NCBI GenBank assembly: GCA_947359465.1
Contig: OX375880.1
Span: 23,078,714-23,142,713, forward strand
Direction: 5' to 3'
Source of the DNA: Metellina segmentata
Taxonomy: Eukaryota > Arthropoda > Arachnida > Araneae > Tetragnathidae
Length of the DNA stretch: 64,000 bases
The stretch's first letter is position 1, and every line of letters begins with the position of its first letter. Below are positions 1-64,000 of the stretch, piece after piece. Below the pieces are notes generated by a model. It ran no database searches and was not told the DNA's origin. It saw only the letters and a list, made by a program, of their open reading frames with translations. Both the position numbers and the translations under genes were made by a program.

Positions 1-994
1 AAAACGTTTTTAAAGCTGACTCAATTCCTTCTCTATTCTTTTGAAATATTTGCTCATTTTCATACACTTTTTTTTTATAAATAAACTAACTATACTTTGG
101 TCCACCTTAATAAACTCAAAATATCCGCAACTCTAGGTATCCGACTCTATCGATTACATCCTCTAGTTGGTGTAAACCAAGATTATTTCGTGTGAAAATG
201 CAATTGAAGTGTTGTTTTCATAAACGAAAGTTGAATCAAACAAGGAATTTTCTTTTCTTGAAACCGAAGTCATAGTGTGATAATGAGTCTTTTGACAAAT
301 GATAATGGGAATATAAGTTGGACTCAAGCTCAACAATAGAGAATGTTTTAGTTTTTCTAACCTGTTAATGTTGATTAGTTAGCTAAAGTAGAGATCTGAT
401 TCCTTTTAACTTAGAAGTTTTGTGAATATTTTGAAAACTTGTAGTCACAGTTTCATCCTGCCGATTGATGCACATCTACTTCAGCGAATCAGATATGTTA
501 TTTGAATCATCTTGATACGATTTATCTACGTTTGAGAAAGAAGGTTAGGTTTGGTGATAATCTCTCAAACTCAACGTACAGCCGTTCTAAAAGTAATCGA
601 TCATATCTATTTTTCACGTTCCTGTGTTCGCACAGTCAAACCAAAAGAGTCATTAGACTTGGAAAATCCCATGTTTGATTACAGATTTCTCCTTAATTTT
701 AGGCAATTATGATTAGATTTTAACAAAAATTATTTTCGGCGTAATTACGATATTATTTTGTTTTTTACACGGTTTTTGACGTAGAATACGTCTTTCCTTT
801 TAGAACGGGGGTACCACGCTTAATTTTTGAGTGTCACAAAAAAAGCGTAAGTGCGAAAAATGTAATACACTTGAATAATTTAACTGATCCATAAATAAAC
901 GATATTGCGTTCAAAAGAGCATTAAAAAAGAATGATAAAAATGCTCATTGAGAGATCTTGCGCTGACGTCATCGGCTGAGGTAATCGCAGCGCA
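1..994. other. AT-rich non-coding stretch
   Basis: No coding exon, RNA gene or recognised mobile element can be supported here. It lies upstream of the phosphatase exons and could be an intron of that gene or a repeat too old to recognise. Confidence 0.4.
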
Positions 995-1880
995 AAGTTG
1001 AGACACAAAAATGCGCACTGCCTCTCATTTTAGTTTAGACTAGCCCCGGCCTCCTTTATGTGAGCACCGCGTTTGAGGTGTTATTTGTTTTGTCTCTGCG
1101 CTTTATAAATAATAATATAAATAAATAAAGCTCAAATATTTAATACTTGTTTAGATATAAAACTTCAAAGTGGAAATTTCGCAAAAATTTCAAAATGTCC
1201 AAATATAAGCATAATAAACACAAGAAAAATTATAGAAACGTCAACAGAAATAACGATGGAGAGATGGGGAATCCAAGAAGATCCGGACATCTAATGCTGA
1301 GCGTCAACGGGCTTGGCGGTAGCCTCTCGAAGTTGAGGCGTCGCGCTGCTCCTCTACATTATTTAGTCTAGCTCCGGCATCTTTAGTGCGAGCACGACAC
1401 TTTAGATGTCATTTGTTTCTTCAATTTGCGCACCATAAATAATAATCGAAATAAAACCTAAATATTTAATACTTGTTTAGATATTAAACTTTTTAAAGTG
1501 TAAAAATGTCCTTATTTTCAAAATTTGAAATTTTTTTTTAAATTTCCAAATGATATATGCATAATAAACACCATAAAATTATAGAAACGTCAAAAGGAAG
1601 AAAAATCGATGGATGGGAAATCCATAAATATCTGATGCTGAGCGTCAACGGGCTCGGCAAGAGCCCCTCAAAGTTGAGGGATCATGCCGCTCACACAATT
1701 CAGTCTCGCTCCGGCCTTATTTGCTTGAGCACGGCGTTTGAGATGTCATTTGTTTCGTCTCTTTGCACTTTATAAATAATAGTAAAAAAAATCTAAATAT
1801 TTAATACTTGGGTAGATATCGGACTTCAAATCGTAAGATTTTGAAAATATCCAAATGTATGCATAATAAATGAAGTTCAA
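995..1880. repeat. Diverged tandem triplicate repeat, about 340 bp per unit
   Basis: Three successive units begin near AGTTGAG at 996, 1331 and 1672, giving periods of 335 and 341. Each carries the same ordered landmarks: a CTCCGGC-type GC patch, GAGCACG, a TCATTTGTTT block, TTTATAAATAAT, and AATATTTAATACTTG. The units differ by many substitutions and small indels, so the duplication is old. Short open frames in units 2 and 3 both contain LMLSVNGLG, which follows from the repeat and is not evidence of a gene. Confidence 0.7.
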
Positions 1881-2273
1881 AGTTGGATAACCGAGTCAAT
1901 TTTTCACATATTATTCACGTGACTACTAGTCTATCGATTGGTCGTTATCGATATATCGATATACTTCTGAAGCTCCTCTCAATCGTAATTTTCAGTATAT
2001 TTATATTCCACGTCTATGTCTTATAACCTTAACTTCATTCCATTGTATAATATTTTTAATCTTTTTGTGTTCAAGTCAACATTTTAATAATTAACGCAAG
2101 GCTAAATTTCTCTGAAGAGAACGAATTAACTTACTGTCACACAATCAAACAATTATCTACCTTTTTTTTTTAGAATTATTTTTCTGAAATTTAGATTATT
2201 TCTCTTTCAATTTGTTGGATATAAGAACCTGCACAAATGTGTTCAATTAAATAATTTATTTCTCAACTTCCAG
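1881..2273. other. Non-coding, ends in splice acceptor
   Basis: AT-rich sequence with a pyrimidine-rich run ending in TTCCAG at 2268-2273, the acceptor of the next exon. Nothing else is recognised. Confidence 0.5.
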
Positions 2274-2461
2274 GTGGTTTCTCTCACCGAACTGATGGCC
2301 GGTGTCAAAGCTGAGCCCAAAACTGCTCAAATATTTCAAATAACTTGCTGGCCTCTCGGACATAAAGTGCCCACTTCCACTAATGCCTTGGTAGAACTCA
2401 TGAACATGGTCGAACGATGGAGACAGCGGTCGGCCTATGGACCGGTCATCGTCTTGTCCAC
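2274..2461 (+). CDS. Receptor-type protein tyrosine phosphatase, D2 domain, exon A (partial gene)
   Basis: This internal exon encodes part of the membrane-distal (D2) domain of a receptor protein tyrosine phosphatase, a transmembrane signalling protein. It opens after TTCCAG and closes at a GTAAGA donor (GT at 2462) in phase 2. The WPD-loop region reads CWPLGHKVP where active enzymes have WPDHGVP, so the general-acid aspartate is lost. The exon ends in GPVIVLST, where active domains have the HCSAG cysteine loop, so the nucleophile is missing too. The D2 domain is therefore inferred to be a pseudophosphatase acting as a regulatory or docking module, as known for the D2 of several receptor PTPs. 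The architecture resembles the Drosophila Ptp99A / vertebrate PTPRG-PTPRZ group, but this is recall, not a search. Upstream exons (ectodomain, D1) are not visible in the window. Confidence 0.85.
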
Positions 2462-4250
2462 GTAAGAGCCGTAAATAACTTTACAAACTTCTAAGAAATA
2501 TACCAGGTTGTTTAATAGGATCGTCCCTATTTCAAAAGATTTTATTTTTAAAGTTGAGTAACACAGTAACAGGCAATAAACGAAAAGAAAACATGAATAC
2601 TTCGTTGAATTACTAGGATTTTGGTTACCAGTTGCCCTGGATTCTGCAGGGAATTATAAACTGTCTGGACTTTTCATAGAAATCTCGAATGAATGAAACA
2701 AATGCCAGTTACTTGTTATATTACGTCCTTCACCACATAACTTACCAATCTATTACTAAAATTATTAAGTGCAGTGCACATGTTTGTGTTGAAACGTCAT
2801 ATGTTGTCTTCTTTTACATAAAATACAGTCGAGAGTCAACAATATTGTAATGAAATAAGTGTTTAAAAAAGCAATCACGCGCAATATCATTAAACAAAAC
2901 GCAACTACCGAAACCTTCCTTGTAGAATCTGAGACGACACAGCATTGACAAGTCTTCCTTTTAGGCGGTGTTTCAAAGAAATAAATCATTATGTGTCCAA
3001 TAAATCATCCAAACGTTTTAGTTCTTGAATCGGTTTGTGTACAAAAAAAAATTGTTCTTTGTTTGAGCCATTTCGAGAAATCGCATGCAAGTCGGATTTC
3101 TTTGTTTTTTTCTAAAGGGTATTTGTATTTGCAATACTCATTCTTGTTCATGACTGCTTATTTGACCATTTCAATGTAAATATTTTTTTTTAGTAATACC
3201 CATCAATTAAGATTTGTGTCTGGGCCCTGAAATATCAGGAATTACAATTGAGTTAGTCAGAAACTTATTTCAGGTCTAGTAGTGTTTATAGCATGTTTTC
3301 CTTCTTTGCTTTCAAACCATTTGTATTTTTCACCTCCCTTTTTTGTTTTGGAATTCAGCGTTTCAGAATTCTTGTTCTGATTCTACCATTGTTACTGTAC
3401 TACCATTCGGATGGTTTCCCTGTTGTTTCCACAATCCTTATTTTTAAGAAAGTTCGTTAAGGTTTTTTTTTAAATTAATATTAAATTATAATTTACAAAT
3501 TTCTATTCTTGAGAAAAATGTTTATGGTTTACTTGCGAATGGGCCCCGAAACGAAAACTATCCGAGTTTTTAAGTAGTTGTTCTGAGTGGTTAATCTTGG
3601 TGTGAACATTTTGCTGTATTCTACGTTGAGTATTTATTAATATTTTGTTTTTATGAATAGCTAAACCAGTATGACTGGAATTTTTGAGTGCTGTTTTTAA
3701 ATATTGCTTATTGGTTCTTACAGACTTACTTAAAAAAAGTATCTGGTCATTTATCATGTATCTGGTGCTACTTGTTGAGGAAGGGCTGTAATCTAAAAGA
3801 AAATACTAAAGTAGAATGAGTAATGCTAACATTTTTATGTGCTCAGGATCGCGTTACCAAAACCAGTAGTAATGTAAACCTTAGACTTCTTTCGTCCGCC
3901 TGTTAGATTTTAACACTCATAATCTGTTTAACGCACGTAAAGGGATAAAACAGCCGCACACACACATTCATATTCATTATCTGATTGATTCGCGTGACAT
4001 AGTAGACTGGCGATTTTACCATTTTTGTCACCACTCTATAGAAATGTGCATTCACAGATTTACCTTGTCGTAAGATGTTATATCGCCATACGAAGCGATA
4101 AGATGCTACATCAGCCAACCAAGTCATTTTTTCACAGTGCTGTCACGTGACTACTAGTTGACATATATCTAACTTTAGGTAGATTTGGTCAATGTTTCTC
4201 GTGATTGGGAAAGCATCGCATAGTTACATATGTACTTTAAAATATTTCAG
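2462..4250 (+). other. Intron of the receptor PTP
   Basis: Bounded by GTAAGA at 2462 and AATATTTCAG ending at 4250; joining the exons in phase 2 keeps the frame open. The intron is AT-rich and I recognise no mobile element or nested gene in it. Confidence 0.75.
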
Positions 4251-4386
4251 AAATGGTAAAGGCCGAGTCGGTGTGTACTGCGCAGCGTGCGTGGCAATAG
4301 AGCAAGTCATACAGCATGGAGAGGTGGACGTTTTTCAAGCAGTCAAAACAGTGAGACGTCACAGACCACAACTGGTTGAAAATATG
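4251..4386 (+). CDS. Receptor-type protein tyrosine phosphatase, D2 domain, exon B
   Basis: The exon starts after the acceptor at 4249-4250, completes a codon begun in the previous exon and ends at ATG|GTATGT in phase 0. It encodes NGKGRVGVYCAACVAIEQV, then HGEVDVFQAVKTVRRHRP, ending QLVENM. GKGRVGVYCA aligns with the end of the PTP signature loop (GxGRTGxFxA) and its following helix, and VDVFQAVKTVRRHRP is the standard post-signature helix. The first part of the signature, which should supply His-Cys, reads LST-N at the exon junction, so the phosphate-binding arginine remains while the catalytic cysteine does not. This fits a D2 pseudophosphatase. The exon length and phases are typical of the family. 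Confidence 0.9.
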
Positions 4387-4640
4387 GTATGTATTCGCAA
4401 TGGATCTTATCGTTTCGTCGAGTTGTTTTGTTAAGTTTTAGGTAAACCGCACGTCGATGCAACAATCTCTTTTATACGTGAACACGCTCAGACATTCACG
4501 TTCGTATCTTGATAAGTACTGAAAACATGACACATATATCAAATATCGACATTGTGAAATTTTGCAATCTTCTCCTGTCATTATGACAACGAATTTTCTA
4601 ATATTTGAAAAGTGTTCGGATTTTTAAAACATTATTATTA

Positions 4641-4735
4641 TTTCAATAACGGCATTATTCTTTCAATAACGGCATTATTCTTTCAATAACGGCATTATTC
4701 TTTCAATAACGGCATTATTCTTTCAATAACGGCAT
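4641..4735. repeat. Minisatellite, 20-bp unit, 4.75 copies
   Basis: The unit TTTCAATAACGGCATTATTC repeats at 4641, 4661, 4681 and 4701, with a partial fifth copy at 4721-4735. The copies are identical, so the array is probably length-variable between individuals. Confidence 0.95.
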
Positions 4736-5335
4736 AACTACACTTAAAATTTACTGAAAATTTATTCTGACTTACCTGCCACTTTTAAGTCGAATACTCT
4801 GTGGTGGTGTTGCATGTGAGGAGAAGGAAAACACATGTATTAAAATAATAAATATTTAAAACAGAAAACAGCGAAATAAAACAAAATAAAAGATGTCGCA
4901 AAAAATTGTTCTAAAGATATTAATTTGTGCTTCATTTTTATCTGTAGATCTCGCACAGTTGCCACAACTTACAACTAAAAGTGCACAAATTTTAGAAATG
5001 TGAAATTAATTCAGAGCGAAAGAAACAGAAAATATCAATGCTCGCGATCTCGTACATTCCCGTTCGTTGAAAAATATCGTCTGTCCCAAATATTCGGAAA
5101 TCGTTTTCATAGCGCAAAAAGACAAAAATAAGACTCGAAATAAATAAAATATCCAAGCTGAAATTCCATTTATAAAAAAAATTTGTTTTTGAAGAATAAT
5201 TACTTTTTTAGCACTACTGGTAAAAAGGAATCGAAGTAATAGTAATATTCAATATACATTCCAATTTTTCCAAAACTACCAAATTATGGTTGATTTAAGT
5301 ATACTTACTCAGGTGTTTTAGCATGAAACTCATCT

Positions 5336-5752
5336 AAATATAAAAATAAAGAAATGTCTAATATTGCATATACTAAACTAATAGATAGTGTATACAATAA
5401 AACACATTTCTATCAAATATCTGAAAAAATTCATGCGATGCTTGCACAAACACAAAATCGAACATAGAACATAATGACGGACAGACAGACTTTCGCAACC
5501 AATGTCACTCACTAAATGAAGATAAGTACTCACTGTATGCAATATTCCATGAAAATGAATTAAACCATGTGGACGTGTATAGGGCACATGCATACAGACA
5601 GACAAATGGATAGACAGACAGACACCAATACAAGAGGTGGATTTGGCATCAGAAGGGTCCAAAACGGATAGAAAACTTGAAATGAGTCGCAAATATTCAA
5701 TGTACAAACAAAACACTCCATTCTTACTTATATAGATTTACTTTTCTCTGAC
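5336..5752 (-). mobile_element. Helitron-like non-autonomous repeat (copy 1)
   Basis: The block is shared with 14960-17508: CTAAATAT start, a GAACATAGAACA block, GACAGACAGAC runs, CACTAAATGAA, GTGGACGTGTATA, GGATAGAAAA and a final ACTCCATTCT followed by TATATAGA. Read on the minus strand the end becomes TCTATATAAGTAAGAATGG, which resembles a Helitron 5' terminus. The 3' terminus is not clear, so the class is tentative. Confidence 0.45.
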
Positions 5753-7254
5753 TAACATGTAGTTTTAAATCGGATTTTTTGTGGCACTTATTCGACAGTT
5801 TATTCAGTTTTAAAATTAAACCACGTGTCTATTTAGAATGATAGATGTTGTTTCTTGACTATTGAGTACAGCTTTAAATGTATTCCAAATAATAGAATTT
5901 CAAACTTGAAAACAAATGTAAGTTCTAATGATATTAATTGTCTTGTAAAGGAAACAAACATAACAAATTTTTAAAAAGCTTTGAATTACAGCTTATGGTT
6001 TTCCGTCTAATTTTAATGCGTTACTGGCTTTATTTTAAAATAAAACTTTTTTGGATTTTAACACTTTCTTATATTAAAGTGATTTTATTTTAACATAATA
6101 TACACTCTTCTCTTTAAAAGTAAAACTCTACCGTCTTATTTTAAAATATCTTGTTTGTATACTTGATTTATTTTTATAAACGTTACTCTACTAATAAATA
6201 TGTATTGAATCAATGACTTTTATAGAAAGTTGATCGAATTATACACATACCACCAATAGATGAACAATGTCTTGAACAAAATTTTGCACAGTATAAATAA
6301 TTCGTTAAAGTCTAACTCTCAAGTCTTCTTTACAACACAGAAGATTAAAATGTAACGAAATTCAGAATGTAGGTTTCTAAAAAAGGAAAAATGTGAGCAA
6401 ATTTTGACTTGGATATATGCCTAGAAAAAAAGCAATTCGAGATTGCTAAACTCGTTAAGAATATAATTTCTAAAAGAACATATTCATAATGTTCAAATAT
6501 GACTACATCATTCTTTGACTCAGATAAACAGAATTCTAAATAAAATTAAAATATGAAACTTGAATTTTGGCGTTGCCTATAGTGAATAACGAAATAATTC
6601 TTATCAATCATATTTTTTTTTCTTGCGCTTTTGCATTAAATAGACTCGTTTCCTTACAAAATGTAAGTAGTGCAACATTAAATGCGTATAATCTTTTTAT
6701 ATAATCATTGCAATATCTATAAAATATTATATTTTGGAAATGAAATGAAAAAATAATTTTAAACATAAACGTATTAGAATTCTTTAAATATAATTCTTTT
6801 GAACGCTTTTTTTCAGCAATAATGGAAAAATAATCTGATCTTCGTACAGAAATCGTTATAATACGCTATTCCTACGGGAATTTCGAATTATGTTTAGCCC
6901 TCTTGCACACCTAGGACAAATATTACGAAGTTTAATAAGTAGCCTATTTACCCTCAATGTTCGAAAGAAAAATCTATAAAATAGAATGACTAGATTTGTA
7001 TAGAGAACATACGAACAACTCTGCTTTATTATATTCCGTGTCAGGGTAAAAGGAGTAAGTCAAAATGGCTACTTATCAGAATCTTAAGTTGAATATTTCA
7101 CTCTTTCTCACAAATATTCAGGAAGAAAAAGAAGCATCAAATAGAATATTCAAATAATCGTAATTTAGATTCGCGTCACCAATCAAGCAAACCGCGTGGA
7201 AAATAGTGAAACTTTGTCACCCAAAAAGAAATATATACTACAAGCAAACTTACC

Positions 7255-7450
7255 CAACGTTGTTCGGATTGAACTGGTTAAACGTTGATTAATCACTTTT
7301 CTTTATCATGCAAAATGCTTATACTATTAAGTGAGCTGAAAATAATTTTGTAAACTCCATTTTTCGACACTTTTTATAGCTTCTGCAATTTACTTTGAAC
7401 CAAATACGTATATTTGCTTTATCCATCCATACGAACCATTTCACGTACAT
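7255..7450. mobile_element. Degenerate Helitron-like fragment
   Basis: Shares ordered landmarks with the copies near 21076 and 37543: GGATTGAA start, GTTGATTAATCA, TATAGCTTCTGCAATTTACTT, and CCATACGAACCATTTCA. Terminal hairpin and ends are eroded. Confidence 0.45.
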
Positions 7451-7491
7451 CGAAACAAAACAACAAAATGTGATACTAAGGCAGGGCTCGA

Positions 7492-8064
7492 AATACCCGG
7501 GTGCACAGGTGCACTGTGCACATGAAAATAAAATTGTGCACCTAATTTTTTTCAGCTAGGTGCACACAGGGTACCTAACGTTAAAAAAAAGAGGGTGGAG
7601 GGGATCGTGTTTTATGTTATTTTGATGTTTGAACAAAATATTAGTATCGATATAAGAACGTAAAGAACTAAAGGAACGTAATTAAAATTCATAAATACAC
7701 ATAATTCAATAATAAGCGAAAACAAAATCGCTGGGTCGTAACGGGTTTATACAGGAGGTAGGTTTACTTGTGTCTCTGCCACCAGAACTTTCCGATGATC
7801 GAAACATTTTCCAGATGGCTCTGTTGAAGCGACTGTCGTGACAGCCGTGTGCCGTAGAATTTCAATATGTTTAAATATTTTTTATTTACTATCTACTACT
7901 AACCTATATAAACATACCCAGCTAATACAGTAGTTTACATTACATTAATACTCTTATGTAACGTTTTTTTTTTTAATGTTCACCTAGCATGTAACCTGTG
8001 CACCTAATTTAAAAACTTAGGTGCACAGGGTGCACCTGTATTAAAAAATCTATTTCGAGGCCTG
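7492..8064. mobile_element. hAT-type MITE with perfect 8-bp target duplication
   Basis: The element starts CAGGGCTCGAAATA and ends with the inverse of CAGGCCTCGAAATA. It is flanked by TACTAAGG at 7484-7491 and again at 8065-8072, an exact 8-bp duplication as expected for hAT transposition. The subterminal zones are rich in GTGCAC/GGTGCAC motifs in both orientations. No transposase is visible, so it depends on a partner in trans. Related truncated ends occur at 38151 and 63355. Confidence 0.88.
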
Positions 8065-8460
8065 TACTAAGGTGACTACTATATAGAAGTCGATTTGAGT
8101 TTTGGAGTGATTATACGAATGCTCCTTAAGTTTATTTCCTCTAAAAATGATGAATTTACAGCGAAGAATAACATTCAGTTTTTCCATCAATAAATTTCTG
8201 CTTGTAACATTTACTGCATTATATGATTTATATTTTTCGAAGTCAATACATATTTAGGTTGAAATTTCTATCCGCTTGTGAAATAATACCTTGTTTCAAA
8301 ATGAAATGTCTTCACTACAAAGTTGGTTGATTATCATCTTGCAAAAAATGAATGATAATTTAACATCTTTTTCTACAAAGAAAATCAATGTTTTCAACGA
8401 ATGTTTCTTGTAATGTCAATGAATGCTAAACATAGTCTTTTATATTCACTACCCTACAAT

Positions 8461-9250
8461 AATGGACCGGACGCCATCGGTTATGCATAAAATCCGACTA
8501 CTAATTTAGGGGTGTTTTTCATGGTATGGCCTGGGACCTTTGCATGTTCTTCCTAGTCAATTAAACGCCGACACCTACATAAACATTTTGGACAATCAGG
8601 TTCTTCCTACGCTCTGGCAATTTTATGGAATGGACGGATGTTACTTCCCGTACGACAATGATCTATGTTATGTTGCAGCCTCTGTCAAGCAGTGGTATCA
8701 AGATATGGATATAAAACGGCTTCCCGGGCCTGCTCAGAGTCCCGATCTAAACCCCATAGAACATTTGTGGAACGAGTTAGAGCGACGTTTACGGACCAGG
8801 TAACCATGTCCGAAATCTACAGCTCAGCTGGCGACATTCTTGCAGCAGGAATGGACACAAGTACCCATAGCTGTGGCTCAAAACCTTGTTGAAAATATGG
8901 CCAGTAGAGTCCCGATCTAAACCCCATAGAACATTTCCGGAACGAGTTAGAGCAACGTTTACGGACCAGGTAACCATGTCCGAAATCTACAGCTCAGCTG
9001 GCGACATTCTTGCAGCATGAATGGATACAAGTACCCATAGCTGTGGCTCAAAACCTTGTTGAAAGTATGGCCGGTGGAGTCCCGACCTAAACCCCATAGA
9101 ACATTTGTGGAACGAGTTAGAGCGACGTTTACGGACCAGTGAACCACGTCCGAAATCTACAGCTGAGCTGGCGACATTCTTACAGTAGGAATGGACACAA
9201 GTACCCATAGCTGTGGTTCAAAACCTTATTGAAAATATGCCCAGAAGAGT
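8461..9250 (+). pseudogene. Tc1-like transposase remnant with triplicated C-terminus
   Basis: This is the C-terminal half of a Tc1-family (DD34E) transposase. Landmarks are VMVW-like sequence, LNADTYINILDNQVLPTLW, and SPDLNPIEHLWNELERRLR carrying the last catalytic glutamate. The middle aspartate region (QDNA) is altered to YDND. From 8741 the coding sequence repeats three times with an exact 170-bp period (8741, 8911, 9081). Because 170 is not a multiple of three, the array shifts frame and cannot encode an extended protein. No N-terminal DNA-binding part or terminal repeats remain. It lies just upstream of the last PTP exon. Confidence 0.85.
8741..9250. repeat. 170-bp tandem triplication inside a Tc1 remnant
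   Basis: CCCGATCTAAACCCCATAGA recurs at 8741 and 8911, and with one change at 9081. The three units differ by only a few substitutions (for example TTTGTGG versus TTTCCGG). The array ends at 9250 within AGAAGAGT, matching the unit junctions. Confidence 0.92.
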
Positions 9251-9425
9251 TGAGTGTAACTGCAGCACGCTTAGGGGACCCCCCCCCCCTGTAGGAGACC
9301 ATCCCCCTTATTAAAGCATGTAATCTTTCACTTATACCATCACATCTTGCTGTCCTGTCCATTATTGTATGGTAGTGTAAATGTCAGTTGATTATCTTAA
9401 TTACAATTTCTTTTTTCCCTTGCAG

Positions 9426-9491
9426 ACGGAGTACAAGTACTGCTACGACCTTGTACTGCATTATGTCCTCCATTATTTGAACAGTCTCTAA
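9426..9491 (+). CDS. Receptor-type protein tyrosine phosphatase, terminal exon
   Basis: The exon follows CCCTTGCAG and continues in frame from ...QLVENM with TEYKYCYDLVLHYVLHYLNSL, then TAA at 9489-9491. The TEYKYCYDLV segment occupies the place of the Q-loop helix (TxxQYxFxY) that closes PTP domains. The usual catalytic glutamine is replaced, a third departure from an active enzyme. The short C-terminal tail after the domain (about 4 residues) means the protein ends almost at the D2 fold. The following sequence to about 9.7 kb is presumably 3' UTR, but I cannot place a confident polyadenylation site. Confidence 0.85.
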   Translation, partial: TEYKYCYDLVLHYVLHYLNSL

Positions 9492-12168
9492 GAAGACCTC
9501 AACCTGTTGCCACTCTAAAGGTCCAATGTTTGATATGACGACAGAGAATTTGATACAATTCGAAGCCTCAGTGGAAAGAGGATATATTTTGCACACACTT
9601 TTGATATTGCACCTCCACAACTCGCCTCTGGGTTTCTGATCCTCCTGTTGAACATGAGCCAGCGTCATCTTTCACCTCCTGCTCTGTCGCGCTCTTTTTA
9701 ATCACTTGTAGAACTTTCCCATTCCACCATTGTATGTCGACACGCAGTTAAGGTCGTATTTGATTTAACGCACTTTAGGGTCGCTGTTGTTGTTGTTGTT
9801 TGTTCTTCGTCGCGCTGATAGATCACCATTTTTTCACTCGAATGATTAGCGGTCTGTAGAGGGTATATGCTTTATAACGAACTTACTATAGAGTATTTAC
9901 CACGATATTTTTCACTTCTCAATACTTGATTATACTCTGGAGTTTAACGCCGATTTGATATTAGTGGTTCGAATCGTTGAACTCAGAAAATTGAGAAAAC
10001 GTGCTGGCAAAAGGTGTAACGTGTTTTGTGTTTTCAATTCCCCTTGAATCTATTCTACAGATTAAAATGATTCTGAGAGAGTTTTCAGTGTTCGCACAAA
10101 CTACTGGTCGAGAAAATACTTCTGGTTGAGAATTGATTTGGTTTTTCGTCGTTTTGGAGTGATGTTTCTCCGACACGAAATTTTTCGTGTGGAACGATTA
10201 AAGCCAAATTTCACGGAGTAGCCATATGCAATTTTTGTATTGGGCAAGTTTTCAGTTAAGTAAAAAGGATATATATAATATAAGCCTCATGTTCAAATTG
10301 CACGAGTAACATGCCAAATTACATTACTTCCGGAATTAAACAGGAAGTCTGTAGACCCAAACATTTTATAGACGTAGAAAATCCTCTAATTTTTAATCTC
10401 TGCAGCGTTTAAAGAATGTATCGTTTTATGTTTGTAAATTTTGTCCGTGAAATAATGCTATCAAAAATAGCCCTAATCGATCAAAATGTAGTTTACCTAC
10501 ATCATGGGAGAACTGAAGAACTAAATCAGTTTTAACAAAGCCGTTCATTTCAAACTAATATTTAAATATAGTACACATTTCATAAAGCAAAATTTATTTT
10601 GCATATGGAAGATTATTTTACGGAAGTATGAACAGGGTTGTTCAAAAACGCACACTCTTTTGATCTCGGTTATAGAACTGTTTTATTTCTATAGATAGGT
10701 TTATTTTAGAGGTAAAAGGATCCATCATCCATATCCAATTTACGCGATTGCATTTCCTAACAACAATCTCTGTTACTTTGTAAACTAAGGAGAATATGGT
10801 AAAGAACTTCCCCAAGCAAAATATAATACTCCTTAGCGCTACACATCAGGAGAAAATATCTTGAAACCCTTGTATAAGGCAAGTCACATACTGACCCAAC
10901 ATCAGCCATGCGACATTAAATCGACTGAAACATACCGATTTGTCTTCTGAACAGAAACGGAGTGCACGTGTGGATGTCAAATGTTTTGTCGCATGTTCGG
11001 GTGGGGGTTCCAGTGTGTGGCCGGGCAATTTAGTTTCTTCGTTTGATTTTTTTTGACAAAAGATTGAGATTTATTCGTGAAAACGAAATAGATTTAGGGT
11101 ATGTAAAATTTTCAAATTTGATGGGGATACTGGACTTACGTGTATTATTTCAAATGGAAGATTTCAGATGATGGAGCATTTCAGAAGATCAGATATCTTA
11201 AATTAAATGTTGAAATTGATGGTGTATTTTGCTAGATTTCATTCTAATTTCAGTAATTAAAAAGATATAAGTGCATAGAGTATTTTTCTCAGTGAATTTC
11301 CTAAATAAACTTTAATGACTTTCAGTTCAATTATGTTTTATGAAGTTCTTATTCTTTTGAGCCTTATTGAACTATACATCTAGAACCTGAGGATTTTCCC
11401 CCGACGACTATGTCAAACAATTTCAGCTGGAATCTGAGAACAACTTTGAGATTGAATCCTGGTGTGACTAGGTTAATCAATGGCAACTTAGCATTCTAAA
11501 CAGACCAATTTCTTAAAAGGACAATTTAAGACATCTAATATGAAGATTTTCTCCCTAGATAATATCAAACGATCTCAGCTGGAATCTAAAAACACTTTGG
11601 AACTTAAAAAACTTTGAGATTGAATCCTTGTGTGACCAGTTTAAGCAATGGCAACTTAGCATTCTGAACACTGCCATTAAAGTACATGCTTCAATTCTGA
11701 CACTAAAAATCGTAGAAGTGACAGCATGACAAAGATAATTTTGAAATGCATTACGAATTTTTTTCTACTTCGGGTTGGATATCGTGTTGATGGATATCAG
11801 AGAGAATTCATGAAAACGTTTTTGTCACCTGAAAAAGTATTAACGTATTAGTATTACGGTAGTATAGGTTTTATAACTTTATTTAAATATCGATAAGATG
11901 ATCTTCGATCTTCTGCAAAGAAGGATTTGGGGTGACTTTTTGTATTTGTGCGAGATACGGAGTTTGAATACATGAAGGTGCTCGTTGGCTCTTACCTGGG
12001 GAGACTTAGCATCATTGTTGATGTTTCAATGTTTAAATTTTATACCGTTGATGAACTGATTGAAAAGGCAATTATAACTTGAAAGAATAAAATTATGATG
12101 AGATATATTCAATGTCTGAGTGTGTTACTTTATCCTACAACACATAATCCTGCATGAATCATACCATT
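9492..12168. other. PTP 3' UTR and intergenic DNA
   Basis: The first few hundred bases are presumably 3' UTR. A TTG microsatellite lies at 9783-9801. A repeat-like block from 10630 begins CAGGGTTGTTCAAAAA, which resembles a transposon end, but no partner end was found. No coding exon is recognised. Confidence 0.5.
11386..11675. repeat. Old direct duplication, about 150-170 bp
   Basis: CAGCTGGAATCT recurs at 11424 and 11576, and CAATGGCAACTTAGCATTCT near 11478 and 11646. Spacing differs by indels, so this is a diverged tandem duplication. Confidence 0.6.
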
Positions 12169-12345
12169 ACCAGGGCCCTCACATAGGGTACCAGGGCTCG
12201 AGATCTAAGAGAGCCCCAGTAATATGAAACAATATGGGATTAAACAAGAAGGCCTAATGGATAGTACACTGTACTCCAGATGGAATGATCGCTGACCGTT
12301 GTCAATAGCCTGTTGTGTTGCTCTGGAATGACGTTATTATCACAT
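12169..12345 (+). mobile_element. tRNA-derived SINE fragment
   Basis: GGCCTAATGGATAG resembles a tRNA A-box head and is followed by the SINE 3' block GTCAATAGCCTGTTGTGTTG, ending ACGTTATT. The middle of the SINE body is missing, so this is internally deleted or chimeric. Confidence 0.6.
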
Positions 12346-12418
12346 AATTTTTTTAAATAAAAAATAATATGTTTGCTTATCTTCATCATCATTATAATAT
12401 TATAATAATCATCATCAT

Positions 12419-14510
12419 CCCAGGAAAAAAAATCAGCAAAAAAACTTCAAAAAAAAACCCTGCAGGTTTCCTGCATGAATTTCGGACAAAAAACCTGCAG
12501 GTTTCCTGCATGAATTTCGGACAAAATTCCTGCAGGAAACCTGCAGTTTTTAAACTGTTTGTCATGATGATGACGAATGACTGGTGGCGCCATCTGGTGG
12601 TGAGATAAGTAAACACATTATTTTGGATTCATAAAAAAAAAAAAATTCGTGGGAATAACGTTGTACTAGAGCAACACAACAGGCTATTGACAATGGTCCA
12701 CGATCTATTAACAAGGGAACGAACCGAGGACAACACCTCATAACTTTGAATCACGATCAGATGATTGAACTCGAACCCGGGACCAAGGGTCTGGAGTTTA
12801 GCATGCTATCCATTAGGCCGTAACAGTCATATCCAAGCGTGGTGAATTAATGTAGTGTTTGTTTTTTCTCTGTTTTGGACTTTGTTTTTTTTCACTATGA
12901 ATAAATTGAAAATGGTTTAAAGGGGTCCAAGACACAAAAATCGTCAAATTTTCGAAACACTTTTTATTATTTTAAGAAATTATCTGTGTTTTTTTGCTTA
13001 AAAAGACGTCTAAATCATATTTCTATCTTAATTAGAACTAGAGATATAATAATTTTTGTGGTGCTTTTTGTTCTGAAAATCTAACACTCTTGACAGTTGT
13101 TGTCATGGAAACAACATCTGTCTTTAAAACTTTAAATGCGTTTTTCTCTATGTTACATTTTTTCAAGATTTCCTGTATTCAAATTGCTATAAGTCGAAAA
13201 CCGATCAAATTTAGGGGTTGAAATTTGGAATATATCTTTTTCAAACATTATACTTTAATGTCGATTCAAAAAATTTGAAACAAATATTTACTTTTAAAAA
13301 TATGACTTTTTAAAAAAAAAGTACCTTAACATTTTCATTCAAATATTTTTTATTTTTTATTAAATTAATATTTTTTAAATTGTTGAATCAAAATTAAAGT
13401 TTATAAATTTGTGAATAATTTACTGCAAGAATTTTGAAAATTGTACAAGAATATTTTGAATTTTAACAATTTAAAATTTAAAAAAAACTTTTGGAAAAAT
13501 TTTCTGTTGTGATTTTGTTTATGAGTTAGATGGGTAATCAGTACAAAAAAATTCTAAATTAATTAATAAAATTTTTTTTTCAATGTGTCCCGCACACACT
13601 TAAATTTTGTTTGGAGGGTTTTAATACTTTTACAAAATAAGAAACCAGGTGATATATTGCATAATATAAAAACTTATCACATATTATTGGTATGTGATAG
13701 GAATTTCCTGTCTTCACAATTGAATTTTTGCATTGAAAATATTCCGAAAATGTTAACATCTCATACAACAAATTCATTATAGATTAGCTTTATAATTCCA
13801 AGATATATGCAAATTATTAATTTTGTTGGGAGTTAATATAACAGACCAAATTCAGATATTTGGTATGTTGGAGAAATACATTAGATGCGTTGAAATAAAG
13901 ATTTTAATCGAATGTTGGCTAGCAGTATCAAATACAAGGTTACATTTTATGATTGGACTGAAAAATGAAATAATCGACAGTAAATGCAATTTTTTTATTA
14001 TGGAAAATTTTCACTTTTTTTTAAGAAAATATTTAAAATATATATATATATATATATATATGTTTTTATATATTAATTTTAATTAAACATAATAGTTGAT
14101 AAGTGTTTTCATAAAAACTACATTTTTTATGAAACAAAACTTTAACTTCAAACTTTATTTTTCCTTCAAAAAAACTGCAGTTTTTATGAAGGAAAAGTGC
14201 TTTTATAAAATTCCTTCATAAAAACTGCAATTTTTATGAAGGAATTTTATGAAGGCATTTTTACTGCATTTTTCCTTTATAAAAACTGCAGATTTTATGA
14301 AGGTAAAAATTAATTTGGAAAAATTATAAATTTAATTTCCGAAAAACTTGAGTACTAATGAAGGAAACCATTATTCCTTCAAAACCTCTGCATTTTCACC
14401 GCGTAAACTCTGCACTTATCTAACTGCCTTCAAAAAACCTGCATTCACCTGCAAAAAACCTTCAAAATAGATATTTTTTTGAAGGAAATATGCTGATTTT
14501 TTTTGCTGGG
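12419..14510. mobile_element. TIR-bearing element rich in CTGCAG palindromes
   Basis: The ends are CCCAGGAAAAAAAATCAGCA and, inverted, CCCAGCAAAAAAAATCAGCA. Subterminal regions carry stacked palindromes: CCTGCAGGTTTCCTGCATGA units at 12459 and 12494 on the left, and CCTTCATAAAAACTGCAG with its inverse at 14160-14310 on the right. No transposase is visible and no clear target duplication was found, so the class is open. A minus-strand SINE (12656-12830) lies inside. The core 12900-14040 is very AT-rich with an (AT)n run near 14040-14060. Confidence 0.5.
12656..12830 (-). mobile_element. tRNA-derived SINE, minus strand
   Basis: On the minus strand it reads GGCCTAATGGATAGCATGC (A-box region), GGGTTCGAGTTC (B-box), the shared body GTTATGAGGTGTTGTCCTCG, GTCAATAGCCTGTTGTGTTG, and an end near ACGTTATT. 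The head differs from the ACCAACC-type SINE at 54024, so there are at least two subfamilies. Confidence 0.7.
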
Positions 14511-14559
14511 CTGGTAGTAAGCACCCAGTATCAGTGATCCAACTTAATACTGGGACCTA

Positions 14560-14935
14560 ATTCGCAAGTGCGGTATGAGATGCATCATGCGGATTAGATC
14601 CAATTGAGTAGTGCACACATGCCTCCGGTGCCGCTGCGGCTACGCACGTCCAACTTGAGTGCAATTTGTACCGTAGTTCCTACGGCGCCGCAGCTCACCG
14701 CACACTCTTTTCCGGTATGAAGTACCTTGTTTTCATAAATAAATGGAATATAAATAATAAATGGTTGTATCCAGTAACGCTTATTTTGTTTCAAAATATA
14801 CTTTTTTACACGAAGTAAGCGAAATAAACACGTTTTCTTCGATAGAATTACTTCGGAAATGGCGCGAAATGAGAAGTTGGGCTTCTTCACCGCAGCTGCA
14901 CCGCCCGTTGAAAAATCGGATGTGTGCACCGGGAC
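14560..14935. mobile_element. Harbinger-like MITE copy, left end eroded
   Basis: Shares the body of the complete copy at 30669-31098: CGCAAGTGCGGT, GAGTAGTGCACACNTGCCTCC, GGCGCCGCA, GAAGTACCTTGTTTTCAT, then CGGATGTGTGCACCGGG at the right end. The first 40-50 bp are missing. Confidence 0.75.
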
Positions 14936-15197
14936 TTAGTTATTTTAGAATGAAACTTTTCTAAATATGAAAATATAGAAAAGTTTGATTGCATTCTTGA
15001 GTTCACTAAATTAATATATGATGTATAAAATAGAGCATTGTAATCAAATATCTGGATTACAATTCATGTGATGCCTATACTAAATCACAAAACAAAATTG
15101 AACATAGAACAGAAAATTCGACAGACAGATTTACTTAAACAAGTTCCGTCACTAAATGAAAACAAGTACTCACAGTATGCAAATTTTCACGAAAATA

Positions 15198-16449
15198 CAC
15201 TGCTGGCCACCGTAAATGAAACACCCTGAAGGAAGCATGCAAATAATATGAAATTTACAACATGCATTAGCGGAAATGAGATATGCAAATGATTAGAATT
15301 TCAGCGCAGACGCACATCACGCGCGCCTGTGGAGCCACTTCAAAGCGCTATTTAAGGCTTGGAGATTTCGACGATTTCAAGTACGGCAGTTGTGTTTTTC
15401 TTGTGGTTTTTAAAAATAACCGATCAATTATGCCTCGTAGAAAACAGCGATCATCTTTTGATCAAGTATCCGAGTTCGACAGAGGAAGGATAGTGGCCTA
15501 CCGAGATTGCGGATTATCTTTCAGGGAAATCGGTAGTCGTGTTGGACGAAACCAAACAACTGTAATGCGGATATGTGATCGTTGGATGCAGCTGGGTACG
15601 ACGAACCGACGTGTTCGATCGCATCCATCTCAGTGCACCACTTCACGTGATTACAGGCATATTGTGCGTATGGCAATGACGGATCGCTCAGCCATATCAC
15701 GAACCATAGCACAGCACATTCAGTCTGTAACGCATCATCCAGTGTCTGCGGGTGCCATTCGACGTCGTTTACAGCAGAGTGTTATGTCCGCAAGACGTCC
15801 ATTGCTTCGTCTACCCTTGACGCAGAACCACAGACGTCTCCGCTGCCAATGGTGCGATGAAAGAAAGATGTGGACGGCAGAATGGAATGAAACTGTCTTT
15901 TACTGACGAGTCGCTTCTGTCTGCAACACCACGATGGTCGGATTCGAGTATGGAGACACCGTGGAGAGAGGATGGTGAATAGCTGCGTTATGCACCGCCA
16001 CACTGGTCCTGCACCGGGTATTATGGTATGGGGCGGTATTGGATATCACTCTCGCACTCCTCTAATACGCATTGCCGATACTTTAAACAGCCAGCGCTAC
16101 ATTTCCGAGGTGTTGGAGCCAATTGTCCTTCCTTACCTTCAGGGCTTGCCCACAGCCATATTTCAACAGAATAATGCGCGACCACACGGGACACGCATTG
16201 TCCAAGGGTTCTTCGTCAATCGCCAGATTGAATTGCTTCCCTGGCCAGCTCGCTCTCAGGATCTTTCGCCGATAGAAAGCATCTCCAACAATGGTGGCTA
16301 CTCTGGCTACTGATTTTGGCAGGAACCACACTTCACAGAAGTCTATAAATTTAATCATTTGATACTTGGTCAACATGTTATCTACAAAATAAATTTTGTT
16401 GTGATATCTATTGTCTTTCTTGGTGTTGCAATTTGGGTGGCCAGCAGTG
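15198..16449. mobile_element. Complete Tc1-like transposon with TA duplication
   Basis: Terminal inverted repeats CACTGCTGGCCACC and GGTGGCCAGCAGTG are exact inverses, flanked by TA on both sides (15196-15197 and 16450-16451). The length of 1252 bp is normal for Tc1. It carries the broken transposase described next. Confidence 0.92.
15430..16310 (+). pseudogene. Tc1-like (DD34E) transposase, frameshifted
   Basis: The reading starts at ATG 15430 (MPRRKQRSSFDQVSEFDRGR), with the paired helix-turn-helix DNA-binding region of Tc1 transposases (GLSFREIGSRVGRNQTTVMR). It runs to ...WNETVFY, stopping at 15903-15905. A shift restores TDES (first catalytic Asp) just after. The rest continues in another frame: HTGPAPGIMVWGGIGYHSRT, then IFQQNNARPH, where the second catalytic Asp of QDN is Asn, then LSPIES with the final Glu. 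The C-terminus is truncated. It cannot make active enzyme, from both the frameshift and the D-to-N change. Confidence 0.9.
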
Positions 16450-16477
16450 TATATTAAACCGTGTGGACGTGTATATG

Positions 16478-17366
16478 CAGTGTGTTTCGAAACTAATGGG
16501 AAAAATGTAAAGGGTGATTTAAAAAATCTAAACAAGCAATTTTCACCATACAATGCATGGGCAGAAAGCAAGTGGTGAACCGCTAAGAGGTATCCGTCGT
16601 TACCGTTACATGAAAGAATGAAATACCTAACGGATAGAGGGGGTATTAAACAACTAGGTCCTCGTCGTAGTCGATGGGGCTTTTGTAGACGAGACTTTTC
16701 AAATGGCCCCACAGTAAAAAGTCCGGACAGGAGAGATCGGGTGGGCGTGCCGACTGAAGTGTGGTCCCACCCCGATCAATCCATCGCCCTGGGAATTTAC
16801 CGTCTAAAGCGCTTCGTACATCCAAGCTGAAATGGGGTGGTGCTCTGCTTACTGGAACCACATACGTGCTTGTATTTTGGCTGCAACAGGTTGAAGTAAG
16901 TCTGGCAATATTTGTAAAAATGTGAGGTATGTTCTGCCGTCGTCGGAATGGCAAAAGGTATGTGCCGATCAAATGGTCACCCACAATTAAAGCCCAAACA
17001 TTTACGCTGAAACGCTTTTGATACACATGAGAAAGTGTGTCGTACGGATTGTTGGATGCCCACACATGAAGGTTGTGCGTATTAGAAATGCCTTCACGAG
17101 TAAAGGTGCATTCATCCGTGAATGATATGTGACACAAAAATCAGGCTGTGCAGCTAGCTGTTGCAAAAACCAACGTGCAAACTCTACACGTGGCGTATAA
17201 TCTGCAGGTATCAAGGCGTGCACTTTCTGTGCATGGTAAGGGTGTAATCCTTCGTCCCGTAGTACTCGTCAAACAATCGATGAAATTGGTGATATGGTGA
17301 AAATTGCTTGTTTAGATGTTTTCTATCACCCCTTAAATTTTTGCCCATGAGTTTCGAAACACCCTG
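16478..17366. mobile_element. mariner-type element, 889 bp, internally deleted
   Basis: Inverted ends CAGTGTGTTTCGAAACTAAT and CAGGGTGTTTCGAAACTCAT match at 17 of 20 positions. The size is too small for a full transposase gene, so the N-terminal coding part has been deleted. It sits 29 bp from the Tc1 element at 15198, inside the same older repeat. Confidence 0.85.
16646..17330 (-). pseudogene. mariner-like transposase catalytic domain, broken
   Basis: On the minus strand, HPYHAQKVHALIPADYTPRV opens the conserved linker, then a frameshift near 17130 leads into SFTDECTFTREG (first catalytic Asp). GDHLIGTYLLP and APPHFSLDV follow; the second-Asp motif before APPH is degenerate. The end is PDLSCPDFLLWGHLKSLVY with the third Asp (DD-D type). 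The N-terminal helix-turn-helix half is absent. Non-functional. Confidence 0.85.
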
Positions 17367-17508
17367 TATAGACATACATACAGACATATAGATGGACAGA
17401 CAGACACCAAACGCTCAAGAGGCGGATTTGCCGTCAGAAGGGTTCAAAAAGGATAGAAAATTTGAAATGTACAGAAAAACACACTCCATTCTAATTTATA
17501 TAGGCTCA

Positions 17509-17585
17509 TTAAAGGATAATAATAAAATTACCTTTCACAGGTGAGTGATTTAAATTTATACAAACAATTTCTTTCTTTTTTAATA
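17509..17585. other. Short spacer between repeats
   Basis: AT-rich bases with no recognised feature between the mariner-interrupted repeat and the Helitron pair. Confidence 0.4.
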
Positions 17586-18364
17586 CTAGGGGGCTCCGCC
17601 CCCTCCTCGTTATCGCTCATCAACCCTCTATGATTCATACGCAATCATATTTACTTCGCTTAGCGAACTAAATATGATGTACTTTACGGTATACTTTTCA
17701 ACAATGAGGGGAAGGGGATTGCTTAACAATCTATCTCTATTTGGATCGCTGCTGGATTGATCCCGGACCTGTAGTACGAATTTAATTGAATTTTCATTTC
17801 CCTTCCCATTGCGATATTTATCGCATGCGCCCGAGTACCGGATATTTACCTAATTTCTTTTTCGAGATTAGCAGATCCGTATATTAGCCGACCCTTGTTG
17901 CTCGGGTAACGTTCCAAAAATTATTGGCTTTTACACGGAAATATAGTGTAAAGAGAAACAAAATGTTTTTAAAAATGTCAAGAACAAAACATTTCATTTC
18001 CTCATAAAAAAGGAAATTGTTAAATAAATAACATTGTTATAATTCAGAGGAAATCTCATCGAAGTTTTAAATTTTTTTGCTGATCCGTGTTGTAATAGCA
18101 CTTTTTAAGATTTTCATATTCTAATGTTGCTATGGAAACGGCGACAGAATTTACCAGTTCTCCTGAAAACATTGCAAACTTTCCAACGCGTACTCTCAAA
18201 TTTTATGAATGAATTAATAAAAAAATATAACTGTGTTTATCCTTATCGCTTGCTCAAAATTGTGCGTGCCCGTTTAACCACAAGACTCCCTATCACGTGA
18301 CTCGCTATCTACCAATCATAAAGCGACAAAACCTGAAAAAACATTGAAATAGTTTTTATATAGT
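17586..18364 (-). mobile_element. Non-autonomous Helitron, copy A (minus strand)
   Basis: On the minus strand the 3' end is a GC-rich hairpin (GGGGGCGGAGCCCCC) running into CTAG at 17586-17589, followed by T, the Helitron 3' signature. The opposite end near 18364 resembles copy B's TCTATTATAAAA start but is mutated. No Rep/helicase gene is present. It abuts copy B in tandem, same orientation. Confidence 0.72.
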
Positions 18365-18539
18365 ATACTAGGGGGCTCGGCCCCCTGCTTACTATCGATC
18401 GTCGACCCCCGATGATTGGTGCGCAAACATATTTAGTTAGCTTCGCGAACTATACTTTTCAACAATGAGGGGGAGGTTATTGCTTCACAATCCATCCCCA
18501 TTTGGATCGCTGCTGGATTGATCCCGGACGCGAATTTCA

Positions 18540-18857
18540 AATACGTACATTGATTCTGCAACCGGGGGCGGGGCTAACCGTAACGGCCAATGAGCACTTG
18601 CTTTTCACTACGTATGCGTTTGGACTTGGAAAATTTTGGATGGATTTAGGAAGGCCAGTGTTATGGACTTAGAAAATTTTCAACAGTGAAGTGGGAGAGG
18701 GTCTTTCTTTTGTGGGAACTAAATCATATTTTGACAGCGTAATTCAAATACATATTATTTTTTTTAGGATAATTTTACTAGGAGCTCTCAAAATGAGCGC
18801 GTGCAGAGGGAGGCACTTGCTACCCATGGGAATTATTTTCATTTAAAATTGATTTTA

Positions 18858-18897
<40 letters not shown>

Positions 18898-19417
18898 TAC
18901 TACAGGAACAGGTGAGAAGAAATTTTCTCCTCTGTAGGAATTACTCCATTTACATTTAATTCATTAAGACATTGATATTTTTTAACATTGAATAATATTT
19001 ATTCGGCAACCTCTCACGTAAAAACCACACCAAAATCGGTAATGAAAAACACACCAAAATCAGTAATAAAAAAGCTTTATGTTGGCTTAAGATCTTAATA
19101 TCCAATTACTTTTAGTAGCATATCATACGATTAAATACCAACAAAATTACGTATCAACTGTTCATTTTCTTATGTCCAATTTCTTAAGTCATTTTTTGTA
19201 TTTACGAAGTGCTTGTAGGAAGAGGACTTGTATTTTACTTGCTTTCTGTGATGTATGTTATTATTGTGATGTTCCTATTATGTAATCTATCAATAGATGG
19301 CGCCACGAAGTAAACCGTTGAGTTTTTGAAAACAGAAAGCAAGCGCTCGCGATTATTGGCCGTTACGGTTAGCCCCGCCCCCGGGTTGCAGAATCAATGT
19401 ACGTATTTGAAATTCGC
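18540..19417. mobile_element. Mutator-like MITE with 9-bp target duplication
   Basis: Terminal inverted repeats of about 65 bp begin GCGAATTTCAAATACGTACA at both ends. The flanks are ATCCCGGAC at 18531-18539 and again at 19418-19426, an exact 9-bp duplication. Long TIRs with a 9-bp duplication fit the Mutator superfamily. No transposase. It contains a long (TA)n run at 18859-18898. Confidence 0.88.
18859..18898. repeat. (TA)n microsatellite
   Basis: About 40 bp of alternating TA with one ACAT interruption. Confidence 0.95.
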
Positions 19418-19436
19418 ATCCCGGACCTCTAGTACT

Positions 19437-20449
19437 TAGAGTGCCTATATAATAAGAGTGGCGACATACGGGAAACACTTTCTGATTGGCTTAGAGACCT
19501 TTTCTACCGCCCGAAGCGGTCTTTTCCCAGCTCCCGTAGACTTAACATGGGAACTTTTTGTGTGTTCAAGAAAAACGTGTGTATATTAAATTAAAATGAA
19601 AATATAGCTTATTCGTGTTCCATTTCGTGTTCTAGAATGTTTATTTATAATTATTTTAGTGTTTTGTCAGTGTAAATTTGAAGACTTTTTAAGTAAATAG
19701 CTTTTTTTGAACAACATGCTGTTTCCCGCTACTTTGGCGATGTAAACATCGCGCCAAAGGCAGTTAGCAAGTTTTAAACTTTTGACAATGCGTTTTTTTT
19801 TAGCTGTTTCGTTATTAAAGGTTTACAATAACCTATGCCGAATTGAATCATCATAAAAGCAGAGAGTAAATTCTAGCAATGCTTTATATAAAAAGAATAA
19901 AAGAAATGTTTATATAAAAATGCTATTTTTGATGCAAACTTTCATCTTTATTTTGCTGCTAGATCTCGGAACAAAACCACCACATCAACATTTATCTGTG
20001 AATTTAGATATAAATGCGTACAAATGCTGTTAACTATTTTTTATCTTGAGATTATTCTTGTATGTTTAGGCCAATATTTGCTCATAATTTAGTTTCAATC
20101 TGTTAATTCTATTTTTCATATGAAAATGTGGTAGATTTTTTAACAAATGTGTACTGATGGTCTTCTTACATCAGATCTTATTTTATTTAACACTGAAGTT
20201 ATAAGCTTAACGTTTAACTTTATTCATTTTCTTGTTAATATTCACGAAAACAAGTTCAATAAGTCGTGAACATAAAAATTACGGGACATAAACACTATCG
20301 CCAAAAGAAAGAGAGAGGAGGAAATGTGGGAAACTGATGGAAGAAACATATTCGCCCAGCAACCGATTCTGGTAGAAAAATGGCTGCCGCGCATGTGCAT
20401 TGGGCCAAATTTGGTCCCTTGTCGCCACTCTTATTATATAGGCACTCTA
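19437..20449. mobile_element. hAT-type element, TAGAGTGCC family, single copy
   Basis: Inverted ends start TAGAGTGCCTATATAATAAG and extend through GAGTGGCGACA. The flanks are CTAGTACT at 19429-19436 and again at 20450-20457, an exact 8-bp duplication, so hAT-like. No coding capacity. Relative to the copies at 52513-55555 it lacks an internal segment of about 340 bp. It interrupts Helitron copy B. Confidence 0.9.
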
Positions 20450-21075
20450 CTAGTACTACATTAAATGAAGGTTCCCTTCCCATTCCGATATCTATCGCAT
20501 GCGCCCGAGTAACGGCAAATTACCTGCTCCTTTTGACAGATTAGCGGATCCGTATATAAGCCGACTCCCGTACTTTAGCTTTAGAAAACGTTCCAAATAT
20601 TCTCGGCTTATACACGGAAATATACTGTAAATAAAAACAAAATGTTTTTAAAAATCTCAAGAACAAAACACCTTATTTCCATATACAAAAAGGAAATTGT
20701 TAAATAAATAACATTGCTATAATTCAGAGGAAATCTCATCATAATTTTAAATGTTTTAGCTTCTCCGTGTTGTTTGTTGTAATAGTACTTTTTAATTTTT
20801 TCATATTCGACTGTTGCTATGGAAACGGCGACCGAATTTGGCGGTTGTTCTGAAAACATTGCAAACTTTTATGAATTAATTAATTAAAAAATATAACGTG
20901 TTTATCGTCTGCGCGTGCTCCAAATTAATTAACCGCAAGACTCGCTATCACGTGACTCGCTATCTACCAATCACAAAGCGAATAAACCTGAAAAAGACCG
21001 ACAAATTTTTTTTTTATAATAGATGGATAGATAGAAAAGAAAGTGTCTTTCAATGCCTGCTGGTTTTATAATAGA

Positions 21076-21781
21076 CTAGCTGAATAACCCGGCGTTGATC
21101 GGGTTGAAATGGTTAAATGTTGATTGAAAAATGAATTAGAATAATCCCTTTTCTCTTATGTAGAAAAATACAATGTTAAGTTTAGAACTCGTTTAACTTT
21201 TTTATAGTTTCTACAATTTCTTCTTCTGATGTAAATATATGCATTTAATTTCTGAATAATATCGCAATATACAAAAGATTAAGGTGTATAGTTTAAACAG
21301 AAACGAAATTCCATTGAAAAATGCAGCATTCTGAAAAACGAAACACGTGCAAAGTGTAGAATTTCGACTTCCTGAGCTGAAATAGAGCAATTCGAAAAAG
21401 GCAGAAAAATATATTGATTTAGGCTATAGTGATTTATGAAATTTAGTAATGCTCAAATGGGACCGCGACATTTCCCTGAATTAATTCAAATACACAAATC
21501 CTGTGGAACGTGTTTTCTTGTCAATATTCATTTATTGCAAGAAAACAAACTTTGGATTTTAAAATTGAGGCTCCGAGGGACGTTTTCAGGACTACCTGTG
21601 TGCCAATTTTATAGTTGTAAGTGCTATAAATTGGTATGAAGACAGAAAAGTAACAGCCGATGTTTTCCGCAGTGTTCTAAAGTATAAGTGCACTAAATTT
21701 GGTGTCGATTGGTCAAACGGTGTAAATTTGTATTGAATATATACACACACATGAACATCCTTTCTATATATACGAGTATGA
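21076..21781 (-). mobile_element. Helitron-like repeat, CCCGG-hairpin family
   Basis: On the minus strand the 3' end reads ACCCGATCAACGCCGGGT (hairpin) then TATTCAGCTAG and T, a Helitron-type terminus. The body shares landmarks with 37543-38150 and 39985-40618. The other end near 21781 (TCATACTCGTATATATAG) is less certain. Confidence 0.6.
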
Positions 21782-22191
21782 ATAGATTTTCTGCGAACAT
21801 TTCCTACTTTTGTAATCAATTTATATCCTAATTTTTTTTAAATAAAATTGTTTACTCGAGTGGAGTTTGATTTAGTAAACATTGCGCCTATAAAGGGTTG
21901 AAGTAATAAAAATAATAAAACGAACTTAAAGAAATTGTGTTGATTCGTTTTTGGTCTTAGCAATGATTTATTACATCAATGGATCCCTGTTTCTCGTATA
22001 GATGAAACATAAAAATAAATTTCAATGGTTTTAAAATTTCATTTCTTACTGAACATGTTTACATCTTTTATATTTTTTGTTGTACCAATCCATCTGTAGA
22101 AGAATGAGAATTGCGATAAGATAAATGCAAGATGAATTTCGAAACTCAAATATATATATTATATACAATATTAAATTGCTTAGTTAAAATA
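21782..22191. other. AT-rich spacer
   Basis: Nothing identified. Confidence 0.4.
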
Positions 22192-23571
22192 CACTCATTG
22201 CCATAAAAGTTTGCGCACCAAAAAATAATTGTGGGATCGTAATGAAACTTGGCATGAAGGTACATGTCGGCCAGATATGTAAATGATTAGAAATGCAGCG
22301 TGATTGCTCATTGCGTAATGACACTAGAGGGCGTTGAACTTCGTTCTCCTTGGAATATAAAACAGATAAGCAGAGCTTGTTTGAGTGTACTTAATCTTTT
22401 GCAAAGGAAACGTTGAGGTAGGCATGCCGCCATCGAAGACAATATGAGCAGCTGTCAGAGTTCGAGAGGGGAAGAATTATCGGGATGATGAAAGCTGGGT
22501 GGTCAGCTCGGCAAGTAGCTCGTGAAGTAGGCCTTTCTGATTTTACTGTGAGGAGGTGTTGGGACCAGTGGACAGAAAAGAATTTATTTACACGGCGACC
22601 AGGCTCAGGACGCCCTTGACAGACCAGTCGTCGAAAAGACCGTCACATCATACGAAACGCACGCGTAGAGCCAACTGCCTCATTGATCGCTATCCAGACA
22701 CAGGCAGCACCTTCACTACGGCCCCCTGTGTCTTCCCAAACCATCGCAAGGCGCCCATTACGTGTGCTGCCAATGACAACTACCCACCGATGCCTCCGTT
22801 TGGAGTGGTGTTGCGCACGACGGAATTGGACTGCAACGGAATGTAACCAGGTCGTCTTCAGCGACGAATCTAGATTCAATTTGAGTAGTGATGACAATCG
22901 TGTTCGTGTGTGGAGGCCCCGTGGTGAACGCCTCAATCCTGCCTTCGCTTTACAGCGACACACCGCTCCCACAGCTGGTGTGATGGTACGGGGTGTCATT
23001 GCTTACGATACACGGTCACCCGTAATATTGATTCATGGCACAATGACAGCCCAGTGGTACGTCCTAGACATCCTTCAGCCACATGTGATGCCACTCATGG
23101 CAGGGCTCCCAGGAGCCATTTTTTAACAAGACAATGCTCGGCCACACACAGCAAGAAGTCACATGACTGCCTCCACCACATTACCACCCTTCCATGGCCT
23201 GCTCGATACCCAGATTTGTCACCAATCGAGCAGATGTTGATTTTTTCTGGGATCATTTGGGACGGAAAGTTGGACACCCTACGAACTTGGTCGAACTAGA
23301 TTCGCTCTTACAGCAACTGTGGAACTAGATGTCTCAGGACCTCATATGGAACTTGCATGCCTCAATGCCCGCTCGTATCGCATCATGCATTCGCGCTAGA
23401 GTCCAACAGAGTACTAAAACTTCCGTTCATTTGTACTTTTTTCTGCAATAAAGGATCGTTTTACTTTGATTTTCGAATCACTTACTTATATCAAAGTAGT
23501 TCTTACATGTGTAAAATTTCGTTTTATTTCGTTACTTTTTCTTGGTGCGCAAATTTTTATGGCAATGAGTG
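22192..23571. mobile_element. Complete Tc1-like transposon with TA duplication
   Basis: Ends CACTCATTGCCATAAAAGTT and inverse CACTCATTGCCATAAAAATT, continuing through TTGCGCACCAA; TA flanks at 22190-22191 and 23572-23573. 1380 bp, full length. Confidence 0.92.
22434..23424 (+). pseudogene. Tc1-like (DD34E) transposase, several disabling mutations
   Basis: The start at ATG 22434 is soon shifted in frame, then reads YEQLSEFERGRIIGMMKAGW and QVAREVGLSDFTVRRCWDQW (helix-turn-helix). GSGRP is followed by a stop near 22619. After another interval it runs RPLRVLPMTTTHRCLRLEWC, VVFSDESRFNL with the first catalytic Asp, and GVMVRGVIAYDTRSPVI. A stop sits immediately before QDNARPHTAR (second Asp), and a later frameshift precedes PIEQM (catalytic Glu). 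All catalytic residues are present in some frame, so decay is recent and by a few point events. Confidence 0.9.
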
Positions 23572-23573
23572 TA

Positions 23574-24062
23574 TTAAAGCATTTCCACGTGAAATGGGAA
23601 ATATATTTATTTGTGCCTTCGATAGCTTTTGTGAGGAATTCTAATTATTTTTAAAATGTATGCAAAATACTTAATTTTGATTATACAGAACTATTGTGTT
23701 TGTTGTACGTGCATCTTTAATACAACTTTCTACTGAAAAGGTTTTTATGCGTCGTTTTAATGAAAATTCAAACCAGTGTGTGATCAAACATTGCATAAGT
23801 ATTGGATAGGTATTTTAAAGTATTTATTATTTTAAATTAACCTTAGCGAGTGTCTAACAAAATGAAAAAACTGCAAACAGCTCATTATTCAATTGTATAG
23901 AAATAGAGAACGAAATTTAAGTTCTCTTTCGACCTAAATCTAAGCAATTATCGCAACTAAAAATCATTTTTGGAAACATCTGCTTGACTCTCTAGATTTT
24001 GCTTTTAATCTATATAGCTAATCTATGTAGGACCGCCACCAATAGCTCGGTATTAATCTAGT
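23574..24062. other. AT-rich spacer
   Basis: No gene or element recognised. Confidence 0.4.
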
Positions 24063-25215
24063 GGGGGTGACCAATCTTTTACATACCATGCGTCAATTGT
24101 TTGCACATACGAGTTCAGATTAGGAATGCGACATCGATAGCAAAACATCGATGTTTTGAAGCATCGATGTTCAAAATTAAAACATCGATGTTGATAATAC
24201 ATCGCCCCCAAACCATCGATGTTTTTAAAATTCAGTGTATTTAAACTTGTTTCCCCATTTCTTAAAACTGGTTTAGCAACTAGTGATGCGACATCGGCTC
24301 CAATACATCGATGTTTTTTTTATAAAACATCAATGTTTTTAAAACATTGACATCGATGCCGTTTCTCTACTTTTCAGACCCTTCACCCTTAGTCACTTTG
24401 GTCTAAAAGTATGTTCAATTTGCTGACTATAAAAATTATGCTACTTGGTTATTTTTAAAAATTTTATAACGGTACTTCTTTCATTTAAAAATAAAACATC
24501 GACAACGTGAAAACATCGACACGTATAAACATCGATGTTACAAAAACATCGACCCCAATACATCGATGTTAAATACATCGATGTTTTTTTAAAAGACATC
24601 GATGTTTTGAAAACATCGACATTGATGTCGCATCCCTAATTCAGACACGCCTTAGGATATAATCTAATTTTAGATTGTCCAGGCATGCTCTTTTACTTTT
24701 TCACATATGTCTGACCTTCTTGTTTTACCATGCAAGGACTCAAGACTGCAATTTGCAAGACTCCTCTGTGCCATGACTATTCGGTTGTGGCACAGAGCGG
24801 CTTACAGAACGCTTGTGAACAATTTTATTTATTTGCTACCATTCCTTATATACACCTCTCTTACACTCTCATCATTGTGACGTACTATCGGCGTCATCTG
24901 ATGGCTTCCTGCAATTTGGATATTATTCTTGAAAATGTGTGCGATAATTCCATAGGGGAAATTTTTACTTTAGAGTTCGATTTCCGTGTGACTCTGAATT
25001 ATCCTTAATTTATGGACATGAGTGTATTTGGAGACACGGCTTAGTAATTTCTGAATTCTGAACAAATTAACTGAGAGTACTGGTGTTCAAAATATGAAGA
25101 TGGATTCAGTTATGGCTCCTACTTCAAACGAATAAGTAGGCGCAAGGATACGGTGCGCCGCTTGTAAACATCCATTGTGCCACATTTGGCGCATGCGCCA
25201 CAGGTTGGTCACTCC
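24063..25215. mobile_element. hAT-like element, decayed, with nested MITE
   Basis: The left end GGGGGTGACCAATCT and the inverted right end CAGGAGTGACCAACCTGTGG with GCGCATGCGCC form imperfect TIRs. A related end lies at 52144. No intact transposase; target duplication not detectable. It hosts the MITE at 24121-24638. Confidence 0.55.
24121..24638. mobile_element. hAT-like MITE built from CATCGATG palindromes
   Basis: The ends TAGGAATGCGACATCGAT and, inverted, TAGGGATGCGACATCAAT are flanked by GTTCAGAT and ATTCAGAC, sharing 6 core bases of an 8-bp duplication. Inside are about ten exact CATCGATG palindromes, mostly as ACATCGATGTT, and further one-mismatch versions. A second internal TAGTGATGCGACATCG at 24281 suggests a partial internal duplication or nested copy. 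Confidence 0.75.
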
Positions 25216-25244
25216 TGATCTTTTGTAAAGTTAATTACAACCGT

Positions 25245-25560
25245 AATATTGAACCATGGTCAGATGACAAAGTATTAAGTGCGGAAGAACGGTGAAATTG
25301 CTTGAAAGAAACTTCTTTCGCAAATCGAATTTCAAGTATTTGATACCCGATGGTAATAGTAATTGATTAATGATTAACATCGCATTGGAACAACACAACG
25401 GATTAATGCCAACGATCCGGGATAAAACCACAAGGTGAAGATCCGAGGACAACATCACGTAATTTTGATCCACTGTCAGATGGCGAAGTAAATTATTTGA
25501 GCTGGTACCCCACTCCACCAACATGAGGACATTTGAGGTCACAAAGTTTTCCTTTCTATT
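25245..25560 (-). mobile_element. Two degraded SINE fragments
   Basis: 25250-25285 and 25373-25540 match the minus strand of the SINE body: GGAACAACACAACGG, GATCCGAGGACAAC, and ACCCCACTCCACCAA-type blocks. Head and tail are lost. Confidence 0.6.
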
Positions 25561-25763
25561 TAACCGAAAGCATATCCATTACATTCGGCTAACTTACATT
25601 CCAATCTAATTGCAGAGTTATTAGAAATGAATCATCCGATTTAAAAATTCCATATTTTCAAAAATAGGCTACACAGAACAATAAGTAATACATCAATACA
25701 AAGGGAAAATATGGAAGTTTCATATTGTGAAGAATAGATGGCACTCGTGTATTCTTCGTGAAG

Positions 25764-27703
25764 ATATTTCACGAAAGCTGCTTTAGGAGCTTTTCAGCGG
25801 CAGAAGTGATAATAGTGTCCGAGGGTCAGAAAGCTTTTAGTGTGCTGTCGTTTGCACGATGCGGATCTGTAATTACCGTTCAGCGTGAGTTTCGTAAAAA
25901 GGAACGAATTAATCCACCTTCGGCTCAGAGTATTCGAAGGTGTTATCATCAGTTTGAGAGTAGTGGATGTCTTTGTAAAGGGAAAAGTGAAGGGCGACCA
26001 GGCATATCTGCGGGAAAATGTTGAAAGAGACGCTTTTCTACGAAGCCCAACGAAATCAACTGTTTGAGCCAGTCAAGAACTGGGCATTCCACAGCCTATT
26101 GTTTAGCGAGTGTTAAGGCAAAAATTGTGTTCCAGGCCATACAAAGTGCAATCATTGCACTTGCAAACACTGAGGCCTAGTGATAACGAACAACGATTAC
26201 ATTTTTTTTCTCTACATGCTGGAGGCTATGGAAGTGGATGATTTCTTTCACCAGACTTGTTTTCAGTGTGAATGGGGGGGGGGGTGAACCGTCATAACGT
26301 GCGCATATTGGGCTCCACTATCCTCATACCTGGATTGAAGATGAACGTGACTCACTAAAAATGAACGTTTTTTGTGCGATGTCCGTATCAAATATATATG
26401 GACCATTCTTTTTGCGGAAAAAACAGTCACTGCCAGTACCTATTTGGATATGTTGCAAATCTGGCTTTTCCCCCAGATAAAGGAAGATCTCTGCAACTTC
26501 GTTTTCCAACACGATGGGGCATCATCCCACTAGAAGCGGCTCAATCCTATGATAGTACTTTACGCAAGTCCAATTTGATTGGCTAGTTTCACGTGCTTGG
26601 CTTCACTTGGATATCTCGCCAATCTGATTGTTGCAGTAACCATTTGATTTTGAATATGCGCGTTGTTTCGTAGAAATACAATACATACACTAGCGTACAG
26701 CGTAAGTGTCCGACAAGTTGACTCTGATTTGCTCCTCATTTTCATATATATGTTGTATGGTTGTTGTTAGTAGTATTTCTTGCAAACTTATATTAAAGGG
26801 TACTTATACTTTAAAGAGCTTCTTTTCGTGAAGTAACGATGGCCTAACGGCTAAAGTCACCCACATTCAGATTAGCGTCGGCAGCGGAGGATGACTACCC
26901 CAGCTGGCGGAAAACTTTTTAGATCCTCCAAATTATTTTTAAAAAATTCCAATTTAATTCCTTTTCATTCTAATTTACTTTTCCCAATTTTTAATACCCT
27001 TTTTATATTTTTCCAAGCTTCCGTTGATTTTACATAAATAATCTAAGAACCACTGCTGAACTCACTACCAGCTGATATTTTTCCGCCCCTCTGCCGTCCC
27101 CTTTGCTTTAGGATGATTGTGTCGTATCCACCGCTGGCTTAGGACCATTCTGATGTAACAAAAAGCATACATAAAACACTAACTTATATAATTATTAACT
27201 TATATAATAAAAGGATACAATTTTCGGCTCCCACCTCTACCCACCCATAGCCATGGATCTGAAAAGAAAAGAAGAAAGCAGAAAGGAAGAGATAAATCGC
27301 CAACAACTATAAACCTTGATGACATACGTATCTAGGTCATGTGATCCGATTAGCCAATCAAGTTGGACTTGCGTAAAGTAGTATCATAGGATTGAGGCGC
27401 CTGTCATCCCACTGGGCTACAGAGGTTCTTCGTTTCCTTAACACGGAGTTACCTCGCAGTTGGATCGGTCGCAGTGAACCAGATGACTTGATGTTACATA
27501 GCTGGCCACCTAGGTCTCCTGATATAACCCCATGCAATTTCTTCCTTTGGGGGTTTGTAAAAGATAAAGTGTATGTGCCACTATTACCCACAAATTTATG
27601 TGAACTTAAATAACGGATTTCTGCTGCTGTACAATCAATTACCACTGACACTTTACAACGTGTATGGCAGGAATTTACTACCGTCTTGACATTGTACGTG
27701 TAG
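25764..27703 (+). pseudogene. mariner-like transposase, split by a nested element
   Basis: The N-terminal helix-turn-helix domain reads QKAFSVLSFARCGSVITVQR ... SIRRCYHQFESSGC with KGKSEGRPG at its end. Frameshifts and stops follow through KSTV and LRQKLCSRPYK-like sequence. FAEKTVTASTYLDMLQIW and FQHDGASSH (second catalytic Asp motif) lead to 26531. The coding sequence resumes after the insertion at 27404 with WATEVLRFLNTELPRSWIGR, then PPRSPDITPCNFFLWGFVKD (third Asp) and TLQRVWQEF, stopping at 27701-27703. Multiple disablements exist besides the insertion. Confidence 0.88.
26532..27403. mobile_element. Long-TIR element (E2 family), inserted into the mariner
   Basis: TCATCCCACT at 26522-26531 recurs at 27404-27413, a 10-bp direct repeat. 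The inverted repeats contain CAATCCTATGATAGTACTTT and ACGCAAGTCCAA(T/C)TTGATTGG, over 40 bp. Long TIRs and a 9-10 bp duplication suggest a Mutator-like origin. A second copy surrounds the nest at 45842-49620. No coding region. Confidence 0.82.
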
Positions 27704-27843
27704 TTAAAAAAAACTCTTATCAAATACTCTTGTAAAAAAAAAATTCCATATTTTTCCTTTGTATGCATGTATTACTTATCATTCTGTGTCGTTTATGAAA
27801 ATATAGCATTTTGAAATCGGATGAATAATTTTGTAAAACCCTG

Positions 27844-28071
27844 TAGGATGGTTCCGGTTTGAAGAATCAGTATATGTGTTAGGGCAAATTCGTTCTTTTG
27901 TCTTGATCTTCTGAACTATCTCCTTGAATAAATTTTGAAGATGTGATTGTCAAGACAATTTGATTTTCGGTCAGTAACACTCCGAAAATAAGAACAACTT
28001 ATGAAGAACCTTTTCAGCTACTCAACCTTTCAGATATCAGAACATTACTCCCCGAAACTCGGCTGAGTTAT
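27844..28071. other. Spacer
   Basis: Nothing identified. Confidence 0.4.
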
Positions 28072-29139
28072 GGGTCATTCTTGCAAAATAGGCAAAATTC
28101 ATGTCCCTTCAAAATTTATAGAATTCTATCACTTTGAAGATTTTGACAACTTTCAAGAATAGTTTAGGATCACTTTTATAATCTACAGAATTAAAAAATT
28201 AATGACATATTTTTTTTATTTTATTCATTTTTAAAACTTTAAAATATCAAATATAATTGTCCTGGCATGTCCCTGAGTGAAATTTTACAATTTCTTCATT
28301 CATTAGGGTTTTAATATTTATTTATATATTCTTGTAAAATAATTTATTCTGCTTCTTTATACATTTGAAAGGTTATTAGTTACAATAATGGAAATAATAT
28401 TGCAAAAATTTCCAAAAGTAACTTCAATAACTATTGTCCCAAGTAATATCATCATTTTCCTGGCATCTCAGATATCATTATGTGGGCAATTAATAGATGA
28501 CAGCACTGAGTTAAAAGAATACTTTTCAAGTAATCTGGGGTTGAGGTTATTTAAATAAATAACTGCCATTTTGAAAAGTTATCAACTTTTTTTTTTGGTC
28601 AGCACATACAAGTTCAGAGTTTAAGGTTTATGTATATTGAAGATCATTTTCCTGGCTTTGATAAAAATTAAATGTTTGTAGTAAATTTTTAATTTGTTTT
28701 ATTATCAAGTGTATAAAAGATATTTCTTAAATGTGTGTGAAATTCAAACTGAAAATTTTAAGGGTTCATCCATTAAACCCTGAACAAGCCTATTTCATCA
28801 TTATCCTGGCCATCATTGTCCTACCTTTAACATACCAAGTCAATGATGTCAAGACAGGAAAATGATGTTTTATATTCAGTATTTTATAAATATTTAAATT
28901 ATTAACTGAAGACAAATATATTCTTTACTTTTAACTATTAACTTTTGATTATTTATTATCCATTGTAATTTTTTTAATAGTAAAATACCTTATAATGGGC
29001 TTGAAATTTTGAAACTTATTTGTTTCTTTTATTTAAAACATAATGTTTTTGTCATTGCACCTAAAAATGTCTAGATATTACTAAATATCCTTTATCACAT
29101 GCTCTTTTTTTATAAGTTGTAAACAATATATGGACAGAT

Positions 29140-29253
29140 ATGAGTGGTAAAAAGAAACAAACATATGAGGAAAGGTTGTTAAAGAAAAGGATAGCTGAGA
29201 AACGTCGTCAGGAGCATATTAAAAAAAATTCTATAACGTTTGATACAAGATAA
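29140..29253 (+). pseudogene. Lysine-rich coding remnant, N-terminal piece
   Basis: From ATG 29140: MSGKKKQTYEERLLKKRIAE, continuing KRRQEHIKKN, stop TAA at 29251. It is strongly basic and helical in composition, consistent with the start of a transposon-encoded DNA-binding protein. I do not recognise the family. Just downstream the sequence continues with codon-like bias (IEEACEIYVNQKKKG), suggesting the stop is a disabling mutation. Confidence 0.4.
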
Positions 29254-29751
29254 ATTGAAGAGGCATGTGAAATATATGTTAACCAAAAGAAGAAAGGAGT
29301 GGTAAACCCTATGTGACATAATAACTATTATATCGAGTCCATTTCAATTTTGAACATATATTTATTACAAGACAGGACACTGACACAAAGACGATGAAAC
29401 ACAAAGAGAAGTGAGAGGTTATTTCGACGTGGTCTTTCTGATACCACGTTCCAAGCCAATCTGACGAATTCCCCATCGGGTAGGGAAGACGCGCATTACA
29501 ATTTCCCTTTCATAGGGATTATCTGGAGATCTGTGGCTAAGTTGCCACACCCTATAGCTAAAATGAGTTCGAGGCAGAAAAGGGAAATTATAAAGGAAAG
29601 AAAATTCAAAACTCTATCGCTTGAACCAAAAATTGTCTTCCTATAGAATTGGCTACCCAAACCAAGTGAAAGTGGTATAGATATTCAACTTCCAGGTTCT
29701 TCAAACCCAGACACAACAAGAGATGATAATGTTAAGAAAAAAAGTTAATGA

Positions 29752-29882
29752 AAAAAGTTAGAAGAGATAGAGCAGAGACCTACATTTGTATAAAGAAACT
29801 GGAAGAAAAATTTAAAAAATATACAAAGCAAATGGAAAAACACAAAAAGAAATACTACAGATCAAAAATAGCTGAGAATTGA
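29752..29882 (+). pseudogene. Basic coiled-coil coding remnant
   Basis: Open frame rich in Lys/Glu: KKLEEKFKKYTKQMEKHKKK, then YYRSKIAEN and TGA at 29880. A plausible coiled coil within the same TIR element as the remnant at 29140. Probably part of the same decayed gene; not assigned to a family. Confidence 0.35.
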
Positions 29883-30333
29883 TTGCAGTAATTTAACACC
29901 GCACAGCAAAACACGTAATCTGTTAAAAAAGCATAAAAGTTGCAGTAATAGCTATCCTCAATGTTCCTACTTTCTAATAATACTTAAATATTCGGGAATC
30001 CATAATTTCCTGAAGTGTCATGTTCCTAGTAAGTTTATTTATGTACTTAATCAGCTGAATTAAAAATACATGGTCATATGAAATGTTCAACAAGAAATTT
30101 ATATATTTTTTTCTATTTTCATCATTGTCCTGGCAGGTTCGTCATTGTCCTGCCTTCCAATATTTTGAAATATTTTTTTCCTTAGCAAAATGTTAACAAT
30201 TTAGATTGCTGATATTTTTAATTTACTTAATGAACATGGTAGAAAATTATTAGGCCAAAAAAATAAAGTTTTAAAAACCTTCGATTGAAAAAATTTTAAG
30301 AAGCCAATTTTTCCTATTTCACAAGAATGACCC

Positions 30334-30665
30334 TTATATAGCTTGCATTTTTTGCAAAGATATTTTAACTAATCTTGAAATCGTATTCTCAGTGATGAAC
30401 AATATTTGATTTGTAGAAGGTATAATGGCCGAATTGATAGTGGGAGAGGCTTATTGCAAATTACACATTAAACTAGATCGAGAGTTCTCTCTTCTCTATA
30501 TATTATATGTTGACGAAATAATGTGTTGCCTATTAAACCAATATAATCTCGATTAACAGATGGATTCTTTGGCAATAGTGTAAAATTCATTTTACCGAAA
30601 TTGTCCAAAGAATAGAAGAATGAATTCATATTTGATTCTAATTGTTTCCTAAGAGTTTGTAACAT
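30334..30665. other. Spacer
   Basis: AT-rich; nothing identified. Confidence 0.4.
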
Positions 30666-30668
30666 TAA

Positions 30669-31098
30669 GGCCCGGTTCACACATCCGGTATTTCAACGTG
30701 TGGCGCCGCTGTGGCAACGCAAGTGCGGTCTGAGATACATTCGATCCAATGGAGTAGTGCACACGTGCCTCCAGCTACGCACGTCCAACTTACGTGCAAT
30801 TTGTACCGAAGTTCCCCACGGCGCCGCACACGCTTCTCCGGTCTGAAGTACCTTGTTTTCATACATAAATGGAATATAAATAATAATTAATATATGGTTG
30901 CATTCAGTAACGTCTATTTTGTTAGAAAATATACTTTTTTACACAAAGTAAGAGAAATAAACACGTTTTCTTCGATAGAATATTTATCGCAATAGCACGA
31001 AATGAGAACTTGCATCATTTCACTGTTATGTGTGCATACTTGGGCTTCGATGCCGCAGCGGCGCCGCACGTTGAAAAACCGGATGTGTGCACCGGGCC
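30669..31098. mobile_element. Harbinger-like MITE, complete copy
   Basis: The left end GGCCCGGTTCACACATCCGG and inverted right end GGCCCGGTGCACACATCCGG differ at one position. Flanks are TAA at 30666-30668 and 31099-31101. A 3-bp TWA duplication with a GG-initial TIR is the Harbinger pattern. GC-rich GGCGCCGC blocks lie near both ends. No transposase. Confidence 0.88.
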
Positions 31099-31101
31099 TA
31101 A

Positions 31102-31439
31102 TAGTGTATGGACGAAGGCCAGGAATAAAATCAATTGGTAAATGCGGAATCGGAAGTCAGACTAAACAGTGAATCGTGTACAGAATTTGGGAACTTTTTT
31201 AATGCGGACCCACTGGGGAAACAATTGGTTAAGGCAGCAGAGTGAAAAGAAATACTATTGGAAAAACTCATAACAATATAATTACAGATTTCTTACTTTT
31301 AGATTTTGATTTATCATTATTACTATGTATGTAAGAGGACCATCAGGATCGTATAATAATTAAAATACAAAAAGCATAAAAACTATTATTATTTTTTTAC
31401 ATATTTTTTGTACGTACAATAATTTTCTGAATAAAAAAA
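31102..31439. other. Spacer
   Basis: Nothing identified. Confidence 0.4.
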
Positions 31440-31565
31440 TACACTATCTACCAATAAAAATTCGGACACAAATGCAGATGACGATATTTGTTGTCCTGAT
31501 ATACGCCACGCCCTCCGTCGTTAAATATCGTGTAGGAAACAACATTGGCATTTTTCGCATGCAAG

Positions 31566-32726
31566 ATGCCACGAAGTGCAGAGTTATCTGATTTCGAGAT
31601 AGGTGTAATCGTCGGGTACCACAGAAATGGCCGATTCTTAAGAGACATAGCTAGCGAGCTGAATTACTCAAAATCGAAAGTGGCCTATGTTATTCAGGCT
31701 TCGTCATCTGACCGTGGTTCAAAATTACGAGGTGTTGTCCTCGGGTCTTTCCCTTAAGGGACTGATCCCGGACCGTCTAGTACGACGTTAACTAAAAAAT
31801 TACCAATTAATTACCTATGTTATTCAGAAGTGGAAGGTGTGCGGTGATTGTCGGAATGTGCCCCGAGTCGGCAGAGCCACGAAATGGAAGATAGAGACCG
31901 ACGAGTATTGTCCAGAGAAATTCGCAAGAACCGCATCCTACCGATGGCCCACATACTCCAGAAGTTTCAACAGGCATCCGGGAGTGTTGTTTCGATTAAT
32001 ACCATCCGTAAGGAAGCACATCTGCTTGGTTTTAATGGTCGTGTTGCCGCCTATAGGTCTTTGATCACAAAGTCCAACGGCGCTGCTCGGTTAAATAAGG
32101 GCAAAGCACGTCGAAAGTGGATCGTAGATCAGTGGAAATGGGTTCTCTGGAGCAACGAACCAAGGTTCAACCTCTACCATTCGGATGGCAGGGTCTGGGT
32201 CTGAAGTCTAGCTGGAGAACGAATCCTGCCAGAATGCATTGTCCCCACAGTAAAGTTAGGCGGAGGTGGAATTATGGTCTGAGGTTCTTTCTCCTGGTAT
32301 AGACAAGGACCCTTGGTCCAAATTCATGGTAAGCTCAACGCCGAGGCCTACTGCACGATTTTGGAGGACAGTGGGGTCCCTACGTTGTGGCAGTTTTACG
32401 GGTTGGACCCATGTTACTTTCAGGACGACAACGCCAGCTGTCATGTTGCGAGGTCCATCATGGATTGGTATGGTGACAATGGGGTTAACCGAATGGACTG
32501 GCTTGCCCAGAGCTCAGACCTGAACCCTATCTAGAACCTCTGGGACGAGTTGGATCGCCGAATTAAAGGGTGCAACAACCGTCCAAAATCGGTGAAGGAA
32601 CTTACGTGTCTTCGCCAAAACGAGTGGAAGAAAATATCACTAGCCGTCATACAAGGGCTTGTGGAAAGCATGCCCCGGAGGGTTGAGGCTGTAATTGCCT
32701 CTCGTGGAGGCTCTACCAACTATTGA
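31566..32726 (+). pseudogene. Tc1-like transposase interrupted by a SINE and other lesions
   Basis: From ATG 31566: MPRSAELSDFEIGVIVGYHR and DIASELNYSKSKVAYVIQ (helix-turn-helix), where a 5'-truncated SINE (31698-31813) is inserted. After it the frame shifts to RRVLSREIRKNRILPMAHIL and VSINTIRKEAHLLGFNGR. WVLWSNEPRFNLY has lost the first catalytic Asp (SDE to SNE), and a stop follows RVWV. GGGGIMV precedes another stop, then CYFQDDNASCHVARS (second Asp). SSDLNPI is followed by a stop where the catalytic Glu should be, then NLWDELDRRIKG. The reading ends at TGA 32724. Related to the remnant at 8461. Confidence 0.9.
31698..31813 (+). mobile_element. 5'-truncated SINE with 14-bp target duplication
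   Basis: Flanked by CCTATGTTATTCAG at 31684-31697 and 31814-31827. It holds only the 3' part of the SINE (TCATCTGACCGTGGTTC ... CTAGTACGACGTTAACT) and a TTACCAATTAATTA tail. Truncation plus a long duplication indicates LINE-mediated retrotransposition. Confidence 0.93.
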
Positions 32727-32879
32727 ATTTGAATAAATTTTGCTTTTCTTTTTTTTATCACAGGTGTGCAAATACTTATTGGTAGATAGTGTATATATTT
32801 CGCAGTTTAGGGCAATATGACCCGGAATTGTCTCTGAAAAAGTTGGAAACCCTGGTGTCAGTAGGTGGTAAAGGAGGTA

Positions 32880-33010
32880 AGTAGGTTGTTAATTAACATC
32901 ACACTGGAGGAACACAACTGGTTATTGGTGAAGTTTCGGGCTCTATCCCAAATGGTTAAGAATACGACAGGACGAAATAAGGAGTCATTAATGAACTGGC
33001 TGCTACACAC
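32880..33010 (-). mobile_element. Degraded SINE 3' fragment
   Basis: GGAACACAACTGGTTATTG and flanking bases resemble the inverted SINE tail (GAGCAACACAACGGGCTATTG). Strongly diverged. Confidence 0.45.
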
Positions 33011-33537
33011 ATCCAACTACTACAGCAATTCTCAAGCAAAAAAACTCCGTTTACTTGTAACTTGGAGTTCGCTGACATACAAGATCAATAAAGGCATTTT
33101 TTCATGAAGATAATGTTCCTCAGTTGTCTTTTCCTGGATATTTTCCGGAGACGATTTCGATTAAAATCGTAGTAGCAGTTGAACAGAAATGCAAAACACA
33201 CATTTTACACAAAAAATGAGATTATTACTACCAAATCTACATGCTTTATTGTACGTCAATATACAAAGAAAATAAATCATTCGTGTAAGGCTGATAAAAA
33301 CTTAAATAGACAGCTTTTCTCTCAGAACGACAAGTTTGTAAAACTATCAGCTTCTTGTAATTTGAGGACTGCAAACTATAAAACGTTTTTATCCCTTTAA
33401 AGTTATGTGTGTTAATTTAAAGTATTTCATACATAAAATATGAACATATTACACCCACTATTCAGTAACATTGATGATTTTTGTAATTCTTTTTGAAAAT
33501 TTGTACTCTAAATTATGTAATACATCAACTTCCAAAA
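33011..33537. other. AT-rich spacer
   Basis: Nothing identified. Confidence 0.4.
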
Positions 33538-33634
33538 TACACTCTATAACAAAAAAAATCGAAGCACCAAGAAGGAATCATCCGATTGCTTTGAAATTTC
33601 GTATGCAAAAATGTTTTGACCAAAAATGCAAATG

Positions 33635-33748
33635 ATTAAAAATTGGTGTCCAATGAATGAATAGTGCGATCTCCAGCGCATCGGAACTACGCATCCAGCA
33701 GATGTATATAAGGAGTTGTTCTTGAGCTGTTGTTAAAAATTTCTGCTG
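33635..33748. repeat. 114-bp direct repeat, left copy
   Basis: The same 114 bp recurs at 34954-35067 with about three substitutions; the two copies bracket the LINE fragment. It belongs to the 5' leader of the Tc1 element. Confidence 0.92.
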
Positions 33749-34953
33749 TAAGTTTCCGTCTGTTTTCAAGGGAAACAAGACCGCTTTCGAGGCCGAACTC
33801 GAAAGCGGTCTAGTTTCCCTTGAAAACAGACGGAAACTTGCTACTCTAAAATTCACTAACAAAATCAGAAGCCACAATAAGGACCACATTGCTCACAGAG
33901 CTTTCGATACTTGGACAGATAAGTCAAGGCTTCAGAGATCATCAACGCTGCAATTTGACAGAGACGTCAGAGGGGCCATCCATCTTGACCACTCCTCTCT
34001 GGACATTACTCAAGAATCACTTTTTCCTTCCAAGCCCCCTATGTATACTAAAATCAATTATAACCTACTGGAATCATGTTCAAAGAGAGAACCAACCCAA
34101 GTATTATTACAAAAAGGCGAAGACACTGTTCGTTCACTTTCCAGAGAAAACAGCGCAATAATCTACACAGATGATTCCTCTGATGTTGACTGTAATAGAG
34201 GCGGCGCAGGCATCTCCATCACTTACCCCTCAGGAAATAACGTCAAACTCAAAATACCCACTGGCCAAATTGCTTCAAACTTCACTAGCGAATTAATCGC
34301 TATTAAAGAGGCTCTTACCCATTGTCGCTCTCATTATCTAAACGACTCAATTAAAGAAATTGTAATCTTCTCAGACTCAAAATCAGCACTCGAAGCCATA
34401 CATAATGGTAAAACAACAATAACGCAAGAAATTAATACTCTTCTCCATTTACTAAATATACCTTGCACTCTCCAGTGGATCCCAGCTCATGTTGGAATTG
34501 AGGGGAACGAATGTGCAGATGCCCTTGCAAAGGAAGCACGAGACAAAGATCAACCTCGAGTAGTCACCTGTGCAGATGCAAATGCCATCGCCAGGCGAAG
34601 GATCTATAACCAGCATTTTAGCAAGGCAACAATCCCCGATCTAAACTGCCCAAGAAACCTCTCCTCTACAATAGCTAGGCTACGTACTGGACATTTCAAA
34701 GGCATGGAAATTTCACGAACTAATATAAAATCCTTTCCCATCTGCAGGCACTGTCCCCAATCGCAACTAACTCCAGATCATGTTTTCGACTGCCAGGCCA
34801 TTATTGGTTCCCTCTTTCAACTTGGAGCACCCCCAATCGAAATCCACCATAGCCATCGAGCTCCAGAACTTGCAGATCTTGTCACCAAGACTTTTGGAGG
34901 ACTCTAAACTTTTGCACTAGTACTGTATGCATAGACACGACAACAACAACAAC
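33749..34953 (+). mobile_element. 5'-truncated non-LTR retrotransposon with 5' fold-back
   Basis: It carries the 3' end of a LINE ORF2 and a (ACA)n/CAACAACAAC tail at 34939-34953. Its first 91 bp form an inverted repeat (33750-33790 with 33799-33839, one mismatch, 8-nt loop). The 3' arm is the coding strand, so the 5' arm is an inverted copy of it. Confidence 0.85.
33799..34907 (+). pseudogene. LINE ORF2 C-terminus: RNase H domain and zinc knuckle (5'-truncated)
   Basis: An uninterrupted frame to TAA 34905. The first part (SLENRRKLATLKFTNKIRSH) resembles the thumb/linker after a reverse transcriptase. An RNase H domain follows with its acidic residues: IIYTDDSS (Asp), SELIAIKEAL (Glu), IFSDSKSALEAI (Asp) and HVGIEGNECADALAKEA (His, final Asp). 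The end carries ICRHCPQ ... TPDHVFDC, the C-C-H-C knuckle usual at the end of such proteins. This is the layout of RNase H-bearing LINE clades (I/Jockey-related or similar). The reverse transcriptase and endonuclease are missing, so it is dead on arrival despite an open frame. The ATG at 34041 is internal. Confidence 0.88.
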
Positions 34954-35067
34954 ATTAAAATTTGGTGTCCAATGAATGAATAGTGCGATCTCCAGCGCAT
35001 CGGAACTTCGCATCCAGCAGATGTATATAATGAGTTGTTCTTGAGCTGTTGTTAAAAATTTCTGCTG
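34954..35067. repeat. 114-bp direct repeat, right copy
   Basis: Second copy of 33635-33748, continuing directly into the Tc1 transposase leader. Confidence 0.92.
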
Positions 35068-35103
35068 CATTGCGATTTAGGACACCTTTCAACGACTGAA
35101 AAA

Positions 35104-36117
35104 ATGCCTCGCCGCAGGATTCGAGCTCATTACGAGCAACTTTCAGAGTTTGAAAGAAGTCGTATCATTGGATTGAAAGAGGCAGGTTGGGCAAATCGGA
35201 GAATCGCTCGTCATGTGAGTCGAAGCGATGCGGCGATTAGAAGATGCTGGCAAGAGTGGGTCAACAATGGCAGATTTCAGCGTCATGATGGTAGCGGTCG
35301 ACGTAGGGCCACAACAGATCGCGAGGACAGAGTGATTGTCAGATCAGCTGTCACCGCGCCTGATTCATAGCTATCAACCATCAGTCGTGCGACCCACACA
35401 CGTGTGTCCACCATGACCATTCACAGACGGCTGAGAGAGCGAAATCTACGCTGGTACCGACCGTTACGCCTCCTGCCACACACGCCTGCACACTGTCGAG
35501 CCAGATTACAGTGGTGCTGGGCTCGATCAGGCTGGAATGATGCTCACTGGGGACGAATAGTCTTTAACGACGAATCCCGCTTCCAACTGTGTCCTGACGA
35601 TCATCGAAGATTTGTTTGGAGATGCTCAGGGCAGCGTGCCGATCCTGCTTTCACTATTCCACGCCACACGGGCCCGCAACAAGAAGTTATGGTCTGGGGT
35701 GCCATTTCCCTTGATACCCGGATCCCTTTGGTCGTCATTAGAGGTACACTTACTGCACAGCGGTAACTTAACGACATTCTGAGACCTGTTTTGCTACCGT
35801 TCCTTTCACAGTACCCTGGGCTTATTTTTCAGCAAGACAATGCCAGACCACATACGGCACGTGTTGCTATGAACTGTCTTCAAGCTTGTCAAACACTTCC
35901 TTGGCCAGCCAGATCACCAGATCTCTCTCCCATCGAGCATGTCTGGGATATGATGGGAAGGCGACTGCATCCGGTAGTGAATGTTAATGACGTAGTCCGA
36001 CAATTGGAGAAAATTTGGCAAGAAATACCACAGGAGACCATCCGGGAGCTTTATCGGTCTATACAACGCAGTGTGGCAGCTTGCATCCAGGCTAGAGTCG
36101 GGTCAACGCCTTATTGA
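35104..36117 (+). pseudogene. Tc1-like (DD34E) transposase, full length with two in-frame stops
   Basis: One reading frame of 338 codons runs from ATG 35104 to TGA 36115, broken only by TAG at 35368-35370 and TAA at 35764-35766. The order is normal: YEQLSEFERSRIIGLKEAGW and RRIARHVSRSDAAIRRCWQE (two helix-turn-helix motifs), GSGRRR hook, IVFNDESRFQL (Asp), VMVWGAISLDTRIPL, FQQDNARPHTARV (Asp), SPDLSPIEHVWDMMGRRL (Glu). No frameshift is present. This is the least decayed transposase in the window and implies recent activity of the family. Either stop alone inactivates it. Confidence 0.93.
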
Positions 36118-36441
36118 ACTCGTTACTGTAACTCTGAAATAAATCATTCAATTGTTCTGAAATTTTAATAATTTTCTATTCTGTATATAATTTTCCTATC
36201 CAGAAATTTTTGTCTCCATCGGACAACTCCTTCTTGGTGCGTCGATTTTTTTTGTTACAGAGAGTATGTTTAACATCCTTGAAGGTAACTCCCTCTGTCA
36301 CTTGGGAATTTATCGTTTTAATTGAGATGGACAATTTTTCACTCATCTCTTCCAACATACGATTAAATAATTTCAAATTAGATTATATGGCAGTTACACC
36401 AAATCGCTCTAAGGACATAATCTTAAATAAAATCTTGGAGT

Positions 36442-37233
36442 AGCTACACTCTACATTTAGGAGCGATGGCAACGGCCTTGGCGATTTTTTGGCACACTTT
36501 TAAAGTCGACAAGGAAATAATTATTTCTTAACTCTTTTTCTGTCACAACTTTTTTTCTTTTTACAACAACCTTTATAAACCCATTTCAGAACGTTTTAAA
36601 CAGTATACTTTTTAGAAACTTTCACAAAAAGTAGTAAGCTTAAGCACATATCAAAACACATTTGTGAACCAGCAGAGAAACTAAGCTACGAATGTTGGGT
36701 AAGAATAACCTGAAACTTATCGATTACACTAAATACAGTGGGCATGTTCAAAAAGAAAAAGATTTATAAAAGAAAAAAGCAAGAAATAATACAACCTGAT
36801 AACATCAGAATTCTTTCGTAAAAAAATAATGAAAACGAAAATGGTCAAAATCTAAACTCTTAATCCTTTCGTGAAAACGATTATAATAAATAAAAATTCC
36901 ACAACTGACAAAATACAAATAAATGGACCAATGGTATCACAGAAAACGATTTAAAAGGACCAATGCAATCAAAGGATATTTTAAAAACAAAATAACCAAT
37001 GGGAGGAAAAAAAAAAATTCAAACGAATCAATGAAATCAAACGACTTTAACGGATTTTGGAAGAACATTCTAGAATATTCAAAATGAAAGTTTCCGTTTG
37101 CCGAGGTTGCCATGAAAACCACAACAACCGTAACGAAAGATGGGTTGCCTTTATTTATCGTAACTCGCTACTAAAAGTGCGCAAAAAAAAAATCCCAAGC
37201 CGTTGCCATCACTCATAAACGTAGAGTGTAGCT
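36442..37233. mobile_element. MITE with ~40-bp TIRs
   Basis: The left end AGCTACACTCTAC, then TTAGGAGCGATGGCAACGG, is matched by the inverted right end AGCTACACTCTAC with TATGAGTGATGGCAACGG. 792 bp, no coding region; target duplication not resolved. Confidence 0.75.
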
Positions 37234-37542
37234 GTACCAAAAGCTTTTGTATCGCTTGTACGTTAAAAGTTTAGATAATTATCTGTCATTTATTAAGTTG
37301 AATTGAGAAAATAATTGTACATCATAGTGTTGTTTATGTAGAAGGACACTAGCTCATGGAACGAAGGAAAGGTCGAGAAATTACTATTGTATCGAATGAC
37401 AATGGTCCTGTTTCTCACCAAACGCTAGCTTGCAAATATGAAATCACCAAAGAATATAGACATTTTTTAGAAACTTCATTTGCCATCCGCATAGCAAATG
37501 AAGTGAAGAATACGGATGACAAATATATATATATATATATAC
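37234..37542. other. Spacer with (TA)n
   Basis: An ATATAT run at about 37522-37540; no other feature. Confidence 0.4.
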
Positions 37543-38150
37543 CCGGCTTTGCTCGGGTTGAAGTAATAACATGTTGATTGAAAAGTCATCATCAATTTTT
37601 TTTCATAAAAGAATGTTAGCATCATTTCAGTGTACGGGAAAGAAAATGTTATACCAATTTAACTTCTCTATCGCTTCTACAATTTACTTCGGACGCAAAT
37701 ATGTACATATGTTGTATCCAACCATATAGACCATTTCATATTCGTCACGCTTCTGCTGAAGTTGATTTTAAGTTTTCAAGTGTTTACGAATATTCCCGTT
37801 CATTCAATTTCAGTAAAAATCGCGGAACTTCGGTGGATAGTCTTGCATTTAGTTTTCCTATGAATATGTTTTCATTGTGTCATTCTTTCACCTAGTATGC
37901 GATATTTTCGAATTTCATGAGAGATGGCAAGTTAAATTATTACAGCATTCGTTACTAATTTAGTTTGAAGCAAAAGCAATTTTTCTTGAAAATTCCATTC
38001 AGCGGCAGGTGGAATAACGGAATTTCTGTTAGATATATAAAGCAGAGTTGACGTGTGTCTCTTCTCTATACTAATCCACCTTTTGATCAATCCAAACATT
38101 TGGTACACTTATATTTTAGAACCCTGTGGATATGATAAGCTACATATTAA
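37543..38150 (-). mobile_element. Helitron-like repeat, left arm of inverted pair
   Basis: It begins CCCGGCTTTGCTCGGGTTGAA (the inverse of a terminal hairpin) and runs through TTGTATCCAACCATATAG, ATTCGTCACGCTTCTGCTGA and GATATATAAAGCAGAGTTGA to AGCTACATATTAACCC. The inverse of this order is found at 39985-40618. Confidence 0.75.
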
Positions 38151-38250
38151 CCCAGGCCTCGTAATAGATTTTTTAATACAGGTGCACCTTGTGCACCTAA
38201 GTTTTTAAATTAGGTGCACAGATTATATTTTAGGTACACATTAAAAAAAG
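38151..38250. mobile_element. Truncated hAT MITE end (CAGGCCTCG family)
   Basis: CAGGCCTCGTAATAGATTTT followed by GGTGCACCTTGTGCACC, matching the right end of the MITE at 7492-8064. Confidence 0.75.
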
Positions 38251-38323
38251 TGAGTCAGTCAGTGAGTGGTATTGGAATTTTATATCTATAGATTCAAATA
38301 CCACTGACTCACTGACTGACTCA
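38251..38323. repeat. Hairpin of GACT/AGTC repeats
   Basis: Left arm 38251-38273 (TGAGTCAGTCAGTGAG...) and right arm 38297-38323 pair with one 4-nt bulge and a 23-nt loop. The sequence after it resembles a common arthropod repeat (ACAAGTCCTAGGAAGCTGAA). Confidence 0.75.
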
Positions 38324-39984
38324 TCACTGTATCTCAAGAACTACAAGTCCTAGGAAGCTGAAATTTTGCAGGGTGTTTCTTCTTATACCGTAGAGGTGCA
38401 CTAAGAAAAGATTTTGAAAAATTCGAATCCTAAGAGGCCTAAAATTGACCTTAGGCCTAAGACAAAAGCAATTTGAAATCGCCATAGAAATAAACATTGA
38501 GTATAAAACGATTGCTATACGCATCTCTGATTGCTTTACCAGTGTTGATGGAAAAACAATTTTCTTAAAACAAATTAAATTATAATGTTCATGTTTGAAC
38601 TGAATTTTTACTTCTTCCCAAGATGAAAGTAATATTTATAAATATTTGATTGATGAAGAAAGAATATTTAGAACATTTAATTTCATATTTACTTAAATTT
38701 TATAATGGAGCACGAAAAGCCCAAACGATAAACTCATTGATCATAAAAGCGAATTTTGCTACTAAATAGGTATCTGGTACCTCAGAATTAATGTTTAATT
38801 TTTTTAATTTGATTTATAATTCTTTTTTGGGGTATTTGAGTTGAAAACGAGATGGTTGCGATCATATTTGAGGACTCCCAAGTATTATAAATATGTGATC
38901 TTTATTGCTTATAAATCATTGTCTTCCTCAATATTCATCCAGTTTTTTGTGGAATTGTTTTACTTCAGAATATATTCAGGAAATCGAAATTCAACACGCT
39001 AGAACAGATATTTTTTTTTCTTAATTCTTTTCTTTTAAGGATTGGAATTTTGTTTGTGTTTGCATTATGTGTTCCGGTATATTACCTATTCCAGAAATAT
39101 TATTTAGGAGTTGGATTTTATTTATTTATTTACAGCAAAATATCACTAGACATGGGTACTTTCGTGGTGGTATATGTATACTTCCACCAACTTTCTTTAA
39201 ATCTTTTGTTCAATACGTAATGTGTGTGTAGATAAAAATAAATAAAATTTACAAATCAAAATATTTTTTAATGTGTAATTTGTTATTTTAAAATAACATG
39301 AAAAATTTCAAAAATAACTTTAAAACAAGATGTGTTACGTTAAATTAAAACTGGTAGTTATACTTTGTAGTTCAAAATTTATTTCAAAACTTTGATACAG
39401 CTTTTCATTGAAAGACGATTAAATAAATTAAATTTCATTTGTTTTTCGTGTTTCGTGGATGTTATTAAAAGCTGTACTCCATAGGGAAGTAACTACATAT
39501 ATCACTCTAAATAGATACGTGCTTTCCATTTAGAAACCAAATTTCTGATCTTAAAAAGTACCATAAGGGTTCAATTTAAAACTATGCGTTTAGAAAAGGG
39601 AATTTTTAACAAGACTTTGTTGATCTTGGAATAATATCACACTAAGTAATTTTGAAAAATCGAAATTTTATGTCTCTAGAGGCAGAAAGTCGAGGTTGCT
39701 TACTCTATTATTGAAGCTTTTCTTACGAAACTTAGATGCATGTGAATCGTTCGTTGAAAGTGATTTTATTTTTGTAAAAGCGCTGTAAAAACAACCTTCT
39801 GTTTATAAAAAAAATTTTATAGATTGGGTTTAAATTGTATACTCTGATAACATGTATTCCTAACAAAAGCTCTGTTATTCCACATGCACTGAATGTAATT
39901 TTCTGGAAAAAGTGCGTTTGTTTCAAATTAAATTAGTCACGAATGCCGTAATTTTTTTAGCCCCCTTGGACAAATAGAACACGG
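38324..39984. other. Spacer between the inverted Helitron-like arms
   Basis: AT-rich; repeat-like at its left edge; no gene identified. Confidence 0.4.
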
Positions 39985-40618
39985 GTTAATATGTAGCTTA
40001 TCATATCCGAAGGGTTCTAAAATATAAGTGTACCAAATGTTTGGATTGCTCAAAAGGTGGAATTATCCTTTCACATACAGACAAACGTCAACTCAGCTTT
40101 ATATATCTAACATAAGTTCCGTTATTCCACCTGCCGCTGAATGGTTTTTACAAGAAAATTTGCGTTTGCTTCAAACTAAATTAGTAACGAACGTTGTAAC
40201 AATTTAACTTACCATCTTCTCATATTGATGATGAAATTCGAAAATATCGCATACTAAGTGAAATAATGGTACAATGAAAACATATTCATAGGAAAACTAA
40301 GTACAAGACTATCCACCGAAAATTCGCCAGTTTTACTGAAATTGAATGCACGGGAATATTCGTAGTCACTCCAAAACTTAAAATCAACTTCAGCAGAAGT
40401 GTGACGAATATGAAATTGATTATATGGTTGGATACAACATATATGCATATTTGCGTCCGAAGTAAATTGTAGAAGCAATGGAGAAGTTAAATTGGCATTA
40501 AATTTTTTCCCCGTACATTTAAATGATGCTAAGATTCTTTTATGAAAAAGAATTGATGATGACTTTTCAATCTACAAATTATTAATTCAACCCGAGCATA
40601 GCCGGGTCTTTCTGCTAG
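39985..40618 (+). mobile_element. Helitron-like repeat, right arm of inverted pair
   Basis: The 3' end has the hairpin ACCCGAGCATAGCCGGGT, then CTTTCTG, CTAG at 40615-40618 and T, the Helitron 3' signature. The body is the inverse of 37543-38150. Confidence 0.8.
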
Positions 40619-40834
40619 TAAAGTTATAAATAAATGCCTCTAGCTCTGGCTATTTAAGATCGGAAAGCTAGAGGTCGGTTAGAATAATTGACCAAAACAT
40701 TCTCTGTCTACACATAAGGAAAATTCTCAACCACTCACGAAACCAGACGATTTTCACCATGTTGAGTTCCAAGAAGGTTAGAGGTTTTATCTTTGAAAAT
40801 TATCCTTTCATTTAATGAAACATGGATACATTTA

Positions 40835-40944
40835 GAGCTGTCACATAGATTCAGAAATCTGATTAACACATATGCTTATTGAATAATTTACCTTATTCAA
40901 TAAGCATATGTGTTACTCAGATTTCTGAATCTGTTTAACAGCTC
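40835..40944. repeat. 110-bp near-perfect hairpin downstream of the AP-2 alpha gene
   Basis: Arms 40835-40886 and 40893-40944 are 52 bp each with a 6-nt loop (TTTACC). The inner 40 bp have one mismatch; a short mismatched block lies near the base. It starts 55 bp beyond the stop codon of the minus-strand gene, so it would fall in its 3' UTR or just after. It may be a tiny MITE or an RNA hairpin. Confidence 0.9.
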
Positions 40945-40998
40945 GAAAGATACCAAGTACAGAAATATATAGTTGAAACATAACTAATACCAAAATGT

Positions 40999-43833
40999 TC
41001 ATATTATGAGTTGCACAAGTCTGGAAACTTCTTCGGCGACCTCTTTTTTAGCAGCTCGAACCGTCAGTTGGTATGTATAAGTTGGATGGTGAGGCTGAAG
41101 TCTAAGCAAGATTCCCACTTTTGATGAACGAGAATGGAATACTCCTGAACAAACATAATTTTCTGGATTTGGATCTATCTTTTCGAGAATACCAAAACCA
41201 AAGCCTTCTAGTTTCTTTACGAGTAGATCCTTATCTATGATATATTTCGCAGGAAACGTTATTATCACTTCGAGTTCATGAAGAATCGAACTGTGCCATC
41301 TGAGTAGAAAGTCTTCTGAACTCATAATCACTGGCTCTATGAATTTATTCAAAGTCATCGGAATCTGTATAGGTATAGATTGATGTGAATCTGCCAAAAT
41401 AAAAGTAAGGGACATACATGGCGTGTAGCTGAAGTCTTGTAAGCTTTCTACTCTAATTTCTTGTTCTATTTCTGCCTTAGGATGTACAGTGGTTGAGCAA
41501 GGTTCCATCAGCAAAACCCATCTGTGAAGATTATTTTGGAATGGAAAATGGGCTAAAAAGCCAATAAAAGCATGAGGTGTTTTATTTTGATATTTGAAAC
41601 TGATTCGACCTTTGTGCAAATAAAATTGGCTTTCCGTGCACACCCGCAGAATATTACTTTCGTATATAATTCCACTTCTGTGCCATACGAGTTCAATTAA
41701 TGCTTCACTTGTAGAACTTTTCAATGAAGTAGATATAGATCGACTGATTGGATTTTCTTTAGGATTTTTAATGTTATTGAACACATCAACCAACATGTCA
41801 AAATCAGATAATGGCACATTTGTTTGAGGTAAAGGTGGTTTTGTTTCTATGATTGCATCTTTTATGTGTTCATTATTGAAAGCATTGTACGTTCCGGAAA
41901 CTGAGCTAGAACGACTTAGTAGAGAAGGTTTGCTTCTGACTGGAGTTTTTTCTTTGTATTTTTGACAAGTTCTGTATTTTAACCTTAGCAAAGCATTTTC
42001 GATTACTGAAGTTCCTCTTTTGAAACATGGCATTTCATCTAGAATTGTTGCTAAGTAATCATCGTTTGCATTATTGCACAGATTTAAATATTCAACTGCT
42101 CTCTGCTGAATTTCGGTGTAAGGACTGCTGGAATTAGCTTGAAAAATATTTTTCACGTCATCTTTTATTTCAGGAAACAGATTAGCAAATTTTACATAAG
42201 TGGTAAGTAAAAGAGCTCGCGTCTTTCGTGTGCTAATATGAAATTTCGAATGCAGTAAATTCAATTGCACAAAAGGACTAGATCTGATGTCCACAGCTAT
42301 TAAATTCCCAAATTCCCCAAGAATGTATGCAGCCAGTATAATCAAATTTTCGTTGCACTTGGTGGTTTGGACTGCCTCGAATACACTCTTTGCAGCATAG
42401 CCCTGTACCGTTGTGTTATTAACCACTAGATGAATAAATCTATACCAAACTTCTTCAGTTACAAACTCACCACCTAAATGTAATAGGTTTAAAATAGTAT
42501 CTACGTACCACATGGGATCATCGAAATATTTTTCAGCGAGCAGAGAAATTTTAAGAATTGTTTCTTCCCTTACTGATACGCTTCCAGTTTCGAGGTAATC
42601 AAACATCTCTGCAACGATTTCTTTAAAATTATTTTTATCACACAAGACGCACAAAAGGTCTGCTGCCTTCTGTCGAATGCACATATCTGCTTCGTTACTC
42701 AAAGAATCTATGATGGGCTTCAACTGTTGCTTGATTCGTTCCCTTGAAACATCGCTTTCACTCAAGAGGGACATTGCCTCTAAAGATAAATAGCGTAAGT
42801 TGCACTCTCTTTGCTTAAGACACATATCCAAAATATTACAAGCTCTAGTATATAGGGAAGGGGAAATTTTGATATGCCGAAGTAAATTAATAGCTTCAAA
42901 CAATATTGCGTGCTTAGAAATACGATGTTCCGCTTTCTTGGTTTTCGGTGGTTCTTGAATCTTGTTGAAAATTATCTCTATGCTCTCCACAAGACGGGAA
43001 CATAGTGTTGGCTCGGTAGGAAAATCAAAGTATTGCAAGAGTCTTAATAGTTTCACACACAACCAGGGTGCACAGACAAAATAATAATTGTAATCCTGAA
43101 GATCCGTGCATGAAGATCTAGTAAGGCGATTAAGTCTGCAAATTGCGATTGACATGCAATTTGTTCCGTTAAGTCTACCAGCTTTGGCTAACTCTTCAAT
43201 AAGGCTAACCGCTGATGTAATCACGCCAAGATGTTGATCAGTAAGAAAACTTACAATACGTTCTGGATACTCTTTTTCAGGTATAACATCTGGTTTCATC
43301 TTGAAAAGGGTAAGTAAGCACAGAACAGCGCTTTGTTTCACAGTATCCATCCTATCACCAGAGAATAAAAAGTGCAAAACACGTTCTCCAAGAGTATCTG
43401 CTATTTCACGATTTGCCATGTTGGCTATAAATTTTAAAGCTAAGTTTTGATGATAAGGGTTGATCGATATCAAATCAATTTCTAAGGATTTGATAACCAA
43501 TCGCATGAGATTTGATTTTTCATGCATTACGATGGATATGAACAAATATCCTATGAATTTTTCACTGTATTTTGCAGAAGTCAGAAGATTGACTGCTTCC
43601 ATGTATCCATAATCGAAATTATGACCCATTAGGAATATAAAAATTAGTTTACAGATGTATTTCTTCTTTTTTATCTCTAATACCTTGTCGTCAGCGAATT
43701 TGGATCGAATGTTAGCAAGTTCTTTGTTGATTCTCTTGATTTCCGCTTCTTTGGACTTGCAGTTTCTGATATCAGAAATGAAAAGAGAAAGGCCTCGCAT
43801 ATCAGTTTTGAGCATGATGATGCTTTGAAACAC
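40999..43833 (-). CDS. AP2A: AP-2 complex subunit alpha, intronless (retrogene)
   Basis: A 944-codon uninterrupted frame encodes a full-length alpha-adaptin, the large AP-2 subunit that links clathrin, PIP2 membranes and cargo in endocytosis. The N-terminus carries MRGLSLFISDIRNCKSKEAE and IKRINKELANIRSKF, including the Arg of the dileucine site and a KKKKYICK basic patch where alpha binds PIP2. The trunk of HEAT-like helices has VKQSAVLCLLTLF, DLQDYNYYFVCAPWLCVKLL, NLRYLSLEAM, GEFGNLIA and SKFHISTRKTRALLLTTYVK. A hinge of about 110 residues (near 630-740) is Ser/Pro/Lys-rich and diverged. The C-terminal appendage keeps the ligand-site Trp (FLLRW) and DPNP, ending LTVRAAKKEVAEEVSRLVQ. Canonical animal alpha genes have many introns, so a single-exon copy implies retroposition. 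Identity falls well below that of usual AP-2 alpha. Starts at residues 7 or 12 are possible alternatives. No poly(A) trace remains. Confidence 0.93.
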   Translation of the reverse strand: MFQSIIMLKTDMRGLSLFISDIRNCKSKEAEIKRINKELANIRSKFADDKVLEIKKKKYICKLIFIFLMGHNFDYGYMEAVNLLTSAKYSEKFIGYLFISIVMHEKSNLMRLVIKSLEIDLISINPYHQNLALKFIANMANREIADTLGERVLHFLFSGDRMDTVKQSAVLCLLTLFKMKPDVIPEKEYPERIVSFLTDQHLGVITSAVSLIEELAKAGRLNGTNCMSIAICRLNRLTRSSCTDLQDYNYYFVCAPWLCVKLLRLLQYFDFPTEPTLCSRLVESIEIIFNKIQEPPKTKKAEHRISKHAILFEAINLLRHIKISPSLYTRACNILDMCLKQRECNLRYLSLEAMSLLSESDVSRERIKQQLKPIIDSLSNEADMCIRQKAADLLCVLCDKNNFKEIVAEMFDYLETGSVSVREETILKISLLAEKYFDDPMWYVDTILNLLHLGGEFVTEEVWYRFIHLVVNNTTVQGYAAKSVFEAVQTTKCNENLIILAAYILGEFGNLIAVDIRSSPFVQLNLLHSKFHISTRKTRALLLTTYVKFANLFPEIKDDVKNIFQANSSSPYTEIQQRAVEYLNLCNNANDDYLATILDEMPCFKRGTSVIENALLRLKYRTCQKYKEKTPVRSKPSLLSRSSSVSGTYNAFNNEHIKDAIIETKPPLPQTNVPLSDFDMLVDVFNNIKNPKENPISRSISTSLKSSTSEALIELVWHRSGIIYESNILRVCTESQFYLHKGRISFKYQNKTPHAFIGFLAHFPFQNNLHRWVLLMEPCSTTVHPKAEIEQEIRVESLQDFSYTPCMSLTFILADSHQSIPIQIPMTLNKFIEPVIMSSEDFLLRWHSSILHELEVIITFPAKYIIDKDLLVKKLEGFGFGILEKIDPNPENYVCSGVFHSRSSKVGILLRLQPHHPTYTYQLTVRAAKKEVAEEVSRLVQLII

Positions 43834-44515
43834 TATTCAGGATTAACTTTCTGAAATTTCAGCTGTCAAAATAAATCAAAACATGCAAATGCTTTTTGAA
43901 CGTATAATAATTGGAATAAACACAATCGTTGCCATATTCAACGCTTTGTAATATAACAGAAAAATTATATTTTTATAATAAAGTTTATTTATGTGAAAGC
44001 GAATCATAAATGCATTCAATCATTAAAAGTATAAAATGTAACGCGTAAAATAACATAAAATATATTTTTTAATTTTACCACCCTTTTAGCGTAAATGATG
44101 CACATGCTTAAACTCTTTTTTAATTGATGTACGAAATCTGAATGACACGTTTTTATACTCGCGTCATAAAATCGGCTGCCTTTTGGTGTTACTAGTTTTT
44201 AAAAAAAATAAATATTGTGTAAGACTTGTCCAATGAAAGCCACTTGATACTCTGTTCAATCAACAGATAGTAAATGAGGTACGATTTTTACGTAACCTGT
44301 AAAAGTTCAAAGAATTGGAAAGAATTGTTCACTCTCAATTTATCACGAAATCTGGTTGTGTTATATTTTTATTTCAGAATTGTTCTAATGTCGATTTATA
44401 TTTAAAACCATATTTACTTTAACCAGAGCATTCTTGATCCATTTTATACCTTCTGTTGACTCTTTTTTCTTCACAAAATTAAATACCTATCAACGCTAAT
44501 GTTCTTTTTATTACA
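43834..44515. other. Upstream flank of the AP-2 alpha gene
   Basis: AT-rich. Any promoter of the minus-strand gene should lie here, but no defined element can be supported. Confidence 0.4.
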
Positions 44516-44516
44516 T

Positions 44517-44640
44517 GCTAGGAGAATCACCCGGCGTTGCTCCTGTTGAATTTATTAACTCTTTGAGGAACACGATTTTTAAAAAAATCCCTAGTTGTAC
44601 AGAATTGTTTTTAACATAACAAATGGGGGGGAAAGTTCGT
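44517..44640 (-). mobile_element. Helitron-like 3' end fragment
   Basis: CTAGGAGAATCACCCGGCGT ... CCTGTTGAA matches the inverse of the CTAG-plus-hairpin end seen at 40590-40618 and 21076. Confidence 0.5.
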
Positions 44641-45229
44641 TTTAACTATTTAACATAAAATGTAACTCAAAAGGAAAAAAATATTAAAATTGCAATAAAT
44701 CCTTAATTACAGAGTGGTCAGTACAAGTCATTGAATCACACTTCTATTTCTTCCAAAACAAAGTGGCACCTTCCAGACCATTTCTTTTAAAGAGAACATG
44801 TCCTCTTTTTCCGCTCAGATCTTTTTTTCACTCTTTTTTAAGTCAGATCTTTTTTTCACTCTTTTTTAAGTCAGATCTTTTTTGTCCTCATTTTACGGTT
44901 GTTCACTTTTTGATCTTTTTGATCTCTTTGTTCATAATTTCGGATTGCGTTAAAAAATATATTTCATACTTCAAACCTTACACACTCTTATATTCACATT
45001 GTCTACTACATCGTTATGTAAACCACAGCTGTTTAAATATGTACTATTTAAATATGTACTATAGGGGGGGGGAAAGAGATACGTTGATTGTTTATATTTC
45101 AGATTGTTTTGATTTAATAATTTTAATTTAATTGGATTTAATCATGCCTTCAAAATAAAATACAGTTACACCAAAAAATGAATAAAATGTGATTTAACAT
45201 TTCAACTCACTAGAACGCTAAATCAGTAA
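44641..45229. other. AT-rich spacer
   Basis: Holds only the 28-bp tandem repeat listed next and a G run near 45064. Confidence 0.4.
44816..44883. repeat. 28-bp tandem repeat, about 2.4 copies
   Basis: CAGATCTTTTTTTCACTC begins units at 44816 and 44844, with a partial unit at 44872. Confidence 0.92.
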
Positions 45230-45714
45230 AATAGTTTCCCAACCACAAAAAACCCACGAAGCGCTCGAACTCTTTTAAAAGCAAAGACAGGTGATCGTGC
45301 ACCAACTAGGAGAATGAATGTTTAGGCTCACTCTCGCCTAAAATCCCCGCTAATGTCTGAAACATGTCCAAAATGCCTCTGTTCACGCGCCGTCCCCACA
45401 ACTTCAGTTTGGATTTAAATGCAGCTACTTTGTCTGCCAACTTGAAACCAGTTGTCACATTTGTCAAAATTAGAAAATAGAGACATACAGAATTCAGAAA
45501 TCATAATTGAAGCTCTAGTAGCAGAACAAATTTCAAGATCTGATTTACCGCCTCCTAATTTGAGTGGACATTTCATAGATAAGAACCGCACAAACACGAG
45601 ATAAATACACCAAAGTAAATAAAATGGAAATAATTTAATATTTCTTGGACGGCCCGGTACCATTTGATCCACGGACCGGTACCGGTCCGCGGCCCGGGGG
45701 TTGGGGACCACTGA
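45230..45714. mobile_element. hAT-like terminal fragment (GGTACCGGTCCG type)
   Basis: The inverted end is CAGTGGTCCCCAACCCCCGG, followed by CCGCGGACCGGTACCGGTCC. This end style is known from hAT elements in many animals. The opposite end was not found. A 98-codon minus-strand frame (45415-45711) overlaps but is not identifiable as transposase. Confidence 0.6.
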
Positions 45715-46041
45715 TATATAGGGTTTCCAGCATAGGTAGTGCAGTGGCGCTCGAGTTAAGTTGTCTCATACTGCTGCTGTGACGTCATAACCGGAAGTTG
45801 AATTGAGTTGTTTTCTAATCGTGACGTCCAAACTAGAAGTACAGGCGCCTCAATCCCTTGATAGTACTTTAGGGTACGTCCATAGTGCACCGCTTCCAGC
45901 TTCCTGCTTTACCGCTTAAACCGCGGCAGTTGCAAACAGCGTTGTAAAACCGCGCGATGCTAGCAGGGGGTGGTTATAGTGCAACGCGCGTTGAACCGCA
46001 TATCAGTTTGCAACATGAAGCTATCACATGAGGATCTATTG

Positions 46042-46151
46042 CAGGGATGGCATACCTGTGACCCGCGGGTCACACTGGCCCACGCAGTCTTTTTAAATGA
46101 CACGCGTTGATTTTTATAAACTTATCATTATCATTTCATCATATACATACA
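46042..46151 (+). mobile_element. hAT-like terminal fragment
   Basis: CAGGGATGGCATACCTGTGA, then CCCGCGGGTCAC, is a typical hAT end; it is cut off by the Helitron at 46152. Confidence 0.5.
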
Positions 46152-46789
46152 TCTATATATATAATTCTCTTACGTGGCACGCAAAAAAGACGTTATTTGT
46201 TACCGCGTTTTGGCAACATTGTACGATTATTTGTTTTTCACGAAGCCTCGCGCTTGAATTGAATTTATAGCGTTATCGGATGAAATTTTATTGAAAAAAA
46301 ACATGAATTTTAATCGAGCTATTGCAGTTAATAATAGAAATCAAAGAAAGCGGAGGATCTTTTCAGGGCCATTTAAAAAAAGGTCCTTTTCAGGGCCAAC
46401 AACTATAGTTCAACAAGACGCTTGCACTACAACTTTCGACAACTAACTCAATGAAAATGCGTGGGTGGCTCGAGTGCAGGGGTCAATATATACACTCAAA
46501 CATCATTCTGGGTAGTTAATTTCCAAATCAGCCGTCACATTTCGAGTCAAAATTTTCTCAAAGTTTTCATCTGAATTCAGATTCTATCGGTACTGTATAT
46601 ATCTTTTCTGAAAAATAGCAAAAAAATTTAGATTTAAAAAATATTTTTTGGAATATCACATTTTGTAAACAATCCCTTCTGCTAGGACACATGTCTTCAT
46701 TGATACGAGCGAAGCGAGCATAGGTTCGCGCAGCGAAGCAATCCTCCGGGGGTTGGCGAGCGTTCGCGAGCAGGGGGTGGGCCACCTAG
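46152..46789 (+). mobile_element. Non-autonomous Helitron, 638 bp
   Basis: Starts TCTATATATATAATTCTCTT after A, and ends in a GC-rich zone (GCGAGCGTTCGCGAGCAGGG) running to CTAG at 46786-46789, followed by T. This is the full A|TC...CTAG|T pattern. No Rep/helicase. Confidence 0.82.
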
Positions 46790-46886
46790 TTTTTGATATT
46801 TTTCGAACCCTTCTTTTAAAAACATGAAGAAAATATCAGTGTTAATAAAAAAAATTGCACAAAGGATTTTTGTAAAAGGTTTTAGA

Positions 46887-47885
46887 CAGGGTGTAAAAAA
46901 ATCATGATTAAAAAATAAATCAATTTGAATTTTTATTTAAATCGGATTTTTTTTTATTTAAATCAGATTTTTTTATTTAAATTTCTGTAGTTTCTCAACT
47001 GTTTTTACAAAAAAATGTATAATTTTTTTAAATAAAAAATTGAGTTTGTGACATGGTAAATCAATATTTACTTAACTTGTTTAATTTTAAAACACAAGTT
47101 GACATCCTACATAGTTTTTCTTGAGTAAATTACATCATCATGTTAACAGATTTATCAGTAAGAGTAAGTGACAGACCTGAACTACAGTGTGAGAAGTAGA
47201 ATAGAGGACAGAGAAATAATCAGACTACAGTAAATTCTAATAATAAAACTGCCGAGCAGCAATAATAAATAAATTTTCACTTAGTTTTAATTCATATTGG
47301 ATCTTTCTTTCTTCCTGCTGACATTTTAATGGCTGTGTGAATATGTACATTTATACTCTTTAATCTCTATTGCACACCACAAGAATAAGCTGAGCCTTAA
47401 AAAACTTTACTTCGAACTGTGTGGTTTTTTTTTAGTTTATGAAATCAGTCTCCCCTTTAGTTTATAATTTTAAATCAAACTGTTACGTACTTCCTTTAAG
47501 TGATTATATTATGAGTGTTGTTAATCAGGAATGTTTATACATTACTCTTCGTGGCATTTAGATTTATGATGTCATGTGTGTTTACATTACTGTTTCCAGT
47601 ATATAGTATATTCTAAGTTACAACTGGATGTTGCAATCTTTTATAATATGCAGTAATTGACCCAGTCCCTCTTTGCTGGGTGTAGCCATTAGTGCTGAAA
47701 TCACCATGAGTGAAGAAAGATTAAAGCATTTTACCGCTTCTGTGATTATTCTGCGGTGCATTTACTTAGTTATAAAAAAGTGTGTTTAATTGTGATTTAA
47801 ATCAGTGATTTAAAAAAAATCATTTGATTAAAATCAGGATTTTAATTGTTGATTTAAATCTAGTGATTTAGATCTTGACACCCTG
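46887..47885. mobile_element. hAT MITE rich in GATTTAAATC, 8-bp duplication
   Basis: Begins CAGGGTGTAAAAAAATCATG; the inverted right end is CAGGGTGTCAAGATCTAAAT. GTTTTAGA occurs exactly at 46879-46886 and 47886-47893. Subterminal GATTTAAATC palindromes recur at both ends. Confidence 0.92.
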
Positions 47886-49620
47886 GTTTTAGATTTATTG
47901 ATTATGCATACAAATTGCTGTTTTAAAATTTATGTGAATGCCTATTGAGTAGAATATGTAAATTTATAAAATACCGCTTGAGAATGAACACATATGGTAA
48001 ATACTAATAATAAAGACACATTTATTAAGGCCCCGTTCATACGAGGCGCGTAAAACGAGCGTTTTGGCGACAATATTTTGACATACAACAATGTTCGAGG
48101 GCTCAATTCGGGTCAAGTTCTTAATCGGTTTGTCATTTAATAAGAAGAAATTACGCTCTTTTTGAATGAAAAAAAAACAATAATTTTGACGAATTTTCAA
48201 ATATAGATTAGTTAAATGTTTTTATGTTTTTATGCGACATCACTCAGCATTTTGATGAAGTAAATAAAAAAACTTCAAGGAAATGGACAAATTGTTTTAA
48301 TGATGTTTGAGAATATTAGGATATTTGTGACGACACTTGACATTTTTACTAGGGATTTGGAAATGAAAATCATGAAATATTTTCCTCAGTTACAAAAACA
48401 TTTTTAAAACACAATAACAATGGAAAATACGCTTGACATTCAAGAAAATACAATAAAAAATATTTAATGATTAAATACAGTAAATAAAACAATGCCTTTG
48501 AAGATAGATTTAATCAATTTAAAAATATGGAAAATGCATTTCACTTTATTTTATATCCATACAAAACGAAATTCGAAACAATGGAGTAAAACGAATTTAA
48601 GTGGCTGGGTATCCATGATTTAGAAATGGAATTAGTTGAATTTCAGAGCAGTATAGTTTGGAAAAATACATTTGATAACATGATTTCCTAAGTAGAAGGG
48701 AAAATATCTGAAATTAGTGCAAATTAGAATGAACCCGCACTAATATATTAAACGTATGAGATTCTTTACTAAATAATTTATATCAATGAAGAACGTTGCA
48801 AATGCTCTTTTAATGATGTTTGGATCCACATAATCACGTAAAAAAATTTTTTTATTACCAAATTACACTTTTTATAAACACTTGGAAATTAAAACATCTT
48901 TGTCTGCTTCCATTTTGTTCCAACAACCAAAGAGCGTAGAAGTGCAGAACGGAATAACACAACAAACTAAATGAGCGAGCCAAGCGGGTAAAGCGGTTCA
49001 AGCGGGAAAAAGAATTAATAATTCATTCCGGAAAAAGCGGGTGGAAGCGGGTAAAGCAGGCGGAAGTAGGGAAGCAGGTGCACTATAACCGCACCAATAC
49101 AGTTTACGCTACTTTTCCTCCCCGCTCAACTGCCGCGATAAAGCCGGAAGCTGGAAGCGTGCACTATGGACGTAGCCTTACGCAAGTCCAACTTGATTGA
49201 CTAATCGGATCACATGACCTAGATACGTATGTCATGAGAATTTTTCTGTTGGCAATTTATCTCTTCTTTTCTGCTTTCTTCTTTTCTTTTCAGATCCATA
49301 GCTATGGGTAGGTAGAAGTGGGAGCCGAAAATTGTATCCTTTTATTATATAAGTTAACAATTATATAAGTTAGTGTTTTATGTGTGCTTTTTGTTACATC
49401 AGAATGGTCCTAAGCCAGGGTTGGATACGACACCATCATCCTAAAGCAAAGTGGACGGCAGAGGGGCGGAAAAATATCAGCTGGTAGTGAGTTCAGGATT
49501 GGTTCTTAGATTATTTATGTAACATCAACGGAAGCTTGGAAAAATATAAAAAGGGTATTAAAAATTAGGAAAAGTAATTTAGACTCAAAAGGAATTAAAT
49601 TGGAATTTTTGATGGGCTGT

Positions 49621-50690
49621 TTTATTATGCTGTTGAATGTAGTTTAGTAGTGTTTTGGCTGCTTGTTTACATTTTGGGCTTGTAATTCTAAAGGAGTGAA
49701 AGACAGTGGCGCGGGGCTTTTACAGGAATGACAACAGCTATCAAAATCACTCCATTTAATCAAGAGAATGTGCACCGTTATCCGTACCCCCTAGTAGGGA
49801 GAATATGGATGTACGAGGACAAAAGTTAAACAGCTGCTAGTATGGTAACAAGTTAAGATGTTTGATTTCTGCAGACCCATATCGGGATGAGTTGAGTTGT
49901 GAGTTTTTCTGCGTTTCTGACATGAAAACGTGAATGTGAAGAAGAAAAATTCAACCGAATCTGGCAATGCTATGTAATAATAAGTATATATACCTCTTGA
50001 CCTCTGCATAAATTAGGTCAATAAACAGTTTGTTCATGTTTTTTTCAAATGTTTCTCTCTTTTATTTTTAAATGATATTTGTGCTCGGAAATCATTCAAT
50101 TCATAACTTGTTATAATTAAAAAGTAACCTTATACTTTGCAGGGAACTATTTTTTTTTATGCATTCATATATAATTTGAATAAACTTGTTTCATTCATAA
50201 ATTAAGAACTGTTTTTTAAGAGTGTAAAAGTTACATTTATTTTAAATGCGTTTCTTTAGTTAAAGGAACGAAAATACATTAATTAGTTCTAAAAACATTT
50301 CATAGATGGCTTTAAAATGATTAAATTTTATTTTTTTACATAGTAATTTTAGATTACATAATGGTAGAAATTTGTATTTATTCGTGTATGCTATTATATC
50401 TTCCGGGTAAGTCTGTGATTTAAAAGTTTTTTTTTTCAATTTTAAAACTAGAGAAATGACTGAAGACATGTTAGTTCAGTTTTATGAAGATCCTAGCTTT
50501 TCAGGAAGCTTTGGTGGAGCAGGCCTAAAGTAGATGTCTTGTATCAAGCGATGAAAAGAAAGATATCAAAATAGAAGATTAAAGAATGATTGGAGGGTCA
50601 AAATGCTTACAATCGTCATCGAAGCGTTCGTCGCAACTTTCTTCGAAATACAGTAATTGTAAGGGGAATGACGCACAGTGACAAGTTGAT
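49621..50690. other. AT-rich spacer
   Basis: No gene or element identified. Confidence 0.4.
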
Positions 50691-50693
50691 TAA

Positions 50694-51130
50694 GTCCCGG
50701 TGCGCACATCCGTTTTTAAACGCGCGGCGCCGCTGCGGCATCGAAGCCCAATTATGCACACATAACCATGAAATGACGCAAGTTCTCTCATTTCGCGTTA
50801 TTTGCGATACATATTCTATCGAAGAAAATGTGTTTATTTCGTTTACTTGGTGTAAAAAAAGTATATTTTGTAACAAAAAAGACGTTACTTGATACAACCA
50901 TTTATTAATTATTATTTATATTCCCTTTATATATGAAAACAAGGTACTTCAGACCAGAGACGCGTGTGCGGCAAGCTGCGGCGCCGTGGGGAACTGCAAT
51001 ACGAATTGCACGCAAGTTGGACGTGCGGCGCCGAAGCCCAACTATGCGCACATAACCGTGAAATGACACAAGTACTCATTTCGCGCCATTTGCGATGGAT
51101 ATTCTATCGAAAAAAACGTGTTTATTTCGC
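50694..51130. mobile_element. Harbinger-like MITE, rearranged copy
   Basis: Starts GTCCCGGTGCGCACATCCG after TAA. The body is the inverse of 30669-31098, but the block GCGCCG...GAAGCCCAA to GTGTTTATTTCG occurs twice (about 50725-50843 and 51026-51129), so the right end is duplicated and then lost. Confidence 0.75.
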
Positions 51131-51146
51131 TGTGTAAACGTGTTTA

Positions 51147-51425
51147 TTGCGGATCAAAGAAGTTCATGGAAAGAAGGTGTTCGTCCTAACAGAAGAAAGT
51201 GAAATAAATCGCAAGAAGTACTTTAACACATTGGTTGGCACTCTTGATAATCCTGAGGAAGCTTGCATAACCGATTACAGAGTTTGTGAGATGAGTGTCG
51301 ATCATCAATATGTTGTTCGCCTTGTAAAGACGTTTTAAAATCTCTGAATATTAAACGAAAGGATTTTGCGCTTCTGCTATACAATACAGCACATTATATG
51401 ACTGCAGCTGGCGCAGTTTTTCAAT
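51147..51425 (+). pseudogene. hAT-like transposase or domesticated-type coding remnant
   Basis: Open sequence reads RIKEVHGKKVFVLTEESEIN, YFNTLVGTLDNPEEACITDY and YVVRLVKTF, then TAA at 51336. Beyond the stop it continues in frame with SLNIKRKDFALLLYNTAHYM and TAAGAVF. This order (short acidic segment, then IKR-NF-LLL-D-A-YM) resembles, from memory, the catalytic-region lead-in of short hAT-related proteins of the CGGBP1/BED type in arthropods. Codon-like composition differs from the AT-rich flanks. It is bounded by a truncated Harbinger MITE on the left and a hAT terminal repeat at 51502 on the right. Family assignment is tentative. Confidence 0.4.
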
Positions 51426-51501
51426 GTTAAAGAAATTACTACCGAATTATTGGCGATTCAACGTTGTGCATTTAATGATGTATTATAATACTGTTGTACA
51501 C

Positions 51502-52036
51502 TAGAGTGCCTATATAATAAGCGTGGCGACATACGGGAAACACTTTCTGATTGGCTTAGAGACCTTTTCTACCGCCCGAGGCGGGCCTTTCAAAGCTCCC
51601 GTAGACTTAACATGGGAATTTTTTGTGTGTTCGAGAAAAACGTGTGTATATTACATAAAAAAGAAAATATAGCTTATTCATGTTCTATTACTTGTTCCAG
51701 AATGTTTATTATTATTTTAGTGTTTTGTCAGTATAAATTTGAAGATTTTTTAAGTAAATAGCTTTTTTTGAACAACGTGGTGTTTCCCGCTATCTAAGTT
51801 AGAGCGTTGTGTAATCCATCTCATCAATTACGTATGTAATTGAGCGTTTATATGATTAAGTTATACCGAATGTATCCGTATTATAACAGTCATACGCTTT
51901 TTCTTCTCCTTGAAATGATATATTAATTCGCCCAACAACCTTCTTCGAGACGATTCTGGTAGAAAAATGGCTGACGCGCATGCGCACTGTGCCAAATTTG
52001 GTCCCTTGTCGCCACTCTTATTATATAGGCATTCTA
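51502..52036. mobile_element. hAT-type element, TAGAGTGCC family, short copy
   Basis: TIRs TAGAGTGCCTATATAATAAG and inverse TAGAATGCCTATATAATAAG. Internally deleted to 535 bp. Flanking 8-mers do not match, so recombination may have replaced one flank. Confidence 0.85.
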
Positions 52037-52140
52037 GGTCGGACCAAATACGGATGCGGAAGCAGGGTTGGAAGAGCAGTTAGCAACAAGAGGGTTGCAA
52101 GTTCAAATCCATCCCGCCGACCAACACTGGTTAAGGTGTT
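52037..52140 (+). mobile_element. tRNA-like SINE head fragment
   Basis: GGAAGAGCAGTTAGCAACAAG and GGTTGCAAGTTCAAATCC resemble A- and B-box regions and end GCCGACCAAC, joining the SINE-style head CTGGTTAAGGTGTTA. No complete cloverleaf can be drawn, so it is not called a tRNA gene. Confidence 0.4.
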
Positions 52141-52143
52141 AAC

Positions 52144-52240
52144 CCAGGGGTGGCCAATCTGTGGCGCATGCGCCAAACTAGGCGCATTGGATGATTAAAA
52201 GTGGCGCATTGCATACTTGCACCTACATATTCTTTTGAAA
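52144..52240 (+). mobile_element. hAT-like terminal fragment (GCGCATGCGCC type)
   Basis: CAGGGGTGGCCAATCTGTGG then CGCATGCGCCAAA matches the inverted right end of the element at 24063-25215. Confidence 0.6.
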
Positions 52241-53843
52241 AGTTATATAAGTTGAAAAGTTATATATGTCGTTTTGTAACGACATACAGATGTGAACAAG
52301 CATTATCATCCATGGAATTTATTCAAAGGAAAATGAGGTAGCGAATGACTGATTCAAATTTATAGAATTATCTGTAATAGACATTGTTTTACATACAATA
52401 CAGTTAAATCATATAAAAATGTTAATTATGTCGATAAACATACTTTTTCAAAAAAGTTATTAAGGATATGGCAGGACCATGAACGTAAAATAGAAAAGGT
52501 GCTTGAGTTTGTTAGAGTGCCTATATAATAAGAGTGGCGACATACGGGAAACACTTTCTGATTGGCTTAGAGACCTTTTCTACCGCCCGAAGCGGTATTT
52601 TTCCAGATCCCGTAGACTTAACATGGGAACTTTTTGTGTGTTCGAGAAAAACGTGTGTATATTAAATTAAAAAGAAAATATAGCTTATTCGTGCTCCATT
52701 TTGTGTTCTAGAATGTTTATTTATAATTATTTTAGTGTTTTGTCAGTGTAAATTTTAAGACTTTTTAAGCAAATAGCTTTTTTTTAAACAACATGCTGTT
52801 TCCCGCTACTTTGGCGATGTAAACATCGCGCCAAAGGCAGTTAGCAAGTTTTAAACTTTTGATTATGCGGTTTTTTTTTTTTTAGCTGTTTCCTTATTAT
52901 AGGTTTTCAATAACCTAAGCCGAATTGAATCATCAGAAAAGCAGAGAGTAAATTGTAGCAATGCTTTATATAAAAAGAATAAAAGAAATGTTTATATAAA
53001 AGTGTTATTTTTGATGCAAACTTTCATCTTTATTTTTGCTGCTAGATCTCTGAACAAAACCACCACATCAACATTTATCTGTGAATTTGGATATAAATGC
53101 GTACAAATGCTGTTAACTATTTTTTATCTTGAGATTATTCTTGTATGTTTAGGCCAATATTTGCTCATAATTTAGTTTCAATCTGTTAATTCTATTTTTC
53201 ATATGAAAATGTGGTAGATTTTTTAACAAATGTGTACTGATGGTGTTGATTATTTTTGAAATTACATGTCTTTTGACTTGTATAAATGGATGAAACTTAA
53301 AATTAAATTTAAGTGGGTTAAAATTTTGTGTTATGCATTAAAAAGGTCAAATAAAAATGTTCAATATCTTTTCTGGTTCTGTTAATGTAAAGAAAGGTTT
53401 AATCACACTAAAAAAACTGAACAGTTGGTTGAAAGAAAGTTTTATTTTAAGGAACTATCCATTAATAGTAGGACATTTCAAATCTATTTTTTATTTAATG
53501 TTATAAAATTAATGCGTAAACTTCTATCACACAGCATGGAAAGAATTTAAAGAAAAAACTTGTGCCTGAGAGAAACAACACATCAGATCTTATTTTATTT
53601 AACACTGAAGTTATAAGCTTAACTTTATTCATTTTCTTGTTAATATTCACGAAAACAAGTTCAATAAGTCGTGACCATAAAAATTACGGGACATAAACAC
53701 TATCGCCAAAAGAAAGAGAGAGGAGGAAATGTGGGAAACCGATGGAAGAAACATATTCGCCCAGTAACCGATTCTGGTAGAAAAATGGCTGCCGCGCATG
53801 TGCATTGGGCCAAATTTGGTCCCTTGTCGCCACTCCTATTATA

Positions 53844-55536
53844 TAGAGTGCCTATATAATAAGAGTGGCGACAAGGGACCAAATTTGGCCCAATGCACAT
53901 GCGCGGCAGCCATTTTTCTACCAGAATCGGTTGCTGGGCGAATATGTTTCTTCCATCGGTTTCCCACATTTCCTCCTCTCTCTTTCTTTTGGCGATAGTG
54001 TTTATGTCCCGTAACTTTTTATGAATTGGTAATTGGTAATTTTTTAGTTAACGTCGTACTAGAGCAACACAACGGGCTATTGACGACGGTCCGGGATCAG
54101 TCCCTTAAGGGAAAGATCCGAGGACAACACCTCGTAATTTTGAACCACGGTCAGATGACGAAGCAACACCTGAGCTGGCACCCCACTCTCCAAACTTCCA
54201 CGCCAACCCAACGTGAGGACTTTCGGCCACGACAGATTTAAGGTGCACCAGCCGCCTCTACACCATACGTTTACAAACATCCATGCCCGGGCCCGGATTC
54301 GAACCAGGAACCTTCCGATCCAGAGGCTAACACCTTAACCACTATACCGGTTGGTCGGCTAACTTTTTATGCTCACGACTTATTGAACTTGTTTTCGTGA
54401 ATATTAACAAGAAAATGAATAAAGTTAAGTTTATAACTTCAGTGTTAAATAAAATAAGATCTGATGTGTTGTTTCTCTCAGGCACAAGTTTTTTCTTTAA
54501 ATTCTTTCCATGCTGTGTGATAGAAGTTTACGCATTAATTTTATAACACTAAATAAAAAATAGATTTGAAATGTCCTACTATTAATGGATAGTTCCTTAA
54601 AATAAAACTTTCTTTCAACCAACTTTTCAACACATGTAGTTTTTTTTAGTGTGATTAATCCTTTCCTTACATTAACCGAACCAGAAAAGATACTGAACAT
54701 TTTTATTTGATCTTTTTAATGCATAACAAAATTTTAACCCACTTAAATTTAATTTTAAGTTTCATCCATTTATGCAAGTCAAAAGACATGTAATTTCAAA
54801 AATAATCAACACCATCAGTACACATTTGTTAAAAAATCTACCACATTTTCATATGAAAAATAGAATTAACAGATTGAAACTAAATTATGAGCAAATATTG
54901 GCCTAAACATAGAAGAATAATCTCAAGATAAAAAATAGTTAACACATTTGTACGCATTTATATCCAAATTCACAGATAAATGTTGATGTGGTGGTTTTGT
55001 TCCGAGATCTAGCAGCAAAATAAAGATGAAAGTTTGCATCAAAAATAACACTTTTATATAAACATTTCTTTTATTCTTTTTATATAAAGCATTGCTACAA
55101 TTTACTCTCTGCTTTTCTGATGATTCAATTCGACTTAGGTTATTGAAAACCTATAATAAGGAAACAGCTAAAAAAAACAACGCATTATCCAAAGTTTAAA
55201 ATTTGCTAACTGCCTTTGGCGCGATGTTTACATCGCCAAAGTAGCGGGAAACAGCATGTTGTTCAAAAAAAGCTATTTACTTAAAAAGTCTTCAAATTTA
55301 CACTGACAAAACACTAGAATAATTATAAATAGACATTCTAGAACACGAAATGGAACACGGATAAGCTATAATTTCTTTTTAATTTAATATACACACGTTT
55401 TTCTCGAACACACAAAAAGTTCCCATGTTAAGTCTACGGGAGCTGGGAAAATACCGCTTCGGGCGGTAGAAAAGGTCTCTAAGCCAATCAGAAAGTGTTT
55501 CCCGTATGTCGCCACTCTTATTATATAGGCACTCTA
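53844..55536. mobile_element. Inner hAT-type element, inverted, inserted in the outer element's TIR
   Basis: Starts TAGAGTGCC at 53844 and ends GGCACTCTA at 55536; CTATTATA is duplicated at 53836-53843 and 55537-55544. It is the inverse of 52513-53835 over about 1.3 kb, producing a large palindrome. A SINE is inserted at 54024-54359. Confidence 0.92.
54024..54359 (-). mobile_element. Full-length tRNA-derived SINE with 12-bp target duplication
   Basis: Flanked by TAACTTTTTATG at 54012-54023 and 54360-54371. On the minus strand: head GCCGACCAACCGGTATAGTG, A-box TAGTGGTTAAGG, B-box GGTTCGAATCC, body CTCACGTTGGGTTGG ... GAGGTGTTGTCCTCGG, 3' block GTCAATAGCCCGTTGTGTTG, CTAGTACGACGTTAACT, and a tail of AATTACC repeats. 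336 bp; the best reference copy in the window. Confidence 0.93.
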
Positions 55537-55639
55537 CTATTATATAGGCACTGTAGAGTTTGTATGGTGCAACTGAACTCTCATGTGAAAAAAATTGACG
55601 CAAGGTATGTAAAAGGTTGATCACATCTGTGTTAGCCTT

Positions 55640-56105
55640 TAGATAGAAAGGTTCCTGGTTCGAATCCAGGTCCGGGCATGGATGTTTATAACCGCATGGT
55701 GTTGAGGCGGCTGGTGCACCTTAAATCTGTCGTGTCCGAAAGTCTTCACGTTGGGTTGGTGTGGAAGTTGAAGAGTGGGGTGCCAGCTCAGGTGTTGCCT
55801 CGTCATCTGACCGTGGTTCAGACTTACTCGATGTTGTCCTCGGATCTTTCACTACGGGTTTGATTGGTTTGTTCCCAAACCGTCACCGGACGGACGGAGC
55901 TCAGGTGTTGCCTCGTCATCTGACCGTGGTTCAGACTTACTCGATGTTGTCCTCGGATCTTTCACTACGGGTTTGATTGGTTTGTTCCCAAACCGTCACC
56001 GGACGGACGGAGCTCAATGGGCACGTTTATAGTGACGTCCATTGCACTTACTAACAACTATCTTGTTATAGTTGGTGCAGGTTCAATTCCTGTCAGGCTC
56101 ATTCC
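55640..56105 (+). mobile_element. SINE variant with a 113-bp perfect tandem duplication
   Basis: The head is reduced to TTAGCCTTTAGATAGAAAGG followed by B-box GGTTCGAATCC and the SINE body. From AGCTCA at 55785 a 113-bp unit repeats exactly at 55898 and ends at 56010. After it a different tail (to GGTTCAATTCCTGTCAGGCT) appears, which itself looks like a tRNA T-arm. Confidence 0.85.
55785..56010. repeat. 113-bp tandem duplication, two identical copies
   Basis: Units 55785-55897 and 55898-56010 show no difference on reading. Confidence 0.95.
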
Positions 56106-58908
56106 TCCTTGTGAATATTTCTTTCTTTTGTGTCAATAAAATTCACTGTATGTGTGTCTATTACATGGTATTGTTTGTCTTATGTCTTGTGCAACATTGC
56201 CAAATTTGGCCCTTGAGCCATAAAAACCCTAAACCAACTAACCAAACCGGACCGTCAACAATATCATATTATATTGCTTCATTGCGACGTCAATTAAAGT
56301 GCCCCCCCCCCCACCAATATAAATTACGTTATCAAACTATACCAAAACTGTGATAAGCTACATTTTAAGGAAATCCAATTTTTTACTCGTCAGAAAACGT
56401 CTATCTTTCAACAACGAAACCGAAACTATGCTGTTCCTGTTTTATTGTGTCCTCTATTGCTATCCTCTTTTGTTCTTTAAGGCTGTGGGGCCTGAAATTG
56501 CATAATTTTATCATGTGATTACGGAATGAAACTTTCTGTAATTTGATTCGCTATTCGTAGTCTGTATCTGGCAGATTTTAGACACCGGCGTTGTTACTGA
56601 AATGTGACTGAAATCTTCGTAATATGTCAACATTCGATTTAAATGTTTATTTTTATTCGAGTCGAATAAATGTTACTCTGCTTAATCTGTGTCGATAGCC
56701 AATTTTTTTCAGCAATAACTGATTGCTGGACGAATTTTCCAGTTTGGTGTGTGTGTTAAAATTTTGTGTTTGAAAAATATTGGGTATGAATACACTTTAT
56801 ATATTTCCTTGTGTTGTATGCATTGAATTTTGTTACCAGGTTTCTCTTATTTGTTTTTTCTGTTTACTATATTTTTCAATCAATTTGCCTTTTGTTGTTT
56901 TTGCCTTTTCAGCTGAAAGTGCTTATCCGATTTGATGTGTTAACTAGATTAGTTTGATTAGAATGACGTTTCATATCATACGTAGTATGTTTGTAATATT
57001 TTTTAATTGTTTGAGTTTAAAAAGATGTTGAAAAACAAGACTTCCTGTTTAATAATTTGTTTTGGATTTTTAAACATTTTTTCCTTGTATTTCTCTGAAA
57101 ACTGCTGATGATCAGCATTCTGGAAGTAGTCTTCCAAAACCTTCCTTCCACATTGGCCATGCCATCAGTCTTCTATAATATATGGGTTTCTTAACGGAAA
57201 TAGTGCTTAATAATTCTATACAATAAGTTAATCTCGTAAAATTATTCTTCATTTTTGTACAGATAAAGTTTATGGAGATTTCTTATTCCCCTTTGAAACA
57301 TCCCTCTCCTTATTAAGAATTTATATTTTTCTCACTGCCCATAGTAAAATCCCCTATATTCCATGCAAAATACTAGTTCTGGAGACTTGTAATATATTTT
57401 ATTACTTCTTTTGTAAAAGGGTGAGACTTTACTGAAACACATTTGCCAATTTTTTAACTTATGTCCCATTTTTCTTTACTTTTGTGTTCAGTCTGATATA
57501 CTGCAGGAATGTTTAGCAAGATGTGAAAAATAGTGTAACTTTGTTTGTGAAATGTTTCTACAATTTTCCTCTATCCCCCGATTTTGGTGTTTTTGAATTC
57601 AGTAGATGCTACCACTAGTTACAATGATTGCCAATTGCTGAAGGCCTTGAAAGCTGTATTATGATCGCATGTACTTCCATAGGCAAACTTGAGCGATGTA
57701 TGTGGGTAGTTGTTTGCTGTCCTATGTTGCTTTTAACCATGTGGAAATTGTGATAAGAATAGAAGCAGTATCTGTTAACGCAGAACTTCAAACCATTGGA
57801 AATTATTAGTTGGAATTCAACTACTCATCCATTAAAGTGTGCGCCATATGAACGAACCATAGGAAAATTTTCAGAAGTGCAATCTAGATTCACCATTTTT
57901 CAAAACATGAGCAGTGCAACTTTGTCTATCAAAACATATTTTAGGGTAAATTTGGACTGCACTACTATTTATTGTATTGTAAATTATTTTTCCATTCGTG
58001 GCTAATTTCATCACATGTCAATTTATACAAGGACAGGAGTGGCAAATGTCAGCATGGGTCATAATGCCTTCATAAATCTATCTGAATAGTAAATTTTGCT
58101 GTGGTCTAGGTTTAAACATCAGCGAAAATGCCACTGTATTCATGATTTATGCGGAAAAAGAATTGTTATTCCAGAGTTTAAAAATATTTAATCCCTAAAG
58201 AGAAAGATTCTAGACAGGAAACAACTGAGGTGACTACCTTTAAAAATAGATTAATTGAGCTAATGCATTGGTGTTCAATGGTTCAATAATCAATCAGTTC
58301 TTTAAAAAAATTCATTTATTTTAAATTTTAACAAGTACAGATGATTGGATCTACTATGAGGTGCTCTGACCTTCTATATGCTCTCATTTCTAGATTGTGC
58401 CTTCCAACTTCTTCACAGTGTTTGGCTGCCTCACAACTTGCCATTTGGCGTGATTAATGCCACCAAGATTTCTATTTAGGTGGGGGGGAAAAACAGCATA
58501 CAAAATTGCGCTGTTTCTCAGTTTAATAATAATGAATTAGTTCACATTTTTTTTATTTTGTTAGAAAATAATTTGGGTATATACCCTTTTCAAAATAAAA
58601 TTTGCTTCCATTCTTTGCACAAATATTTCACTGATATGAATTGCCCATTACCTGTTAAAAGTTCGAACAGCATTTTACTGCTGTGGGCCTAATTAATTAT
58701 TTATACCTAATTTAAGCCCTATATCAGTGTCTCTAAGGGGAAAAAAATAGAATTATAAAAACCAGTTATGAGAATTATTAATATTTTACTGGTATTCAGA
58801 TTGTCATGTGCTAATTTGAATAGATGTGAAATAATGTAAATAGAAAATCTAATTGATTACATTGATTTCCAGGTAATGTAAACAGTTGTTATTTCATGCT
58901 CCCTAAGA
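56106..58908. other. Intergenic/5' region of the SEL1L-like gene
   Basis: AT-rich, with a C10 run near 56301. A possible acceptor TTTCCAG ends at 58872, so the start-codon exon may have a spliced 5' UTR. No other gene recognised. Confidence 0.45.
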
Positions 58909-59695
58909 ATGTGGAGAATTCGCTACCTTACATTATTCTACTTTGTGTGTTGCATTTTTCTTTTAACGAAGACTGTTACCTCAGATAAAGATGATAAGAA
59001 ATCTGAGGAAGGACTACATTCACAATCAGATCCACAGACTGAGGATTCTGTTGAAGCTAGTGATACCGATGACGATGACTCAGAATCGAACACTAAACCC
59101 CTGTTTGCTTTCGAAAACGTCTTTGGTGATTATGTAACTAGTGAAATGATGAGCAACTTCTTAGAAAAGAAAGACAAGAAAGAAGACAACAAGTATCTCC
59201 TTACTTCAGAAGAAGTGGACAGATTAATGAAACTGGACAAATTAATGGACAGGTTAACTAAGGATTCACTTGATAATGAAATCTTGAAACAAGAGAAGTT
59301 TAAACAGTTACAAAAAGATTTTTATGATAATATTGTGTTGATGAAAGAAGGAATTCAAGAAATAGAAGAAGAAGAATTTGAAGAGTTACTGAAGTATAGG
59401 GCAGAATATAATAAGATGAAAAAAGAAGAACTACCTGGTTTTTCCAACAAAAAATCTGAATACCCTGAAAGCTCTTCACACGAGGATGTGTCTTCTTCTT
59501 TCACGTTTAAGGATACAGATGAGAACCCCACCTTTAGCGATTTGAATTCTAAAGAAATTTATCATACATCTACAGCAAGTCATAGCTTGATTCCTCCCGA
59601 GATGTCTAGTGCTAAAATTATTGTAACTGAATCGATTCCAAAGCCTAAGCCCAAACCTAAAGTAGAGAAAGAACTAACTGAAGAAGAGAAACAAG
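58909..59695 (+). CDS. SEL1L: SEL1L/Hrd3-like ERAD adaptor, first coding exon
   Basis: The ATG at 58909 follows an in-frame stop at 58879, fixing the start. Residues 1-25 are a signal peptide (MWRIRYLTLFYFVCCIFLLT, cleavage near VTS|DK), so the product enters the ER. A long, highly charged region follows: acidic stretch EASDTDDDDSES, Lys/Glu-rich predicted coiled coil (about 95-180), Ser-rich linker, and PKPKPKPKVEKELTEEEKQ. The exon ends at 59695 (GT at 59696), phase 1. Identification rests on the next exon, which matches the segment preceding the Sel1 repeats of SEL1L, and on the acidic secreted N-terminus. SEL1L binds the HRD1 ubiquitin ligase and feeds misfolded ER proteins into retrotranslocation. 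The fibronectin type II domain of vertebrate SEL1L is absent here. The Sel1 repeats and membrane anchor must lie beyond the window. Confidence 0.68.
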
Positions 59696-62494
59696 GTAAC
59701 ATATTTTTTACATATAATTTTATCAGAATTATCTAGTTTCTTTAATTTTTAATGCAATGATAAATTATTTTAGATTGTCATCTTTAGAAACTATTCTTGT
59801 CATGGTACCAGCTAGGAGAAATTATTGAGGGAGAGGGCTGAGAAAACCTTCACGTATGTTTCCAGAACACTCCATTAGTTGCAGGTTAAGGTGAAAATTA
59901 ATGGTTGCCACTCACCACATGGTGACAATGTTTGAAAGTGGAGACAGAAAATTTTTGCTACAGTCGCCACATTTACTTAAAAAAACATTAATTTTTTGGT
60001 GAAACCTCCGATTTTACGTTTTTTTTTCGAGGACTAAAAAAAAGAAAGAAAAACGTCTGGACACACATACACCAGGGTTCCCACGGTCCTTGTAAAGTCC
60101 TTAAAAGTCCTAGAATTTGTTTTTCCTTACTAGGGGCCCTTGAAAGTCCTTGAAAATTAGGAAACTTGGTGGAAAGTCCTTGATTTTTTTTAACTAGTAC
60201 ATAATAGCGTAATTTCGTGTTGCATTGCTACTTGTCCAGACTAGTTTCCTCCAAAGCAGGTGTGCCATTTGAGCGTCATTCTGAATGAAACCGATGTTTC
60301 CCGCTTTGACACTACAAGATATACTAGTAATGCTATGTCTAGATCGTCCATTTTCCACAGTATTCTGTCCGTCTAAGTTGACACCTCTGGTCTACGTTAA
60401 GACAGCCATCTTGTTATGTCCGCCACATAATGACGTATCACGTTCGCTAGATAACACCACTGCTTTCTTAGGAAACCGTAGCTTTAGCAGTCAGGATGTC
60501 ATTGAAAACCTGTCACACATCCAAAGAAATGAAGCCAAATTCTTATTGCAAAAATATAAAAGTTACAATTGAAAAAAAAAATTTTAAGAAAATTACATTA
60601 AAGATTTCTATTGATGAAAATTTTCTGCAGAATTCAAATCCGTTGAAATTTTTCTCTATCTTTAACGATCACAAAGATAGAAACTCAGACTAGATAATAA
60701 AGAAGCCCCAACACCAGTCAAAACTTTTGATTTATTTTGTTACTCAAACAAAATAAACCATGACAGACGTCTGTTGTAGGCAGTGGACGACAGGAAAATA
60801 GAGATTGTGTCATGTAGATCGAACCGTCTGAACCGAGAGCTCCCATACTCTTCTTCGTGCGACTAAAATAATTTATCGCACGACCGAAATTGATATGTGT
60901 GCAAGTAGCCTGATAACATTGAGTTGAGACAAAAAGCAAAATAAAAAAAGAAAGTCCAAATTTTTACCAAAATTGATGATAAACTTTATTTTTTTTGGCT
61001 ATCACAGTAGTTTTAAAAAAATTGTCTTTTTTTTTTTGTATTCACATTTTTCTTTTTAATTGACAACTTTTGTGTTTGCCTTGTTTTAGGTCGTTATAAA
61101 AAATTTTAGGTCCTTGAAAAATTTGTTTTGGGTTTTGAAAAGTCCTTGAATTTTTTTTGGATAAAGGTGTGGGAACCATGTACACATATATATATAACAT
61201 GTGTATGTATTCTACAAAATATGTGAATGCTTGTAAGTGGCTACTTACAAAATTTCTTTATTTTCAACTTTAGTTACAGGTCTTGTTTAACAAATGCTGT
61301 GAGGTATTGAACATTTTCTTTCCTAGTTACAAATTGTAGCAGATCTGTCTTCAACAAACTTGAGATAGAAGTGGAAATAATCTTTAAATTAACGAAATAT
61401 GATTTGCAAATGAAGGTATCACAGATACAGATACTTGAAAAGAACACTAAAAATTTGTATTTAGGCTTTTGGTATTGGTAAAAACATCACATCTCTTACA
61501 ATATCAACTTTGTTTTTTATTAGTAAAGAATATTCAGAACCCATTCATTTCTTCATTTCCATCGCCAAACAAACAGTCCTTTTCTACTTTTAGAGTCCAA
61601 ATTTCTTTTTTCATTTTGGTATGTGAACATCACCTCATTTCCAAATACTTGAAACGAATTAATGTTCTCTGGATTTTGCCAAACCATATCTTATAGGATA
61701 TTTTGAGTTTTAAAACTGATGGTCCACTTCTGTTTAAGAGACATACATCTGTATTAATTACTTCAACCCAGAACTTCTTTTCCAGGTAGGCAGCCCTGGG
61801 AATGGTTCTTGCTGCTTCTATAATGGTTTTATTTTAAAATTTCACTCTTCCATATTGCTCAAGTGTATATGGAGCACTTTTTTGCTGATGCATGCCTTCT
61901 TCCAAAAGTTTCATAACTTCTGTATTCTTAAACTTACTTCTTCTGTTATCACTACACGGTACTTTTAAATTTTCTTTCAGTTTGTCTTTCAATCATTCTC
62001 AAATATATCTCCAACTTATTTCCCATTTCAGATTTATATTTTGGAAAGTATGCTGTTCTGTGGCTTGAAAAATTGTTCTTTTGCAGAAGAAATTTCGAAC
62101 TCAAATTTTATTGAGTCTGCATGAATTACTTCACAAACTGTTTAGACTTTACTTTCACTACATGTGAGTGGTAGTCTATGTTGGTTTCGAGACATGGCCT
62201 GTAAAATATATTGTCCTATTTATATGGGATATTATCCAGTTTTAAGAAAGATCTTATAGTACTAACATTTTGATGTGCATTTAAATCAGTATAAAAAAAA
62301 ATATACCAAAAAGTTTGACTTTCTTCATCTTTTAACCAACTTTCATGATTTAAATCGGTATTTATTGGACTATGTTATAAATGGTTTAAAACTTTTTCCT
62401 CTTTGTTTTTTATTTTAATGTCAGTTTTATTACTTGAATGAATTTTAAAATTTTTGTTTTTAATAACTGATTTTTTTCTTACTGTCTTTTTCAG
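59696..62494 (+). other. Intron of the SEL1L-like gene
   Basis: GTAACA donor to CTTTTTCAG acceptor. It contains a hAT-like element at 60073-61180. The rest is AT-rich with nothing recognised. Confidence 0.65.
60073..61180. mobile_element. hAT-like element with GTCCTTGAAA subterminal repeats
   Basis: The left end CAGGGTTCCCACGGTCCTTG and inverted right end CATGGTTCCCACACC form a short TIR. AGTCCTTGAAA-type motifs recur at both ends (about 60095-60180 and 61110-61155). The 8-mers outside do not match clearly, so age or end placement is uncertain. No transposase. Confidence 0.65.
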
Positions 62495-62555
62495 CAAATG
62501 TTCTTTATGAAACTGCTTTTATGATTTTGAACTCCACAAAACAGGATAAAAAACG
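62495..62555 (+). CDS. SEL1L: SEL1L/Hrd3-like ERAD adaptor, second coding exon
   Basis: A 61-bp exon from the TTTTTCAG acceptor to a GTAAGT donor, entering in phase 1 and leaving in phase 2. It encodes ANVLYETAFMILNSTKQDKK plus a split Arg codon. This matches the conserved SEL1L segment just ahead of the first Sel1 repeat: small residue, (L/M)Y, T, ILN with an N-glycosylation sequon (NST here), and a closing KKR/KR before EAY. Both splice sites are strong and the frame continues from exon 1. It continues in an exon outside the window or too short to see. Confidence 0.72.
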
Positions 62556-63099
62556 GTAAGTATTAATTGATTAGTTTGAAATTATTTTTTTGTTTAACAA
62601 AATCTCTGAAATTACCACTCTTGTTTCTAAGAAAACGTAGTCAATCTCATTTGAGGCATTTAGACTTAATTTTTTCAATGTTCAATTGCAGTTAAACAAG
62701 CTTAGAAAATTCAAACTGGTCTTGTGCTAAAGACATCATAATATGCAACACATTTTCCAATTTTAATAGTAATGTATACAATAAACTAAAGATTTGTAAA
62801 CAGAATTTATATATAGTTTCTAGTCCTTGAACAGAGATATTACTGCTTATCTATAATGCAGTTTAATTTTGACATAAAACCCATGAAACCATTAATTTAA
62901 CAAAACTGGGAACCATGTCGTGATGTTCGTCATATCAAACGTAGTGGTCTCAAACTAAATTTAAAACTGTTAAACAGGAGCAATGTTTTGAGTAACATTT
63001 ACACTTATGCTTTAATCTGAATATTCGATGCCATCAAACCAATGAGCAACGAGAACAGGAATAATTATGGATTCTGTCATTCCCATTAATCTTTTGCCG

Positions 63100-63354
63100 A
63101 CCAACCAGTATAGTGGTTAAGGTGTTATAGCCTCTAGATCGGAAGGTTCCTGGTTCGAATCCGGGTCCGGGCATGGATGTTTGTAAGCGTATGGTGTAGA
63201 GGCGGCTGGTGCACCTTAAATCTGGCATGGCTGAAAGTCCTCACGTTGGGTTGGTGTGGAAGTTTGGAGAGTGGGGTGCCATCTCAGGTGTTGCTTCGTC
63301 ATCTGACCGTGGTTCAAAATTACGAGGTGTTGTCTTCGAATCTTTCCCTTAAGG
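63100..63354 (+). mobile_element. tRNA-derived SINE, 3' end replaced by a hAT MITE
   Basis: The head CCGACCAACCAGTATAGTGG, B-box GGTTCGAATCC and body to TCTTTCCCTTAAGG are intact. At 63355 it is replaced by the hAT end CAGGCCTCGAAATAG. Confidence 0.88.
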
Positions 63355-63545
63355 CAGGCCTCGAAATAGATTTTTTTATACAGGTGCACAGGGTGCACCT
63401 AAGTTTTAAAAATAGGTGCACAGATTATATTTTAGGTGCATATTTAAAAAAACGTAATATATGTGCATTAATGTAATGTAAACTACTTTAATAGTTGGGT
63501 ATGTTTGGATATGTTACCAGTATATAGTAAATAAAAATATTTAAA
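63355..63545. mobile_element. Truncated hAT MITE end (CAGGCCTCG family)
   Basis: CAGGCCTCGAAATAGATTTT then GGTGCACAGGGTGCACC and a body matching the inverse of 7870-8064. The homology fades after about 63545. Confidence 0.8.
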
Positions 63546-63693
63546 CATTTTTTTATCTGCGAAATTATTACTTACAAATATTCAGTCATCATCAGACAAT
63601 GGTGGACAATCAGAAACGTCTACGTTTTTGGCAGATCTCTACCCATAAGATTTAGTGTCCATCCCTCTTTTTGTATTTTTCCTTCATTGCAAC

Positions 63694-63987
63694 TAGATCG
63701 GAAGGTTCCTGGTTCGAATCCGGGTCCAGGCATGGATGTTTGTAAACGTATAGTGTAGAGACGGCTGGTGCACCTTAAATCTGTCGTGGCCAAAAGTCCT
63801 CACGTTGGGTTGGCGTGGAAGTTTGGAGAGTGGGGTGCCAGCTCATGTGTTGCTTCGTCATCTGACCGTGGTTCAAAATTACGAGGTGTTGTCCTCGGAT
63901 CTTTCCCTTAAGGGACTGATCCCGGACCATCGTCAATAGCCCGTTGTGTTGCTCTAGTACGACGTTAACTAAAAATTACCAAATTTA
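63694..63987 (+). mobile_element. 5'-truncated SINE with 13-bp target duplication
   Basis: CCTTCATTGCAAC at 63681-63693 recurs at 63988-64000, at the very end of the window. The SINE lacks its A-box head but keeps the B-box, body and CTAGTACGACGTTAACT end. Confidence 0.93.
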
Positions 63988-64000
63988 CCTTCATTGCAAC

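Follow-up and report, generated by a model that had tools for sequence, protein, structure and literature searches.

A single-exon AP-2 alpha-adaptin gene in the spider Metellina segmentata and its proposed place in a fast-evolving second alpha lineage of orb-weavers

The window analysed here is a 64,000-nucleotide stretch of contig OX375880.1 from the tetragnathid spider Metellina segmentata (assembly GCA_947359465.1). On its minus strand, at exactly 40999..43833 as in the original prediction, lies an intact reading frame of 944 codons, which begins with GTG and is open from stop to stop up to 43836. With the first ATG at codon 7, the likely coding sequence is 43815..40999 (-), uninterrupted from ATG to TGA and encoding 938 amino acids, with an in-frame stop just 5' of the frame. 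The frame contains no intron and no internal stop and is, in the sense used for retrogenes, a copy without introns. The remaining five frames of 40999..43833 contain 35, 55, 69, 73 and 80 stops, and for 938 codons to stay open by chance, given the base composition of the window, the log10 probability is about -30. No other stop-to-stop frame within 38000-47000 reaches 300 amino acids. The window was also searched by tblastn, the queries being the window protein, one canonical spider alpha and a relative from Trichonephila clavipes, and no further alpha fragment was revealed. The GC contents of the first, second and third codon positions are 0.435, 0.329 and 0.322, respectively, and those of the flanks 0.347 and 0.324. 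A possible polyadenylation signal (ATTAAA, 40811..40816, minus strand), recognised as a consensus match only, is found 182 nt past the stop.

The window protein (P0001) has the full AP-2 alpha domain layout. The order is an Adaptin_N trunk (PF01602, 5.3e-107; residues 32-589; 42067..43740), the appendage sandwich subdomain (Alpha_adaptinC2, PF02883, 5.3e-06; residues 720-815; 41389..41676), for which the score of 27.1 bits is slightly below the curated cutoff of 27.6, and the appendage platform subdomain (Alpha_adaptin_C, PF02296, 5e-25; residues 831-939; 41017..41343). A fourth Pfam match, Cnd1, overlaps the trunk and scores 26.6 bits, its cutoff being 26.4. In a search of the PDB the protein matched AP-2 alpha (6owt_A) with 888.6 bits over residues 11-939, compared with 169 bits for AP-1 gamma, 116 for AP-4 epsilon and 85 for AP-3 delta; alpha is therefore the closest of these four adaptins. 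The three domains in order and the length of the 6owt_A match agree with the trunk, hinge and complete appendage that had been read from the sequence originally. The AF2 model (mean pLDDT 79.8, pTM 0.55) consists of a trunk that is a solenoid of helices, a hinge disordered at residues 624-704 (41722..41964, pLDDT <50) and a folded appendage with beta-strands in the sandwich. When this model was used in a Foldseek search, ranks 1-16 were all AP-2 alpha chains, trunk or appendage, with 6qh6_A (E 1.9e-38) and 2vj0_A (E 8.8e-18) the top matches for the trunk and the appendage, respectively.

Elsewhere in the window there are broken Tc1/mariner-like transposase frames with HTH_Tnp_Tc3_2 matches above cutoff (15280-15906, 31848-32204 and 35371-35766, all on the plus strand) and weak, sub-cutoff matches of the same kind at 22620-23126 (+, HTH_Tnp_Tc3_2) and 35056-35370 (+, HTH_38); the frames adjoining the broken transposase frames resemble later parts of the same elements. 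One other frame of more than 300 amino acids is present, a 393-codon frame at 33726-34907 (+) about 6 kb from the adaptin gene, which has an RNase H domain (E 1.1e-16) and is probably the remnant of a LINE-type retrotransposon. A 284-codon frame at 58882-59736 (+), with a hydrophobic start and an acidic body, had no Pfam match at 1e-3 and no PDB match at E 1, and may be the opening exon of a secretory-pathway gene of the host. Directly 3' of the adaptin stop is a palindrome (40831-40948; arms of 56 nt, 91% complementary, 6-nt spacer) that resembles a short foldback or MITE element, and 5' of the gene (44803-44894) a pyrimidine-rich unit occurs three times at 28-nt spacing. A search against Rfam gave no matches at gathering scores.

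The closest proteins are from Trichonephila clavipes, Araneus ventricosus, Nephila pilipes and Argiope bruennichi, which are 51-53% identical to the window protein among the best 120 of 3591; the other matches in those 120 are 45-48% identical, barring one Toxocara record. Further relatives came from profile searches, namely another Araneus record, another Argiope model, P0124 from Caerostris darwini, P0125 and P0160. These protein searches covered the best 120 of 3591, 3313 and 2131 passing proteins, and a short or weak homologue in Parasteatoda, Stegodyphus, Uloborus or other spiders could fall outside the best 120. In a 36-row tree the window protein and nine database proteins form one clade (support 100/100), the stem of which has 1.45 changes per column. 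Judged by its sequence, the gene is a member of an old and rapidly evolving second branch of AP-2 alpha, here termed alpha-B, that is shared with orb-weaving spiders. The nine relatives are seven records from five araneoid species, which supplies the presence in related spiders that had been proposed as a check, together with P0125 and P0160; the models of four of them are partial (717, 756, 839 and 895 amino acids). The two Argiope records, P0005 and P0123, are identical at 704 of 708 aligned residues, which makes one locus annotated twice more likely than two genes. The T. clavipes alpha-B record (P0002) is labelled UNVERIFIED_CONTAM; it is 77% identical to the Nephila copy and so is most likely a spider gene. 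Within alpha-B the Nephilidae and Araneidae (NCBI taxonomy) separate, and the window protein represents one of three deeply branching lineages, with support of only 94/75 for its exact position.

Forcing the window protein to group with the canonical spider alpha cost 222 log-likelihood units (p-AU 8.9e-50), the group for this test having been chosen after the tree was seen. The alpha-B rows sit on long branches, whose meeting in the tree prompted a warning from treekit. Since the branches are long on both sides, shared replacements were counted at the 574 sites that are invariant, with at most one exception, in the 26 canonical rows. Of these, 82 are changed in the window protein and uniformly in three araneoid rows, and at 51 of the 82 the replacement residue is the same; shuffling within residue type gave a mean of 20.9 such sites and a maximum of 35 in 10,000 shuffles, a result that answers the long-branch concern only in part. 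On the AU test and the shared derived residues, an independent, private retrocopy of canonical alpha is rejected. The prediction of a diverged, second-type alpha-adaptin thus holds, with the revision that the gene is not a retrocopy private to this lineage, as the protein falls in a 100/100 clade with orb-weavers of two families.

As regards the age of alpha-B relative to the spiders, AU tests did not reject its grouping with every canonical alpha of spiders (p 0.303), with spider alpha minus lgn8 (p 0.21) or with the alpha of T. clavipes, C. darwini, Parasteatoda and lgn12 (p 0.20). Sites with a spider-derived state were too few to be informative, numbering 0 and 2 at strict settings and 7 and 9 at looser settings. 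At such sites most alpha-B letters are neither ancestral nor derived and the rows disagree; at the 7 looser-setting sites the window protein has one ancestral and one derived residue.

Canonical alpha genes in animals are multi-exon. As the window copy has no intron, an old retroposition of an alpha mRNA is the most likely origin, and we regard retroposition as the likely source of the window gene. No poly(A) tract was detected near the stop, where the only A-run of at least 8 within 2 kb is one of 9 A at 1979 nt, and the two 1.5-kb flanks share no 11-mer or longer that could represent an exact target-site duplication; in an old copy, erosion of marks of this kind is to be expected. Two pairs of imperfect, AT-rich direct repeats lie to either side of the gene (38675/44400, 23 nt, 83%; 39289/44046, 18 nt, 89%) and were judged, because of their distance and composition, to be due to chance. 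The introns may instead have been lost by another route. The canonical T. clavipes protein P0042 is without one internal 33-residue block that is present in P0012, as if an exon had been skipped.

The intronless state could also date from a second round, in which alpha-B arose by DNA duplication with its introns and the window copy was retroposed later from an alpha-B mRNA. Secondary duplication does seem to occur in this clade, given the two alpha-B records of Araneus ventricosus, which are on different contigs and share 765 of 839 residues in their alignment. The length of the window branch (0.93 in the 36-row tree) would make such an event old, unless an unsampled parent breaks the branch, and we consider this history unlikely while giving it more weight than any of the other alternatives.

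Conservation with respect to the Parasteatoda canonical alpha is uneven along the protein, with 74% identity over residues 1-100, 48-59% in the remaining trunk, 22% in the hinge, 27% in the sandwich and 43% in the platform; in the hinge, FDMLVDVF of the window protein aligns with canonical LLVDVF (LVDVF against LLVDVF). R21, which we take to be a dileucine-side residue of alpha, aligns with an Arg at 43765..43767 and is present in all 26 canonical rows and in all seven alpha-B rows that extend over it; the N-terminal counts are out of 7 since three partial alpha-B rows are without the N terminus. The same holds (26/26 and 7/7) for the KKKY..K patch at 43648..43668, equivalent to K55-K57, Y58 and K61, in which K55, K56 and K61 are presumably PIP2-site residues. 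R11, K31 and K43 are invariant in the 26 canonical rows; of the 7 alpha-B rows, 6 have lost R11, 4 have lost K31 and 2 have lost K43, and the window protein keeps all three. The K57E/Y58E form of alpha is described as PIP2-minus in PMC7192580.

According to PMC5694535, W840 is the centre of the appendage site, with DPF/FxDxF motifs binding the platform and WxxF motifs the sandwich. The equivalent Trp (41296..41298) is found in all 26 canonical and all 10 alpha-B rows. The retention of R21, the KKKY..K patch and W840 is in agreement with the original prediction that the PIP2/dileucine-side residues and the appendage Trp remain. At the platform positions that we number, by assumption, F837, E907 and R916, the window protein carries the changes F837L, E907Q and R916Q, and its platform may therefore be weakened too; other rows covering all three positions change at most two of them (P0125 has C at F837; at E907 Nephila has Q and P0160 has D; at R916 Araneus P0003 has H and P0160 has K). 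R905 is retained in all 9 alpha-B rows that cover it. In the sandwich, F740 and G742 presumably form the WxxF pocket, if the numbering is as we assume. Position 740 is F in 24 of the 26 canonical rows and Y in 2, and G742 is present in 26/26; neither residue is retained in any of the 10 alpha-B rows, and in the window gene the canonical F-Y-G is replaced with K-Y-Q (41587..41595). The WxxF motif of NECAP contacts the alpha sandwich (PMC3794858), NAK kinases use a WxxF motif and the NECAP of Caenorhabditis elegans is without it (PMC6706699).

A protein with its trunk and N-terminal patch retained and two sandwich residues lost might be supposed to act as a dominant modifier, which would compete for sigma2 or coat partners and make no working AP-2. 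A mere competitor would not need a recognisable platform or the Trp that persists in 10 of 10 rows, and such a role is distinctly improbable.

The eight canonical spider-group rows (lgn8 omitted) are 92-96% identical to one another, or 89-96% for nine rows with lgn8, and the window protein is only 47-48% identical to the eight. The two forms coexist in T. clavipes (alpha-B P0002, canonical P0042) and in C. darwini (alpha-B P0124, canonical P0018). In the 676 columns shared by all four sequences, the canonical alphas of these two species differ from each other at 32 positions and their alpha-B proteins at 254 (Poisson-corrected ratio 9.7), a comparison that excludes the most conserved stretch for both forms because the C. 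darwini alpha-B model is without its N-terminal part. With the hinge removed the differences are 20 and 207 of 582 columns (ratio 12.6). Replacement of the canonical gene, by which the window gene would be the sole alpha of its species and do the housekeeping work, is very unlikely in view of the persistence of canonical alpha beside alpha-B in these two relatives and the distance of the window protein from so uniform a canonical group.

The constraint on the window protein follows that of other alpha-B lineages. It is changed at 27 of 200 sites where four araneoid alpha-B proteins keep the canonical residue and at 67 of 152 where they are variable (P=2.3e-10); when P0125 and P0160 were used as the reference the figures were 39/295 and 71/144 (P=2.0e-15). 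The same test gave 38/200 against 82/153 for P0125, 52/199 against 93/152 for P0160 and 49/305 against 101/214 for T. clavipes alpha-B. In 100 neutral simulations that took canonical alpha to 48% identity, by substitutions only and over the whole path rather than the window branch alone, 20-45 stops accumulated (mean 31.8), and the gene has none. The site constraint shared with other lineages and the absence of stops therefore indicate that purifying selection has kept the gene, as had been claimed, and the window lineage is, to judge from its substitutions, under constraint at the protein level. A retropseudogene of canonical alpha that is young or in decay, and still open by chance or because it is recent, would suit an intronless gene among broken transposon frames, but with 48% identity and no stop, a pattern of constraint common to other lineages and a position inside alpha-B it is excluded by the simulation and the site test for all practical purposes.

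The best reading of these sequences is that alpha-B would be a working alternative alpha that gives AP-2 a changed appendage. From its fold and conservation, alpha-B is predicted to pair with sigma2 and to join beta2 and mu2 in an alternative AP-2, which would still bind PIP2 and dileucine cargo; that pairing with sigma2 on PIP2 membranes persists is suggested because the first 100 residues are more conserved and the trunk is intact. PMC3591783 reports that the human alpha/sigma2 hemicomplex, when purified, is able to bind dileucine motifs, and that in C. elegans the hemicomplex is partly functional and alpha nulls are viable. Since the platform Trp is retained and the sandwich residues are changed, the alpha-B appendage would keep recruitment through DPF/FxDxF motifs and bind WxxF partners (of the NECAP, AAK1 and synaptojanin types) poorly, and coats containing alpha-B would recruit a different set of accessory proteins. 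As canonical alpha is nearly unchanged in the same species, alpha-B probably acts in a restricted tissue.

Taken as a whole, a divergent second alpha beside the canonical one in at least two orb-weavers, derived from an old retroposition and forming an alternative AP-2 with changed partners, is the account that we favour with some reservation. A bolder form of it would have spiders possess a second, retroposition-born AP-2, with an alpha that is without the WxxF site throughout the clade, evolves about 10 times faster, escapes recruitment of the NECAP/AAK1 type and serves perhaps as a germline or silk coat; this is conceivable and, on present evidence, doubtful.

Compared with canonical AP-2 alpha, alpha-B is alike in domain order, the KKKY..K patch, R21, the platform Trp and the fold of the AF2 model, and unlike in being only 47-48% identical, in the replacement of F740 and G742 and in the single exon of the window gene. 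Vertebrates have two alpha subunits per genome, AP2A1 and AP2A2, encoded by similar multi-exon genes. The spider pair resembles these in that there are two alpha forms per genome, and differs in that alpha-B is strongly diverged and fast. Like functional retrogenes, the window gene is an intact intronless copy of a gene generally known to be multi-exon; unlike them, it has no retroposition marks that could be found, and the canonical alpha persists in two relatives. Amphioxus SYCP1 is an example of such a functional retrogene and of retrogene replacement (PMC5803294). Alpha-adaptin is strongly constrained, and in alpha-B a paralogue changing about 10 times faster has been kept across two orb-weaver families. 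Its retained Trp and two lost sandwich residues amount to a natural experiment that could separate two functions of the AP-2 appendage. A literature search, within the text that the sources made available, found no report of a spider AP-2 alpha paralogue.

Several alpha-B records are named 'AP-2 complex subunit alpha-2', the same as canonical ones, and alpha-B can therefore be mistaken for the housekeeping gene. Two canonical-type records of Uloborus diversus, P0006 and P0016, are 96% identical, come from contigs that differ in length and perhaps represent a separate, recent duplication. The alpha-2 record of Toxocara canis (P0007, 1192 amino acids), which scored highly with 53% identity over 47% of the query, has the appearance of a gene model that was fused or duplicated.
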